The notes beneath the pieces are model-generated. The model ran no database searches, was not told the origin of the DNA, and worked only from the letters and a program-made list of their open reading frames with translations. Of a stretch of 64,000 nucleotides of DNA, positions 1-64,000 are shown piece after piece. Within the stretch, counting starts at the first letter, position 1, and every line of letters starts with the position of its first letter. The stretch spans positions 2,703,001-2,767,000 of the forward strand of contig NZ_AP025667.1 of NCBI RefSeq assembly GCF_022846655.1. The letters run 5' to 3'. The position numbers were made by a program, and so were the translations under genes. The DNA comes from Streptomyces seoulensis (GTDB taxonomy: Bacteria; Actinomycetota; Actinomycetes; Streptomycetales; Streptomycetaceae).

Positions 1-200
1 GCCAGACCATGATCGAGTACGACGACGCCGTACTGTTCGTCACCGCCGCCGGGCCCAGCAGTTGCCTGTGCCTGCTCAGCGGTGCGGAGGCCGACATCGG
101 TCAGATCGCCTACGAGATGACGCTGCTCGTGAACCGGGTCGGCGAGCACCTCGGCGTGAATGTCCGGCAGCCCGAACACACTCCGGCGTCCGAGCTCTGA
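1..200 (+). CDS. Roadblock/LC7 domain protein, C-terminal part (5' truncated)
   Basis: The frame is already open at the window edge and stops at a TGA at 198-200. The visible tail has the pattern AGPSSCLCLLS followed by EADIGQIAYEMTLLV, which matches the end of the small roadblock/LC7 proteins found in Streptomyces conservon (cvn) operons. These sit beside sensor-kinase-like proteins and small Ras-like GTPases, and are thought to regulate the GTPase. Only about 65 residues are visible, so the start and the rest of the domain lie outside the window. The next gene is 124 bp downstream in the same direction but is not a typical conservon member. Confidence 0.75.
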   Translation, partial: QTMIEYDDAVLFVTAAGPSSCLCLLSGAEADIGQIAYEMTLLVNRVGEHLGVNVRQPEHTPASEL

Positions 201-324
201 CCTGCGATTCCGCGATGGTCCGAGGGGTTATCCACAGGCTTGCCCCGGAGTGCGCGGAAATGGCTACGGTGTGTGCACGGCGAACGCACAGGGCGTGAGC
301 CGGACTCCACGGGGGAGCAGAGCC

Positions 325-1389
325 ATGCCGGGAACCACCATCGCAGCCGTGACCACCTGGACCCCAGAGCGCCCCACGCACTGTGCGCCGAGTCGCGCGG
401 CTCGGGAACTGGGCCTCAAACGCTACGAGTTCGACCTGGCCGTCCAGCTCGGCCGCATCCGTACCGTGCCCGACGCGGGAGGCGGCGGCCCGCGGGTCGC
501 GCGGGCGGAGATCGCCCGTCTCCAGGAACAGGCCGGCTTTCCCGAGACGCTCCGGGAACGGGTGCGGGTCGTGGGCACGAAGGAGGGCGCCTCGCTCATG
601 GGCGTCTCCGAAGGCAGGTTCGCCCGGCTGGCCCGACTCGGACTACTGGTGCCGGTGCGCTTCTATCTCAACCGGTACCGAGCCGTGGTCTGGCTGTATC
701 TGGCGGAGGAACTGCGGCAGTTCGTGGCTGACGGTGACCACGCCGGCCTGATCAAGGGCACGACGCCCGAGACACTCAGGAGCCAACTGGCGTCCGGGCT
801 CGACCTGCGCCCGCGGAACTGGCGGGGACGGCACCTCGGATTCCTGCTGCGGCAGGCCGAAGACCCGTGGGCGCGAGCCGGCGCGATCGCGGCCTTCCTG
901 CCGAGCGCGGAGATCGCGGAGATCGTCAGAAGTCCCCATGAGCGAGTCCGGCTGGAGCGGCTCCGGCCGTCCCTCCCCGAGCATGGTGCCGCCGGGTCCC
1001 CGTCCGCGCTGCTCGGCGAGCGGATCATGACCGCGCAGGACGCGGACGAGATCGCCTGGCTGGGTGCGGACTTGGCCCGGCAACTGGAAGCCGCGCGGCT
1101 CCCGTCCTCCGTCGCACCACCAGGGCCGCGCCTGCGTGAACACGCGACGCGACGGCCACAGGCTCGGCGACTTCCCACAGCGTCGGTGCCGCGAACTTCC
1201 TCACCAGCAGTGGCGACCGACACCGCCGCACCGCGGGCGTGCTCCGAGGCGCAGGCCTCCCGACCGCACGCCCGAGGCGACCATGTGCCCGCACCGGATG
1301 CTCCGCGACCGCCCCGAGGGCTGCTGACATGGCTGTGCCGCAGAACCCCTCGGAGCGCGCCGACCGGAGATCACGCTAGAGGGACCTGA
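325..1389 (+). CDS. DUF6397-like hypothetical protein
   Basis: 354 residues from an ATG preceded by a purine-rich GGGGGAGCAG site. The frame stays open upstream to 160, but that stretch reads as non-coding. The N-terminal ~230 residues are well conserved in style: a helix-turn-helix-like segment (SRAARELGLKRYEFDLAVQL) and a second one (TKEGASLMGVSEGRFARLA), both resembling DNA- or partner-binding helices. The last ~120 residues are Pro/Ala/Arg-rich and look disordered. I recognise the overall pattern as the Streptomyces DUF6397 family, which has no established function. The 3' end overlaps the convergent tesB-like gene by 14 bp. Confidence 0.6.
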   Translation: MPGTTIAAVTTWTPERPTHCAPSRAARELGLKRYEFDLAVQLGRIRTVPDAGGGGPRVARAEIARLQEQAGFPETLRERVRVVGTKEGASLMGVSEGRFARLARLGLLVPVRFYLNRYRAVVWLYLAEELRQFVADGDHAGLIKGTTPETLRSQLASGLDLRPRNWRGRHLGFLLRQAEDPWARAGAIAAFLPSAEIAEIVRSPHERVRLERLRPSLPEHGAAGSPSALLGERIMTAQDADEIAWLGADLARQLEAARLPSSVAPPGPRLREHATRRPQARRLPTASVPRTSSPAVATDTAAPRACSEAQASRPHARGDHVPAPDAPRPPRGLLTWLCRRTPRSAPTGDHARGT

Positions 1390-2242
1390 AAAGCCCCTCC
1401 TGGACGACCGACACGAGCAGTTGCCCGTGCACGTCGTAGATGCGCCCGCGGGCCAGACCACGGCCGCCGATGGCGATCGGCGACTCCTGGTCGTACAGGA
1501 ACCACTCGTCCGCGCGGAACGGACGGTGGAACCACATGGCGTGGTCCAGCGACGCCATGTCGAAGTTGCGCTGGCCCCACAGCGGTTCGATCGGGATACG
1601 GACCGCGTCGAGCAGGGTCATGTCGCTGGCGTAGGTCAGCGCGCAGGTGTGGACCAGCGGGTCGTCGCCGAGCGGTCCGACCGCGCGCATCCACACAGCG
1701 CTGCGCGGCTCGGCACCGTCGATCTCCTCGGCGTTCCAGCGCAGCCGGTCGACATAACGGATGTCGAAGGGCTGACGGCGTGCCATCAGCTCCAACTGCT
1801 CGGGCAGCGCGCCGAGATGCTTACGGATCTCCTCGGCGACCGGCGGCAGCGACTCCGGGTCCGGCACCACACGGGCGGGCGGGAGCTGGTGCTCGAACGG
1901 TCCTTCCTCAGGCTTGTGAAAGGAGGCGGTCAGATTGAAGATCGTGCGGCCCTGCTGCACGGCCGTCACACGCCGTGTGGTGAACGAGCGTCCGTCACGG
2001 ACGCGCTCCACCTGGTACACGATCGGCACGCCGGGCCGGCCCGGACGCAGGAAGTACGCGTGCAGCGAGTGCACGGGGCGGTCGCCTTCAGTGGTGCGCC
2101 CCGCGGCGACCAGCGCCTGGCCCGCCACCTGGCCGCCGAAGACCCGCTGGAGGGACTCCTGCGGGCTTCGGCCGCGGAAGATGTTGACCTCGATCTGCTC
2201 CAGGTCGAGCAGATCGACCAGGCTCTCGGCCGGATTCGTCAT
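1376..2242 (-). CDS. tesB: Acyl-CoA thioesterase II (TesB family)
   Basis: 288 residues. Hydrolyses acyl-CoA to free acid and CoA in the cytoplasm. It shows the double hot-dog layout of TesB: an N-terminal half with GGQVAGQALVAA and HSLHAYFLRPG, and a C-terminal half with SLDHAMWFHRPFRADEWFLY, both typical family signatures. The length matches bacterial TesB (~285-290 aa). The ATG at 2242 is chosen because AGGAGAA lies just upstream; the frame is open further (to 2362), but that extension is Arg/Ser-rich and overlaps the helicase gene. It ends 20 bp downstream of the helicase stop, so the two may be co-transcribed. Confidence 0.9.
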   Translation of the reverse strand: MTNPAESLVDLLDLEQIEVNIFRGRSPQESLQRVFGGQVAGQALVAAGRTTEGDRPVHSLHAYFLRPGRPGVPIVYQVERVRDGRSFTTRRVTAVQQGRTIFNLTASFHKPEEGPFEHQLPPARVVPDPESLPPVAEEIRKHLGALPEQLELMARRQPFDIRYVDRLRWNAEEIDGAEPRSAVWMRAVGPLGDDPLVHTCALTYASDMTLLDAVRIPIEPLWGQRNFDMASLDHAMWFHRPFRADEWFLYDQESPIAIGGRGLARGRIYDVHGQLLVSVVQEGLFRSL

Positions 2243-2261
2243 CGGTGGGTTTCTCCTGTGT

Positions 2262-4775
2262 TCACAACTGGCCGACATCGGTGACGCGGATGACCGCACG
2301 GCCCTCCGCGTCGGAAGCGGCGAGATCGACTTCCGCGCTGATGCCCCAGTCGTGGTCACCATTCGGGTCGTCGAAGATCTGGCGGACGCGCCACAGGGCG
2401 TTCTGCGGCTGCTCCTCGATCACCAGCAGCTTGGGGCCGCGGGCGTCGGGGCCGGTACCGAGGTCCTCGTACTCGTCCCAGTACTTGTCCATCGCCTCGC
2501 CCCACGCGTCCGCGTCCCAGCCGGAGTCGGCGTCCATCTCGCCGAGCTGGTCGACCTGGTCGAGGGCGGCCAGCTCCACGCGGCGGAAGAGGGCGTTGCG
2601 GACCAGCACGCGGAAGGCGCGGGCGTTGGTGGTGACGGGCTTCACCTCGTCGGCCTTCTCCTGGGCCTCCTCGGCGGTCATCACCTCCGGGTTGGCCAAC
2701 TGCTCCCACTCGTCCAGGAGGCTGGAGTCCACCTGGCGGACCATCTCACCGAGCCACTCGATCAGATCCTGCAGGTCCTCGGACTTCAGGTCGTCCGGGA
2801 TGGTGTGGTCGAGCGTCTTGTAGGCGCCGGCCAGGTAGCGCAGGACGATGCCCTCGGTGCGGGCCAGCTCGTAGAGGGAGACCAGCTCCGTGAAGGACAG
2901 GGCTCGCTCGTACATGTCGCGGACGACCGACTTGGGCGACAGCGGGTGGTCGCCGACCCAGGGGTGGCTCTTGCGGTAGGTGTCGTAGGCGTGGAAGAGC
3001 AGCTCTTCCATCGGCTTGGGGTAGGTGATGTCCTGGAGCCGCTCCATGCGGTCCTCGTACTCGACCCCGTCCGCCTTCATCAGCGCCACGGCCTCACCGC
3101 GTGCCTTGTTCTGCTGGGCGGCGAGGATCTGCCGAGGGTCGTCCAGAGTGGACTCGACGACGGACACCATGTCGAGCGCGTAGGACGGCGATTCGGGGTC
3201 GAGGAGTTCGAACGCGGCCAGCGCGAACGTCGACAGCGGCTGGTTGAGCGCGAAGTCCTGCTGGAGATCGACCGTGAGACGCACGATGCGGCCCTCGGCG
3301 TCCGGCTTGTCGAGCTTCTCGACGATCCCGCCGTCCAGCAGCGAGCGGTAGATGGCGATCGCGCGGCGGATGTGCCGAAGCTGCTGCTTGCGCGGCTCGT
3401 GGTTGTCCTCCAGCAGATGGCGCATCGCCTCGAAGGCGTTGCCGGGCCGGGCGATCACCGACAGCAGCATGGTGTGCGTCACCCGGAACCGCGAGGTCAG
3501 CGGCTCAGGGTCGGATGCGATCAGCTTCTCGAAGGTGTTCTCCGTCCAGCCGACGAAGCCCTCCGGAGCCTTCTTGCGCACCACCTTGCGGCGCTTCTTC
3601 GCGTCGTCCCCCGCCTTGGCGAGAGCCTTCTCGTTCTCGATGACGTGCTCGGGCGCCTGCGCGACGACGAGTCCGGCGGTGTCGAAGCCGGCGCGTCCGG
3701 CCCGTCCCGCGATCTGGTGGAACTCGCGGGCCCGCAGGGTGCGCACGCGGTTCCCGTCGTACTTGGTCAGCGCCGTGAACAGCACGGTGCGGATGGGCAC
3801 GTTGACGCCGACGCCGAGGGTGTCCGTGCCGCAGATCACCTTCAGCAGACCGGCCTGGGCCAGCTTCTCCACCAGGCGCCGGTACTTGGGCAGCATGCCG
3901 GCGTGGTGGACGCCGATGCCGTGCCGCACGTAGCGGGAGAGGTTCTGGCCGAACTTGGTGGTGAAGCGGAAGTTGCCGATCAGCTCGGCGATCCGGTCCT
4001 TCTCCTCACGCGTGCACATGTTGATGCTCATCAGCGCCTGCGCGCGTTCCACGGCCTGTGCCTGCGTGAAGTGCACGATGTACACCGGAGCCTGCCTGGT
4101 CTCCAGCAGCTCGGTGAGCGTCTCGGTGAGCGGGGTGAGCCGGTACTCGTAGGAGAGCGGTACCGGGCGCGTGGCCGAGCGGACGACAGCCGTGGGGCGG
4201 CCGGTGCGGCGGGCGAGGTCCTTCTCGAAGAAGGACACGTCACCGAGGGTGGCCGACATCAGGATGAACTGTGCCTGCGGCAGCTCCAGCAGCGGGATCT
4301 GCCAGGCCCAGCCCCGGTCACCCTCCGCGTAGAAGTGGAACTCGTCCATCACCACCTGGCCGATGTCCGCGTCCTTGCCGTCGCGCAGTGCGATGGACGC
4401 CAGCACCTCCGCCGTGCAGCAGATGACGGGCGCGTCGGCGTTCACCGAGGCGTCGCCGGTCAGCATGCCCACGTTCTCGGTGCCGAAGATCTTGCACAGC
4501 TCGAAGAACTTCTCCGACACGAGGGCCTTGATCGGAGCGGTGTAGAAGGTGACCTCGTCGCGGGCCAGCGCCGCGAAGTGCGCGCCGGCCGCGATCATGC
4601 TCTTGCCGGAGCCGGTGGGCGTCGAGACGATCACGTTCGCCCCGGAGACCACCTCGATCAGCGCCTCTTCCTGGTGGGGATAGAGGGTGAGGCCGCGCTC
4701 CTGGGCCCACGACTCGAAGGATTCGTAGAGGGCGTCGGGGTCGGCGGTCCGCGGGAGCTGATCGATGAGGGTCAC
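2262..4775 (-). CDS. DEAD/DEAH-box (Ski2-like) helicase with DUF3516-type C-terminus
   Basis: 837 residues from a GTG start giving MTLIDQLPRTADPDALY. Helicase motifs in order: I TPTGSGKS (~52-59), II DEFH in VMDEFHFYAEGD, III SATLGD, and VI QIAGRAGRAGFD (~335-346), with the conserved HHAGMLPKYRRLVE segment between. The superfamily 2 RecA core is followed by a long helical C-terminus typical of actinobacterial Ski2-like helicases. Likely an RNA or DNA unwinding enzyme; the substrate cannot be told. The start is debatable: an in-frame ATG lies 21 bp upstream (4796), but the GTG is closest to the G-rich stretch and gives the start usual for the family. Confidence 0.88.
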   Translation of the reverse strand: MTLIDQLPRTADPDALYESFESWAQERGLTLYPHQEEALIEVVSGANVIVSTPTGSGKSMIAAGAHFAALARDEVTFYTAPIKALVSEKFFELCKIFGTENVGMLTGDASVNADAPVICCTAEVLASIALRDGKDADIGQVVMDEFHFYAEGDRGWAWQIPLLELPQAQFILMSATLGDVSFFEKDLARRTGRPTAVVRSATRPVPLSYEYRLTPLTETLTELLETRQAPVYIVHFTQAQAVERAQALMSINMCTREEKDRIAELIGNFRFTTKFGQNLSRYVRHGIGVHHAGMLPKYRRLVEKLAQAGLLKVICGTDTLGVGVNVPIRTVLFTALTKYDGNRVRTLRAREFHQIAGRAGRAGFDTAGLVVAQAPEHVIENEKALAKAGDDAKKRRKVVRKKAPEGFVGWTENTFEKLIASDPEPLTSRFRVTHTMLLSVIARPGNAFEAMRHLLEDNHEPRKQQLRHIRRAIAIYRSLLDGGIVEKLDKPDAEGRIVRLTVDLQQDFALNQPLSTFALAAFELLDPESPSYALDMVSVVESTLDDPRQILAAQQNKARGEAVALMKADGVEYEDRMERLQDITYPKPMEELLFHAYDTYRKSHPWVGDHPLSPKSVVRDMYERALSFTELVSLYELARTEGIVLRYLAGAYKTLDHTIPDDLKSEDLQDLIEWLGEMVRQVDSSLLDEWEQLANPEVMTAEEAQEKADEVKPVTTNARAFRVLVRNALFRRVELAALDQVDQLGEMDADSGWDADAWGEAMDKYWDEYEDLGTGPDARGPKLLVIEEQPQNALWRVRQIFDDPNGDHDWGISAEVDLAASDAEGRAVIRVTDVGQL

Positions 4776-4920
4776 GCCCCCATCTTGCCTGCCCATGCCG
4801 TCAACCGGGGAATCGACTACGGGTGTCAAGATCATGGAGGCTACGCTGTGTCGCCGGCAGAGCATAAGCACCGCAGGTCAACTGGACAGCGGCACAAGAG
4901 GAATGGGGCGGGACGCGGCC

Positions 4921-5715
4921 ATGATGGGACCAGCACACTCACTGTCGGGGGCCGCGGCCTGGCTAGGTGTCGGAGCGGCGGCAGCCGCCTTCGGACACCC
5001 GATGCCCTGGCCGGTCCTGCTGGTGGGTGCCCTGATCTGTGCGGGCGCCGCACTCGCACCCGATCTCGACCACAAGGCGGCCACCATCTCGCGGGCCTTC
5101 GGACCCGTGTCCCGCTGGGTCTGCGAGATCGTCGACAAGTTGTCCTACGCCGTCTACAAGGCGACCCGGAAGCCGGGCGACGCGCGCCGCACGGGCGGTC
5201 ACCGCACGCTCACCCACACCTGGCTGTGGGCGGTCCTGATCGGCGCCGGCAGCTCCGTGGTGGCGATCACCTGTGGCCGCTGGGGTGTCCTGGGCATCCT
5301 GTTCGTACACATGGTGCTGGCCATCGAAGGTCTGCTGTGGCGGGCGGCACGTGGTTCCAGCAGCGATGTGCTGGTCTGGCTGCTCGCGGCGACCAGTGCC
5401 TGGATCCTGGCGGGAATGCTGGACAAGCCGGGCCAGGGTGCCGACTGGCTGTTCACCGCCCCCGGCCAGGAGTACATGTGGCTGGGCCTGCCGGTCGTGC
5501 TGGGCGCCCTGGTACACGACCTCGGGGACGCGCTGACCGTGTCCGGCTGCCCCGTCCTGTGGCCCATCCCCGTGGGCCGCAAGCGGTGGTACCCGCTCGG
5601 TCCGCCGAAGGCGCTGCGCTTCCGGGCGGGAAGCTGGGTCGAGCTGCGGGTGCTGATGCCGACGTTCATGATCCTCGGCGGAGTGGGCTGCGCGGCGGCC
5701 CTCAACTTCATCTGA
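4921..5715 (+). CDS. Membrane-bound metal-dependent hydrolase (YdjM/LexA-binding family)
   Basis: 264 residues from the first of two adjacent ATGs. The N-terminus MMGPAHSLSGAAAWLG carries the conserved early His, followed by ALAPDLDHKAATIS with an Asp-x-Asp-His metal motif and GGHRTLTHTWL with further His ligands. This is the pattern of inner-membrane YdjM-like predicted metal hydrolases. Several hydrophobic segments (about residues 10-45, 100-150, 155-210) are probable membrane spans, and a late VHDLGDALT adds acidic and His residues. Physiological substrate unknown. Divergent from the helicase gene. Confidence 0.85.
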   Translation: MMGPAHSLSGAAAWLGVGAAAAAFGHPMPWPVLLVGALICAGAALAPDLDHKAATISRAFGPVSRWVCEIVDKLSYAVYKATRKPGDARRTGGHRTLTHTWLWAVLIGAGSSVVAITCGRWGVLGILFVHMVLAIEGLLWRAARGSSSDVLVWLLAATSAWILAGMLDKPGQGADWLFTAPGQEYMWLGLPVVLGALVHDLGDALTVSGCPVLWPIPVGRKRWYPLGPPKALRFRAGSWVELRVLMPTFMILGGVGCAAALNFI

Positions 5716-5733
5716 CGGACCGCTCCCCGTCAG
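5712..5733. terminator. Small convergent hairpin
   Basis: A 7-bp perfect stem CTGACGG/CCGTCAG with an 8-nt loop straddles the stop codons of the membrane hydrolase gene and the convergent rpmE2. The position fits a bidirectional terminator. There is no T tract, as is common in Streptomyces. The stem is short, so confidence is low. Confidence 0.4.
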
Positions 5734-5993
5734 GCGGTCGCGCCCGGGGGCTTCCCTCCGTACCGGCGCTCGAACCGGTCGATGCGCCCTTCGCTGTCCA
5801 GCGTGCGGGCCTTGCCGGTGTAGAAGGGGTGGCTCTCGGAGGAGATCTCCACGTCGATCACCGGGTACGTCTCGCCGTCGTCCCAGTCGATGGTCTGATC
5901 GCTCACCGCAGTGGACCGGGTGAGGAAGGCGTAGCCCGCCGAGCGGTCACGGAAGACGACGGGACGGTACGCGGGCTGCTTGTCCTGCTGCAT
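5730..5993 (-). CDS. rpmE2: 50S ribosomal protein L31 type B (zinc-independent)
   Basis: 87 residues starting [16 protein letters not shown], with [26 protein letters not shown], which is diagnostic of L31 type B. It has no cysteine, so it is the zinc-independent paralogue that replaces the Cys4 form of L31 in the large ribosomal subunit when zinc is scarce. In Streptomyces such genes are known to be repressed by Zur. I looked for a Zur-type palindrome in the 42 bp upstream and saw none, so any Zur site would lie ahead of the upstream DUF5709 gene or be absent. The ATG at 5993 has GAGGTG upstream; an ATG 15 bp earlier is less likely. Confidence 0.93.
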
Positions 5994-6035
5994 GGCGGCA
6001 CCTCGCACGATTCGGTGGGGCGGGAGGCTTCCGGA

Positions 6036-6518
6036 TCAGCCGGGGAGGGAGTCCTCGTCGACGATGTGCACGGCGGCTTCCTCGGCGGAGGCTGCGGCCC
6101 CGTCGATGCCGACATCGGTGGCCACGAGCGCGCTCTCCTCGTCCTCGTGCGCGCCCTCGTCAGGGGCCACCAGGCGGCCGGAACGCCGGAGGCCGACCTC
6201 GTTGTCGAGCAGTTCGCCGTCGGTGCCGTCGCAGTCGCCGAGACCGTCGCCGTCGGGGGCGGTCTGCTCGGGCAGCTCCTCGGCGAGCCGCTGGTCCAGC
6301 GTCTCCCCGGCCGCGCGTTCCGCCGCCGTCACGCCGTCGTGCTCGACGGCCCAGGGCCGCTCGGGCGGGGACCAGCCCCGGTCGAGGGGATCGTCGACGC
6401 CGTCGGCGTCCAACGTGTCCTCCACGTCGAGCACACCCGAGTCCTCCTGGATCTCGTCGGTGTCGGGCTGGTAGACGTCGTCACCCCATCCGTCGGCGCT
6501 GTTCACGGAGACCTCCAT
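6036..6518 (-). CDS. DUF5709 domain protein (acidic)
   Basis: 160 residues, very rich in Asp and Glu. The N-terminal pattern WGDDVYQPDTDEIQEDSG followed by LDRGWSPPERPWAVEHDGVTAAER and ETLDQRLAEELPE matches the actinobacterial DUF5709 family, proteins with no known function. It lies 42 bp upstream of rpmE2 in the same direction and could share its transcript. Predicted soluble and largely disordered outside the conserved block. The 252 bp between this gene and the next (6519-6770) show no coding sequence I can support. Confidence 0.75.
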   Translation of the reverse strand: MEVSVNSADGWGDDVYQPDTDEIQEDSGVLDVEDTLDADGVDDPLDRGWSPPERPWAVEHDGVTAAERAAGETLDQRLAEELPEQTAPDGDGLGDCDGTDGELLDNEVGLRRSGRLVAPDEGAHEDEESALVATDVGIDGAAASAEEAAVHIVDEDSLPG

Positions 6519-6770
6519 CCGGTGAGCACGGCCCGGCGTCGTGATGACGAACGCGGGCCCACGGGCACATACAGCCCTGCTGTCCCATGGAACGGCCGGG
6601 AAAACGTCCCCCGGATTCCGGGCCCTGTGCCTTCATCCAGCCTTCCACTCCGGTTCGGGACCTCGCAACGGCAACACTGTGCGGCGGGGGCGAGCCGGGT
6701 GGGGGCCCGCCCGCCGCGCAGCCTCAGCCGGCTCTGTGCCGCGCTCCGCCCTGGCCCGGCGGGTCACCGC

Positions 6771-8552
6771 TCACCCGTGCCACGAACGCCAGAGTGCCGC
6801 GTAGGCTCCGTCCGCCGCGACCAGGTCGTCATGGCTGCCCAGCTCACTGATGCGGCCGTCCTCGACGACCGCGATCACATCGGCGTCGTGGGCGGTGTGC
6901 AGGCGGTGAGCGATGGCGACCACCGTGCGCCCGTCGAGGACACGGGACAGCGAACGCTCCAGGTGGCGGGCCGCGCGCGGATCGAGGAGCGAGGTCGCCT
7001 CGTCCAGCACCAGCGTGTGCGGGTCGGCCAGCACCAGCCGGGCCAGCGCGATCTGCTGGGCCTGTGCCGGGGTCAGAGGCAGACCTCCCGAACCGACCTC
7101 GGTGTCGAGCCCCGCGTCCAGCGCCTGCGCCCAGGTGTCGGCGTCCACCGCGCCCAGCGCCGCCCACAGCTCGGCGTCACGTGCCTCGGTGCGGGCCAGC
7201 AGGAGGTTGTCGCGAAGGGAGCCGACGAAGACGTGATGCTCCTGGTTGACGAGTGCGACATGCGAGCGGACGCGCTCGGCGGGCATTCCGGACAGCTCCG
7301 CGCCGCCCAGGGTGACCCGGCCGTCCCGAGGGGCGTAGACACCGGCGAGCAGCCTGCCCAGCGTGGACTTGCCCGCGCCCGAAGGGCCGACCAGGGCGAG
7401 CCGGGTGCCCGGAGCGACCCGCAGGGACACCTCGCGCAGCACGTCGACGCCCTCGCGGTAGGCGAAGTGCACCCGGTCCGCGTGCACATGACGCCCGTCC
7501 GGCACCAGCGACGCGTCGCCGGCGTCGGGCTCGATGTCCCGTACTCCGACGAGCCGGGCCAGCGACACCTGGGCGACCTGCACCTCGTCGTACCAGCGCA
7601 GGATCAGGTTGATCGGGTCGACCAGCATCTGGGCGATCAGCGCGCCCGTGGTGAGCTGCCCCACGTCCATCCAGCCCCGCAGGACGAAGAATCCGCCGAC
7701 CATGAGGGCGGAGCCCAGCACGATGACGTGGACGGCGTTGATCACGGGGAACAGCACCGAGCGGAGCCACAGGGTGTACCGCTCCCAGGCCGTCCACTCC
7801 TTGATCCGCTGATCCGAGAGGGACACCCGGCGAGCGCCCAGGCGGTGGGCCTCGATGGTGCGGCCGGCGTCCACGGTCTCCGCGAGGGCGGCGGCGACGG
7901 CCGCGTACCCGGCGGCCTCCGAGCGGTAACCGGAAGGGGCGCGCTTGAAGTACCAGCGGCACCCGGCCACCAGCACCGGCACGGCGAGGAGGACCGCTGC
8001 CGCGAGCGGCGGGGCCGTCACGACGAGTCCGCCGAGCAGCAGAAGCGCCCACACGAACCCGATGGCCAACTGGGGAACGGCTTCCCGCATGGCGTTGGAC
8101 AGGCGGTCGATGTCGGTGGTGATGCGGGAGAGCAGGTCGCCCGTGCCGGCCCGTTCCAGCACGCCCGGCGGCAGTCGCACCGAACGGATCAGGAAGTCCT
8201 CGCGCAGGTCGGCCAGCATCCGCTCGCCCAGCATCGCGCCTTGCAGGCGTACTTGCAGGGTGAAGAGCGCCTGTACGACCAGTGCGAGGAGGAAGAGCCC
8301 GACTGTCAGGCCCAATTGGAGGTTCTGCGCCCGGTCGGCCACGCGCTCGACCAAGCCGCCGAGCAGGTACGGGCCCACCATGGAGGCGACGACCGCGACC
8401 GTGTTGACGCCGATGAGCAGGAGGAAGGCCCGACGATGGCGGCGGAAGAGTTCCGTCACGTAGTCGCGCACCGTCGCCGCCGCGCCGACGGGCAGGGTGG
8501 TGGCGGTCGTCGGGGCCGCCGGGTCGTGGGCCGGTGGTGCTACGCCGATCAT
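6771..8552 (-). CDS. ABC exporter half-transporter, subunit A (TMD-NBD)
   Basis: 593 residues: six-helix type I exporter membrane domain (~30-330) followed by a nucleotide-binding domain. The Walker A is intact (GPSGAGKST, ~390), the Walker B is intact (HTLVLDEATS) and the H-loop is present (AIAHRLHT). The ABC signature, however, reads LTPAQAQQ instead of LSGGQ. It starts at an ATG overlapping the upstream subunit by 4 bp (ATGA), which indicates tight translational coupling. With its partner it forms a heterodimer with one catalytic and one degenerate ATP site, as in the TM287/288 or IrtAB class. Substrate unknown; heterodimers of this type export drugs or lipids or import siderophores. Confidence 0.88.
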   Translation of the reverse strand: MIGVAPPAHDPAAPTTATTLPVGAAATVRDYVTELFRRHRRAFLLLIGVNTVAVVASMVGPYLLGGLVERVADRAQNLQLGLTVGLFLLALVVQALFTLQVRLQGAMLGERMLADLREDFLIRSVRLPPGVLERAGTGDLLSRITTDIDRLSNAMREAVPQLAIGFVWALLLLGGLVVTAPPLAAAVLLAVPVLVAGCRWYFKRAPSGYRSEAAGYAAVAAALAETVDAGRTIEAHRLGARRVSLSDQRIKEWTAWERYTLWLRSVLFPVINAVHVIVLGSALMVGGFFVLRGWMDVGQLTTGALIAQMLVDPINLILRWYDEVQVAQVSLARLVGVRDIEPDAGDASLVPDGRHVHADRVHFAYREGVDVLREVSLRVAPGTRLALVGPSGAGKSTLGRLLAGVYAPRDGRVTLGGAELSGMPAERVRSHVALVNQEHHVFVGSLRDNLLLARTEARDAELWAALGAVDADTWAQALDAGLDTEVGSGGLPLTPAQAQQIALARLVLADPHTLVLDEATSLLDPRAARHLERSLSRVLDGRTVVAIAHRLHTAHDADVIAVVEDGRISELGSHDDLVAADGAYAALWRSWHG

Positions 8553-10408
8553 GCGCTCTCCTCGATCTCTTCGAGCGGTTCGAGAGCGCCCAGGAGAGCG
8601 GCTCCGTCGGTGAGGCCAGGTCGTTCCCGCGAGGACGGCGGGGCGGAGGTGTCCCTGGCGGCTGCCTCGCGCTGCTCGTCATCGGTCTCGCGCGTCACGA
8701 CGGCGCGGTACCGGGGGTCGGTGCCGATCAGCTCCCGGTGGGTGCCGGTCGCCGCGACCACGCCGTCATGGAGGAAGACGACTCGGTCCGCGCGGTCCAG
8801 GAGCAGCGGGGAGGAGGTGAGCACGACGGTCGTCCGGCCCGAGCGGAGTCGGCTCAGCCCGTCCGCGATTCGCGCCTCGGTGTGCGAGTCCACGGCGGAG
8901 GTCGGTTCGTCCAGCACCAGGACCTCCGGGTCGGCGACGAGGGAGCGGGCGAGGGCGAGACGCTGCCGCTGGCCGCCGGACAGGGAGCGTCCGCGTTCGG
9001 TGATCTGCGCGTCCATCGGGTCGGACGCGTCCAGCGACCCCTGCACCAGGGCGTCCAGGACGTCCGCGCACTGTGCGGCCGCCAACGCGTCTTCGGCGCG
9101 GACGGCGCCGGAGGCGGGTACGTCGAGCAGTTCGCGCAAGGTGCCGGACAGCAGTACCGGGTCCTTGTCCTGGACCAGGACGGCGGTGCGGGCGTGGTCG
9201 AGAGGAAGCTCGTCCAGTGGCACTCCGCCGAGCAGCACCGACGGGCCGGGCTCGGCGGGATGGCCGCCCAGGCGATCCGCGAGGCGGCCTGCCATGTCCG
9301 GGTCGCCGCACACCACCGCGGTGAACCCCGGGGAAGGGGCGAGCAGGCCGGTGGCCGGGTCGGACAGATCGCCCTCCGGAACCCCGGTCGCGCGCGAACC
9401 CGTGGTGTCCGTGGGGCGTTCCAACGACAGCACCCGCGCGGCACGTTGGGCGGACGGCCGCGAGAAGGAGTACGCCATGGCGATCTCGACGAAGTGCCGC
9501 AGCGGATAGTTGACGATCATGACCGCGCTGTAGACGGTGACGAGTTCACCGACCGTGATCCGGCCCTCGCGGGCCAACTGCACACCGCGCAGGACGACCA
9601 CGATCAGCAGCAGACCCGGCAGCAGCACCTGGAGGGCGGAGATGACCGACCACATCCGGGCGCTGCGCACGGCCGCGTGGCGTACCTCCTGTGAGGCGTG
9701 GCGGTAGCGGTCGAGGAACAGTTCCTCGCCGCCGATGCCCCGCAGCACCCGCAGTCCGGCCACGGTGTCGGAGGCCAGCTCGGTGGCGCGGCCGGCCTTC
9801 TCGCGCTGGACGTCGGCGCGGCTCGTGGCCCGAGGCAGCAGGGGCAGCGCCGCCAGCGCGACGACCGGCATGCCCACGGCGACGACCAACCCCAGAGCGG
9901 GCTGGTAGACCACCAGCGCGACACAGACCGCCACGACCGTCACCGCGGCTGCGGTGAAGCGGGACACCGCCTCGACGAACCACCCGATCTTCTCGACGTC
10001 ACCCGTGGAAACGGTGACCACTTCGCCCGCCGCGACCCGCCGGGTCAGCGCGGAGCCGAGGTGCGCGGCCTTGCGGCCCAGCAGTTGCTGGAGCCGGGCG
10101 GCCGCCGTGATCCAGTTGGTGACCGCGGCGCGGTGCAGGAAGGTGTCGCCCAGCGCGATGGCCGTACCGCACACCAGCATCAGGCCGCCCGTCAGGACGA
10201 GCCGGGCGGCGGAGTGGTCGACGGCCGCCTGGACGGCCACGCCGATACAGAACGGCAGCGCGCAGACGGAGACGAAGTGCAGCACGCCCCACAGCAGCGC
10301 CCTGCACTGGCCGCCCAACTGGTTACGCCCGAGCCACCACAGCAAGCGGGGGCCGGAACGCGCGTCCGGTACGCCTGGATCTGAATAGGGAAGGTCTTGG
10401 ATCTGCAT
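8549..10408 (-). CDS. ABC exporter half-transporter, subunit B with degenerate Walker A
   Basis: 619 residues, membrane domain then NBD. The Walker A position reads VVCGDPDMAGRLAD, lacking the GxGKS/T lysine and serine needed for ATP. The signature LSGGQRQRLALARS and Walker B VLVLDEPTS are intact, while the H-loop His is missing (LTSSPLLL). Combined with subunit A this predicts one working site (Walker A of A plus LSGGQ of B) and one dead site. The ATG start has GGGA upstream. A short motif AAGGTTCGCCTT at 10478-10489 vaguely resembles an iron-box half site, but I do not consider it supported. Confidence 0.88.
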   Translation of the reverse strand: MQIQDLPYSDPGVPDARSGPRLLWWLGRNQLGGQCRALLWGVLHFVSVCALPFCIGVAVQAAVDHSAARLVLTGGLMLVCGTAIALGDTFLHRAAVTNWITAAARLQQLLGRKAAHLGSALTRRVAAGEVVTVSTGDVEKIGWFVEAVSRFTAAAVTVVAVCVALVVYQPALGLVVAVGMPVVALAALPLLPRATSRADVQREKAGRATELASDTVAGLRVLRGIGGEELFLDRYRHASQEVRHAAVRSARMWSVISALQVLLPGLLLIVVVLRGVQLAREGRITVGELVTVYSAVMIVNYPLRHFVEIAMAYSFSRPSAQRAARVLSLERPTDTTGSRATGVPEGDLSDPATGLLAPSPGFTAVVCGDPDMAGRLADRLGGHPAEPGPSVLLGGVPLDELPLDHARTAVLVQDKDPVLLSGTLRELLDVPASGAVRAEDALAAAQCADVLDALVQGSLDASDPMDAQITERGRSLSGGQRQRLALARSLVADPEVLVLDEPTSAVDSHTEARIADGLSRLRSGRTTVVLTSSPLLLDRADRVVFLHDGVVAATGTHRELIGTDPRYRAVVTRETDDEQREAAARDTSAPPSSRERPGLTDGAALLGALEPLEEIEESA

Positions 10409-10619
10409 GGCGTCCCAGTGGCTCGTGTCAGGGAAGGGCAGGCTGCGGCGACACCTGGAGGTGGCGGCAAGCCGTGAAAGGTTCGCCTTGCGGGGAGGGG
10501 AATTTCAAACGGTTTTCCCGGTGTGACACGACAATCACCGGGTTCCGGCCACGTGCCGTCGCCCAGCTACGCGCAGGTCGAGGACGTGGGGATGAAAGTG
10601 AGGACGAAGGGGGAGGAAT

Positions 10620-11066
10620 TCACCGCTTCGTGGTGTCACCGTCGACGAGGGTGTCCAGCAGGACGCCGAGCACCTGCCGCTCCTTCTCGGTCAGCGGAGC
10701 GAGGATCTCCTCGGCGGCGGAGCGGCGCACTCCGCGAAGTTCGCCCAGGGTGGCGCGGCCCTCGGCGGTCAGCTCGATCCGGGTGACCCGCCGGTTGGAC
10801 GGGTCCGGCACCCGTCGGACCTTGCCGTGCGCCTCGAGGCCGTCGACCAGGGTCGTCACCGCGCGCGGCACCACTTCGAGGCGCTCGGCGAGATCGGCCA
10901 TGCGGGGAGGTGAGTCGTAGTGCGCGAGGGTGCGCAGCAGGCGGGACTGAGCGGGGGTGACGCCCAGATCGCGCCATTCGAGGTGGCGCTTCTGGATGCG
11001 GTGCACCCGGCGGGTCAGCCGCAGCAACTGCTCTGCGAGCACACCCTCGGGATCTGGGGTCGTCAT
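10620..11066 (-). CDS. MarR-family transcriptional regulator
   Basis: 148 residues with a winged helix-turn-helix: recognition region PPRMADLAERLEVVPRAVTTLVDGLEAHGKV and wing RRVPDPSNRRVTRIELTAEGRA, flanked by the N- and C-terminal helices used for dimerisation. MarR proteins usually repress an adjacent divergent efflux gene and are released by a small ligand. The next gene on the opposite strand is an ABC exporter, and a perfect palindrome lies between the two, so repression of that exporter and autoregulation are likely. The heterodimeric exporter lies downstream in the same direction, 211 bp away. Confidence 0.9.
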   Translation of the reverse strand: MTTPDPEGVLAEQLLRLTRRVHRIQKRHLEWRDLGVTPAQSRLLRTLAHYDSPPRMADLAERLEVVPRAVTTLVDGLEAHGKVRRVPDPSNRRVTRIELTAEGRATLGELRGVRRSAAEEILAPLTEKERQVLGVLLDTLVDGDTTKR

Positions 11067-11090
11067 GCGGGAACAATATCAGGACCCCAT

Positions 11091-11115
11091 TCATTGTGAG
11101 TAAAGGTAACAATGA
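11091..11115. promoter_or_regulatory. Palindromic operator candidate for MarR
   Basis: A perfect 7-bp inverted repeat, TCATTGT and ACAATGA separated by 11 bp, lies in the AT-rich gap between marR and the divergent ABC exporter. The 25-bp span and two half sites one helical turn or more apart fit a MarR dimer. A further ATCAATGAT-like element follows at 11123. The site is only 25 bp upstream of the marR start and 67 bp upstream of the preferred exporter start. Confidence 0.6.
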
Positions 11116-11181
11116 GCTATGATCAATGATCCGGAGTCGGCCCTCCCTCGGACCGGCCCTTCTCACTTCCGTAGGAGTCCT

Positions 11182-12984
11182 TTGAGTCCCGAACGAGAAA
11201 CGTCCTGGACGCCGCCACCGGACGCCGGGGAGCAACCCCGGCAGGTGCGCCGCATCCTCAAGCTCTTCCGCCCCTATCGTGGTCGGCTCGCGGTCGTCGG
11301 CCTGCTGGTCGGCGCCTCCTCGCTGGTCTCGGTGGCCACGCCCTTCCTGCTGCGGGAGATCCTCGACGTCGCCATCCCGCAGGGTCGTACCGGACTGCTG
11401 AGCCTGCTCGCGCTCGGCATGATCCTCAGCGCGGTCCTCTCCAGCGTCTTCGGAGTCCTCCAGACGCTGATCTCGACCACCGTCGGCCAGCGCGTCATGC
11501 ACGACCTCCGCACCGCCGTCTACGGCCGCCTCCAGCGGATGTCCCTCGCCTTCTTCACCCGCACGCGCACCGGCGAGGTGCAGTCCCGCATCGCCAACGA
11601 CATCGGCGGCATGCAGGCCACCGTCACCTCCACCGCCACCTCCCTGGTCTCCAACACCACCAGCGTGGTCGCCACGATCGTCGCGATGGTCGCCCTGGAC
11701 TGGCGGCTCACGATCGTCTCGCTGCTCCTGCTCCCGGTGTTCGTCTGGATCAGCCGCCGCGTCGGCGACGAGCGCAAGAGAATCACCACCCGGCGGCAGA
11801 AACAGATGGCGGTGATGGCCGCCACCGTCACCGAGTCGCTGTCCGTCAGCGGCATCCTGCTCGGCCGCACCATGGGTCGCTCCGACTCGCTGACCGCAGG
11901 CTTCGCCGAGGAGTCCGAGCGCCTGGTCGACCTCGAGGTCAGGGCGAGCATGGCGGGCCGCTGGCGCATGGCGGTGATCACGATCGTCATGGCGGCGATG
12001 CCCGCGTTCATCTACTGGGCCGCAGGCGTGGCCCTCCAGTTCGGCGGCCCCGAAGTCTCGCTGGGCACACTCGTCGCCTTCGTCTCGCTCCAGCAGGGCC
12101 TGTTCCGGCCCGCCGTCAGCCTGCTGTCCACCGGCGTCCAGATCCAGGCGTCCCTCGCGCTGTTCCAGCGCATCTTCGAGTACCTCGACCTGCCCATCGA
12201 CATCACCGAACGCGTGGACCCCGTCCATCTCGACGAGATCAAGGGGGAGGTCCGCTTCGAGGGGGTCGAGTTCCGGTACGACGACAAGAGCGGCCCCGTC
12301 CTCGACGGCATCGACCTCGTCGTCCCCGCCGGGGGCAGCCTCGCCGTCGTGGGGCCGACCGGCGCCGGCAAGTCGACGTTCGGATGTCTGGTGCCCCGGC
12401 TCTACGACGTCACCGGGGGCCGCGTCACCGTGGACGGCGTGGATGTCCGCGATCTCGACTTCGACACCCTCGCCCGTGCCGTCGGTGTCGTCGCGCAGGA
12501 GACCTACCTCTTCCACGCTTCCGTCGCCGACAACCTCCGCTTCGCCAAGCCCGACGCCACCGACGACGAACTGCGGACGGCGGCCCGCGCCGCCCAGATC
12601 CACGACCACATCACCGCGCTACCGGACGGCTACGACACGATCGTCGGCGAGCGCGGTCACCGGTTCTCCGGCGGGGAGAAACAACGCCTGGCGATCGCCC
12701 GCACCATCCTGCGCGACCCGCCCGTGCTCATCCTCGACGAGGCGACCAGCGCTCTCGACACCCGCACCGAGGCGGCGGTCCAGGACGCGATCGACGCCCT
12801 GTCGGCCGACCGGACGACCGTCACCATCGCCCACCGGCTCTCGACTGTCCGGGACGCCGACCAGATAGCCGTCCTCGACTCCGGCCGTGTGGCCGAACTG
12901 GGCACGCACGACGAACTGCTGGCGCGCGACGGACGCTATGCGGCGCTGGTGCGCCGGGACGCCCAGCTCGAACCCATGAGCTGA
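11182..12984 (+). CDS. ABC exporter (TMD-NBD half transporter)
   Basis: 600 residues. The membrane domain includes FFTRTRTGEVQSRIANDI, a conserved coupling region; the NBD has Walker A GPTGAGKST, signature FSGGEKQRLAIARTI, Walker B VLILDEATSALD and H-loop TIAHRLST, all intact, so it probably works as a homodimer. I place the start at TTG (11182), which has TAGGAG five bases upstream and yields the N-terminus SPERETSW expected for Streptomyces relatives. An in-frame ATG at 11119 lacks a ribosome site and lies almost on the operator. Probable multidrug or metabolite efflux, likely controlled by the divergent MarR. Confidence 0.9.
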   Translation: MSPERETSWTPPPDAGEQPRQVRRILKLFRPYRGRLAVVGLLVGASSLVSVATPFLLREILDVAIPQGRTGLLSLLALGMILSAVLSSVFGVLQTLISTTVGQRVMHDLRTAVYGRLQRMSLAFFTRTRTGEVQSRIANDIGGMQATVTSTATSLVSNTTSVVATIVAMVALDWRLTIVSLLLLPVFVWISRRVGDERKRITTRRQKQMAVMAATVTESLSVSGILLGRTMGRSDSLTAGFAEESERLVDLEVRASMAGRWRMAVITIVMAAMPAFIYWAAGVALQFGGPEVSLGTLVAFVSLQQGLFRPAVSLLSTGVQIQASLALFQRIFEYLDLPIDITERVDPVHLDEIKGEVRFEGVEFRYDDKSGPVLDGIDLVVPAGGSLAVVGPTGAGKSTFGCLVPRLYDVTGGRVTVDGVDVRDLDFDTLARAVGVVAQETYLFHASVADNLRFAKPDATDDELRTAARAAQIHDHITALPDGYDTIVGERGHRFSGGEKQRLAIARTILRDPPVLILDEATSALDTRTEAAVQDAIDALSADRTTVTIAHRLSTVRDADQIAVLDSGRVAELGTHDELLARDGRYAALVRRDAQLEPMS

Positions 12985-13065
12985 CAGTCGAACGTGACGG
13001 GCAATCAAAGCCGACAAGCTGAAGATATGTCGGGTTTGAGGTCATATACGTAATACCGTGCCCGC

Positions 13066-13950
13066 ATGCAGACGAAGACTCCGTCACGGAGCATGATGCG
13101 ACTGACGCGCCGGGGCAGGCTCGCCCTCGTCGGGGTCGGTGCCGTCCTGACCGGCACCGCCGTGGCGGTGCCGCTGACCCTGGCGGCGCTCGAGGACGAC
13201 AAGCCCGCCACTCTGGTCATCCCGGAGGGCTGGCGCGCGAGCCAGATCTACAAAGCGGTCGACAAGGCGCTCGCACTGCCGCCCGGCAGTGCCCGCAAGT
13301 CCGTCGCCAGGGCGGGCCTGAAACTGGCGTCCGCCGCCGAGGGAAACCCGGAGGGTTACCTGTTCCCGGCGACCTACACCCTCACCGACGGCATCACCGC
13401 CGAGTCACTGCTCCGTCACATGGTCGAGACGGCCAACCAGAGGTTCGACGGCGCACCGGTCGCGGCCGGAGCGCAGCGAAACGCGATGAACGTCTACGAG
13501 GCCGTGACCGTCGCCAGCATCGTCCAGGCCGAGGCCGCCACGAAGAGCGACATGGGGAAGGTCGCCCGCGTCGTCTTCAACCGGCTGGAGCGCGGGATGC
13601 CCCTCCAGATGGACTCCACCCTCAACTACGCCATGAAGCGCAACACCATCCACACCAGCATCGACGACACCCGGATCGAGAGCCCGTACAACTCCTACCA
13701 GCGCATGGGGTTGCCGCCCACGCCGATCGACAACCCCGGCGAGGACGCCATGCGGGCGGTCACCAACCCGCCGAAGGGGGACTGGCTGTACTTCGTCACC
13801 GTCAAGCCTGGAGACACCCGCTTCACCGCCGACTACACCCAGCACCTGCGCAACGTGGCCGACTTCAACGCGTACCAGAAGGCCGCTGCCCGGTCGGCCA
13901 AGCCGTCCGGGAGTTCCAGTCAGAGCCCGGTCACGCAGCCGCCCCGGTGA
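13066..13950 (+). CDS. mltG: Endolytic murein transglycosylase MltG (YceG-like)
   Basis: 294 residues with an N-terminal transmembrane anchor (~17-42) and an extracellular YceG domain. Family signatures are EGYLFPATYTL, the catalytic-Glu segment VTVASIVQAEA (~155) and RMGLPPTPIDNPG. MltG cleaves nascent glycan strands at the membrane and is thought to terminate chain elongation. It is shorter than the main actinobacterial MltG (which has a long cytoplasmic tail), so this may be a second, minor copy. The Ser/Pro-rich C-terminus is probably disordered. It follows the ABC exporter by 81 bp; a weak imperfect hairpin (CCGACA/TGTCGG, 13012-13038) lies in the gap. Confidence 0.88.
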   Translation: MQTKTPSRSMMRLTRRGRLALVGVGAVLTGTAVAVPLTLAALEDDKPATLVIPEGWRASQIYKAVDKALALPPGSARKSVARAGLKLASAAEGNPEGYLFPATYTLTDGITAESLLRHMVETANQRFDGAPVAAGAQRNAMNVYEAVTVASIVQAEAATKSDMGKVARVVFNRLERGMPLQMDSTLNYAMKRNTIHTSIDDTRIESPYNSYQRMGLPPTPIDNPGEDAMRAVTNPPKGDWLYFVTVKPGDTRFTADYTQHLRNVADFNAYQKAAARSAKPSGSSSQSPVTQPPR

Positions 13951-13963
13951 GCTGCCGGGGCGG
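13939..13963. terminator. Convergent terminator after mltG / ssuD
   Basis: A 9-bp perfect GC stem CCGCCCCGG/CCGGGGCGG with a 7-nt loop overlaps the mltG stop codon and lies just downstream of the convergent ssuD. No T tract. It can serve both strands. Confidence 0.55.
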
Positions 13964-13989
13964 CCGGTGGTGAGCGGTGGCCTGTCGGC

Positions 13990-15147
13990 TCAGCGGCCGC
14001 GGGCGACCAGGATCGGGGCAGGCCGGCCGGTGGTCCGGGATGCCGTGTCGGTGGTCAGCAGCCCGCGGGCGGCCAGTTCGGGGATCACACCCTCGCCGAA
14101 CCAGTACGCCTCCTCCAGATGCGGATATCCGGAGAGCACGAAGTGTTCGACGCCGAGGGCGTGGTACTCCTCGATCAGGTCCGCGACCTCCCCGTGGCTG
14201 CCGACCAGCGCGGTGCCCGCGCCGCCCCGGACCAGGCCTACGCCTGCCCAGAGGTTGGGGTAGATCTCCAACTGGTCACGGGAGCCGCCGTGCAGATCCA
14301 GCATCCGCCGCTGGCCGACCGACTCGCTGCGCCCCAGGGCCGCCTGGGCGGCGGCGATGGTGTCGGCGTCCAGGTCGTCCAGCAGCCGGTTCGCGGTCGA
14401 CCACGCGTCGGCGGAGGAGTCGCGGGAGATGGTGTGCAGCCGGATACCGAAGCGGACCGTGCGCCCCTCCCGCTCGGCCAGTGAGCGAATCCAGTCGATC
14501 TTCTCCTTCACCTGGGCCGGGGGCTCGCCCCAGGTCAGGTACACGTCGGCGTGGCGGGCGGCGACCGGTCCCGCGGCCTGGGAGGAGCCGCCGAAGAACA
14601 CCTCCGGCACCGGGTCCGGCGGCAGGGAGGTGAGGCCGCCGTCCACCTCGTAGTGGGCGCCGTGGAAGTCGTACGGCTCGCCCCGCCAGACACCGCGCAC
14701 GACGGACAGGAACTCGTCGGTGCGTTCGTAGCGCCGGTCGTGGTCGAGGTGGTCGCCGAAGCGGCGTTGTTCGGCGGAGTCACCTCCGGTGACGACATTG
14801 AGCAGGAGCCGCCCGCGGGTCAGCCGCTGGTAGGTCGCCGCCATCTGGGCGGCCAGGGTGGGCGAGAGCAGTCCGGGGCGGAAGGCCACCAGGAACTTCA
14901 GGCGCTCGGTGTGCTGCGCGAGCGCCACCGTGGTCAGCCACGCGTCCTCGCACCAGGTGCCGGTCGGGGTCAGCACCGCCTCGAAGCCCAACTGCTCGGC
15001 CGCCTTGGCTATCTGCGCCAGGTACTCGATGTCGGGGGTACGCAGGCCGCGGGTCTCGCGGCCGATGTTGGAACCGTAGGCGTGCCGGTCGACCAGGGTG
15101 CGGCCGTCGCCGCCGGTCGGCAGGAACCAGTGCAGTCGTACGGTCAT
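13990..15147 (-). CDS. ssuD: FMNH2-dependent alkanesulfonate monooxygenase
   Basis: 385 residues of the bacterial luciferase-like (LLM) fold. Signatures match SsuD: HWFLPTGGDGR at the N-terminus, FLVAFRPGLLSPTLAAQMAATY, LNVVTGGD and EPYDFHGAHYEV. The enzyme releases sulfite and an aldehyde from alkanesulfonates using reduced flavin and O2, feeding sulfur assimilation. It is the last gene of the ssuC-ssuB-ssuA-ssuD operon. No flavin reductase (SsuE) is encoded here, so FMNH2 must come from elsewhere. Confidence 0.93.
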   Translation of the reverse strand: MTVRLHWFLPTGGDGRTLVDRHAYGSNIGRETRGLRTPDIEYLAQIAKAAEQLGFEAVLTPTGTWCEDAWLTTVALAQHTERLKFLVAFRPGLLSPTLAAQMAATYQRLTRGRLLLNVVTGGDSAEQRRFGDHLDHDRRYERTDEFLSVVRGVWRGEPYDFHGAHYEVDGGLTSLPPDPVPEVFFGGSSQAAGPVAARHADVYLTWGEPPAQVKEKIDWIRSLAEREGRTVRFGIRLHTISRDSSADAWSTANRLLDDLDADTIAAAQAALGRSESVGQRRMLDLHGGSRDQLEIYPNLWAGVGLVRGGAGTALVGSHGEVADLIEEYHALGVEHFVLSGYPHLEEAYWFGEGVIPELAARGLLTTDTASRTTGRPAPILVARGR

Positions 15148-15163
15148 GGGGGAACCTCCCGTG

Positions 15164-16177
15164 TCAGTGCTTGGCCGGAGTGGTCGAGGGCGGCAGGGCG
15201 CCGTTGAAACGCGGGTCGACGAAATCGCCGAAGTCGACCTTCTTCGGGATGAGGTTCAGTTCGGTGAAGGCGTCGGCGATCTTCTGCTCGGAGGCCACGA
15301 GAGGCTTGTCCACGGCGACGGAGACGCGGGTCGCGTTGGTGCGGCGTACGGACGCCAGCGCCACCTCGTACGGCAGCCCGGTGTCCTTCGCCCACACCTT
15401 GGCCCACTCCTCCTGATGTCCGTGCACCCAGTCCTGCGCGCGCCGCAGCCGGGAGAGGTAGTCCTTGACGGCGGCGGCCTTCTTCGGGTTCCGCAGCGCG
15501 CCGGGCGAGGCGACCTGGAAGGAGAGCCCGTTGGTGACACCGTCGCCCGTGGTGAGGACCCGGCCCTGCCTGCTCTGGAGGACCTGCGAGGTGTACGGGT
15601 CCCAGACCGCCCAGGCGTCGACCTTGCCGGAGTTGAACGCGGCGAGGGCGTCGGCCGGCTGGAGGTACTTGACCTTGATGTCCTTCAGGCGGAGGCCGGC
15701 CGCTTCGAGCGAGGCGACGAGTTGGTAGTGGGCGGAGGAGCCCTGGGCCACGGCCACGGACTTGCCCTTGAGCTGCTTCGGGCCGGTCAGCGCCGAGCCG
15801 TTCGGGACGAGGATGGCGTCGCCCCGGGACGTGCCGTGCCAGGCGGCCACCACCGCGATCTTGGAGTCGGCGCCCGCCGCGAAGACGGGCGGGGTGTTGC
15901 CGACGCCGCCTATGTCCACGGCTTTGGCGTTGACCGCCTCCAGTAGGGGTGGCCCGGAGGTGAAGGTCGACCACTTGATCCGGTAGTCCAGGTTCTTCAG
16001 CTCCCCGGCGGCCCGCAGGATGGCCTCGGAGCCGCCCTTCTGGTCGCCGACGGAGAGGGTGACGGAGCCCGAGCCGTCGATCCGGGCGCCCGTGTCGGCG
16101 GCGGAGTTCCCGCCGCAGGAGGTGAGCAGGAGGGTCAGGGGAAGTAGCAGCGCTGCGGGGACCAAGAGTCGGCGCAT
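15164..16177 (-). CDS. ssuA: Aliphatic sulfonate ABC transporter substrate-binding lipoprotein
   Basis: 337 residues starting MRRLLVPAALLLP, a classical signal peptide ending in the lipobox LTSC, so the mature protein is anchored to the membrane outer face through the cysteine. The body has the NMT1/SsuA periplasmic-binding fold, with VGDQKGGSEAILRAAG, KGKSVAVAQGSSAHYQL and DAWAVWDPY as recognisable segments. It captures alkanesulfonates for SsuBC. An ATG 15 bp upstream (16192) is possible, but GGAA sits before the chosen start and the signal peptide is textbook from here. Confidence 0.9.
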   Translation of the reverse strand: MRRLLVPAALLLPLTLLLTSCGGNSAADTGARIDGSGSVTLSVGDQKGGSEAILRAAGELKNLDYRIKWSTFTSGPPLLEAVNAKAVDIGGVGNTPPVFAAGADSKIAVVAAWHGTSRGDAILVPNGSALTGPKQLKGKSVAVAQGSSAHYQLVASLEAAGLRLKDIKVKYLQPADALAAFNSGKVDAWAVWDPYTSQVLQSRQGRVLTTGDGVTNGLSFQVASPGALRNPKKAAAVKDYLSRLRRAQDWVHGHQEEWAKVWAKDTGLPYEVALASVRRTNATRVSVAVDKPLVASEQKIADAFTELNLIPKKVDFGDFVDPRFNGALPPSTTPAKH

Positions 16178-16221
16178 GAAGGTTCCGTTCATGGTGCGAG
16201 GGGGTGAGCGGGAGGGGCGAC

Positions 16222-16977
16222 TCAGGCCGCTTCGGCCGTCGGCGTGACACCGAGCCGCGCCAGCAGGTCGGCGCGGATCGCGGCGAAGCGGGGGTCGGTG
16301 AGGTCGCGCGGCCGGTCGAGATCGACGCGCTCCTCGTGGGCGATACGGCCGCCGTCCATCACCAGGACACGGTCGGCGAGCAGCACGGCCTCTTCCACGT
16401 CATGCGTGACCAGCAGCACCGCGCAGCCCCGGCGCTGCCACAACTCGCCGACAAGACGCTGGGCGTTGATACGGGTCAACGCGTCCAGCGCGCCGAACGG
16501 CTCGTCGAGCAGAAGGAGATCGGGTTCGCGGACCAGGGCACGGGCGAGGGATACGCGCTGGGCCTCGCCGCCGGAGAGGGTCTTGGGCCAGGCGTTCACC
16601 CGGTGGCCGAGCCCGACCTCCTCCAACGCGGCTTCGGCCAGCTCGCGTTCGGGCTTGCCCGACAGACCCAGCAGGACGTTGCGCCACACTCTCTTCCACG
16701 GCATGAGCCGGGGTGCCTGGAAGGCGACCGCACGACGACGGGGGACCAGTACGGTGCCGTCGATGTCCCGGTCGAGCCCGGCGAGGACCCGGAGCAGCGT
16801 GGACTTGCCGCAACCGCTGCGGCCGAGGAGGGCGACGAACTCGCCCGGCGCCAGGTCGAGATGGAGATCGTCGATGACGGCACGGCCGTCGAAGGCACGG
16901 GTCAGCCCATCGACATGGACGGCCTGGGCGACCCCGGTGGTCGCGGGGCTCACCGGCCCGTGAACGTCGGTCGCCAT
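16222..16977 (-). CDS. ssuB: Aliphatic sulfonate ABC transporter ATPase
   Basis: 251 residues. Walker A GRSGCGKSTLLR (~52), Q-loop in FQAPRLMPWKRV, signature LSGGEAQRVSLARALV, Walker B LLLLDEPFGALDALTR and H-loop LVTHDVEEAV are all present, in the form typical of the nitrate/sulfonate/taurine importer class. It overlaps the permease gene ssuC by 28 bp, which points to translational coupling. It powers uptake of sulfonates captured by SsuA. Confidence 0.93.
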   Translation of the reverse strand: MATDVHGPVSPATTGVAQAVHVDGLTRAFDGRAVIDDLHLDLAPGEFVALLGRSGCGKSTLLRVLAGLDRDIDGTVLVPRRRAVAFQAPRLMPWKRVWRNVLLGLSGKPERELAEAALEEVGLGHRVNAWPKTLSGGEAQRVSLARALVREPDLLLLDEPFGALDALTRINAQRLVGELWQRRGCAVLLVTHDVEEAVLLADRVLVMDGGRIAHEERVDLDRPRDLTDPRFAAIRADLLARLGVTPTAEAA

Positions 16978-17819
16978 CGCAGCAACAGCCTTTCGAGGGA
17001 GCGGACGATGAAGTCGGCGAGGAGGCCGAGGAAGGCGTAGACGATCAGGCAGACGACGATCACGTCGGTGCGCAGGAAGTCGCGTGCCTGGACCATCAGG
17101 AAGCCGATGCCGGAGTCGGCGTTGACCTGTTCGGCGAAGACGAGGGCGAGCCAGGCGATGCCGAGGGAGTAGCGCAGGCCGGTGAGTGCGCCGGGCAGCG
17201 CACCCGGCAGCACCACATGGCGGACGAGACCCCAGCGGGAGAGCCCCAATGACTCACCCGCCTCGATGAGTTGGGAGTCAACTCCGCGAATGCCGGCGTA
17301 GACGTTCAGGTAGAGCGGGAACGTCACCCCCAGGGTGATGATGGCGATCTTCGGGGCCTCGCCGATGCCGAACCAGATGATGAACAGCGGGATGAGGCCC
17401 ACGAAGGGCACCGTCCGCAGCATCTGCACCGGGGCGTCGACCACGTCTTCGCCGATTCGGAACAGCCCTGATATCAGAGCCAATCCGGTGCCGATCACCG
17501 TGCAGAGGACCAGTCCGGCGGCGACGCGTTGCAGCGAGATGGCCATGGCCGAGGGCAGCGAACCGTCGGCTGTCAGATCACCGGCGACCTGGGCGATGCG
17601 GCCCGGTGAGGCGAGTACGTCGGGTGTCAACGCACCTGTGGCGCTGAGGATTTGCCACAGGACGAGCAGGACCAGCGGGCCGGTCGTGCGGCGCAGCCAG
17701 CGGGGGAGCCGGGTGCGCCGGGAGGATGCGGGGACCAGGCGTTGCAGGGCGGGGGAGGAGGGTTCCGGGTCGGCGGGCGGGGCCTCGGCCGGGTGGGGCG
17801 GGGCATGGCTGATGCTCAT
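16950..17819 (-). CDS. ssuC: Aliphatic sulfonate ABC transporter permease
   Basis: 289 residues. About six membrane spans, the first at LVLLVLWQILSATG and the last ending in VYAFLGLLADFIV. The cytoplasmic EAA loop that docks the ATPase is seen as EAGESLGLSRWGLVRHVVLPGALPGALTGLR. The Pro/Ala/Ser-rich N-terminal ~50 residues are probably cytoplasmic and flexible. The ATG at 17819 has GTGGAG five to six bases upstream; the frame is open another 78 bp, but that part is Arg/Trp-rich and unlikely to be coding. First structural gene of the ssu operon. Confidence 0.92.
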   Translation of the reverse strand: MSISHAPPHPAEAPPADPEPSSPALQRLVPASSRRTRLPRWLRRTTGPLVLLVLWQILSATGALTPDVLASPGRIAQVAGDLTADGSLPSAMAISLQRVAAGLVLCTVIGTGLALISGLFRIGEDVVDAPVQMLRTVPFVGLIPLFIIWFGIGEAPKIAIITLGVTFPLYLNVYAGIRGVDSQLIEAGESLGLSRWGLVRHVVLPGALPGALTGLRYSLGIAWLALVFAEQVNADSGIGFLMVQARDFLRTDVIVVCLIVYAFLGLLADFIVRSLERLLLRWRPTFTGR

Positions 17820-17961
17820 GGATGCTCCACAGGGTGGAGAGCGGGAAGAGGGTGCGCCCGTCCGCCACCACGGCGCCCCGGCTCGGCGGAGGGTCACGTG
17901 TGGCGTACGGGGAACGCGGGGCAGCCCGAAGGAAGGGCGGGGGTGGAACGAGGGAAGGGCG

Positions 17962-18045
17962 TCAGCGGCCGGGGCAACACGCGGCGGAGGCCACCCGCAG
18001 CAGGTCGATGTGACCGCGCGTGGTGAGCAGGGCTGAACGCGACAT
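17962..18045 (-). CDS. Cys-Cys leader peptide upstream of ssu operon
   Basis: A 27-residue reading frame on the minus strand starts at ATG 18045, contains RGHIDLLRVASAACC and ends PGR-stop. The pattern (short, HIDL/HVDL core, tandem cysteines near the end) matches the conserved actinobacterial putative leader peptides found before sulfur-assimilation and sulfonate-uptake genes. In mycobacteria, Cys-rich leaderless short ORFs act as cysteine-responsive attenuators. No Shine-Dalgarno precedes the ATG, but a promoter places the transcription start at or beside it. It lies 142 bp upstream of ssuC. By inference, ribosome pausing at the Cys codons under sulfur limitation raises ssu expression. Confidence 0.8.
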   Translation of the reverse strand: MSRSALLTTRGHIDLLRVASAACCPGR

Positions 18046-18052
18046 GCCGGTG

Positions 18053-18082
18053 AACGTAGCCAGGCGGGCGTTCGCCGGTCAA
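18053..18082 (-). promoter_or_regulatory. Leaderless promoter for ssu leader peptide
   Basis: On the minus strand TTGACC (18082-18077) and TACGTT (18058-18053) are separated by exactly 18 bp, and the ATG of the leader peptide begins 7 bp after the -10 box. This is the expected geometry for a sigma-HrdB-type promoter giving a leaderless mRNA. Confidence 0.65.
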
Positions 18083-18167
18083 CGGTGTCTCGTCCAGTGG
18101 ACCGCGTGTATCGCGGAACGGTCGCGCCGAGGGGCGTGAAACGCGGCGGGTGGGTGAGGATGGAGAC

Positions 18168-18590
18168 ATGTCAGATGCCTTCACCACGCGCGTGCTCGAC
18201 GTCGCCACCGGGTCCCGTGAGCGGGTCGTGGACCTCACTCAGGAGTGCGAACACTTCCTCGCCGAGGTCGCGGCGGGCCGCGATGGCCTGCTCAACATCT
18301 TCGTACCGCACGCGACCTGCGGCGTCGCCGTGATCGAGACCGGCGCCGGCAGTGACGACGACCTGCTCGCCGCCCTGCACACCCTGCTCCCGGCCGACGA
18401 CCGCTGGCAGCACCGCCACGGCAGCCCCGGCCACGGCCGCGACCACGTCCTCCCCGCGATCGTCCCGCCCCACGCGACCTTGCCGGTTATCGGCGGCAGC
18501 CTGGAGCTGGGTACGTGGCAGTCGGTGTGTCTGGTGGACACGAACAGGGACAATCCCAACCGTCGGGTTCGCTTGTCGTTCCTCGGGTGA
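18168..18590 (+). CDS. yjbQ: YjbQ / UPF0047 family protein
   Basis: 140 residues. Family signature FVPHATCGVAVIETG with its conserved His and Cys, then HGRDHVLPAIVPPHATLPV and a final ELGTWQSVCLVDTN. YjbQ proteins are small trimeric metal-binding proteins; some show weak thiamine-phosphate synthase activity, but the physiological role is unsettled. The start MSDAF at 18168 has GGAG/GAGGA upstream. Its last ~104 bp overlap the tail of the convergent fic gene. Confidence 0.87.
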   Translation: MSDAFTTRVLDVATGSRERVVDLTQECEHFLAEVAAGRDGLLNIFVPHATCGVAVIETGAGSDDDLLAALHTLLPADDRWQHRHGSPGHGRDHVLPAIVPPHATLPVIGGSLELGTWQSVCLVDTNRDNPNRRVRLSFLG

Positions 18591-19206
18591 CCCTTTGGCG
18601 GCCATGAAGCACTGCCAGATCAGCCGCGCCTTCCGCGTCGTCGGCCCAGCGGGTGGTCTGCAGGGGGTGGACCTGGTCGAGGAGGACGCCTTCGCGGGCC
18701 AGGACGAAGGCCAACGTCAGCATGGCCGCGCGGGCGTTGCCGTCCTCGAAGGGATGGAAGAAGAGGATGTCGAGGTAGGTCCGGGCGGCACGTGAAGGCA
18801 GGGGCAGATCCGGTTGAGCGCTCTCGGACAGACAGTGCTCGAATCGTTGCCGTGTATCGGCGGCGAGGCCGTAGCGCTCCCGTCCGCCCTTTGCGAAGGC
18901 CGGCATCGTGCGAAAGCCGACGAGGTCGTGGCCCAGCACGGTTCGCTGCCACTTCGCCATGAGGGCGAAGGTCAGCGGCCTGCCCTGCTCCGCATCGGCG
19001 AAGGCCGAGTCGAGGGCGGTCAGGACTCGCGCGGTTCCCTCGCTGTCACGTCCGCCGCGCGTTGCCGTGAAGAAGTTCCGGAAGCCGTCGCGCGCCGGTG
19101 CTTCAGCGGCTTGGCCAGCTCCCTGCCAGGACGGCCAGGCGATCTTCGCCCGGATGCGCAGCCAGTCGGCAAGGCTGTCGGTCAACTGGCCGGGCCCGGA
19201 CGTCAT
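18487..19206 (-). CDS. Fic family protein
   Basis: 239 residues. The Fic core motif is HPFEDGNARAAM (~153-164), i.e. HPFx(D/E)GN(G/A)R, with the catalytic His present. Fic domains transfer AMP or other nucleotides onto target hydroxyls. No inhibitory (S/T)xxxE(G/N) motif is obvious in the protein, so inhibition could come from the overlapping upstream gene. The last ~35 residues are Cys/Pro-rich and lie antisense to yjbQ, suggesting the reading frame runs on beyond the folded domain. It starts 4 bp inside the upstream gene (ATGA overlap). Confidence 0.82.
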   Translation of the reverse strand: MTSGPGQLTDSLADWLRIRAKIAWPSWQGAGQAAEAPARDGFRNFFTATRGGRDSEGTARVLTALDSAFADAEQGRPLTFALMAKWQRTVLGHDLVGFRTMPAFAKGGRERYGLAADTRQRFEHCLSESAQPDLPLPSRAARTYLDILFFHPFEDGNARAAMLTLAFVLAREGVLLDQVHPLQTTRWADDAEGAADLAVLHGRQRVTRGTTSEPDGWDCPCSCPPDTPTATYPAPGCRR

Positions 19207-19874
19207 ATGGTTTCGCCCACGCCTCTGGCGAACCGCGAGCTCACCGCGTCGACCGTGGTGACGTCCGGTGCGATCCAACTGTCGAACCGGCCGCCGACCG
19301 CCTTCTCGATGATCTCCTGGGCCTGATCTTCCTCGACGCCGTGGTAGGCGAGAAACCATCCGAGAACCTGCGTGCAATGCCCGTACCAGCCGCTCTCGGC
19401 ATGGGTGCGGTCGGCCACCAGAGTGACCAGGCGCGTGCACGCCCGTTCCCAGTGCCTGGCGTCCATCGAGGACGCCGGAGCGTCGTCCGGTGGAGCCAGG
19501 GCCGCGAACCGCTCCGTCAGGTCCTCCAGCCAGTCACGCCATTCCTGAAGGGCCTGGACGACCAGCGGGGCAGTCTCATCCGGGGTCGTCACGGAGCGGG
19601 ATGCACAGCACCAGGCCTCGACGACGCCTCCGTCGACATCACCCTCACCGACCGACCAGTTCCACCCGCAGGCCCATCGGCCGTACCGGCCCGCCAGGAA
19701 CGCGGTGACAGGATCCAGCGAACGCCAGCGATCGTCGGCCGCGACTTCAGCGCTGGGCAGCAAGGGCGCGACAAGGCTCGCCAACTCCTTGGCCGCGTCG
19801 TCGTCCAACCCGAACGGATGCCGAGCCGGATCCACCTCTGCCCACGTCAAGGCGTGTGCCCACAGTTCACTCAC
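19203..19874 (-). CDS. Hypothetical protein coupled to Fic
   Basis: 223 residues, not recognised. It is soluble, rich in Trp (e.g. YGRWACGWNWSVGEGDVDGG) and acidic, with a helical C-terminal half ending EIIEKAVGGRFDSWIAPDVTTVDAVSSRF. The GTG start at 19874 has a G-rich stretch upstream and gives MSELWAHALTWAEVD; the frame remains open to 19997. The 4-bp overlap with fic implies that the two proteins are made together, so it may be a regulator or substrate of the Fic enzyme (inference only). I see no known antitoxin motif. Confidence 0.6.
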   Translation of the reverse strand: MSELWAHALTWAEVDPARHPFGLDDDAAKELASLVAPLLPSAEVAADDRWRSLDPVTAFLAGRYGRWACGWNWSVGEGDVDGGVVEAWCCASRSVTTPDETAPLVVQALQEWRDWLEDLTERFAALAPPDDAPASSMDARHWERACTRLVTLVADRTHAESGWYGHCTQVLGWFLAYHGVEEDQAQEIIEKAVGGRFDSWIAPDVTTVDAVSSRFARGVGETI

Positions 19875-20095
19875 CGCCCCACTCTGCCTCGCCCGGCCGC
19901 CCTGACTCCACTCCGTATCGAGTGGCCGCCCCGTCAGCGGGAAGATCTTCGGTCGGCCCCTGCCAGGCCCATGGGCCCGCGGCATCGACCCTGACACGCC
20001 ATGACCGAGTCACGGGACAGCTCTCGGGCAGTAAACCGCAGTTAGAGGGGGCGGCTCGTTGGCCAAGGCGTCCCCCGGTGCGAAATACTCTTCCG

Positions 20096-20578
20096 ATGAG
20101 TTCACGCCCTTCCAGCCGGCCGGTCACGATTCGGAGGGCCGTCGCGCGGGATGCCAAACGGCTCACGCGGCTCGTGCGTGGCTCCAGTGCGTACGAGGGG
20201 AAGTACGCGGTCGCGGTCGCGGGCTACCGGGTCGGTCCTGATTACATCGAGGCCCACCGCGTCTTCGTGGCCGTCGGTGCCGACGAGGACGGAGGCCGGG
20301 TCCTCGGGTTCTACTCGCTCGTCCTGACCCCACCGGAGCTCGACCTGCTGTTCGTCGCCGACGAGGCGCAGGGACGGGGTATCGGACGGCTGCTCGTCGC
20401 GCACATGGAGTCCGAGGCCCGTGCCGCCGGGCTCGACCATGTCAAGGTCGTGTCGCATCTTCCCGCAGCGGACTTCTACCGCCGCGTCGGTGCGGTGCGG
20501 ACCGGGACCGCCTTGGCGAACCCGCCCGCCGTGCCGTGGGACCGTCCCGAGTTCGAGTTTCGCTTTCCCCCGGAATGA
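20096..20578 (+). CDS. GNAT family N-acetyltransferase
   Basis: 160 residues. The acetyl-CoA pyrophosphate-binding motif A is visible as LDLLFVADEAQGRGIGRLLVAHMESEARAAG (Q/RxxGxG/A present), followed by a hydrophobic beta-strand and DFYRRVGAV, the usual GNAT C-terminal pattern. The acceptor substrate is unknown. The ATG at 20096 lacks a good ribosome site, and a TACTCT -10-like element sits just upstream, so a leaderless transcript is possible. The frame extends much further upstream, but that part is antisense to the preceding hypothetical gene. Confidence 0.82.
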   Translation: MSSRPSSRPVTIRRAVARDAKRLTRLVRGSSAYEGKYAVAVAGYRVGPDYIEAHRVFVAVGADEDGGRVLGFYSLVLTPPELDLLFVADEAQGRGIGRLLVAHMESEARAAGLDHVKVVSHLPAADFYRRVGAVRTGTALANPPAVPWDRPEFEFRFPPE

Positions 20579-20803
20579 CGCGGTGTGCCGGAGCCGGTGA
20601 CCGTGGCCACGGCACTCGTGGTGCCGGCCGAGGTCGGTTTCGTGCGGCGTGAGGTGCTGGGCGGGAACCACGGGGGAGCGATCCAAGGATCCCTGTACGT
20701 CACCCGCTTCGCCCTGCCGTACCGACCTACGGCTAGTTTGTGTGCAGGACGGATACGCAGGCCCGTGGTGACGGAAGTGCACGGGGAACGGGAGGTCGGG
20801 GCA

Positions 20804-23044
20804 GTGTCGCTGCGCGCAGGTGATCCGGCCGAGATCGGTGGTTATCCACTCGAGGCGCGTCTCGGCTCGGGTGGCATGGGCACGGTCTTCCTGGCCCGTA
20901 CGGGGTCGGGGCGAGCGGTCGCGGTCAAACTGATCCACCAGCAGTACGCGCAGGACGACGAGTTCCGCATCCGTTTCCGGCAGGAGGTGGCGGCGGCGCG
21001 GCGGGTGAGTGGTGCCTTCACCGCCGCCGTGGTGGACGCCGATCCCGAGGCCGAGCAGCCGTGGATGGCCACGGCCTACATCGAGGGTCCCACCCTCGCC
21101 CAGCACCTCGCCGCGACGGGCCCGTTGGGCGGGGCCGAGCTCAGGCGGCTCGCCATCGGGCTGGCCGAGGCGCTGCGGGACATCCACCGGGTGGGGGTCG
21201 TCCACCGTGACCTGAAGCCCTCGAACGTCGTGCTCTCGCCCGAGGGCCCGCGCGTCATCGACTTCGGCATCTCGCGTGCCGTGGACCAGGAGACGCTGAC
21301 GATGACGGGGCGGGTCATCGGTACGCCGCCCTTCATGTCGCCGGAGCAGTTGCAGGCACCGCGCGGCGTGGGGCCGCGGTCCGACGTCTTCTCGCTGGGC
21401 ACGCTGCTGGTGTACGCGGCCACGGGCCACGGGCCCTTCGACGCGGGCAGCCCTCACATGACGGCGTATCAGGTGGTGCACGAGGAGCCGTCGCTCGGTG
21501 CCGTGCCGGCCGCTCTGCGCGCGGTCGTCGAGTCGTGCCTGGACAAGGAGCCGAGCGGGCGCCCCTCGGTGGACGAACTCCTCGTGCTGCTGCGGGACCT
21601 GCCGTCCGATCTCGGCGGGGCCGACACGAACGGAGCTGGTGCCAGCCGCACTCGCGACGTGATCACCCAGAACCACTCCGCGACGCGGGCGACCCCGGTG
21701 CCGGCCGTCCCGGCCGACCCGGCCGCTCATGACGCGGGGAGCGCAGGCACCCTCATCGGCCGCCGCCTGCGCGGCCGATGGCGTCCCGTGCTCGCGGCCG
21801 CGGTCGCGGTGGCGGCGATCGGCGGGGGAGTCGCCGCGCTGAACGCGGTCCGCGCAGGGGGGAACGGCGACGGCGACAAGGGAAACCGCGTGCTGGCGTC
21901 GGGAGCCGCGCTTCCGGACGGCTTCAGGCCGTGGCGCAAGACCGTGCCGGGCGGCCGCGAGGACATCCCCGACGAACTGCGTTGTGTCGCACGCGGCGAC
22001 GCGGTGTACTGCGGGGGCGGCGGTGTCGTCGCGACCCGTATCAGGGCCACGGACGGCTCGCAGGTGTGGACGGCGAAGAGCTCGGGCGTCCCGGTCCAGG
22101 GCCTGTACCTGGTGGGCGCCACCGACGACACGGTGCTCGGCTACCGCTTCGCCGCCGAGGGGGACCCGCAGGCCCCTCCCCAAGAGGTGGTGGCCATCGA
22201 CGCGGACAAGGGCCGGGAGCTGTGGTCCGCGCCGTCCGGCGCCCAGTCGCGGGCCGTCACGGGCCGTACGCAGGACGCCATCGTGACCGGCTCCGCCGTT
22301 GTGACGGTCGACGCTTCCAACTCCCGCCTCGAGGCCAGGGACGCGCACAGTGGTGCGGTCTCCTGGAGGACGCCGTTTCCCGCGGGCACCCAGTGCGCTC
22401 CCGTCCCGGTGGGCGCGCGACTGTTCGCGATGTGCGCCAGGAACGACGAGGTGGATGCCTCTCTGGCGCGCCACGCCACCCTGTACGCGGTCGACCGGGA
22501 CTCGGGGACTCTGGGCGATGCCATCGCCGTCGACGGCCCCGCTGTCCCGGTGGGCGTCGCCGACGGCAAACTCGTACTCCTCCAGGAGCACATGGAGGGA
22601 ACGGCGTCGGCCGGGTACGACGGGCTGGCGCGGGTCGACCCGACCTCGCGGAAGGTCACGTACTCCCGACTGCCCCGGACGTACACGGGGACGCCCGGCA
22701 TGGTGGACGGCACCGTCTACGTGAGCGGACAGACCGGTCTCGTCACGGCGCTCGACCCCGCGACCGGCCGGAAGAAATGGTCGCGGCAGACGAGCGTGGA
22801 GGGCGCGTCGGGTCCTGTGGCGGGAGCCGGCGCGCTGTACTTCAGCTCGGCCACCGGCCGGGTGGTCGCGCTGTCGCCGACCGACGGCACGTTCCTGTGG
22901 ACGACGGATCCGCAGGCCGACGGTCTGACGGGCGAACGGGGCGCGAGCCCGCGCGTTACCCTCGCGGGGCGTGTGGTGATCGTGGCCGCGGACCAGAACA
23001 CTCTCTTCGCCTTCGACGCGATGAAGCCGCCGAAGTCGAGCTGA
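20804..23044 (+). CDS. Ser/Thr protein kinase with extracellular PQQ-like beta-propeller
   Basis: 746 residues. The N-terminal kinase (~10-275) has the Gly loop LGSGGMGTVF, catalytic loop HRDLKPSNV, DFG in VIDFGISRA and SPE in place of APE. A single transmembrane helix (PVLAAAVAVAAIGGGVAAL, ~325-345) is followed by a ~400-residue PQQ-like propeller with repeats such as GRKKWSRQT and DGTFLWTTD, which probably senses a ligand outside the cell. The GTG at 20804 is chosen because GGAGGT lies six to seven bases upstream; the frame is open 219 bp further. Typical Streptomyces PQQ-type Hanks kinase; target unknown. Confidence 0.9.
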   Translation: MSLRAGDPAEIGGYPLEARLGSGGMGTVFLARTGSGRAVAVKLIHQQYAQDDEFRIRFRQEVAAARRVSGAFTAAVVDADPEAEQPWMATAYIEGPTLAQHLAATGPLGGAELRRLAIGLAEALRDIHRVGVVHRDLKPSNVVLSPEGPRVIDFGISRAVDQETLTMTGRVIGTPPFMSPEQLQAPRGVGPRSDVFSLGTLLVYAATGHGPFDAGSPHMTAYQVVHEEPSLGAVPAALRAVVESCLDKEPSGRPSVDELLVLLRDLPSDLGGADTNGAGASRTRDVITQNHSATRATPVPAVPADPAAHDAGSAGTLIGRRLRGRWRPVLAAAVAVAAIGGGVAALNAVRAGGNGDGDKGNRVLASGAALPDGFRPWRKTVPGGREDIPDELRCVARGDAVYCGGGGVVATRIRATDGSQVWTAKSSGVPVQGLYLVGATDDTVLGYRFAAEGDPQAPPQEVVAIDADKGRELWSAPSGAQSRAVTGRTQDAIVTGSAVVTVDASNSRLEARDAHSGAVSWRTPFPAGTQCAPVPVGARLFAMCARNDEVDASLARHATLYAVDRDSGTLGDAIAVDGPAVPVGVADGKLVLLQEHMEGTASAGYDGLARVDPTSRKVTYSRLPRTYTGTPGMVDGTVYVSGQTGLVTALDPATGRKKWSRQTSVEGASGPVAGAGALYFSSATGRVVALSPTDGTFLWTTDPQADGLTGERGASPRVTLAGRVVIVAADQNTLFAFDAMKPPKSS

Positions 23045-23078
23045 CCCCGGCGGCACCGGCGCTCCGTCCGCCGGGGTC
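23043..23078. terminator. Convergent terminator between kinase and P450
   Basis: An 11-bp perfect stem GACCCCGGCGG/CCGCCGGGGTC with a 14-nt loop begins at the kinase stop codon. It separates the kinase from the convergent P450 and probably marks the left boundary of the biosynthetic cluster. Confidence 0.65.
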
Positions 23079-23129
23079 ATCCCGAGAACGGGCCCCGGTG
23101 ACGGTCCGGCGGACACGGACCGCGCGGGC

Positions 23130-24338
23130 TCAGATCCGTACGACGGGCAGTGCAGTCAGGCCGCGCATCACCCGCGCCGGACGCCAGATGAGTTCGTCGG
23201 CCGGTTTGGCCAGTGCCACCGGGCCCAGCCGGTGGAGCAGCAGGGGCAGGGCGACGGTGCCTTCGAGGCGGGCCAGGGCGGCGCCGATGCAGAAGTGGGG
23301 TCCGTGGCCGAAGGCGAGGTGGTCGTTGGCCGTGCGGGTCAGGTCGAGCCGGTCGGCGTCGGGGAAGTGGGCGTCATCCCGGTTGGCGGAGCCGATGAGG
23401 AGGCTGACGATGTCGCCCCGGCCGATCCGCTGTCCGTGCAGGCTCACCGGTTCCGCGGCGCACCGGAAGGTCGCGTCGCGCACCGGGGCGTCGTAGCGCA
23501 GCAGTTCCTCGACCGCGCGGGCGACCAGGGCCGGGCCGGTCCTGGGCCCGGTGAGGCGGGCGGCCTGGCCGGGGTTGCGGAGCAGGGACAGCACGCCGTT
23601 CCCGATGAGGTTCATGGTGGTGTCGTGTCCCACCAGCAGCAGGAGGTAGGCGGTGGAACGCAGTTCCTCCTGACTCATCGCCCCGCTGACGTCACCGGCC
23701 CGGACCAGAGCGCCCAGCAGGTCCACCTCGCTGCGCTCGCCCCCGGTGCGTTTGGCGGCGATCAGGGTGTCCAGCAGGGTGTGCAGGTCGTGTTCCGCCC
23801 GGGCCCGGTCCAGCCCGGTGGTCGGCGCGATGGTGTTCATGAGGGTCTCGCGGGTCGCCGGGGTGTCCAGTTCCGCGGGGACGCCGAGGATCAGGCAGAT
23901 CATCCGGAAGGTCAGCGGCGCCGCGAAGTCGGCGATCACGTCCACCTGGCTGTGGTGCTCGATCCGGTCCAGCAGCCGGTTGGCGGTGTCCGCGATGAAC
24001 GGCTCCAGCCGCGCGATGCGGCGGGGGACGAACGCGGTGTTCACCAGGGTCCGCAGACGGGTGTGGTCCGGGGGGTCGGCGTGGACCAGATGCCGGTTCA
24101 GCCCGGCCGGCCCCGGAACGTAACCGGGGACCCGGCCGGGGTCCTTGCTCAGCCGACGGTCGCTCAGCAGGGCACGGACGTCCGCGTACCGGGAGATCTG
24201 CCACACGGTGGGCCGGCCGGGCCGGCGTTCCGCATGGGCGGGCGCGTGCCGGCGCAGCCACGCGAAGTAGGGGTACGGATCCTGTACCCGGCCGGCCAGC
24301 AGCTCGGCGGGCGGCGATGGGACAGCGGGAGCGGACAC
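23130..24338 (-). CDS. Cytochrome P450 (CYP), cluster-associated
   Basis: 402 residues. Oxygen-binding I-helix LLLLVGHDTTMNLIGN, ExxR in VEELLRYDAPVRDATFR, and heme loop [18 protein letters not shown] with the axial Cys. It is a soluble class I bacterial P450 needing ferredoxin partners that are not encoded here. The GTG at 24338 has CGGAG upstream and gives SAPAVPSPP; the ATG at 24407 would add an Arg/Cys-rich stretch unlike P450 N-termini. Last gene of the leftward operon that also holds the Sua5-like and DRE-TIM genes, so a tailoring or precursor-oxidation role is likely. Confidence 0.9.
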   Translation of the reverse strand: MSAPAVPSPPAELLAGRVQDPYPYFAWLRRHAPAHAERRPGRPTVWQISRYADVRALLSDRRLSKDPGRVPGYVPGPAGLNRHLVHADPPDHTRLRTLVNTAFVPRRIARLEPFIADTANRLLDRIEHHSQVDVIADFAAPLTFRMICLILGVPAELDTPATRETLMNTIAPTTGLDRARAEHDLHTLLDTLIAAKRTGGERSEVDLLGALVRAGDVSGAMSQEELRSTAYLLLLVGHDTTMNLIGNGVLSLLRNPGQAARLTGPRTGPALVARAVEELLRYDAPVRDATFRCAAEPVSLHGQRIGRGDIVSLLIGSANRDDAHFPDADRLDLTRTANDHLAFGHGPHFCIGAALARLEGTVALPLLLHRLGPVALAKPADELIWRPARVMRGLTALPVVRI

Positions 24339-24431
24339 GGGGGCTCCGGACTCGGGAGACCGACACGGACACCGCGCCAACGACCCGCCACCTCGGAAGG
24401 TGCGCACCAGGAGCCAAGAGCGGGCGTCGTC

Positions 24432-25097
24432 TCACCCGTCCAGCGGCGTCCGCTCCAGGTGTTCCAGGTAGCGGCTGGGGTCAGGTCCGTGCGCGTGGTC
24501 CTGTGCTCCGTGACGGACATGGGTCAGGCTTCCGTCGGGTGCGATGCGCAGCATGGTGGTGGCGGCGTGGGGGGTGCCGGCGCTGCGCAGGTGGTCGGCG
24601 TCGGTGACGGGGACGCCGGGGCCGAACATGGCCGCGGCGCGGGTGGCGGTGGGTGCCGGGGTGTGTCCGGTGCGGTTGGCGCTGCTGACGTACAGGAGCG
24701 GGAAGCGCGCCAGCAGCGGGGCCAGGGGCTGCCAGTGGGCACCGAAGAGGAGGAGGTGGCCGTCGCGCAGGGCGGGGGTCGCCCAGTCCGGTGGCGGGGC
24801 GTCGGCGCGTACGGGCACCAGCAGGGTGAGCAGTTCGACGCGCAGCAGGTCCAGCGCCGTGTCGAGGGCCGCCGGTGTCAGGTCGAGCGCGGGAGCGAGG
24901 CTCGTCCAGGTCGCGTCGCCATGGACCCACAGGGCGACCTCCTGACCGGTTGGCCTGCCCTTGGCGCGGTTGACGGCCTGTGGGTCGGTGGCGGCGACGA
25001 CGTAGGTCAGCGGGCTGGGGTTGGGCAGGACGGCGGCCCGCCCCGTGGTCAAGGCGTCGGCGGCCCTGCCGGTGTCGAGCGCGGCGGTGGCCGGCAT
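24432..25097 (-). CDS. Sua5/YciO/YrdC-domain protein
   Basis: 221 residues forming one YrdC-like domain. The KxR-type site appears as AVNRAKGRPTGQEVALWV and the conserved SAN segment as LLYVSSANRTGHTPAPT. In housekeeping TsaC/Sua5 this fold makes threonylcarbamoyl-AMP from Thr, bicarbonate and ATP for tRNA t6A; YrdC domains also occur in carbamoyl-transfer enzymes. The location, 11 bp after a DRE-TIM gene and next to an NRPS with a Thr module, makes a biosynthetic rather than tRNA role plausible, but this is inference. It lacks the extra C-terminal Sua5 domain. The ATG has GGAG seven bases upstream. Confidence 0.8.
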   Translation of the reverse strand: MPATAALDTGRAADALTTGRAAVLPNPSPLTYVVAATDPQAVNRAKGRPTGQEVALWVHGDATWTSLAPALDLTPAALDTALDLLRVELLTLLVPVRADAPPPDWATPALRDGHLLLFGAHWQPLAPLLARFPLLYVSSANRTGHTPAPTATRAAAMFGPGVPVTDADHLRSAGTPHAATTMLRIAPDGSLTHVRHGAQDHAHGPDPSRYLEHLERTPLDG

Positions 25098-25108
25098 GAG
25101 GTCTCCGT

Positions 25109-26344
25109 TCAGGAAGCGGTCGCGGTGAGGCCGTCGAGGTAGGCGGCGAAGTCGGCGTCGGGGACGACTGCCTGGTTGAGCCGGTAGGCGCGGTCCTTGA
25201 CCCAGGCCAGGGCGGTGCGGGTCTGGGCGGGGTCCAGGTCGTGCCCGAGGCGCTCGGCGACCGCGCGCAGTACGCGCCCGCTGGCCAGGTGGGTCAGGAT
25301 CACGGTCGGGGCCACGCCCAGGTGGTGCTGCGGGTCGTAGGGCTGGAAGGTCCGCGGGTGGGTGAAGGGGGTGCCCGTGGAGATCGTGGCGACCCCGGTG
25401 CCCACGACAGGTGTGGTGACGGTGAGCGGTACGCCGGTCTCGGCGGACACCATCCGCGCGATCCCCGGCAGCCGGGTCAGGTCCGGCGCCGTCCACCACG
25501 GGTCGCGGCCGGGCCCCAGCACCTGTGCCGCCTTGGCCGGGTCGTGGGCCAGCAGGAAGAGCAACTGCTCGGTGGCCACCATGCCGCTGCGCTCGGCCAT
25601 GCCCAGCCAGGAGCAGGCGGCCACGCGCACCCCGGCCTCCATCGCCGACAGGGTGTTGGCCAGCCCCAGGCCGAGGTCGTTGTGCAGGTGCGAGACCAGC
25701 ACCGCCTCCGGCCCCGCTCCGGCCGCGACCTGCTCGAACAGTGTCCGGGTCCCTCCGGGCAGCAGATCCCCCACCGTGTCGGCCAGCACGATCGTCCCCG
25801 CGCCCTGGGCCGTCATCGCCCCCGCGTACTCGGCCACCAGGGCGTGGTCCGCGCGCGGCGCGTCCACCAGGCACACGTCGACCGCGACGCCGTCCGCCAG
25901 GCCCACCGCCTCCTTGACCACGTCCAGACCACCGGCCAGTGCCTCACGGGCCCCGGTGTGCACCAGGGCGTGGGCCGTCGCCTCCGACGCCGCCACGATG
26001 ACCATCACCCGCGCGTGCGCCGCGCCCCGAACCGCGCCCAGCGCCAAGCGCACGTCCCGCACCGTGCCCCGGCAGATCGCCGCCGGACTCACCGAGCCCT
26101 GTGCCTCCAGGGCGACCTGACGCGTCGCCTCGAACTCCTGCGCGCACACCGACGGGAAACCCGCCGCGAACACCACGTGCCGCGGCCCGTCGGCGCCGAA
26201 CACGGCCCCCTGCTCCCGGGCCAGCCGGACCCGGAAGGCGGCACTCATCAACGTCTTGGCCTGCGCGCCGTCGCGTGCCGACTCCTCGAAGAGCACCACG
26301 CGCCCGGCCCGCGCCGACTCCCGCACCACGTCCACCGCCGCCAC
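25109..26344 (-). CDS. DRE-TIM metallolyase (isopropylmalate/homocitrate synthase-like)
   Basis: 411 residues from a GTG start. The N-terminal catalytic signature is [16 protein letters not shown] (RDGxQ form of the DRE-TIM family), and the metal ligands are in [21 protein letters not shown] (HxH), so the divalent-metal aldol/Claisen chemistry site is intact. Family members join an acyl-CoA to an alpha-keto acid (LeuA, homocitrate synthase, citramalate synthase) or do retro-aldol reactions. There is no LeuA regulatory C-terminal domain; the tail is only ~100 residues. It is the first gene of the leftward operon, divergent from the NRPS genes, suggesting it supplies a homologated or branched acid precursor. 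The exact substrate is not predictable. Confidence 0.82.
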
Positions 26345-26623
26345 CGCGCAACCCCCGTCTCGGCACCGCGGTCAGCAGCCTCACCGGCGCTACCCCGCTC
26401 GGGCTTGATCGTAGTGGACGGCAGGCGCAACAACGGCAACAACACCCATATGGGGCAACCGGGTTGGGGCCGCACGGCCAGTCGCACCGGCGCGGCGGAA
26501 GCCGCTCAGCCGTGTGAAGGACGTCCCGGCAGGCCGGGTCTGCGCGCGGTGCTGCGTCTTCTTCCCTATGGGGGCCGGTCCGGCGGCGGCAGGCTGCTGG
26601 AAAACACGGCTTGGAGGCTCACA
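26345..26623. promoter_or_regulatory. Divergent promoter region between DRE-TIM operon and NRPS operon
   Basis: This 279-bp gap must hold the promoters of both core operons. It contains the perfect palindrome CCCATATGGG at 26445-26454 (followed by GCAACC) and, 115 bp on, CCCTATGGGGGCC from 26564. TATGGGG elements of the same type also lie upstream of lanM (49478-49503), so they may be binding sites of the cluster's LuxR/LAL regulators. No confident -10/-35 pair was seen. The ribosome site GGAGG for the first NRPS is at 26613-26617. Confidence 0.4.
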
Positions 26624-29600
26624 GTGACAGCAGGCCCGGCCCCCGACAGGGCACCGATGGACGGCGACACCCTCACGGCATCCTTCGCGCAGCGCCGGCT
26701 GTGGTTCCTGGAGCAGTTGGCCGGCGGTTCCTCCGGGTCGATGCTTCCGCTGGTTCTGAGGCTGCGCGGGGACCTGGACGTGGACCGGCTGGAGCGGTCG
26801 CTCGCCGGGATCGTGGCCCGGCACGAGGTGCTGCGTACCCGGTTCACCGCCGTGGACGGCGAGCCCGTGCCCCGGGTGGACGCCCCCACGGGCCTCCTCC
26901 TGCGGCGGACCGAGGCGGACAGCGCGGAGGACCTCTTCGCCTCGCACCTGGGCCGTCCGGTGGACCTGTCCGCCGAGCACCCGGTCCGGGCCACGCTCGC
27001 GCGCCTTGCGCCGGACGAGCACCTGCTGCTGATCGAGATCCACCACATCGCGGTGGACGGCTGGTCGTGGGGCGTGCTGCTGGACGAACTCGCCGCCGGA
27101 TACCGTGGCGAGACCGTCGCCCCGCCCGCCACGCGCTACGCCGACCTCGCCCGCGCCCAGGCCGAGCGCCTGTCCGGTGCGCGGCTGGAGCGGCTGCTCG
27201 GGCACTGGCGCGACCGCCTGTCCGGGCTCGAACCGCTCGACCTGCCCACCGACCGGCCGCGCCCCGCCGTCTGGGACGGCTCGGGCGGCGTCGTCCGCTT
27301 CGACCTGCCCGCCGACCTCGTCGCGGCCGTGGACACCGTGGCCCGCTCCCGCCGCGCCACCCGGTACATGCTGCTGCTCACGGCCTACCAGGCGCTCCTG
27401 GGGCACTGGTCGGGCCGCACGGACGTCGCGGTGTGCAGCACGCTGGCCGACCGTGCCCAGCGCGGTGCCTCCGCCCTCATCGGGCCGCTCGTCAATACGG
27501 TCGTCCTGCGCTCGGACCTGTCCGGCAGGCCGGGTTTCGGTGCCCTGCTCGACCGGGTGCGGGGCCGCGTCCTGACCGACCTCTCGCACGCCGAGGTGCC
27601 CTTCGACCACGTGGTCGGCGCGGTCGGCGGCAGGCGGGACCTGTCCCGGCATCCGCTGGCGCAGGCGTCGTTCACCCTGCTCAACAGCCCGATCCGGCCG
27701 GTCCGGATGCCCGGCCTCGAGGTGGAGCTGGTGGAGCCCCCGCTCACCGGGACCCCGCTGGACGTCTTCCTCGACCTGACCCTGCGTGCCGACGGCAGCG
27801 TCGCCGCCATCCTGCAGTACGCCACCGCCCTCTACGACGCCGCCACCATGCGGGCCTTCGCCCGCGCCTACGTGCTGCTGCTGCGTGCGGTCCTGGCCGA
27901 CACCGAGACGCCCGTGCAGGACCTGTGCCGCGCCCTGCCCGCGGGAACGGGCGCACCCGCCGCCCCGCGCGCCGAGTGGCACCACGCCCCCGACCGGCCC
28001 ACCGCCGCGCCGCCCCCGGTCGCGTTCCGCGGGAGCCCCGACGCCACCGCACTGATCTGCGGTGACTTGGCGGCCACCTACGCCGAGCTGGACGCCATGA
28101 CCGGGGGACTCGCCGCCGCGCTGCGGGCCGCCGGGGTCGGCCCCGGCAGCCCGGTGGGCGTGCTGCTGCGCCGTGGCCTGTGGTCGGCCGCGGCGATCGA
28201 GGGCGTGTGGCGGGCAGGCGGCGCCTACGTCCCCCTCGACCCCGAACTCCCGCTGGAACGGCTGCGGTTCATGGCCGAAGAGGCCCAGCTCGCCTGTGTC
28301 GTGGCCGACCCGGCGACCGCGCGGACGGCCGAGGGGCTCGCACCGGTCGTCCTCGACATCGAACGGGTGGCCCCGGCCGCGGACGGCCCCCGGCACCGTC
28401 CGGACCCGCGCGAGCTGGCCCACGTCATCTTCACCTCCGGTTCCACCGGCCGGCCCAAGGCGGTCGGAGTCGAACACGCGGCCCTCGCCTCGCACGTCGC
28501 CGCCGCCCGCGAGCGCCTCGGCATCACCGCGGCCGACCGGGTGCTGGCCTTCGCCTCGTTCGCCTTCGACGCCTCGCTCGACCAACTGCTGCCCGCCCTC
28601 ACCTGCGGTGCCACCGTGGTCATGCGCCCGGACGAACCGTGGCTGCCCACCCAGGTCCCCGAGGTCGTCCAGCGGCACGCCCTGACCGTGGTCAACGTGC
28701 CCCCGACCTACTGGGCCGAACTCACCCTCTCGCTGGACCGGCGGCTGGCCGCCGCCCTCACCTCCCTACGGCTGCTGGTCCTGGGCGGCGAGGCGGTCCC
28801 CGCCGACACCCTCGCCACCTGGCGTGCCGCTGTCCCGTGGGCCCGTGTGTGCAACGCCTACGGGCCCACCGAGACCACCGTCACCGCGACGACCCACGAC
28901 GTCCGCGACGCCCCCTCCGGCAGCGTGCCCATCGGCCGCCCCCTCGGCGACCGCCGGGTGTACGTGGTCGACGCCGACGACACCCCCGTCCCGGTGGGCG
29001 TCGGCGGCGAACTCCTCGTCGGCGGGACCGAGGTGGCCCGGGGCTACCTGCGCCGCCCCGCCCTGACGGCCGAGCGCTTCGTGCCCGACCCGTACGGGCC
29101 GCCCGGCAGCCGCCTGTACCGCACCGGCGACTTCGTGCGCTGGCAGCCCGGAGGCGAGCTGGAGTTCCTCGGCCGCCGCGACGACCAGGTCAAGATCCGC
29201 GGCTTCCGTATCGAACTCGGCGAGGTGGAGGCGGTGTTGCGGGCCTGCCCGCTGGTCGCCGCGGCCGCCGCCCGCCCCGACCGCGCCACCGGACGCAGCC
29301 TGATCGGCTACGTCGTACCGGCCGCACCCGGCGACGGGACCGCCGACGACCCCGGCGCGGCCGGCCACGACCCTGCCGAGGCCACCACCCCGCCGGCCGT
29401 CGACCGTGCCGCGCTGCGCGCCTGGTGCGCCCGCTTCCTGCCGCACTACGCCGTGCCCTCCGAGTTCGTCCTCCTGGACGCCCTGCCCGTGGCCGTGTCG
29501 GGCAAGCTCGACCCGTCCGCGCTGCCCGACCCGGACCAGGTCCGCTCCGGAGCCGACGGCGCCTACGCGGCTCCCCGCGACGAGACCGAGCGGATCGTCG

Positions 29601-32600
29601 CCGAGGTGTGGGCCGACGTCCTGGGCGTGGAGCGCGTCGGCATCGACGACAGCTTCTTCGACCTCGGCGGCCACTCCCTGCTCGCCACCATGGCCGTCTC
29701 CCGGATCGCCCAGCGTCTCGACCGCGAGATCGAACTGCGCACCGTCTTCGAGAACCCCACCGTGCGCGGCTTCGCCCCGCGCGTCGCCGCCGCTCGCGCG
29801 TCCGGCGCCACCGAGGTGACCCCCGTGGACCGGGACCGCCCGCTGCCGCTGTCCTTCGCCCAGGAACGCCTGTGGTTCCTGGACCGCACCTCCGACCGCG
29901 GCGACTCCTACCTGCTCTGGTACTGCTGGCGGGTGAGCGGCGGCCTGGACCGCACCGCCTGGCAGCAGGCCCTGGACGACCTGGTCGAACGGCACGAGGT
30001 GCTGCGCACGGCCCTCACGGAGTCCGACGGACGTCCCGTGCAGCAGGTCCGCGATCCCCGACCGGTGCCCCTGCACTGGGAGCGGGTGCCCGGCGCGCCG
30101 GACGAGCCGGCCCGCCTGGAGGCCGTACGGCGGCAGGCCGTCGCCCTGGCCACGCGCCGGTTCGACCTCGACCGGCCACCGCTGCTGCGGGCCGGGGTCT
30201 GGGAACTGGCGGGCGACGACCATGTCGTGGTCCTCGCCCTGCACCACGCCGTCACCGACGGCTGGTCCAAGGGCGTCCTGCTCGACGAGCTCGCCCGGCA
30301 CTACTGGGCCCGGCTGTCGGGGGAGCGGGCCCAGCTCCCACCGCTGCCCGTGCAGTACGGGGACTTCGCCGTCTGGCAGCGCGACCGTGCCGACAGCGGG
30401 GCCCTGGAGCCCCAACTCTCCTACTGGCAGCAGACCCTGGCCGGGGCACCCGCCCTGGAGCTGCCCACCGACCGGCCGCGGCCGTCGGTGTTCACCGGGC
30501 GGGGCGGCGCCGTCGAGGTGGACCTGCCCGAGGACCTCGCCCACCGCGTGGACGCCTACGCCCGCGCACACGGCGCGACCCGCTTCATGGTGCTGCTGGC
30601 CGCCGCCCAGGCCGTCCTCGCCCGCTGGTCCGGACAGACCGACGTGTCCGTCGGCACACCCGTCGCCGGCCGCGACCGGCTCGAACTGGAGCCCCTGGTC
30701 GGCTTCTTCGTGAACACCGTCGTCCTGCGCACCGACCTCTCGGGGCGCCCCGGTTTCGCCGCCCTCGTCGAGCGGGTGCGGGACGTGGTCCTCGGCGCCT
30801 TCGACCACCAGGAGGTGCCCTTCGAGCGCGTGGTGGAACGGCTGCGCCCCGAACGCGACCTGTCCCGCAACCCGTTGTTCCAGGTGATGGTGGACGTCCA
30901 GGACGCCACCACGGACGGCTCCGGACTGCCCGGCCTGGACGCCGCCGGATTCACGCTGCCGTGGGGGTCGGCGAAGTTCGACCTGACCGCGACCTTCCTG
31001 GTCCGGCCCGGCCGGTTCGCCCTCAACGTCGAGTACGCCGCCGACCTCTTCGACCCGGCCACCGCCACCCGGTTCGCCCGGCACGTCGGCCGGGTGCTGG
31101 AGGCCGCCCTCGCCGCCCCCGGCACACCGGTGGACGAGGTGCCGCTGCTCTCCGGAAGCGAACGGGAGCACCTGGTGGCGGCCGCGGGACGGGACGCCGC
31201 GCCCGCGCCGAGGTTCCGGGTCGCGGGAGACCCCGACGCCAGGGCCGTGGTGTGCGAGGGGCACTCCCTCGACTACGCCCGGCTGGACGCCCTGACCGGC
31301 GGCCTGGCCGCAGAACTGGCCGCCGCCGGGGTGGTCCCCGGCAGCGCGGTGGGCGTGTGCGTGGGCCGGGGGGTCTGGTCGGTGGCCGCGATGCTCGCCG
31401 TGTGGCGCGCGGGCGGCGTCTACGTACCGCTCGACGCCCAACTCCCCGCCGAAAGGCTGGAGTACATGCTGCGCGAGGCGGGCGTGGCACACGTCGTGAC
31501 CGACGCGGGCACCCGCGGCAGGACCGCCGGTCTCGGCGTGACGGCGGTCGGCGTGGAGCACGTGCGGCCGACCCCCGACGGCCCCCGCCACACACCCGCA
31601 CCCGGCGACCTCGCCTACGTCATCTTCACCTCGGGCTCCACCGGCCGGCCCAAGGCCGTGGGCGTCGAGCACCACGCCCTGGACGCCCATGTGGCCGCCG
31701 CCCGGCAGGAGTTCGCGCTCACCTCCGAGGACCGGGTGCTGACCTTCGCCTCCACCTCGTTCGACGCCTCCCTGGAGCAGATGCTGCCCGCGCTGAGCAC
31801 CGGGGCGACGGTGATCGTCCGCCCGGACGAGATCTGGGCCCCCGAGGAACTCGTCGCTCGCGTCGCCGCCGAGCGGGTGACCGTCATGGAGCTCACCCCG
31901 TCCTACTGGGCCGAGGTCGTCGCCCGCCTGGACGCCCTCGCGCCCCGGCTGGCCTCGCTGCGGCTGCTGGTGACCGGGGGAGAGGCGCTGCCCGCCGACC
32001 CCCTGGCGAGCTGGTTCGCCCGGCTGCCCGGCGTCCCCGTGGTCAACACCTACGGCCCGACCGAGGCGGTCGTCTCCGCCACCGCCCACCGCGTCGAGCG
32101 GGTGCCGGAGGGCCGGGTGCCCATCGGACGCGCCCTGGGCAGCAGGCGGGCCCACGTGGTGGACACCCTGGGCGAGCCGGTGCCGGACGGGGTCCCCGGC
32201 GAACTCCTGCTCGGCGGACCCGAGCTGGCACGCGGTTACCTGGGAAGGCCCGCCCTGACGGCCGAGCGCTTCGTGCCCGATCCGTTCGGCGCCCCCGGCG
32301 CCCGGCTCTACCGGACCGGTGACGTCGTACGGCGGCTGCCCTCGGGGGAGCTGGAGTTCCTCGGCCGCAACGACGACCAGGTCAAGATCCGCGGGTTCCG
32401 GGTCGAGCCGGGGGAGGCCGAGGCGGTGCTGCGCCGTCACCCGGGCGTGCGGGCCGCGGCCGTCGTCGTCCGCGCCCTGCACGGCGAACCGGCCCTGGTC
32501 GGCTACGCCGCGGGCGGGGGACTGGCCGAGGAGTCCCTGCAGACGCACTGCCGGGCCCACCTGCCGCACTACCTCGTCCCCTCGGCCTTCGTCCTCCTCG

Positions 32601-32974
32601 ACACCCTGCCGCTGACCGTGCAGGGCAAACTGGACACCGCGGCCCTGCCCGACCCGGTCGCACCCGCACCCCAGGACTTCGTCGCGCCGAGCACTCCGGC
32701 CCAGACCGTCGTCGCGCAGATCTGGTGCGAGGTGCTCGACCTGCCCCGCGTCGGCGTCCACGACGACTTCTTCGTCCTCGGCGGGCACTCCCTGCGCGCG
32801 GTGTCCGTCGTCTCCCGCCTGCGGACCGCCTTCGACTGCCCGCTCCAGGTCCGCGACCTCTTCGAACACCCCACCGTGGAACGGCTCGCCGCCGAGGTGG
32901 AGCGCCGGCTGCTGGAGCTGATCTCGCAGATGAGCGACGACGAGATCGACCTCTCCCTCACGGCCGACCACTGA
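26624..32974 (+). CDS. Non-ribosomal peptide synthetase, modules 1-2 (C-A-T-C-A-T)
   Basis: 2116 residues. C1 (HHIAVDG at ~140), A1 (TSGSTGRPK at ~604), T1 (GGHSL, Ser ~1018), C2 (HHAVTDG at ~1207), A2 (TSGSTGRPK at ~1669), T2 (GGHSL, Ser ~2056). All condensation and phosphopantetheine residues are intact. Reading the A pockets by eye against GrsA gives DADNVGAVTK for A1 and DAEEVGTVSK for A2; neither matches a code I know with certainty, though the acidic residues in A2 hint at a basic side chain. Because the protein begins with a C domain, the first unit may be acylated or receive a residue loaded elsewhere, for example on the stand-alone PCP. The GTG start has GGAGG six bases upstream. Confidence 0.93.
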
Positions 32975-33076
32975 CCCTGCCGCACCGGTCGCCCCGGCGT
33001 GCCCGTGAGCCTCACCGGACGCCGGCCCGCCGCCCTTCCCCGCTTCTGCTTCACCCTGTGAGAACGGAGTGCCCTC

Positions 33077-40350
<7,274 letters not shown>

Positions 40351-40354
<4 letters not shown>

Positions 40355-41583
40355 CCATCCTCACCACCGCCCCGGCCTTCGCCGAGCGCTACCTGCTCTC
40401 CCCGGACCTGGTCGCCGAACCCTACGGCCACCTCGACGCGCTGCGCGCACACGCGCCGGTGCACTGGAGCCCGCTGCACCACGCCTGGCTCGTCACGGGC
40501 TACGACCAGGTCATGCGGTGCCTGCGCGACCCCGCGGTCTCCGCCGACCGGGTCCGGCCCCTGATGGACGCCGTACCGCAGGGCGCCCGCGAGGACGCCG
40601 AGCGGGCCTTCGCCATCCTGTCCCGCTGGATGGTCTTCAACGACCCGCCCCAGCACCGCAGACTGCGCCAGGTCTTCCAGGAGTCGTTCGCCGCGAGGGC
40701 GGTGACCCGCTACCGCGTCTTCACCGAGAAGGCCACCGCGAACGTCCTCGCCCGCCGGGCCGCCCCCGGCCGCGCCGGAGACCTGATGGCCGACCTCGCC
40801 CGGCCGCTGCCCGCGCTGGTCTTCGCCCGCTGGCTCGGCGTCCCCCGCACCGACGCCCCCGCGTTCTGGTACTGGAACGCCCGCGTCGCCGACCTCGTCC
40901 TCGGCACCGCGCAGGAGGAGAGCGAGTACCGCGCCTCGCTCCAGGCGCTGGTGAGCCTGGAGGACTACCTCGCCGACCTGGTGGCCCGGCGCCGGGCCGA
41001 ACCCGCCGACGACCTGATCAGCCAGGTGCTGCGGGAAGGCAGGGTGGGGGACTCCGTCACCGAGGAGGAGTTCGTCGGGATGCTCACCCAGATGGCGTTC
41101 GCCGGCGGGGAGACCACGAGCAACCTCATCGCCAACACCGTCGTGGCCCTGCACACCGAGGGCCGGCTGGACGAGGTCCGCGAGGACCCGGAGCTGGTGC
41201 GGGCGGCCGTCGAGGAGACGCTGCGCCTGGACGGACCGTCGAAGATGTCCATCCGCACCGCCGCCCGCGACCTCGACCTGGACGGGCACACCGTGCGCGC
41301 CGGGGACCGGATCTTCCTGGTGACCGCGGCCGCCAACCGCGACCCGGCCCGCTTCCCCGACCCCGGCCGGTTCGACCTCCGTCGCACCGGCGCCACCCAC
41401 CTCGGCTTCGGCTTCGGCGCCCACTTCTGCATCGGCGCCGCCCTCGCCCGGCTGGTCGCCGTGGCCGCCGTGGGCACCCTGGTCCGCGACCACCCGGACC
41501 TCACCCTCGACGAGCCCGGCCGGCTCACCTGGCAGCCCTCCCTGCTCAACCGCGCCCTCACCGCCCTGCCCGTCCGCTACTGA
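40351..41583 (+). CDS. Cytochrome P450 (NRPS operon)
   Basis: 410 residues. I-helix [16 protein letters not shown] with the acid-alcohol pair replaced by E-T, ExxR in [15 protein letters not shown], and heme loop [16 protein letters not shown]. The ATG overlaps the NRPS stop codon (ATGA), so it is translated with the assembly line and most likely hydroxylates or desaturates the peptide or a carrier-bound residue. It is only distantly similar to the first P450 of the cluster. No ferredoxin gene accompanies it. Confidence 0.9.
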
Positions 41584-41666
41584 CCGGACCGGCCGACGAC
41601 CTGACGCCGCGCGGCACCCGGTCACCCACCGGGCGCCGCGCGGCACCGACCCTGAAAGGCTCCACC

Positions 41667-42929
41667 ATGGCCACCACCCTCACCGGCGCCGGACCGCGGC
41701 TGTGGGCGCCCGCCCGGCACCGCCCCTTCCGACTCCTCTGGCTCGGACAGTCGTTGTCCCTGCTCGGCGACGGCTTCAGCGTCGTCGCGTTCTCCTGGAT
41801 CACCCTCGGCCTGACCGGCTCCACCCTCACCCTCGGCTACGTCCTCGCCTTCCAGGCGGTGCCCCGCGCCCTGCTGACCCTGGTGGGCGGCACCCTCAGC
41901 GACTCCTGGTCCACGCGCACCCTGATGATCGCCTCCAGCTGGACGCGGGCCGGACTCATGGCCGCGGTGGGACTGGTCGGTCTCACCGGACATCTGACGG
42001 TGTGGATGCTCTGCGCGGCCGCCGCCGCCTTCGGCGCCGTGGACGCCTTCTTCCAGCCCGCCCGCATGTCGATCCTGCCCTCGGTGGTGGACGAGGACCT
42101 GCTCACCCCGGCCAACGCCCTGCTCGGCGCGGGCACCCGGACCGCCGCGGTCCTCGGCCCGGCCGTCGGCGGCATGGTCATCGCCGTCACCGAGGCACCG
42201 GTCGCCTTCCTCGTCGACGCCGTCTGCTTCGTCCTGTGCGGCCTGTGCGTGCTCGGCATCCGCACCCGGCCCCGCGCACCACGGGCGGCCGCCCCGGCCG
42301 GCGCCAGGCCCGCCGCCGAAGCCGCCCCCTCGCTCGGCGCCCGCATCCGCGAAGGCGTGGCCTTCACCTGGCGCGACCCCCGGCTGCGCACCGTCGTCGC
42401 GCTCGACACCGCCGTCAACTTCTGTTACGCCGGGCCCTTCACCGTCGGCTTCGCCACCCTCGCCGACCAGGTGCTGCGCGGCGGCTCGGCCACCCTGGGC
42501 GTGCTCAACGGCTCCCTGGCCGGCGGCGCGATGCTCGGCACCCTGGCCGGCGGCGCGCTCGGCGGGCGGCCCCGGGTGGGGCTGCTGGTGGCCGCTCTCG
42601 CCGGGTGGCTCGGCGCGGGGATGGCCGTCCTCGGGCTGGTCCACAGCACCCCGGCGGTGGTGGCTACGGTCCTCGCGATGGGCTTCGCCATCGGCTTCCA
42701 GGGCGTGTTCGGGCTGAGCTGGATCCAGCGCAACATCCCCTCGGACGTGCTCAGCCGGGTCGTCTCCGTGGACATGGTCCTCGGCTACGCCGCCGCGCCG
42801 CTCTCACTCGTCGTCTGCGGCGCCCTCGCCCGCACCAGCACCTTCGCGCTGTTCGCCACGGTGGCCGCCGTCCTCGCCGTGACCGCGGCGGCGGTGCTCG
42901 CCTCCCGCGCGGTGCGGGAGATGCGCTGA
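41667..42929 (+). CDS. MFS exporter
   Basis: 420 residues with about twelve hydrophobic segments and a central loop (~200-225) rich in Ala, Pro and Arg. N-terminal pattern FRLLWLGQSLSLLGDGFSVVAFSW and the GGTLSDSWSTRT loop (a motif A variant after TM2) match the drug-resistance/enterobactin-exporter-like MFS group. Probably exports the cluster product and may give self-protection. Last gene of the rightward NRPS operon; it ends 16 bp from the convergent LAL regulator. Confidence 0.88.
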   Translation: MATTLTGAGPRLWAPARHRPFRLLWLGQSLSLLGDGFSVVAFSWITLGLTGSTLTLGYVLAFQAVPRALLTLVGGTLSDSWSTRTLMIASSWTRAGLMAAVGLVGLTGHLTVWMLCAAAAAFGAVDAFFQPARMSILPSVVDEDLLTPANALLGAGTRTAAVLGPAVGGMVIAVTEAPVAFLVDAVCFVLCGLCVLGIRTRPRAPRAAAPAGARPAAEAAPSLGARIREGVAFTWRDPRLRTVVALDTAVNFCYAGPFTVGFATLADQVLRGGSATLGVLNGSLAGGAMLGTLAGGALGGRPRVGLLVAALAGWLGAGMAVLGLVHSTPAVVATVLAMGFAIGFQGVFGLSWIQRNIPSDVLSRVVSVDMVLGYAAAPLSLVVCGALARTSTFALFATVAAVLAVTAAAVLASRAVREMR

Positions 42930-42945
42930 CACGGGGACGAGGCGG

Positions 42946-45861
42946 CTACGCCGTCCGCAGGGCGGCCGACCGCGCGCACAGGTCCGCGCGGTTGGCCGAC
43001 CCGGTCTTGGTCATCAGGCTCGCGACGTGCTTCTCCGCAGTACGCGGCGAGATGAACAGGCGGTCGGCGATGTCCTTGTTGCTGAGCCGCTCCGCGAGCA
43101 GCCGGAACACCTCGAACTCCCTTACCGTCACCCCCTGCGTGCGCAGTTGCTCGGGGATGCCGCTGGTGCCGCTGCGGTGCTGGTGCACGGGAGCGCCGAG
43201 CCGGCGCAGTCCGGCCCGGCACGCGTTGGCCACGGCCGCGGTGTCCCGCTCGTGGAAGTAGTGCTCCGCGCTGCGCAGCCAGGCCACCGGGTCTCCCCAG
43301 CCGTCCTGGTGCGCCGCGTCGGCGACCAGCCGCAGCCCGAGGTGCCTGGCCATCGGGTACGGCTCCGCCACCGACAGGGCCGCCTCGACCCGGTCCGCCG
43401 CCCGGTCGGCCTCGCCCTCCCGGCCGAGCAGGACGGCGTCGGCGAGCAGGACGAACTGGCGGTTCCAGCGCATCCGGGCGACGGCCGTGGCGGTGATCTC
43501 CTCGTGCCGGGCGCGGTCCGCGGTACCGGCGAGCACGTCCAGCAGCAGCACCAGGCCGTGGGTGCCGCTGAGGTGGTAGGTGGAGGGGTTGTCCGCCTCC
43601 AGCGTCAGCACGGCCCCCAGTTCGGCCCGCGCCAGGTCCCGGTCCTCCTCCAGCAGCGCGCAGAAGGCGCGGGCCAGGCCGAAGCCCAGCGGTTCCTCCT
43701 GCGAACCCGATCCGTCCCACTCGGCGAACGCCGCCAGCGCCGCCTCCATCGCCTCACGGTCACCGAGGTGCGCCGCCAGCGCGGCCTGGGCCGTGAGCAC
43801 GTAGCGCACGGCCGGGGCCAGCCGCAGCCTGCGTACGACGGCCAGGCACCCGTCGGCGGCCGTCCGGGCGCCGTCGTAGTCGCCGCGCAGCACCGCGTCG
43901 AGGACGAGGATGCCGTCCACGGTGTGCACGATGCTGACCGAGCCCAGCCGCAGGGCCTCCTCGCGGGCCGCGAGCAGGCCCGTGGTGTCGCCCTCGGCGA
44001 GCCAGGCGTTGCCGCCGGTACGGGTGGCCGCGTACATGCGCTGCAACGGCAGCCGGTGCCGCTCGGCCGTGGCGAGCGCCCGCTCCAGCATCGCCGCCGA
44101 CTCCTCCGGGTCCCGCTCACGGGCCACCGTGGCCAGCAGCTCCCAGGCCTGGCAGGCGACCACGGGCAGGCCGTACCGCTCGGCGGTGTCGGCGGCCGAG
44201 CGGGCCAGCTTCTCGGCGTGCTGGGTACGGTCGGAGCCGGGCGTGTCCAGCGCCAGATAGGCCGCGGTGACATCGACCGCCGCGGTTACGGCCTCGTCGG
44301 GCGCGGCCGCCAGTACCTCGCGGGCGCGGACGATCTGTCGGTTGCCGTCCGACCAACGGCCCGCCGTGTGGGCGACCTTGGCCAGCCGGGTGTGCAGGGT
44401 GGCCAGCCGGGCCGGGCCCAGCTCCGAGCCGTCCAGCGCGTGCAGGTGCTCGGCCAGGTCGAGGGCGCGGGCGAAGTCCCCCGACTCGGCCAGCGCGGGC
44501 AGCAGATGTTCGAGCACCTCGGCCCGCGCCGCCGGATCACTGCCGGAGGCGAGCAGGTCCTCGGCCCGGCTGAGCAACGTCACCGCCGAGCCCAGCGCGC
44601 CCGCCGCCAGCGCCCGGCCGCCCGCCTCGGCGAACAGCCGCCCGGCGGCGGCGTGGTCCCCGACCTCACGGCGCAGACCGGCCGCCAGCGCGCACCAGTC
44701 GCCGGGGAGCTCCGGATGCAGCTCCTCGACGGCCTCGGCGCCCCGGCGGGCCAGATCGGCCCGCTGACCCGGTGTCATCTGGGTGAACAGCGCCTCCACG
44801 GTGAGCGAGTGCCGGAAGGAGTACCAGTCCGGCGCGGGCTCGTCGGGCAGCACCAGACGGGCGGCCACGCCCGCGTGCAGATGGCTGAGCAGGGCCCGGT
44901 CGTCGATGCCCGTCATGCGCTGGAGCACGGTCAGCGGAAACCTCTTGCCGAGCACGGCGGCGGCCGACAGCAGGGTCAGGCCCTGTGCGCCGAGGCGGTC
45001 GATACGGCGCAGGATGCCACGGGCCAGGGACGAGGAAACGTCACTGCGCAGATCGCCGACCGCGCGCCAGCCCTCCGTCCCCTGCACCAGGGTGCCCGCC
45101 CCGATCATGGACTGGAGCAGTTCCTCGACGAGGTACGGGCTGCCGGCACTGTCCTCCCACAGCCGCAGCAGGACCTCCGCCGGCACCTCGTCGGGGGAGT
45201 CGGCGCCGAGCTGGGCGGCGACCATGTCGTGGACCTGGGGGCGGGTCAGCGGCGCCAGTTCGAGCAGTGTGGCCGCGCCGCGCCGCCGGGCCGACTGGGC
45301 CAGGTCGAGCGCGTCGCTGAAGTCGGTGCGCACGGTGGCCAGCAGCAGGACCGGCGTGTACTCCAGGTTGTCGATCAGGTACTCCAGGACGCCCAGCGTC
45401 TCCGGGTCGGCGTCGTCCAGGTCCTCCAGCAGCAGGAGCTTGCCCTGGCCGCGGGCGGCGGCGATGAGCAGGCGCAGCACCGCCTCGCCCAGGATCACCA
45501 TGGAACTGCTCTCGCGCTCGCCGTTGTCCCAGTCGGGGATCAGCCGCCCGAGGACCGGCCGGTAGGGGCCGAGCACCAGGTCGTCGAGGGGCTCGCCACT
45601 GCGGAACAGGGACATCAGCGCCTCGGTCAGCGGCCTGAACGGCACGGCCGGACCGGTGGTGCTGCTGCGGCCGCGCAGCACGCGCATACCCGCGCCCAGC
45701 GCACCGCCCACGGCCTCGGCCGCGAGCCGCGACTTGCCGACCCCGGCCTCGCCGACCAGGAACACGACGCCGCCGCGCCCCTGCCGGGCTTCGGACAAGG
45801 CCCTGTCGAGCGCGCTCAGTTGGGAGTCCCGCCCGACCAAGGAAGGCGCATGGGAACGCAT
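42946..45861 (-). CDS. LAL-type LuxR regulator (AAA ATPase + HTH)
   Basis: 971 residues. The N-terminal AAA ATPase has Walker A LVGEAGVGKSRLAAEA (~36-51) and Walker B LLLLEDLDDADPETL; the long middle is helical, TPR/MalT-like; the C-terminal LuxR helix-turn-helix is TVREFEVFRLLAERLSNKDIADRLFISPRTAEKHV (~908-942). LAL proteins are usually pathway-specific activators of antibiotic clusters. The ATG has no ribosome site, but TATCAT lies 8 bp upstream of it, pointing to a leaderless transcript. It sits between the NRPS and the lanthipeptide-like units, so it may control both. Confidence 0.9.
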   Translation of the reverse strand: MRSHAPSLVGRDSQLSALDRALSEARQGRGGVVFLVGEAGVGKSRLAAEAVGGALGAGMRVLRGRSSTTGPAVPFRPLTEALMSLFRSGEPLDDLVLGPYRPVLGRLIPDWDNGERESSSMVILGEAVLRLLIAAARGQGKLLLLEDLDDADPETLGVLEYLIDNLEYTPVLLLATVRTDFSDALDLAQSARRRGAATLLELAPLTRPQVHDMVAAQLGADSPDEVPAEVLLRLWEDSAGSPYLVEELLQSMIGAGTLVQGTEGWRAVGDLRSDVSSSLARGILRRIDRLGAQGLTLLSAAAVLGKRFPLTVLQRMTGIDDRALLSHLHAGVAARLVLPDEPAPDWYSFRHSLTVEALFTQMTPGQRADLARRGAEAVEELHPELPGDWCALAAGLRREVGDHAAAGRLFAEAGGRALAAGALGSAVTLLSRAEDLLASGSDPAARAEVLEHLLPALAESGDFARALDLAEHLHALDGSELGPARLATLHTRLAKVAHTAGRWSDGNRQIVRAREVLAAAPDEAVTAAVDVTAAYLALDTPGSDRTQHAEKLARSAADTAERYGLPVVACQAWELLATVARERDPEESAAMLERALATAERHRLPLQRMYAATRTGGNAWLAEGDTTGLLAAREEALRLGSVSIVHTVDGILVLDAVLRGDYDGARTAADGCLAVVRRLRLAPAVRYVLTAQAALAAHLGDREAMEAALAAFAEWDGSGSQEEPLGFGLARAFCALLEEDRDLARAELGAVLTLEADNPSTYHLSGTHGLVLLLDVLAGTADRARHEEITATAVARMRWNRQFVLLADAVLLGREGEADRAADRVEAALSVAEPYPMARHLGLRLVADAAHQDGWGDPVAWLRSAEHYFHERDTAAVANACRAGLRRLGAPVHQHRSGTSGIPEQLRTQGVTVREFEVFRLLAERLSNKDIADRLFISPRTAEKHVASLMTKTGSANRADLCARSAALRTA

Positions 45862-45939
45862 GAACGCAGATGATAATCGGAATATCGGGATGTGCGGCAG
45901 GTGCGAGAAAAGCGGACCGTTCTCCTAGGGAGACGCGGC

Positions 45940-45969
45940 GGCGCGGGTCCCGCCGAGCGGGCCCGCGCC
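45940..45969 (-). terminator. Terminator after lanA-like gene
   Basis: A strong hairpin: a 13-bp GC stem (GGCGCGGG and CCCGC paired with GCGGG and CCCGCGCC, one bulged T) and a 3-nt loop. It lies 29 bp past the lanA-like stop on the minus strand and separates the lanM-lanA unit from the LAL gene, which has its own promoter. Confidence 0.6.
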
Positions 45970-45997
45970 ACCACGAGGTCGAGAAGCCGAGCAGGTG

Positions 45998-46210
45998 TCA
46001 TCTGGGGGCGGACACCGAGGTGTCGATCGTGCTGAGCGTGATCACGAAGCCGCTGGTCAGCACCATGCCCGCCAGCACCCGGGCCCGCGCGCAGGCACGG
46101 TTGCGGCCCTTGAGCGTGATGCCGCCCGCCGCGTCCTGCTCGACGGCCGTGGTGTCGGCGGCGACATCGGCGGTGGCGGTCATGTCGGCGGCGGCGAAGT
46201 TCTGGTCCAT
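45998..46210 (-). CDS. Lanthipeptide-like precursor peptide (Ser/Thr-rich, Cys-poor)
   Basis: 70 residues with AAGGGGA upstream of the ATG. The first 30 residues are acidic (MDQNFAAADMTATADVAADT...) and end in a double glycine (DAAGG, 26-30), like a class II leader. The remaining 40 residues begin ITLKGRNRACARARV and end LTSGFVITLSTIDTSVSAPR, with eight Ser/Thr in the last 19 positions but only one Cys (position 40). It lies 106 bp after lanM on the same strand, the usual neighbourhood of a LanM substrate. No similar peptide is known to me; assignment as precursor rests on size, GG motif and location. It could instead be a small membrane-active peptide. Confidence 0.6.
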   Translation of the reverse strand: MDQNFAAADMTATADVAADTTAVEQDAAGGITLKGRNRACARARVLAGMVLTSGFVITLSTIDTSVSAPR

Positions 46211-46316
46211 GACGGTGGTCCCCTTCTGAAGTCCGTGCGAGGTGCACGGGGTGGAGGTGGAGCAAGGCCGTGGTGCGGTCGATCGGTCTTTTGGGGTGGT
46301 GCGGTCGGTGGGCCGG

Positions 46317-49300
46317 TCAGGGGGCGGGATGCCCCAGGAGCGTGAGGGACGGCACGGCGTCGGGGCGGGCCAGACGGAGCAGGCCGTAGCCGATGCCGGA
46401 GAGTCCGGTCAGCAGTCCGGGCGAGGGCACGTGGTTCGGGGTGGCGCAGCGGTGGGCCTGCGCCTCGACCAGCGCGAGCGCCTGGCCGGTGCGGTGGGCC
46501 GGGGTCCCGGCGGTGCCCCGGCCGCCCCGCGCGGCGAGCTCGGTCAGCGCCTCCAGCGTGCCGAGGGTGCCGTGCCCGAGGCTCAGGTCGGGGCACACGT
46601 CGGTGTCCGCGAGCAGGGCCCCGGCCACGTCAGCGCCTTCGGGCAGCCGGGAGGCGGCGGCCGCCACCCCGGCGAGGCCGGAGGACCAGGACAGGTCGGC
46701 CGGCGCCGCGACCGCGTCCCGGAGCGCGTCGCGCAGCAGAGCGTGGGCGACGACGGTGTGCGCGGCGGCGCGTTCGGGCCGCACGGCCGCGTACCGCAGC
46801 AGCGCCCAGCCGATCCCGGCCGCGCCGTCGGCGAAGCCGGGGGCCGTTTCGGTGCCGGCCGCCGCGGTGGACGGCCGGTCCCCGACGGTGGCGGCCAGGC
46901 GGTCCGCCACGGAGTCCGCCAGCCGCAGCGCCTCCGGCGCCCCGGTCGCCTCGTGCACGGCGACCGCGGCGGCCAGTGCCCCGGCCGCTCCGCCGGCCAG
47001 CCCTGGGTCGGAGCAGGCCGCCACGGCGTGGCCGAGCGCGGCGAGCCCGTCCGGCAGGCAGGCGAGCAGGTCCTCGTCCAGCAGCGCCGACAGCCGTACC
47101 AGGGCGTGCACGATGCCGCCGAGTCCGTCGTACGCCCCGGGACCGGCCGCCGCGCTCAGCTCCGGGTCCGCGGCGAGCGCCTTCAGCAGCGCGGGCAGCG
47201 GCTGTACGGCCTCCCGGGCGAGGTCGGCGTACCGTCCCGACCCGGTCAGCGCGTCCAGGTGTGCCAGGAACAGCGCGACGCCGCAGTAGCCCTGTGCGAG
47301 TCCGGCCCCCATGGGCAGCACCGCCCAGTGCGGTCCGGAGACCCGCTCGATGCCGAGCCAGTTGGTGCGGCCCTCGGCGCGCACCGCCCGGGCGGCGATC
47401 TCGTCGGCGATCCCGCAGGCCGCGGCCAGCAGCCGGGACGGCTCGGGCACGACCGCGGGGACCGGTGACACCGCCAGTTCGGACCGGGGTCCGTCCGCCG
47501 GGGAGCCGGCGCCGCGTGCCGCGAGGGTGGCGGAGACGATCCACTCCTGGTCGTGACAGCCGACCTCGTCCATCCGGGCGATCTTCTCCCGGACGGCGGT
47601 CAGGGCGTCGACCGGCAGCAGGCCGGACAGCCAGGTCCCCCCGGCCGTCCGGACCCCCGTACCGGACGGCCGGTGGACGAAGAGGGGCACGTCCCCGCGC
47701 CACAGGTCCGCCGTCTCGTGCTCGACGAGACGCCGGCGCACCGCGTCGTCCTCGGACTCCGTCCACAGCACCGCGAAGACGCTCTCGCGGGCCAGCGCGT
47801 CGCGGAGCAGGGCGGGATGGGCGGACTCCTCCAGCAGCGTGGCGTACAGCCGGGTCGAACGGGCGATCAACCGGGCCGGGTTGTCGGCCCATGACGTCAA
47901 CAGGCCGCCCTCGGATCGCAGTTCGGCCCCGTGCGCGGCGATGGCCGCGTAGGCCGCGCGGAAACCCTCCAGCAGGGCCGCGCGGTGGTCGGCGCCGTCC
48001 AGGGGATTGCCGCCGCCGGGCAGCGGGTGGTTCTGCGCGGCCGGGCTCACCACCGCGCCGCGGACGGCCCGCATGGTGTCCGTGCCGCTGTCCTCCCAGC
48101 GCAGCCCTTCGCTCGGGTAGGTGCCGTCGGTGGAGCGGCCGAGTGCCGAGATGTCCAGCGCGCCGTGCTCCCCGATCAGCAGATGGGGCAGCAGGCAGGT
48201 GCGGTGCACCGACGCCTGGAGGGCGTCCGCCGCCGGGTCGGCGCCGGCGGTCATGGCCTGAGGGAGACCGGTGTGCAGCAGCGTCTCCGCGTCCACCAGC
48301 ACCGGCTGGTCACCGCAGGCGATGACGTTCTCGTAGTGCATGTCCGCGCCGTCGACCGCGTACAGCAGCGCCAGCAGGGCGCCCTGGCGGCGGTAGAAGG
48401 CGTCGGTCTCGGTCACCGACCGGCACCAGCGGTGCGCGACGAACTCCAGCCAGCCGTACCCGTCCCGGCGCAGGGTCCGGGGCGTGCGCAGCCGCAGTCC
48501 GGGGACCTTGCCGCCGAGCCAGTCGACCAGCCCGTCCAGGAGCGCGTGCTGCTCCAGCGACCGCGGCTTGTACACCAGCCGGCCGCCGTGTGCGAAGCGC
48601 AGGATCGCGACCGACCGGTTGCCCTGGTGCGCGTCCCCGAGGCCGAGGTCGGCCCGGACCAGCGGGCCCGGCTCGCGTCCGTCGAGGAGCCCGGCGGTCA
48701 GCTCGTCCCGGTCCGACCGGAACCGTGTCACCAGTTCGATCGCGGCGTCGGCGGCGTCCAGCGCGGTCTGCCCCAGCATCCGGGCCAGCACCGGGTAGGC
48801 GGTGAGGAGTTCCGTGAGGCCGCGCCGGGTCCGGGTCGTGGCGACGAAGGAGGCGAACCGTTCGCGGGGTCCCGCGCCCGGAAGCCGGCCGGCCCGCCGG
48901 GCGGAGTCGAGTTCACGCACCAGGGTACGGGCGGCCTGCCGGACCAGTTGCTGCGTCAGCCGCTCCTCCAGCGCGCCCCGCCACACCGCCTGTTCGGCCG
49001 TCGGCAGTCCCGCCAGCGCGCCGTCCAGACGTGCGGTGGCCGGCTCGACGAGCAGCCGCACGACCGGGGCGAACACGTCCGGGCCCTCGGCCGCCGTGCC
49101 GGAGTCCGGGAAACCGGCGGCCTCGACCAGGTCCGTGAAGTCCTCGTCGGCCAGAGCCTGTTCGACGTACGCGGCCCAGGCGGGGCGCCCGGTCCGGGCG
49201 GCCAGCCGCTCGGCGGGCTCCGCCGCGAGAGCCGCGGCGGTGTCCTGGTCCACCCCCAGGTGGGCGAGGCGTGCGGCGAATCCCGTCACGTCGCCGACCG

Positions 49301-49484
49301 CCCACGGCACGGGACCGGCGGCGGTCCGGGCCTGCGCCGCGGGGAGGTCCGGGGCGGCGAGCCGTTCCGCGAGGGACAGCGCCGGGGCCCACCAGGCGGT
49401 CGGCAGGCCGGCGCTCCAGGGAGTCGGGAGGATGGCGGTCGAAGTCACGAGATGAAGGTCGCAGGTTCCCCGCACCCCCCACAT
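46317..49484 (-). CDS. Class II lanthipeptide synthetase (LanM-like) with zinc-less cyclase domain
   Basis: 1055 residues. The kinase-like dehydratase (DUF4135) is intact: D284/H286 in GDAHQGNR, K306 in VYKPRSL, D381-x-H383-x-x-N386, D398 and R538/T544, all spaced as in CylM, so Ser/Thr phosphorylation and elimination should work. The LanC-like C-terminus keeps the alpha-toroid repeats (GLGGIVHALVRL, GAAGIGWALLRY, GLSGIGYGLLRL), but the WCHG motif reads WSSG and the second CHG reads GHG (SLGHGTLG), removing both zinc cysteines. Cyclisation to lanthionine is therefore doubtful. Start uncertain: ATG 49484 or GTG 49448. Divergent from two LuxR genes. Confidence 0.88.
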   Translation of the reverse strand: MWGVRGTCDLHLVTSTAILPTPWSAGLPTAWWAPALSLAERLAAPDLPAAQARTAAGPVPWAVGDVTGFAARLAHLGVDQDTAAALAAEPAERLAARTGRPAWAAYVEQALADEDFTDLVEAAGFPDSGTAAEGPDVFAPVVRLLVEPATARLDGALAGLPTAEQAVWRGALEERLTQQLVRQAARTLVRELDSARRAGRLPGAGPRERFASFVATTRTRRGLTELLTAYPVLARMLGQTALDAADAAIELVTRFRSDRDELTAGLLDGREPGPLVRADLGLGDAHQGNRSVAILRFAHGGRLVYKPRSLEQHALLDGLVDWLGGKVPGLRLRTPRTLRRDGYGWLEFVAHRWCRSVTETDAFYRRQGALLALLYAVDGADMHYENVIACGDQPVLVDAETLLHTGLPQAMTAGADPAADALQASVHRTCLLPHLLIGEHGALDISALGRSTDGTYPSEGLRWEDSGTDTMRAVRGAVVSPAAQNHPLPGGGNPLDGADHRAALLEGFRAAYAAIAAHGAELRSEGGLLTSWADNPARLIARSTRLYATLLEESAHPALLRDALARESVFAVLWTESEDDAVRRRLVEHETADLWRGDVPLFVHRPSGTGVRTAGGTWLSGLLPVDALTAVREKIARMDEVGCHDQEWIVSATLAARGAGSPADGPRSELAVSPVPAVVPEPSRLLAAACGIADEIAARAVRAEGRTNWLGIERVSGPHWAVLPMGAGLAQGYCGVALFLAHLDALTGSGRYADLAREAVQPLPALLKALAADPELSAAAGPGAYDGLGGIVHALVRLSALLDEDLLACLPDGLAALGHAVAACSDPGLAGGAAGALAAAVAVHEATGAPEALRLADSVADRLAATVGDRPSTAAAGTETAPGFADGAAGIGWALLRYAAVRPERAAAHTVVAHALLRDALRDAVAAPADLSWSSGLAGVAAAASRLPEGADVAGALLADTDVCPDLSLGHGTLGTLEALTELAARGGRGTAGTPAHRTGQALALVEAQAHRCATPNHVPSPGLLTGLSGIGYGLLRLARPDAVPSLTLLGHPAP

Positions 49485-50012
49485 GGGGAACCAGCCCCCA
49501 TATTCTCCGCCGACCCCCGCCCCGCCACCCGAGAGTGAGTACGCGACAGGAGGAAACCGCAGCTCAGCGATGGTGGGTGAGCAGTACCCAGGTAGGGGAG
49601 GCCCCACCCCCGTGGATGACGCCGGCGCGGCTTTCCCACCACTCCGCCCCCACCCGCACGGCCCGCGACCCCCATGCTCCGGCCCCGTGCGTGTCGCCGA
49701 CCCCTATTCCGGCACGCCCGCCCCCGGTCCCGTCCCCGGAGAATCCGTCGCGCCCTCCCCATCCCCGCCCGGACTCCCGCACCGACGGGCCCGGTTCGGC
49801 ACTCTTCGTGCCACCCCACGCCCCCGCACGGCCCCCACGGGGCGACCGCACAGGGCCTCCGCCCTGCCCCCGTACCCCCGGACCGGGGGCGGGCCGGGAA
49901 AGGTGGGGACCGATTACGGATGCTCCCGGCCGGGCCGCGGCGGCAAGGTCCTGTCCAGTACCCGGCACCGCCCGCAGTACGGCAGGGCGGACGACCTTCC
50001 AAGGAGCAGCAG
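49485..50012. other. Long C-rich divergent intergenic region
   Basis: 528 bp between lanM (leftward) and the first small luxR gene (rightward), with no supported gene. From about 49600 to 49900 the plus strand is strikingly C-rich, with many CCCC and CCGCCCCC runs. TATGGGG-type elements sit beside lanM (CCCACATGGGG at 49478, and CCCCCATATTC just after). A TACCCAGGTA palindrome-like element occurs at 49587. Ribosome site AAGGAG for luxR is at 50001-50006. Presumably holds both promoters and regulator sites. Confidence 0.5.
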
Positions 50013-50624
50013 ATGGGAGCACCCGTACCCGTCGGTGTGGTCGCCCTCGACCCGGTGCTGGAGGCCGGTATCCGAAGCACCCTCCTCGGGTTCCCGGAAC
50101 TGACCGTGTGCGAGGACGGTGAGGCGCGTGTCGCCGTGCTCACCGTGGACCGGCTCGGTCCCGCCGAACTCGACATGGTGCGCACGACCCGTGCTCAGCC
50201 GAACCGCCCGGCCATCGTCCTCGTGGCGGGCGCCCTCGCCTCCGGCGACGCCCTGCACGCCCTCGCGGCCGGCGCCCGCGGTCTGCTGCTGCGCCGTGAG
50301 GCCGACGCCTCCCGGCTCGCCCACGCGGTGCTGGCCGCCGCACGCGACGACTGCACCCTGCCCCCGGACCTGCTCGAACAGGTCCTGGACCGGCCCGGTG
50401 CCGCCGGGCACGACACCGACGGCTGGGCGGGCAACGCCCTCTCGGACCGGGAGCGTTCGGTGCTGCGGCTGGTCGCGGACGGGCACGAGACGGCGGAGAT
50501 CGCCCAGCGCCTCGCCTACTCGCCGCGCACCGTGACCAGCGTCGTCCACGACATCACCCAGCGGTTCCGGCTGCGCAACCGCGCCCACGCCGTGGCCTAC
50601 GCACTGAGAGCGGGGCTCCTGTGA
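50013..50624 (+). CDS. Small LuxR-family regulator 1
   Basis: 203 residues. The C-terminal LuxR HTH is LSDRERSVLRLVADGHETAEIAQRLAYSPRTVTSVVHDI (~140-178). The N-terminal ~110 residues resemble a degenerate receiver domain but lack clear phospho-acceptor Asp and Lys residues, so activity is probably not phosphorylation dependent. The ATG has AAGGAG six bases upstream. It overlaps the next luxR by 4 bp. Pairs of such orphan regulators are often linked to class II lanthipeptide clusters in actinobacteria; regulation of lanM and lanA is a reasonable inference. Confidence 0.85.
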   Translation: MGAPVPVGVVALDPVLEAGIRSTLLGFPELTVCEDGEARVAVLTVDRLGPAELDMVRTTRAQPNRPAIVLVAGALASGDALHALAAGARGLLLRREADASRLAHAVLAAARDDCTLPPDLLEQVLDRPGAAGHDTDGWAGNALSDRERSVLRLVADGHETAEIAQRLAYSPRTVTSVVHDITQRFRLRNRAHAVAYALRAGLL

Positions 50625-51301
50625 CCACCACCCTGACCGCCGCCCGTACGGCCCCGACGGCCGCCTCCACCGTCCTCACGGCCATCCCGGCCCCGGCCCC
50701 CGTCCCGCCCAGGCCGATCCGGCTCCGGTTCCTCGCCCCGCGTCACGCCGAGCGCGTCCGCCTCCTCGCCCTCCGCGCCGGACTGGTCCAGGCGGGCGAC
50801 GCGACCCGGTCCGGCGCGGACCCGTACGACCCCCGCGCCGTCACCGTGGTCGTGGCCGACGACGTGGAACAGGCGCTGCGCGGGGCCCGCGAGCCCGGAC
50901 CGCTGCTGATCGTGTGCGACACCGTCACGCGCGCCGGACTGATGCTGGCCGTGCGCGCCGGAGCGGTCGTGCTGCGGGCCGCTGACCTCGGCGAGGAGAC
51001 CCTGCCGGCGGCCGTCCACCGGGCCGGCCACCCGCACCAGAGCATCCCGTACCCGGTGCTCTCGCAGTTGCTCACCACCGACCCCCGGCAGTGGTCGGGC
51101 GGTGAGGAGCCCGCGCTGACGCCCCGGCAGACCTCGGTGCTGCGGCTCATGGCCGACGGGCACCACAACGCCGACATCGCCCGGCTCCTGTCGTGCTCCG
51201 AACACACCGTCAAGAACGTGATCTACGACGTCATGTCCCGCCTGCACGCCCGCAACCGCGCCCACGCGGTCGCCCACGCCGTACGCCACGGCCTCATCTG
51301 A
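50621..51301 (+). CDS. Small LuxR-family regulator 2
   Basis: 226 residues from a GTG that overlaps the previous stop (GTGA). The C-terminal HTH is LTPRQTSVLRLMADGHHNADIARLLSCSEHTVKNVIYDVMSRL; both proteins end in nearly the same NRAHAVA(H/Y)A(V/L)R sequence, showing they are paralogues. The N-terminal part starts with an Ala/Pro/Thr-rich stretch (1-33) and then a receiver-like fold without obvious acceptor residues. Coupled translation suggests that the two act together, perhaps as a heterodimer. Confidence 0.85.
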   Translation: MTTTLTAARTAPTAASTVLTAIPAPAPVPPRPIRLRFLAPRHAERVRLLALRAGLVQAGDATRSGADPYDPRAVTVVVADDVEQALRGAREPGPLLIVCDTVTRAGLMLAVRAGAVVLRAADLGEETLPAAVHRAGHPHQSIPYPVLSQLLTTDPRQWSGGEEPALTPRQTSVLRLMADGHHNADIARLLSCSEHTVKNVIYDVMSRLHARNRAHAVAHAVRHGLI

Positions 51302-51338
51302 GACCTAGCTGGGGCGACGGCGGTGCCCCGCGCCGGGA

Positions 51339-52079
51339 TCAGTACCCGGGCGTCGGCAGCGCTCGCGGCTCCAGGCGCTCCTCCACCGCCCGCCCGTCCT
51401 CCCGGCGCACCACGTAGGCACCCTTGCCGGGCAGTTCCGTGACCGCCTCGACGAGCTCGGTGCCCCGGTAGACCAGGCCCACCCCGTCGTCGGCGCAGTG
51501 GCTGGTGGGCAGGGTGCCGTCCGCGACCAGGCGGTGGATCAGCGGACGCCGGCCCGGGTCGGAGTCGTAGTGCACGCCGTTGCCGTACGGCAGCAGGCCG
51601 AGGCCGTTCGTCACCGGCCGCAGCTCGGGCCCGAAGGAGTCGGTGGCTCCGCCCTCGAACCAGCAGATGGAACCGGCGCTGATGCCGGCGAGGACCACCC
51701 CCGCCCGCCAGGCCCGGCGCATCACGTCATCCAGCCCGTGCACCCGCCACACCGCGAGCAGGTTGGCCACCGAGCCGCCCATCGCCCAGACCACGTCGTG
51801 GTCGAGGACGGTGCCCTCGACATCGGCGACGTTCGGCATCGGGAAGAGCTGGAGCGGGGTGAGGTCGAAGCCCGCCACCCGGGCCGCCTCGGACACCCGC
51901 GCCGTGACGTGCTCGGCGTCCCCCGTGGCCGTGCCGACGTAGAGGACGCGCGGGCGCCTGCCGTGCACGCCGGAGAGGTCCACCGCGTGGTGGACCAGCG
52001 CGTCGAAGAGCGTCCGGGTGCGCCTGCCGACGCGATGCCCCCCGGAGGTGGCGAGGATGGTGGGTTCCGGAGCCGTCAC
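51339..52079 (-). CDS. pepE: Peptidase E-like (S51) serine peptidase
   Basis: 246 residues. The nucleophile elbow VLAGISAGSICWFEGG carries the catalytic Ser, and VWAMGGSVANLLAVW, VNGLGLLPYGNGVHYDSD and TSHCADDG match the S51 family, whose best-known member cleaves Asp-x dipeptides. Cytoplasmic. GTG start with TACGAT six bases upstream, consistent with a leaderless message. It may be a housekeeping gene inside the cluster or a protease acting on a precursor; no sequence evidence chooses between them. Confidence 0.82.
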   Translation of the reverse strand: MTAPEPTILATSGGHRVGRRTRTLFDALVHHAVDLSGVHGRRPRVLYVGTATGDAEHVTARVSEAARVAGFDLTPLQLFPMPNVADVEGTVLDHDVVWAMGGSVANLLAVWRVHGLDDVMRRAWRAGVVLAGISAGSICWFEGGATDSFGPELRPVTNGLGLLPYGNGVHYDSDPGRRPLIHRLVADGTLPTSHCADDGVGLVYRGTELVEAVTELPGKGAYVVRREDGRAVEERLEPRALPTPGY

Positions 52080-52099
52080 CCGCAGATCGTAGCCCGGTC

Positions 52100-52124
52100 A
52101 ACCCCCGTGAAACAGGGGGTTTTT
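52100..52124 (+). terminator. Intrinsic terminator with T tract
   Basis: Stem AACCCCC/GGGGGTT (7 bp, 8-nt loop) followed by five T on the plus strand. It lies just upstream of the leftward pepE start, so it would stop rightward transcription running through from the luxR pair. Confidence 0.55.
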
Positions 52125-52167
52125 GTGGCGACAGTGCACACGGAACCGCGCGCACGGCACGCCGAGG

Positions 52168-52207
52168 GCCCGTGGGGGACCGGTGGTCGGACCGGTCCCC
52201 CACGGGC
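52168..52207. terminator. Long perfect hairpin after the PPTase gene
   Basis: A 17-bp perfect stem (GCCCGTGGGGGACCGGT and its complement) with a 6-nt loop, 18 bp past the PPTase stop on the minus strand. One of the strongest hairpins in the window; it ends the mbtH-PPTase operon and can also act on the plus strand. Confidence 0.75.
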
Positions 52208-52225
52208 TCTGTCGTGCGCCCTCTT

Positions 52226-53008
52226 CTACGGCGTGTGCAGTGCCACCGCCGCCGCGTAACCCGCCGGGACGAGGACGTCCCGCAGGGTCCATCCCGGCGC
52301 GGGAGGGGTGGGCACCGGGCCGGTGCCCACGTAGTCCAGCGCCGGATCGCGGACCAGCCCGGTGCCCAGCCCCTTCAGGTACGCCTCCTTGCGCACCCAC
52401 GTCCGGGTGAAGGCCGCCGACCGCTCGTGCGGGGGCAGCAGCGTGAGCTCCCGCGCCTCCGTCATGTGCAGCGCCGACTGCGCCCCGAGCACCGCGCGGG
52501 CCGTCGCCAGGCCCTCCACGTCCACGCCGACCGGGGCCGGCGCGAGCGCCACCATCACCAGGTCGCCGCTGTGCGACAGGGAGAAGTGCACCCCGGACGT
52601 GCGCAGCGCGGGCCGCCCGTGCGGACCGCCACAGCCCGCGCACGGTTCGCGCACCAGAGGCAGCGCCTCGGCCGGGACGCCCAGCAGGACGCTGAGCACA
52701 CTGCGCAGCGCCGCGTGCGCGACGACGTAGGCGTCCCGGTCCCGCGTGTGCCTGAACGCCCTGGCCCGCGCCAGCTCCTCCGCGTCCAGGAGCTCCTGCG
52801 CCCGGCGCAGCGCCTCCCCGTCGGGTGTGCCGACCCGCGCCAGGTACAGCTCCAGGGGCCCCTTCAGCGGGCGGGGTCCCAAGGTGTGCGCGGGGCTCCG
52901 CAGGCCGTCGGGGTCCAGTACGGCGGGGCACAGGCGGTGCGGGAGCCGGGGGCCCGGCGGGGCGTGGGCCGTCCGGGTCAGGAGCGGACCCGGTCCGGGC
53001 TCAGACAT
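52226..53008 (-). CDS. Sfp-type 4'-phosphopantetheinyl transferase
   Basis: 260 residues. The metal/CoA motifs are present: VHFSLSHSGD, VGVDVE (~172-177) and WVRKEAYLKGLGTGL (~213-227). It moves phosphopantetheine from CoA onto the serine of carrier proteins and so should activate the four NRPS T domains and the stand-alone PCP. Its start overlaps the mbtH stop by 8 bp, so the two are translated together. The CxxC-like EPCAGCGGPHGRP segment is common in actinobacterial members. Confidence 0.92.
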   Translation of the reverse strand: MSEPGPGPLLTRTAHAPPGPRLPHRLCPAVLDPDGLRSPAHTLGPRPLKGPLELYLARVGTPDGEALRRAQELLDAEELARARAFRHTRDRDAYVVAHAALRSVLSVLLGVPAEALPLVREPCAGCGGPHGRPALRTSGVHFSLSHSGDLVMVALAPAPVGVDVEGLATARAVLGAQSALHMTEARELTLLPPHERSAAFTRTWVRKEAYLKGLGTGLVRDPALDYVGTGPVPTPPAPGWTLRDVLVPAGYAAAVALHTP

Positions 53009-53252
53009 CAGCCCCGGCCAGCCGGCGGCGCAGGCTGAGCGGGCGCATGTCCGTCCAGATCACGCCGATGTGGTCCAGGCACTCCTGCCGGCTGCCCCGC
53101 AGACCCTCGGGGTGCCAGCCCGCCGGCATCTCCCGGTCGGCCCGCCAGATGGAGTACTGCTCCTCGTCGTTGCGCACCACCAGGTACAGGTCCTCAGGTC
53201 CGGGACCGGCCTCCGTGCCGTCCGTCCCGGTCACCAGCTTGTCGTGCGTCAC
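53001..53252 (-). CDS. mbtH: MbtH-family protein
   Basis: 83 residues. It shows the family pattern LYLVVRNDEEQYSIWRADREMPAGW then SRQECLDHIGVIWTDMRPLSL, with both Trp residues that bracket the A-domain alanine. MbtH proteins bind and stabilise or activate NRPS adenylation domains. The GTG at 53252 has GGGAGG six bases upstream, a near-perfect ribosome site. The N-terminal 22 residues, including the VTGTDG stretch, are longer than in many relatives. Confidence 0.92.
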   Translation of the reverse strand: MTHDKLVTGTDGTEAGPGPEDLYLVVRNDEEQYSIWRADREMPAGWHPEGLRGSRQECLDHIGVIWTDMRPLSLRRRLAGADV

Positions 53253-53523
53253 GGTGAACCTCCCGCAGGTGTGGAGTCGGCCGCGGATCAGGGGCCGACT
53301 GCGGTCAGCGTGCCGGGAGCCGGCCGCCCGGGGCAGGGGCGAACGCGCTGAGCCGGTGGCGCGCGTTGCTGCCGGATCTTCTCTGGTGGCGGACCGTCCC
53401 GCCGCGGGACGGTGCTGACCGGCCGCGGGGAGCCCGGAGCCCGGTCGGCAGGCAGGCGGCGACGCCCGCCTCCTGGCCGGGCGACGCGGTCCCCGTGCAC
53501 CCCCTTTCGGAAGGAGCCACGCG
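53253..53523. promoter_or_regulatory. Divergent gap between mbtH and the LanB-like operon
   Basis: 271 bp with no supported gene. It must carry promoters for the leftward mbtH-PPTase pair and the rightward LanB-like operon. I see no TATGGGG element of the type found before the NRPS and lanM genes. GGAAGGAG at 53509-53516 is the ribosome site for the first LanB-like gene. Confidence 0.35.
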
Positions 53524-55872
53524 ATGTCGGACGAGCACGCACCTGTCCTGCTGCCGGGCGGAGGCTGGCGGCTGTGGGAGCAGTTCGCGCTCCGCGGCCC
53601 CGGTTTTCCCGCCGACGGCGTGCTGGCGCTCGCCCCGCCCCAACTGGGCGAGGCGGCCGACAAGTTCGGCCCCGAAGCCGGGCTGTCCGGCCCCGAGTGG
53701 CAGGGTTTCACCGAGGACTTCTCCGAGGCCGCCGTGGGCACCGCCCGCCACCTCCAGGAGATCGCCGCCCAGCCCCGCTTCCAGGCCGCCCTCGCCTGGC
53801 AGAACCCGGCCGTCCTGCGCACCGGCATCGCGCCGTTCCTGCGGTGGACGCCGAGTGCGGACAGTCGCAGCAGCATGCCTCGTCAGCGTGAGGAGCTGGT
53901 CGCGCACTACTGGCAGCGGTTCTGCGTGAAGAACGACACGATCGGCTTCTTCGGTCCCGTCGGCTGGGGCCGCTGGGACCCGGACACGCCCGACGTGGTC
54001 GCCCTCGAACCCGGGCACGGCTTCCTCGCCGCGTCGGAGGTCTACTTCTCCGCCTGGGCCGTCGACGCCCTGGCGAAGGTACTGGCCGAGGACCCGGCCC
54101 TGATGCGCTGGATCCCCCCACGCCGGGTGTCCTTCGTGCGGTGCGCCGACGGCGAGGTACGGGTTCCGGGGCGGCCGGCGCAGCCGATCGACGCCGGCGG
54201 GCAGGCCGTGCTGGAGCTGTGCGACGGCACCCGGCACCTGGACGCGATCGCCGGAGAACTGGGCACCGGCCCCGACGACGTGGCCCGGACCGTGGGTGAA
54301 CTGGCCGCCCGGCGCTGGGTGTCGTGGCGTCTGGACGTGCCGGCCGCCACCCACCCCGACCGGGCCCTGCGCGACATCCTGGAGCGCGTGCCCGACGAGG
54401 CCGCCCGCGAGCGTGCGCTGGAGAAGCTGGCCGTACTGGAACGCGGTCGTGCCGCCGTGAGCGCGGCCGGCACCGACGCCGCCGCGCTGACCTCCGCGAT
54501 CGGCGCCCTGGAGGCGGACTTCGCCGCGCTGACCGACAGCGAGGCCCAGCGCGCCAAGGGCGAGCGCACCGCACCCTGCCGCGGCTTGGTGTACTCCGAC
54601 GCCCGCCGCGCCGCGACCGCCACCGCGGGCGCCGGACTGCTCGCCCACCTCGAACCGCTGGACCTGTGCCTGACCGCCGCCCGCTGGATGACGAACCGGT
54701 TCGCCGAAGCGATCCGCGCCCGGCTGCGCACCGTCCACGAACGGCTGGCCGCCGGTGGCGCACCGGTGGACCTCGCGAGCCTGTGGCTCCACACCCTGCC
54801 CTCCCCTCACCCGGAGGCGGCCGCCCTGATCGACGCCGTGCAGGCGGAGCTGCGGGCCAAGTGGGCCAAGGTCCTCGATCTGCCGCCGGGTGCGCGCCGG
54901 GTCCGGCTGTCCACGGCCGAGCTGGCGGCGCGGGTGCGCGAGGAGTTCGAGGAGCCCGGCGAGGGCTGGTCGCTGGCCCGCTACATCAGCCCCGACATCC
55001 TGGTCGTCGCGGAGGACGACGACGCGCTCGCCCGGGGAGACGTGGAACTGGTCCTGGGGGAGATGCACTGCGCGCTGAACACCATGGGCGCCTCGCTCTT
55101 CGTCCACCAGCACCCCGACCGGGACGAGCTGATCGCCGAGACCACCCGCGACTTCCCCGGCCCGCGCCTGCTCCCGATGCTGCCGAAGGAGCTGCCGCTG
55201 AAGTGGTCCGCGCGCAGCCGGCCCTCCCTGGACCGGCCCGAGGACCACTACGTGGCCTTGGTCGACCAGACCGGCGACCCGCACCGCCCGCGCACCGTGG
55301 CGAGCGCGGACGTCACCGTGGAGGAGCGCGACGGCCGGCTCCTCGCCGTCCTGCCCGACGGCACGGCCTACGACGTCCTCGACGCCTACGCCAACACCCT
55401 CACCCAGCGCGTCATGGACCGCTTCACCCTGCGCCCGGAGGGCGAGCACACCCCCCGCATTACCGTGGACCGCGTGATCGTGGCCCGCGAGACCTGGCAA
55501 CTCCCCGTCGCGGAAGCCGACTTCGCCGACGAGAAGGGGGAGGCCGCCCGCTTCGTCCGGGCCCGGCACTGGCAGCGGCGCAACGACCTGCCCCGGTACG
55601 TCTTCGTCGTCTCCCCGACCGAACCCCGCCCGTTCTACGTGGACTTCGACAGCCCCGTGTACGTCACCATCCTCGCCAAGGCGGCCCGGCGGCTCGCCCG
55701 CAAGGACCCCGGAGCGCGGCTGAAGATCAGCGAGATGCTGCCGACCCCGGAACAGGCCTGGCTCACCGACGACGAGGGGCGGCGCTACACCTCCGAACTC
55801 CGCTTCGTGGCCGTCGACCGGACCGTCACCGGTGCGGACGGCGCCAACGCCCGCGGCACGGGGGAGGCGTGA
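53524..55872 (+). CDS. LanB-like protein 1 (lantibiotic dehydratase N-terminal type, no elimination domain)
   Basis: 782 residues. It matches the Lant_dehydr_N fold: WRLWEQFALRGPGFPADGV at the N-terminus, KNDTIGFFGPVGWGRWDP (~136-153) at the position of the LanB R-x-TPFG motif, LVYSDARRAATA and PRYVFVVSPTEPRPFYVDFD near the end. Full LanB proteins are ~1000 residues; this one stops where the C-terminal SpaB_C elimination domain would begin. Elimination-free relatives include the peptide aminoacyl-tRNA ligases (PEARLs), which use charged tRNA to attach residues. The first ~170 bp of the KNDT region are almost identical to LanB-like protein 2. Strong GGAAGGAG ribosome site. Confidence 0.85.
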   Translation: MSDEHAPVLLPGGGWRLWEQFALRGPGFPADGVLALAPPQLGEAADKFGPEAGLSGPEWQGFTEDFSEAAVGTARHLQEIAAQPRFQAALAWQNPAVLRTGIAPFLRWTPSADSRSSMPRQREELVAHYWQRFCVKNDTIGFFGPVGWGRWDPDTPDVVALEPGHGFLAASEVYFSAWAVDALAKVLAEDPALMRWIPPRRVSFVRCADGEVRVPGRPAQPIDAGGQAVLELCDGTRHLDAIAGELGTGPDDVARTVGELAARRWVSWRLDVPAATHPDRALRDILERVPDEAARERALEKLAVLERGRAAVSAAGTDAAALTSAIGALEADFAALTDSEAQRAKGERTAPCRGLVYSDARRAATATAGAGLLAHLEPLDLCLTAARWMTNRFAEAIRARLRTVHERLAAGGAPVDLASLWLHTLPSPHPEAAALIDAVQAELRAKWAKVLDLPPGARRVRLSTAELAARVREEFEEPGEGWSLARYISPDILVVAEDDDALARGDVELVLGEMHCALNTMGASLFVHQHPDRDELIAETTRDFPGPRLLPMLPKELPLKWSARSRPSLDRPEDHYVALVDQTGDPHRPRTVASADVTVEERDGRLLAVLPDGTAYDVLDAYANTLTQRVMDRFTLRPEGEHTPRITVDRVIVARETWQLPVAEADFADEKGEAARFVRARHWQRRNDLPRYVFVVSPTEPRPFYVDFDSPVYVTILAKAARRLARKDPGARLKISEMLPTPEQAWLTDDEGRRYTSELRFVAVDRTVTGADGANARGTGEA
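53824..53992 (+). repeat. Near-identical 169-bp segment, copy 1 (in LanB-like 1)
   Basis: Compared by eye with 59129-59297, 169 aligned bases differ at five positions, all silent third-codon changes. The flanking sequences of the two genes are much less alike. The segment encodes the GIAPFLRWTPSADSRSS to WGRWDPDTP region. It suggests recent gene conversion between the paralogues. Confidence 0.8.
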
Positions 55873-57365
55873 TGCGCACGGTCGCCGACGACATCGCCGC
55901 CCACGCGGAGCGGCACCCGCGCCGGATCGCGCTCACCACCCCCGCCGGTGACGTGACCTACGCCGAACTCGCCGCCCGCGTCGACGAGATGGCCCGCACC
56001 CTGTACACCAGGGGCGCCCGCCCGGAGACGGTCTGCGCCGTCGCCGTCGAGCACGGCGGCGAGGCGGTGGCCGCCATCGCGGCGGTCCTGCGCTGCGGAG
56101 CCGCCTTCGTCGCGCTCGACGTCACGCAGCCGCGCGACCGGCTGGCCGCCTTCGCCCGCAGTGCCGGTGCCACGCTGCTGCTGACCACCTCCTCCCTCGC
56201 GCCCGCCCTCGGCCTGGACCTGCCCGCGGTCCACCTCGACCAGCCGGACACCGGCGCCACCGGCGCCCCGCCGCCCAGCCCGGCCGACCCCCGCGCGCTC
56301 GCCTACGTCAGCCACACCTCCGGCAGCACCGGTGAACCCAGCCCCGTCCTGGTCGAACACCACAGCCTCGACGCCTACCTGCGCGACACCGCCCGAGCCT
56401 TCGGCCTCGACGCCCACACCGTGGCCCTCCAGACGGCACCCCTCGGCTACGACGCCTCCCTGCGCGACACCCTCGTACCCCTGCTGGCCGGAGCACGGCT
56501 GGTCATCGTGGACCGGGCCGCGCTGCTGCGCCCCGAGGCGTTCGTCCGCACCGTCCGGGAGCACCGGATCACCGCGCTGCTCAGCACCACCCCCTCCTTC
56601 CTGGCCCACCTGGCCGCACAGCCCGGCCCCGGTGACCAGCTCGCCGGAGTCTCCCTCGTGGCCTCCAGCGGCGAGTCGCTGCGGCCCTTCCTCGCGGCCG
56701 GCGGCCGACCACTCGTCCAGGGCACCCTGGTCAACCAGTACGGCCCGACCGAGTGCACCATGACGACCACCCGCCACGCGGTGCCGGCCGAGCCGGACGT
56801 GTCCGCCGACCCGGTCGGCACACCCCGCGCGGGAGCCGTGATCCGCGTGCTCGACGCGGACCTCGCCCCCGTCCCCGACGGAGCGGTGGGCGAGGTGTAC
56901 ATCGGCGGCACCGGCCTGGCCCGCGGCTACGGCGGCAGGCCGGCCCGGACGGCCGAGTGCTTCGTCCCCGACCCGTACGGGCCGCCCGGCGCCCGCCTCT
57001 ACCGCACCGGCGACCTCGGCCGACGGGGGCCGGAGGGGCTGCACTACGTCGGCCGTACCGACCGGCAGGTGAAGATCCGCGGCTACCGCGTCGACCCCGC
57101 CGAGGTCGAGGGCGCCCTGCTGTCCCATCCGCACGTCACCGGGGCCGTGGTGACCCCCCGCACCGACGACCGGGGACGCGTCCACCTCGTCGCCCACGTC
57201 ACCGGCGCCCTCGCCGCCACCACCGACGGCGAGCTGCGCCGCCACCTCGCCCGGTCCCTGCCACCGCATCTGATGCCCCGCCGCTTCGAACGCCTCGACA
57301 CCCTGCCCACCACCCGGAGCGGCAAGGCGGACCGGCGTCTGCTGGCCGCCGGGAGCCCGGCATGA
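55872..57365 (+). CDS. Stand-alone adenylation (A) domain
   Basis: 497 residues, a complete ANL adenylation enzyme without C or T domain. A3 reads TSGSTGEPSPV, lacking the usual PKG; A5 is NQYGPTE; A7 LYRTGDLGRR; A8 VGRTDRQVKIRGYRVDPAEVE; A10 TRSGKADRRLL keeps the catalytic Lys. The pocket read by eye, about DARSASQMTK, starts with the alpha-amino-binding Asp, so an amino acid is the expected substrate, but the identity is unclear. It overlaps the LanB-like stop by 1 bp (TGATG) and the next gene by 4 bp. The stand-alone PCP two genes downstream is its likely partner. Confidence 0.9.
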   Translation: MRTVADDIAAHAERHPRRIALTTPAGDVTYAELAARVDEMARTLYTRGARPETVCAVAVEHGGEAVAAIAAVLRCGAAFVALDVTQPRDRLAAFARSAGATLLLTTSSLAPALGLDLPAVHLDQPDTGATGAPPPSPADPRALAYVSHTSGSTGEPSPVLVEHHSLDAYLRDTARAFGLDAHTVALQTAPLGYDASLRDTLVPLLAGARLVIVDRAALLRPEAFVRTVREHRITALLSTTPSFLAHLAAQPGPGDQLAGVSLVASSGESLRPFLAAGGRPLVQGTLVNQYGPTECTMTTTRHAVPAEPDVSADPVGTPRAGAVIRVLDADLAPVPDGAVGEVYIGGTGLARGYGGRPARTAECFVPDPYGPPGARLYRTGDLGRRGPEGLHYVGRTDRQVKIRGYRVDPAEVEGALLSHPHVTGAVVTPRTDDRGRVHLVAHVTGALAATTDGELRRHLARSLPPHLMPRRFERLDTLPTTRSGKADRRLLAAGSPA

Positions 57366-58348
57366 CCACCGCCGGACTGGTCCTCGGCCCCGCCGATCTG
57401 CGCGCCGCCGCCGCCCGCATCGCCTCCCACGTGCTCCGCACCCCCCTGCTGCCCGGACCGCCCACGACGGCCGACGGCACGCGCCTGCTGCTGAAGGCCG
57501 AACACCTCCAGACAGGCGGCTCGTTCAAGACGCGCGGCGCCGCCAACGCCGTCCTGGCCCTGGGCGCCGACCGGGTCGTCACCGGCTCCTCCGGCAACCA
57601 CGGCATCGCCCTGGCCCGGCTCGCCCGCACCCTCGGCATCCGGCTCACCGTGGTGCTGGCGGCGGGCGCCGCCCCGGCGAAGGCCGCGGCCATCCGGGCG
57701 CTGGGAGCCGAGACCGTCGGCGTCGGCGGCGGCGTGGCCGAACGGGAGGAACACGCCCGCGCCCTGGCCCTGGAGACGGACGCCGCGTTCATCCCCTCCT
57801 CCGACCACCCCCTGGTGGTCGCCGGGCAGGGCACGGCAGGCGCCGAGATCCTCGCCGACGCCCCAGAGACCGAGACCGTCTACGTCCCCACCGGCGGCGG
57901 CGGCCTCCTCGCCGGAATCTGCCTCGCCGCCGCGCACCACCCGGTGCGGGTGGTCGGCGTCGAACCCGCCGCCACCCCGCGCTACGCCCGCTCCCTGGCC
58001 GCCGGCCGCCCGGTCCGCCTGCCGCCCAGCACCACCGTGGCGGACGGACTGCGCGGCCAGTACCCCGGAGCCGTCCCCTACCCGATCATCCGCGACCGCG
58101 TCGACGACCTGATCGCCGTCGGCGACGCCGAGATCCTGGCCGCCGCCGCGCTCCTGCGCCGGTACGGCATCGACGCCGAACCGAGCGGAGCCGTCGCCGT
58201 CGCCGGCGCCCTGCGCGCAGGCCGCCGCGAACGTGCCGTGGCGGTCGTCTCGGGCGGCAACACCCCGGCCCGCCTGCGCACCCTGACCTCCACCCGCCCT
58301 GAGCGCCTCGACCGCACCGACGGCCACCTCACCCGCGCCGCCCGGTAG
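57362..58348 (+). CDS. PLP-dependent threonine/serine dehydratase-like enzyme
   Basis: 328 residues, fold type II. The Schiff-base lysine is in GGSFKTRGAANAV, the phosphate-binding loop is PTGGGGLLAG, and SSGNHGIALAR and VVSGGN complete the threonine dehydratase/serine racemase pattern. There is no ACT regulatory domain, so it is the catabolic or racemase-like form rather than feedback-controlled IlvA. Possible products are 2-oxobutyrate from Thr, pyruvate from Ser, or a D-amino acid. ATG overlaps the A-domain stop (ATGA). Its place between the A domain and PCP suggests that it prepares or alters the residue activated by that A domain. Confidence 0.88.
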   Translation: MTTAGLVLGPADLRAAAARIASHVLRTPLLPGPPTTADGTRLLLKAEHLQTGGSFKTRGAANAVLALGADRVVTGSSGNHGIALARLARTLGIRLTVVLAAGAAPAKAAAIRALGAETVGVGGGVAEREEHARALALETDAAFIPSSDHPLVVAGQGTAGAEILADAPETETVYVPTGGGGLLAGICLAAAHHPVRVVGVEPAATPRYARSLAAGRPVRLPPSTTVADGLRGQYPGAVPYPIIRDRVDDLIAVGDAEILAAAALLRRYGIDAEPSGAVAVAGALRAGRRERAVAVVSGGNTPARLRTLTSTRPERLDRTDGHLTRAAR

Positions 58349-58440
58349 TTCACCCGCAGAGCCGACCAGCCCACCCGTACCACCGGACAGTCACCCGCAT
58401 CACCGGACAGCCACCCGGACCGTCGAGCAGCCGGTCCGCA
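58341..58440 (+). repeat. Degenerate 20-bp tandem repeats
   Basis: Immediately after the PLP enzyme stop, about five units with a 20-nt period share the core (A/C)CAG(T/C)CACCCG; the clearest copies are CACCGGACAGTCACCCGCAT (58381) and CACCGGACAGCCACCCGGAC (58401). The array ends ahead of the PCP ribosome site. Function unknown. Confidence 0.6.
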
Positions 58441-58462
58441 CCGTCAAGAAGGAGCACACGCC

Positions 58463-58717
58463 ATGAGCATCGACACCGCCACCGCCACCAGCACCCTCGA
58501 TCTGCTCGTCGGGATCTTCCAGGACGTCCTCGGGCTCACCGACCTCACCGCGGAGACCGACTTCTACGAGGCGGGCGGCGACTCGCTCACCGCCTTCCAG
58601 ATCACCGGCCGCCTCCAGGAGGCGCTGGGCGTGGACGTCCCCGTGTCCCTGGTCTTCGCCTACCCGACGCCGCAGGACCTGGCCGAGGTCGTGGACGCGG
58701 ACTTCGGCACCGCCTGA
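58463..58717 (+). CDS. Stand-alone peptidyl carrier protein
   Basis: 84 residues. The phosphopantetheine site is FYEAGGDSLTAFQI (Ser ~41), within a normal four-helix carrier fold (VGIFQDVLGL at the start, VSLVFAYPTPQDLAEVV at the end). AAGGAG precedes the ATG. It probably holds the residue activated by the stand-alone A domain and offers it to one or both LanB-like proteins or to the first condensation domain of the NRPS. Should be activated by the cluster PPTase. Confidence 0.93.
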   Translation: MSIDTATATSTLDLLVGIFQDVLGLTDLTAETDFYEAGGDSLTAFQITGRLQEALGVDVPVSLVFAYPTPQDLAEVVDADFGTA

Positions 58718-58837
58718 CCCGCCCCGGATGCGGCCGCCGCACCCCGTCCGCGTCGCACGCACCCCGCGCCGTGGTCACCCATGTCGTGTCCTGTCCGGGA
58801 GGAACGTCCACCCGCGCACCGCAAGGAGAGCCGTGCC

Positions 58838-61126
58838 ATGACCGAAGACCTCGTTCCGTCCCTCGGCCGCTGGCGCCTGTGGGAGCAGTTCGCCCTGCGC
58901 GGGCCCGGTTTCCCCGCGGACGGCGTGCTGCGCCTCGCGCCGGCCGGACTGGCGGAAGCCGCCGACAAGTTCGCCGCCGACGACACGCTCGACGGGCCCC
59001 GCTGGACCGACTTCGCCCGCCTCTTCACCGAGGCCGCCGTGGAGAACGCCCGCACCCTCCAGGGCATCGCCCGCACCCCCGCCTTCCGGGAGGCGGTCGC
59101 CTGGCAGAACCGGCCCGTGCTGGCCTCCGGCATCGCGCCGTTCCTGCGGTGGACGCCGAGTGCGGACAGCCGCAGCAGCATGCCCCGCCAGCGTGAGGAG
59201 CTGGTCGCGCACTACTGGCAGCGGTTCTGCGTGAAGAACGACACGATTGGCTTCTTCGGCCCCGTCGGCTGGGGCCGCTGGGACCCGGACACGCCCGGAG
59301 CCGCCGTGGACACCGGGTCGGCACTGATCGCCGAGTCCCACGTCTACTGGGCGAGTTGGGGCATGGACGCCCTGGCGAAGACGCTGGACGCCGACCCGGA
59401 GCTGCGCGAGTGGATCGCGCCGAGGCGCGTGCCCTTCGTCGCCCTCGATGGCGACCGGGTCAGCGTGCCCGGCCGCAGACCGGTGACGGTGTCGGCCGAG
59501 GCCGCCGCCGTCCTCGCCCGCTGCGACGGCGTCCGTCCGGCCCGGCGGATCGCCACCGAACTGCCGGGCACCGACGTCCCCGCCGTCCTGGCGGACCTGA
59601 TCGCCCGCCGCTGGGTGGTGTGGCGGCTGGAGGTCCCCGCCGGCACCCATCCGGACCGAGCGCTGCGCGCCTGGCTCCACACCGTCGGAGCGCCCGGCCC
59701 CCGGCAGCGCGGACTCACCGCGCTGGACCGGCTGGAGGCGGGCCGGGCCGGGGTGGCGGCGGCGCGCAGTGACGACGAACTGGTGGCCGCGATGGCCGAC
59801 TTGGAGCGGACGTTCACCGAGCTGACCGACACCCCCGCCGTACGGGAGAAGTCCGCCTCCACGGCTCCCTGCCGGGCACTGGTGTACTCCGACGCGCGAC
59901 GCGCCGCCACCGCCCGCATCGGACCGGCCGTCCTCGACGCGCTGCGCCCGCTGCGCCCTCTCATGGACAGCGCGGGCTGGCTCACCTCCCGGCTGGCCGA
60001 GACGGTGCTCACCGAGTCCCGGCAGGTCTACGCGCGCCTGGCCGCTGAGGGCCCCGTCGACCTGGCCTCCTTCTGGTTCGCCTGCCTGCCCGTGCTGCAC
60101 GGGCCCGCCCGGACCGCGGCCGCGGACCTCCAGCGGGAGTTCGCCCGGCGCTGGCAGCGCATCCTCGCGGTACCGGCCGGGGCACGCCGGGTCGAGACAG
60201 ACGCGGCGGCCGTCGAGGACGGTGTCCGAAAGGAGTTCGGCACCGCGGGCGGCGGCTGGACGGCCGCACGCTATCTGAGCCCGGACATCATGATCGCGGC
60301 CGACGGCGCGGACGCGGTCGCGCGCGGCGACTTCACCCTCGTCCTCGGCGAACTCCACCTCGCCGCCAACACGCTGGGCGCGTCCCTCTTCACCCACCAG
60401 CACTCCGACCCGGACGAACTGTTCCGTCTCACCGACCGTGACCACCCCGGTCCGCGCCTGCTCCCGCTGATCCCCAAGGAGCACCGCTCCCGCCTCTCGG
60501 CCCGCGTCCGCCAGACCCTCGTACGCCCCGAGGACCACCAGGTCGCCCTGGCCGACTTCACGGCGGACCCCGCCCGGCCCCGCACCGTCCGCAGCGCCGA
60601 CGCCACCGTCGAGGAACGCGACGGCGAACTCGTCGTCCTGCTCCCGGACGCCACGGTCCTCCCGGCGGTCGACGTCTTCTCCCACGTCCTGACTACCCTC
60701 GCGATGGATCTCTTCCGCATCCTCCCCGAGGCGGCCCACTCACCCCGGGTCACCGTGGACCGGCTCGTGATCGCCCGCGAGACCTGGCGCCTCCCGGCCG
60801 CCGGTGCCGGCTTCGCCGACGACAAGGACGAGGCCCGCCGCTTCGTCCGCGCCCGTCACTGGAGAGAGGAACTCGGCCTGCCGCGCTACGTGTTCGTGGT
60901 CTCCCCGACCGAGTCCCGCCCGTTCTACGTGGACTTCGACAGCCCGGTCTACGTCACGATCCTGGCCAAGGCGCTGCGCCGGCTGGCCCGCAAGGACCCC
61001 GAGGCCGAAGTCACGTTCACCGAGATGCTCCCGACGCCTGAACAGACCTGGCTCACCGATGCCGAGGGCCACCGCTACACCTCGGAACTGCGCTTCGTCG
61101 CCTTCGACACGGAGGCGTCCGGCTGA
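58838..61126 (+). CDS. LanB-like protein 2 (lantibiotic dehydratase N-terminal type, no elimination domain)
   Basis: 762 residues, a clear paralogue of LanB-like protein 1 along its whole length (WRLWEQFALRGPGFPADGVL; KNDTIGFFGPVGWGRWDP; LVYSDARRAATA; PRYVFVVSPTESRPFYVDFD; EMLPTPEQTWLTD). It also stops short of a SpaB_C elimination domain. Two copies in one operon suggest two successive additions, or a heteromer. The ATG has AAGGAG upstream; an earlier in-frame ATG at 58781 would add 19 residues without a ribosome site. Last gene before a strong terminator, so it probably ends the cluster. Confidence 0.85.
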   Translation: MTEDLVPSLGRWRLWEQFALRGPGFPADGVLRLAPAGLAEAADKFAADDTLDGPRWTDFARLFTEAAVENARTLQGIARTPAFREAVAWQNRPVLASGIAPFLRWTPSADSRSSMPRQREELVAHYWQRFCVKNDTIGFFGPVGWGRWDPDTPGAAVDTGSALIAESHVYWASWGMDALAKTLDADPELREWIAPRRVPFVALDGDRVSVPGRRPVTVSAEAAAVLARCDGVRPARRIATELPGTDVPAVLADLIARRWVVWRLEVPAGTHPDRALRAWLHTVGAPGPRQRGLTALDRLEAGRAGVAAARSDDELVAAMADLERTFTELTDTPAVREKSASTAPCRALVYSDARRAATARIGPAVLDALRPLRPLMDSAGWLTSRLAETVLTESRQVYARLAAEGPVDLASFWFACLPVLHGPARTAAADLQREFARRWQRILAVPAGARRVETDAAAVEDGVRKEFGTAGGGWTAARYLSPDIMIAADGADAVARGDFTLVLGELHLAANTLGASLFTHQHSDPDELFRLTDRDHPGPRLLPLIPKEHRSRLSARVRQTLVRPEDHQVALADFTADPARPRTVRSADATVEERDGELVVLLPDATVLPAVDVFSHVLTTLAMDLFRILPEAAHSPRVTVDRLVIARETWRLPAAGAGFADDKDEARRFVRARHWREELGLPRYVFVVSPTESRPFYVDFDSPVYVTILAKALRRLARKDPEAEVTFTEMLPTPEQTWLTDAEGHRYTSELRFVAFDTEASG
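59129..59297 (+). repeat. Near-identical 169-bp segment, copy 2 (in LanB-like 2)
   Basis: Partner of 53824-53992; five silent differences over 169 bases by my alignment. See the copy 1 entry. Confidence 0.8.
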
Positions 61127-61143
61127 GCTTCCCCGGCCGGCAC

Positions 61144-61182
61144 CCCGGCCCGCGCTCCGGGGAGAACGGAGCGCGGGCCGGG
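61144..61182. terminator. Strong convergent terminator
   Basis: A 16-bp perfect stem CCCGGCCCGCGCTCCG with its complement and a 7-nt loop, between the rightward LanB-like 2 gene and the leftward VanX-like gene. Serves both strands and marks the right boundary of the cluster. Confidence 0.8.
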
Positions 61183-61188
61183 ACCGGA

Positions 61189-61998
61189 TCAACGCTTGGT
61201 GGTGAGCGACTTCCGGTTGACCGGGAAGTCGAAGTACGTGTCCGGGTACGGCTCGGGCTTGTACGTGTAGTGCCACCACTCCTCGGCGAGGTTCACGAAG
61301 CCGAGGCGCTCCAGGGTGTTCTTGAGCAGCAGGCGGTTGGCGCGCTGCACACCCTGGACACGGGGGTCCAGGGTGTGGGCCAGCGGGTCGAAGCAGTCGA
61401 AACCGGTGCCCATGTCGAGGGAGTTGTCCGGGAAACGCTGAGACTTGGGGGCGTGACAGGAGACGAGGGGCTGGCCGGGGACGTAGGGGCGGGTCGGCCG
61501 CGCCGGGAGTTCGACGACCGTCAGGTCCATGGTCGAACCCCTGCTGTGGCCGGACTTCTCGGCGATGTACCCGTCGGCGAAGAGCCGGGTCTTGTCGACC
61601 TCCGGGTAGAACTCGGGCTTCATGGTCTCGTCGTCCAGGTCCTCGGCCCAGCGGACGAAGTGGTCGACGGCGCGCTGCGGCCGGTAGCAGTCGTACACCT
61701 TCAGGCTGTAGCCGTGCCGCAGCAGTCGGCGCTGCGCCTGATGCAGGGCCTCGGCCGCGGGACGGGTGAGGAGACAGACCGGCTGCTGGTAGCCGTCGAT
61801 GCGCTCGCCGACGAAGTTGTGCGGGGTGAAGTAGCGCATCTCCTGGATGATGGTGGGGTCCACCGCGCTCAGGGCCACGAAGTCCTTCGGCGCCCTCGGT
61901 TCGGGCGTGGCCCTGGCCGTGGTGGAGGCGGCGGTCACGGTCAGCAGGGCGGCGACGGCGGTGATGACACCGCGTGCGGCACGGGAGAGTCGTGTCAT
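61189..61998 (-). CDS. Secreted D-Ala-D-Ala dipeptidase (VanX-like, M15)
   Basis: 269 residues. N-terminal signal peptide (Arg pair, hydrophobic 11-25, Ala-rich cleavage zone near TARATPEP). The M15D zinc motif SGHSRGSTMDL (SxHxxGxxxD) and the catalytic EEWWHY (ExWH) are both present, so it should be an active D,D-dipeptidase. True VanX acts in the cytoplasm to remove D-Ala-D-Ala; a secreted form more likely trims wall peptides or scavenges dipeptides. Common in Streptomyces outside van clusters; resistance cannot be inferred. Confidence 0.88.
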   Translation of the reverse strand: MTRLSRAARGVITAVAALLTVTAASTTARATPEPRAPKDFVALSAVDPTIIQEMRYFTPHNFVGERIDGYQQPVCLLTRPAAEALHQAQRRLLRHGYSLKVYDCYRPQRAVDHFVRWAEDLDDETMKPEFYPEVDKTRLFADGYIAEKSGHSRGSTMDLTVVELPARPTRPYVPGQPLVSCHAPKSQRFPDNSLDMGTGFDCFDPLAHTLDPRVQGVQRANRLLLKNTLERLGFVNLAEEWWHYTYKPEPYPDTYFDFPVNRKSLTTKR

Positions 61999-62054
61999 GT
62001 CTCCTGCGTCTATCAGGAGTGGACCATGCTCGGGAAGTACCCGGTGTTCCCCGC

Positions 62055-62795
62055 TCAGAGCGGCTTGCGCCAGACCGAGACGTGCTTGGTGGAGGCGTCC
62101 GTGAAGGGGGCTCCGGTCCAGTCCGCCACCCGGCGCTCCAGGCGGAGGCCCGCGATGTGCGCCATCAGGTCCAGTTCGGCGGGCCAGGCGTAGCGGTGGC
62201 GGGAGGCCGTGCGCCGGTAGCGACCGTCCTCGCCGTCCTGGGTGAGGTGGTGCGAGACCAGGATCTGGGCCACCAGGTCGAAGGTGTCGAAGCCGATGTG
62301 GCCCGCCGACACGTCGAACGGCACCGCCGACTGCGTGGGCGGCAGCAGGCGCAGCGGCGGCACACCCAGTTCGATGACGAAGCGGCCGCCGGGCGCCAGA
62401 TGCCGGGCGGCGTTACGGAAGCACTCCACCTGTTCTTCCTGCGTGAGCAGGTTCGAGATCGTGTTGTAGACGAGGTAGACCAGGCTGAACTCGCCCGGTA
62501 CCACCGTCGTGGCCATGTCTCCCGGCGTGACCGGGAGCGTCTCCTCGTCCACCTTCCGGCGCAGCACCGCCGCCATGTGCTCGGAGAACTCGATGCCCGC
62601 AACCGGCACACCCCGCTCCCGCAGCGGCACGGCCACCCGGCCGGTGCCGATGGCGAACTCCAACGCCCTGCCCCCTCCGGCCAGGTCGGCGAGGAAGTCG
62701 ACGGTGGGGCCGAGCACCGCCGCCGAGGACATCTCGGTCTCCTCGGCGTCGTAGCGCTCGGCGCTCGCCCGGTCCCACAGCTCGCTGCTCGTCAT
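62055..62795 (-). CDS. Class I SAM-dependent methyltransferase
   Basis: 246 residues. Motif I is ALEFAIGTGRVAVPL (GxGxG-like, reading IGTGR), followed by VAGIEFSEHMAAVLRRK for ribose binding and HLAPGGRFVIELGVP as motif III. The substrate is not predictable. It lies just beyond the terminator that appears to close the biosynthetic cluster and is transcribed leftward before the VanX-like gene, so a role in the pathway is unlikely but not excluded. Confidence 0.85.
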   Translation of the reverse strand: MTSSELWDRASAERYDAEETEMSSAAVLGPTVDFLADLAGGGRALEFAIGTGRVAVPLRERGVPVAGIEFSEHMAAVLRRKVDEETLPVTPGDMATTVVPGEFSLVYLVYNTISNLLTQEEQVECFRNAARHLAPGGRFVIELGVPPLRLLPPTQSAVPFDVSAGHIGFDTFDLVAQILVSHHLTQDGEDGRYRRTASRHRYAWPAELDLMAHIAGLRLERRVADWTGAPFTDASTKHVSVWRKPL

Positions 62796-62838
62796 GGGCG
62801 GCCACTTTGCCGGTGACGGTGGGGCGTTGTCGACGCGA

Positions 62839-64000
62839 TTATCCGGACCGGCCGCCGTGCGCGCCCCAGGCGGCCGCGCACAGCGTGCGGTCCAGCTCCG
62901 AGGTGTAGCGGGTCGCCGCCAGCCAGGTGCGGGCGAAGCGCGTGGTGTCGGCGGGCAGGAGGCGGCCGAAGACGTCGCGGGAACGCTCCGCCGCCGAGGC
63001 GTGCAGCTCGGCCAGGAGGTCGGCGGCCGTGCCGAGGCCGTGGGCGTTCAGGCGGCGGGTGTCGGTGGTCGTGGCGCCGGGGAAGGCCAGCGTGCGTCGG
63101 CCACCCGCCACCGCCTGGTGCACCCGGCGCCGGAGCAGGTGCACCGGAGCCTCCTCCTGCGGGGGCGGGGTCCGGGAGGCACTCGCGGTTGTGGGCAGGT
63201 CCGCGCGCTGGAGGCGGTCCAGGCCGACATCGACACGGGTGCCGGTGACGCTCGGGTGTTCGGTGGCCAGCAGCGCCGCCCTGGCATGCGGGGCCGGGGC
63301 CAGGCGTGCCACGATCCGGAGCGGGACGCCCTGAGCGGCGGCGAGCAGGCGCAGGTTGTCGCGGTGGGGGAGCGCCGGGTCGTCGTGGGCGGCGGTCAGC
63401 CGCACGGTGCCGCCCCCGAACTCCGCCAGCAGGCAGTCGCCCGCCGCCTCGCGGACCGTCCCCGCCACCGTCACCGTCAGGAACAGCAGGTCGGGGCCAC
63501 CCGCCAGCGCCCGCGCCACCTGGTCGGCCACGGGCACCGACCAGAGCCGGTCCAGGGGCTCCGCGCGCCACTCCACCCCCGGTGCGCGGACCGCCCGTAC
63601 GCCCGCCCCGGCGCCCAGGCGGCCGGACGGCGAGACCGTGGCACCCGACATCGCCAGGCCCGCCCGCGACAGCTCGCGGTGGGTCAGCGCCGTGTCGCCG
63701 ACGCGCACGGTACGGTCCGCCGCGCCCACCGCCCGGCCCGCGCCGCCCGGCGCCACGTCCGACACCTGGTACAGCCGGCCCCCGGCGTCCGCGGTCCAGG
63801 TGACGGCGCCCGCGTGGCCGCTCGCCGTCAGCACCGGCTCGGAGAAGAGCCCGTACAGGCGCAGCGAGCCGTCCGGGCGGTACGGCCGGCGTGCGGTGCC
63901 GCGCAGTCCGGTCAGCTCCGCGTCCTCGGCGTCCGGCAGGCGGTGGGCGACCGCCAGGGTGTCGCCGAGGCCGTCCACGAGGTCGGCCAGGCGGTATGCC
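62839..64000 (-). CDS. Unrecognised protein, N-terminus cut by window edge
   Basis: At least 387 residues visible; the frame is open to the window end (AYRLADLVDGLGDTLAVAHRL at the edge), so this is the C-terminal part of a longer protein. It contains RPYRPDGSLRLYGLFSEPVLTASG, a beta-rich middle (WTADAGGRLYQVSDVAPGG) and a helical C-terminus ending LAATRYTSELDRTLCAAAWGAHGG. I do not recognise a family and see no catalytic motif, membrane span or signal peptide. Strong codon bias indicates a real gene. Confidence 0.65.
   Translation of the reverse strand, partial: AYRLADLVDGLGDTLAVAHRLPDAEDAELTGLRGTARRPYRPDGSLRLYGLFSEPVLTASGHAGAVTWTADAGGRLYQVSDVAPGGAGRAVGAADRTVRVGDTALTHRELSRAGLAMSGATVSPSGRLGAGAGVRAVRAPGVEWRAEPLDRLWSVPVADQVARALAGGPDLLFLTVTVAGTVREAAGDCLLAEFGGGTVRLTAAHDDPALPHRDNLRLLAAAQGVPLRIVARLAPAPHARAALLATEHPSVTGTRVDVGLDRLQRADLPTTASASRTPPPQEEAPVHLLRRRVHQAVAGGRRTLAFPGATTTDTRRLNAHGLGTAADLLAELHASAAERSRDVFGRLLPADTTRFARTWLAATRYTSELDRTLCAAAWGAHGGRSG

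Follow-up and report, generated by a model that had tools for sequence, protein, structure and literature searches.

A conserved Streptomyces operon combining two PEARL-type LanB-like proteins with a stand-alone adenylation domain, a PLP enzyme and a carrier protein

Described relatives and layout of the locus

Genes annotated as lantibiotic dehydratases were counted by Yu and van der Donk (2024) in about two thousand NRPS/PKS clusters, where some of them are fused to thiolation domains (PMC11212132). Among these is SnaE of the threopeptin pathway in Stackebrandtia nassauensis. As in the cassette described here, the lantibiotic-dehydratase-like protein is free-standing and its NRPS cluster encodes an MbtH protein but no precursor peptide; SnaE extends the NRPS product by adding Thr to an unactivated carboxylate, and may use a free rather than a tethered molecule (PMC11212132). 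The amide is formed at a free carboxylate, against the NRPS direction and by a route thought to be tRNA-dependent, in likeness to the chemistry proposed below. However, SnaE relies on a urea-forming C domain that reverses the chain and so provides the carboxylate, and no dedicated A-PCP pair is described for it, whereas the present cassette encodes two PEARL-like paralogues together with a PLP enzyme, a dedicated A domain with Arg at pocket position 239 (Arg239) and a free PCP. Threopeptin is the sole known product of such clusters found in the literature searched.

The PEARLs TglB, AmmB2 and BhaB (3-thiaglutamate, ammosamide and B. halodurans, respectively) have the ATP- and tRNA-binding residues, as judged by motif, in common with the cassette proteins and likewise lack an elimination domain, but they lengthen a ribosomal scaffold peptide at its C-terminus. 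Class I LanBs (NisB, MibB) and the split LanB of dmxorosin belong to the same PF04738 fold family (PMC11855644 for dmxorosin); the cassette differs in having no PF14028 partner and a replaced glutamylation-site signature. Dmxorosin was considered as a match, since S. thermolilacinus carries homologues, and was ruled out as a split class I LanB system. Cassette-type genes were not found in the accessible portion of the manikomycin report (PMC13372681). In the livipeptin pathway, a tRNA-using L/F-transferase works with an A-PCP-R protein, a C-minus NRPS (PMC10548850). PacB of the pacidamycin pathway, according to secondary descriptions, also combines aminoacyl-tRNA with NRPS products or carrier proteins, but is of a different enzyme family and adds to an amino group, not a carboxylate. 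The L/F-transferase family similarly adds to an amino group and not to a carboxylate.

The pairing of NRPS carrier chemistry with an aminoacyl-tRNA-using family, to which a first-pass annotation had drawn attention, is conserved across loci. Its view that no such system had been described is too strong, given the publication of SnaE and the two thousand clusters (PMC11212132) and of livipeptin (PMC10548850). SnaE is a precedent for PEARLs in NRPS clusters; for the five-gene cassette and its link to an Arg239 A domain, no description was found in the open-licence literature searched.

The operon lies within an NRPS cluster in the 64,000-nucleotide stretch of S. seoulensis DNA analyzed here (the window). 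Its genes occupy positions 53524-61126 of the forward strand, with the order and span first reported: LanB1 (53524..55872; 782 aa), the A domain (55872..57365), the fold-type II PLP enzyme PALP (57362..58348), the PCP (58463..58717; 84 aa) and LanB2 (58838..61126; 762 aa). The LanB2 start at 58838 is favored over the longest-ORF start at 58781 because the homologue in S. fungicidicus has an annotated length of 2283 bp. The genes are nearly contiguous, but the PCP gene is flanked by gaps of 114 bp (5') and 120 bp (3'), and the overlaps, first described as near-continuous, therefore do not run through the whole operon. In agreement with the same annotation, no ribosomal precursor gene was seen inside the operon. 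Divergent from LanB1 is a gene for an MbtH-like protein (53001..53252, reverse strand; PF03621 on 53001-53240; start taken from an annotated 252-bp homologue), adjoined by a 4'-phosphopantetheinyl transferase (52226..53008, reverse strand; PF01648, PF22624). The assembly line is encoded on the forward strand by NRPS1 (26700..32974; start approximate, longest ORF from 25241), whose two C, two A and two T domains are arranged C-A-T-C-A-T, and NRPS2 (33077..40354), which domain search resolved as C-A-T-C-A-T-TE. The first A domain of NRPS2 (A3) has the Thr code DFWNVGMVHK, while the NRPS1 codes, DADNVGAVTK and DAEEVGTVSK, may select basic residues. A cytochrome P450 (40351..41583, forward), found at the same position in S. 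fungicidicus, and an MFS exporter (41667..42929, forward) belong to the same cluster.

PEARL-type signature and conservation of the cassette

Pfam analysis of the two LanB-like proteins identified only PF04738 (1.1e-50 in LanB1 and 3.6e-47 in LanB2) and no PF14028 elimination domain, consistent with their initial comparison to PEARLs; the single PF14028 match of the genome is located about 0.7 Mb from the operon. The residues with which PEARLs bind ATP and activate the carboxylate were assigned by mutagenesis and models (PMC11962472), and were related here to BhaB/TglB numbering by motif, without a joint alignment. After removal of LanB matches that covered less than 93% of the query or contained more than one stop, D491 and E513 were present in 58/58 LanB1 and 53/53 LanB2 sequences (111/111 in total), and E758-x-R760 in 58/58 and 52/53 (110/111, the remaining match being truncated). 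Neither E513 nor E-x-R, the latter read from the C-terminal tails, occurred in any of eight full-length LanBs with PF14028, which were picked from the upper part of a longer match list and were each recognized by a TPFG-type motif. Y129 and R132, the Tyr and Arg of a conserved helix that bind the tRNA 3'-CCA, were found in all 111 cassette proteins and also in 8/8 full LanBs, and are therefore not specific to PEARLs. The LanB glutamylation motif R-x-TPFG is not present, and KNDTIGFFGP stands in its place. A tree built by a quick method from 27 chosen loci and the window grouped all NRPS-linked LanB-like proteins with tandem PEARL-type genes, apart from the full LanBs, with LanB1 forming a fully supported clade. 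Sequence searches of the PDB returned no match with LanB1 alone and only chance matches with a LanB profile, and thus no LanB or PEARL relative. Since PEARL-type ATP/carboxylate residues are found instead of the LanB glutamylation signature, amide ligation on a carboxylate would be expected: LanB1 and LanB2 are probably amide ligases rather than glutamylating dehydratases, and esterification, which the first-pass annotation had offered as one outcome, appears unlikely from the same residues.

The genome-neighborhood comparison that had been proposed for the five-gene set covered 67 homologous loci, of which the 50 with at least 6 kb after LanB1 were counted (13 with less than 6 kb and four without a LanB1 match were left out). 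LanB1 was followed by A-PALP-PCP-LanB2, in identical order and strand, in 46/50 loci; two others deviate only by an A match split in two, and the last two, from Amycolatopsis, have LanB1-PALP-LanB2, while their A and PCP genes sit at another site in the cluster, following an NRPS on the opposite strand. The five-gene arrangement is not due to chance. Clusters were also read in 18 genomes picked for diversity out of 34. The starter A domain, PCP and LanB2 were found in 18/18 of these and in the window, the opposite of the pattern that had been named as contrary evidence, in which homologues always accompany a ribosomal precursor and never the A/PCP pair. LanB1 and PALP occurred in 16/18 and were jointly missing in two minimal A-PCP-LanB2 clusters, and among the 18 clusters LanB1 was seen only together with PALP. 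The same cassette adjoins differing NRPSs across clusters. When LanB2 alone was scored, a match of at least 53% identity was present in 27/392 sampled genomes of the genus. One further cluster type proved to contain Dap, Dab and carbamoyltransferase-like genes, and the peptides therefore differ between clusters.

The starter adenylation domain and its assembly line

The stand-alone A domain matches PF00501/PF13193 and, above the cut-off, the amino acid adenylation model TIGR01733; a PDB sequence search returned the expected relatives, and alignment gave the pocket code DARSASQMTK. Arg239 was invariant in 58/58 rows of the starter A domain (57 loci plus the window; rows with less than 50% identity or 80% coverage were left out). 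It occurred in none of the 85 remaining A domains in these clusters and in 0/74 background A domains (one unreadable) from 20 other NRPS regions. The survey was extended to 11 of 12 distant LanB-linked loci (G254 was left out), ten of which had readable A domains, L136 having short A matches only. An Arg239 A domain was present in 6/10 and was not found in the stretch read of the other four. The comparison of 6/21 with 0/74 A domains gave a Fisher p value of 6e-5, which ignores relatedness; three of the six positive loci (L130-L132) are close kin. The code DPRHLALLAK has been reported for alpha-aminoadipic acid, the Arg239 code DPRHVSLLAK belongs to Asn-activating domains, and the published Asp and Glu codes DLTKVGHVGK and DAQDLGVVDK are without Arg239 (PMC12283262). 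The invariant arginine suggests an acidic substrate for the starter A domain. Methylaspartate-mutase-like genes (chain E with a Pfam value of 3e-81, neither subunit reaching its NCBIfam cut-off) accompany a LanB-like gene, an ACP and an Arg239 A domain in Streptomyces sp. NBC_01216, where they probably supply 3-methylaspartate, a diacid.

PALP (PF00291) belongs to the serine/threonine dehydratase and serine racemase family; its PDB matches are threonine deaminase, serine racemase and aspartate racemase, and its relatives keep the catalytic motifs and the PSSD loop. The PCP (PF00550, 7.7e-19) has the sequence of an ordinary carrier with a GGDSL phosphopantetheine site. Variation at its C-terminus, against a retained phosphopantetheine serine (GGDS in the listed rows of stand-alone PCPs), led us to reject the idea that the PCP offers this end to a PEARL in the manner of a ribosomal scaffold.

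The features of NRPS initiation are all there: an A domain, a PCP with the GGDS serine, and a C-first NRPS without a loading module. The starter on the PCP is probably accepted by the first C domain of NRPS1 (C1). Seven clusters with other NRPSs encode, upstream of LanB1, a C domain that shares 48-54% identity with C1, and five of the 18 clusters (G023, G026, G029, G033 and G034) have no close C1 relative (best 36-46% identity). The urea motif EHHXXHDG was found in none of the four C domains of the window (C1 IHHIAVDG, C2 LHHAVTDG, C3 MHHIVSDG, C4 DCHVVLDG), and the free-carboxylate source of SnaE is therefore missing here.

A candidate two-directional pathway and its alternatives

Gene order, its conservation, the PEARL-type residues, invariant Arg239, the minimal A-PCP-LanB2 form and the missing loading module were observed directly. 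Beside these we place a reading to which we give about an even chance: the operon would provide the neighboring NRPS with its starter unit, a PCP-bound diacid that undergoes PEARL-like extension before NRPS elongation. The acidic substrate, acceptor carboxylate, step order, tRNA identity, PALP reaction and product are what we infer, as follows. The A domain would load an amino diacid onto the PCP; LanB2, as a PEARL-like ligase, would use ATP to phosphorylate the free side-chain carboxylate of the bound residue and form an amide between this carboxylate and the amino group that an aminoacyl-tRNA carries; and once the tRNA is hydrolyzed off, the lengthened starter would again end in a free carboxylate, to which LanB1 could perform a second aminoacyl-tRNA addition. 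PALP may make the acidic starter amino acid or reconfigure it by racemization or elimination. The first C domain of NRPS1 would then take the modified starter off the PCP, the NRPS elongating in its normal direction, so that the peptide would grow both ways from a single carrier-bound residue. The gene set thus suggests a peptide built in two directions by two kinds of machinery. More tentatively, we envisage a general form of carrier-tethered bidirectional synthesis: two PEARL-like enzymes would sequentially add two tRNA-borne residues to the side-chain carboxylate of a PCP-thioester diacid, the PLP enzyme would set its configuration or oxidation state, the NRPS would extend the thioester end, and an Arg239 (diacid) A domain beside a PEARL-like enzyme would be a sequence rule in several NRPS-cluster lineages.

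The main alternative, that the PEARL-like enzymes extend the released peptide while the A domain and PCP just supply an ordinary starter, is rather unlikely. SnaE, which could act on free compounds (PMC11212132), and the terminal thioesterase of NRPS2, which could release an acid, are compatible with it, but it leaves unexplained the association between A, PCP and LanB2 throughout the 18 clusters read, the two minimal clusters, the Arg239 association and the constancy of the cassette beside differing NRPSs. The operon is without a dedicated thioesterase, and NRPS1 opens with a donor-requiring C domain in place of a loading module; both facts make it improbable that A, PCP and PALP produce an unusual free amino acid by carrier-bound modification and release while the PEARL-like enzymes tailor another substrate. 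A-PCP pairs do make free modified amino acids in other pathways, however, and PALP comes from an amino-acid-converting family.

The family of PALP could also be read as a sign of LanB-type chemistry, in which Ser/Thr-S-PCP is esterified by glutamyl-tRNA and the PLP enzyme, substituting for the absent elimination domain, removes glutamate to produce a carrier charged with a dehydroamino acyl group; the free amino group needed by PLP is available on a carrier-bound residue, and LanB1 and PALP are absent together from two clusters. With a PEARL signature replacing that of LanB glutamylation, Ser or Thr ill-suited to Arg239 and no PALP where LanB2 stands alone, this is nevertheless highly improbable. 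The lowest probability is given to a ribosomal scaffold for both PEARL-like enzymes, in the form of a conserved 70-aa peptide encoded beside a LanM-like gene about 7 kb from the operon. The peptide was found in 19/25 loci with a LanM match, its last 42 residues nearly invariant, and LanM-like genes of at least 59% identity were confined to genomes with two LanB matches (6/6 in a sample of 121). Against this, seven cassette-bearing clusters had no LanM, and no LanM-peptide pair, within the 60 kb covered (the sequence of an eighth, G027, is too short to judge); the C-terminal residues, at which a PEARL would act, vary; and the peptide of other lineages is unrelated, carrying Thr-Thr-Cys-Cys-Pro close to its C-terminus.

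The cassette represents a conserved, compact and testable sub-family, widespread in antibiotic-making soil bacteria. If the Arg239 link holds, it would explain the origin of the free carboxylate without a urea-forming domain, would make the A domain and carrier partner of a PEARL-like enzyme predictable, and would point to a peptide family with a constant tRNA-derived starter and a variable NRPS-made remainder.

A conserved cassette beside a four-module NRPS

The genome, a single contig of 6.54 Mb, carries in the window five consecutive genes on the forward strand: LanB1 (53524-55872), a starter A domain (55872-57365), a PLP enzyme (PALP; 57362-58348), a stand-alone PCP (58463-58717) and LanB2 (58838-61126). 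Both LanB-like proteins contain PF04738 only, and the closest relatives of both genes are found in Streptomyces. Genes for MbtH and a phosphopantetheinyl transferase diverge from LanB1, and upstream of the cassette lies a two-protein, four-module NRPS (C-A-T-C-A-T and C-A-T-C-A-T-TE), whose domain order includes no loading module. The remaining neighbourhood consists of a P450, an MFS protein, two LuxR-type regulators, a large ATPase/LuxR-type regulator and a LanM-like gene. Plasmid p1 of S. fungicidicus (NZ_CP023408.1) shows identical gene order from the NRPS end through LanB2.

A species-genome scan yielded 67 homologous loci among the best 80 matches, and gene order was counted in the 50 whose sequence runs on for 6 kb or more past LanB1. 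A, PALP, PCP and LanB2 follow in order on one strand in 46 of these; two deviate solely by a split A match, and the last two, both from Amycolatopsis, have LanB1-PALP-LanB2 with A and PCP at another place in their cluster. In S. tardus (locus L025, about 15300-16660), PCP and LanB2 are separated by an incomplete, inverted duplicate of these two genes, reflecting either an assembly error or a local rearrangement. Clusters of ~60 kb were read in 18 genomes of several actinobacterial families, picked for diversity: starter A, PCP and LanB2 occur in all 18 (A and PCP of cluster G026 being completed by separate reading), and LanB1 and PALP in 16, both missing from the Actinomadura and Sphaerisporangium clusters. 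LanB2 matches at E 1e-100 or better were found in 37 of 392 sampled genomes of the genus, the best match per genome reaching at least 53% identity in 27 and 34-42% in 10.

The same cassette occurs in another cluster type, with genes for Dap (SbnA, SbnB) and a Dab transaminase (EctB), and one for an ornithine-carbamoyltransferase-like protein (locus L082, 6350-8850 and 18188-19480; locus L046, 9060-9977, Crossiella). The last, below NCBIfam cut-offs, stands directly upstream of LanB1, and relatives of these genes are present in 6 to 10 of 19 clusters.

The LanM-like synthetase (46317-49607, reverse strand; TIGR03897, 632 bits) has kinase/lyase motifs that look intact by eye; also by eye, the cysteines that usually bind zinc are missing from its cyclase half (SWSSGLAG, SLGHGTLG). 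In 121 genomes, all six with a match of at least 59% identity also have two LanB matches, and relatives at 43-46% occur also in genomes without two. Adjoining the LanM-like gene, a gene for a 70-residue peptide (45998-46210, reverse strand) has counterparts at 19 of the 25 loci that show a LanM match; at four of the other six the sequence stops at the LanM gene or close to it. The C-terminal 42 residues of the peptide (GGITLKGRNRACARARVLAGMVLTSGxVITLSTxDTSVSAPx) hardly vary among the copies; Actinokineospora and Salinispora have at that place a different peptide with TTCCP near its C-terminus. The peptide is possibly a lanthipeptide-like product alongside the NRP.

The LanB-like proteins, PCP and PLP enzyme

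According to PMC11962472 and PMC11212132, residues specific to peptide aminoacyl-tRNA ligases (PEARLs) serve ATP/carboxylate handling, and further residues contact the 3' end of the tRNA; the first set maps by motif to D491, E513 and E758-x-R760, the second to Y129 and R132. D491, E513, H515 and R655 are invariant in 58 LanB1 and 53 LanB2 proteins, and E-x-R is present in all except one truncated match. Every one of these is kept in 12 other NRPS-linked relatives. Eight full-length LanBs with PF14028 lack E513, H515 and E-x-R throughout (the second position after the E is V, F, S or L) and have Asp in the D491 column in two cases, in a different context; Y129 and R132 are common to all eight. 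LanB1 and LanB2 are thus very probably amide ligases.

Six proteins of tandem PF04738 clusters carry the same residues, save one E513 change, and by resemblance these clusters would be of PEARL type. Loci L124 (Saccharothrix) and L125 (Salinispora) each hold several tandem PF04738-like genes, in a layout similar to ammosamide- or lymphostin-type PEARL clusters.

A maximum-likelihood tree, built by a quick method with long-branch warnings, split full LanBs from all other sequences (support 100) and placed LanB1 in a single clade (support 100). LanB2 needed two label changes, the Amycolatopsis pair lying beside LanB1 (support 85). The two paralogues are therefore old and probably retain distinct roles.

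The first-pass annotation had proposed that the PCP may itself be the scaffold. Extension at its own C-terminus is ruled out: in the stand-alone PCP rows listed, the phosphopantetheine serine is kept while the C-terminus varies, which identifies the protein as a thioester carrier. In 57 sequences, the window's included, the PLP enzyme has the lysine motif and the SSGNH and PSSD loops, the latter strongly conserved; among its closest homologues of known structure are threonine deaminase, serine racemase and aspartate racemase, and it is read as putatively acting on the starter amino acid.

Arg239 in the starter A domain

Pocket positions were read by alignment to the Thr module of NRPS2, whose code DFWNVGMVHK is typical of Thr. 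The starter A code is DAR-S-A/V/C-S-Q-M-T-K, deviating in both LanB1-less clusters and in one Kutzneria. Arg at position 239 is present in all 58 starter A rows (the window's and those of 57 loci), and also in the Amycolatopsis copies. It is absent from the 85 remaining A domains in these clusters and from 74 A domains of 20 NRPS regions of other genomes (one unreadable), in which no LanB matches were found.

Outside the cassette, 11 loci with LanB-like genes were examined for nearby A domains, 10 having readable ones. Arg239 occurs in six of these 10 loci and 6 of 21 A domains (DPRHVGAQVK, EVRHLALLAK, DVRHLALLAK, DPRNFGFQAK, DPRGFGVQVK and DPRNFGFQVK), and was not found in the part read of the other four. 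Comparison of 6/21 with 0/74 gives a Fisher p of 6e-5, ignoring kinship among clusters; three of the codes, those of the form DPR[NG]F, stem from clusters akin to one another, which lowers the number of independent events. PMC12283262 reports DPRHLALLAK for alpha-aminoadipic acid and DPRHVSLLAK from Asn-activating domains. Arg239 is therefore a pointer to a diacid substrate, not proof, and the window's own starter code matched none of the published diacid codes compared.

Proposed extension of a carrier-bound diacid

PEARLs require a free carboxylate. In the threopeptin pathway this comes from a urea-forming C domain, as described in PMC11212132, whereas none of the four C domains of the window NRPS has the motif of such a domain. 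A PCP-bound amino diacid would supply the free carboxylate directly, its other carboxylate being held as thioester; one addition would fit the two minimal A-PCP-LanB2 clusters, and two the full cassette. In seven clusters with differing module codes (G019, G021, G022, G024, G025, G028 and G031), a C domain sharing 48-54% identity with the first one of NRPS1 is encoded upstream of LanB1, as would be expected of the acceptor of a constant starter; five others (G023, G026, G029, G033 and G034) have no C domain as close. Against this model, SnaE, the PEARL-like enzyme of the threopeptin pathway in Stackebrandtia nassauensis, may act on free molecules (PMC11212132). We give the whole mechanism, in which PEARL-like ligases would extend a PCP-bound diacid, an even chance.

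PEARL-like enzymes in NRPS clusters are already known, some fused to thiolation domains (PMC11212132), and for livipeptin a tRNA-using transferase acts with an A-PCP-R protein (PMC10548850). Full-text searches of open-licence literature gave, among the papers listed, no earlier account of the five-gene cassette or of the Arg239 association.

The best support for a diacid substrate comes from a plasmid-borne gene row in Streptomyces sp. NBC_01216 (locus L206; NZ_CP108679.1, 91745-98029), encoding in order a cobalamin-dependent protein, methylaspartate mutase, a LanB-like protein, an NTF2-like protein, an acyl carrier protein, an A domain and an ATP-grasp protein. There are Pfam matches to the mutase E chain (3e-81) and to a B12-binding domain, both mutase subunits being under NCBIfam cut-offs. 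Such a mutase would yield 3-methylaspartate, an amino diacid, and the locus offers a compact alternative system in which to probe the proposed carrier-bound PEARL chemistry.
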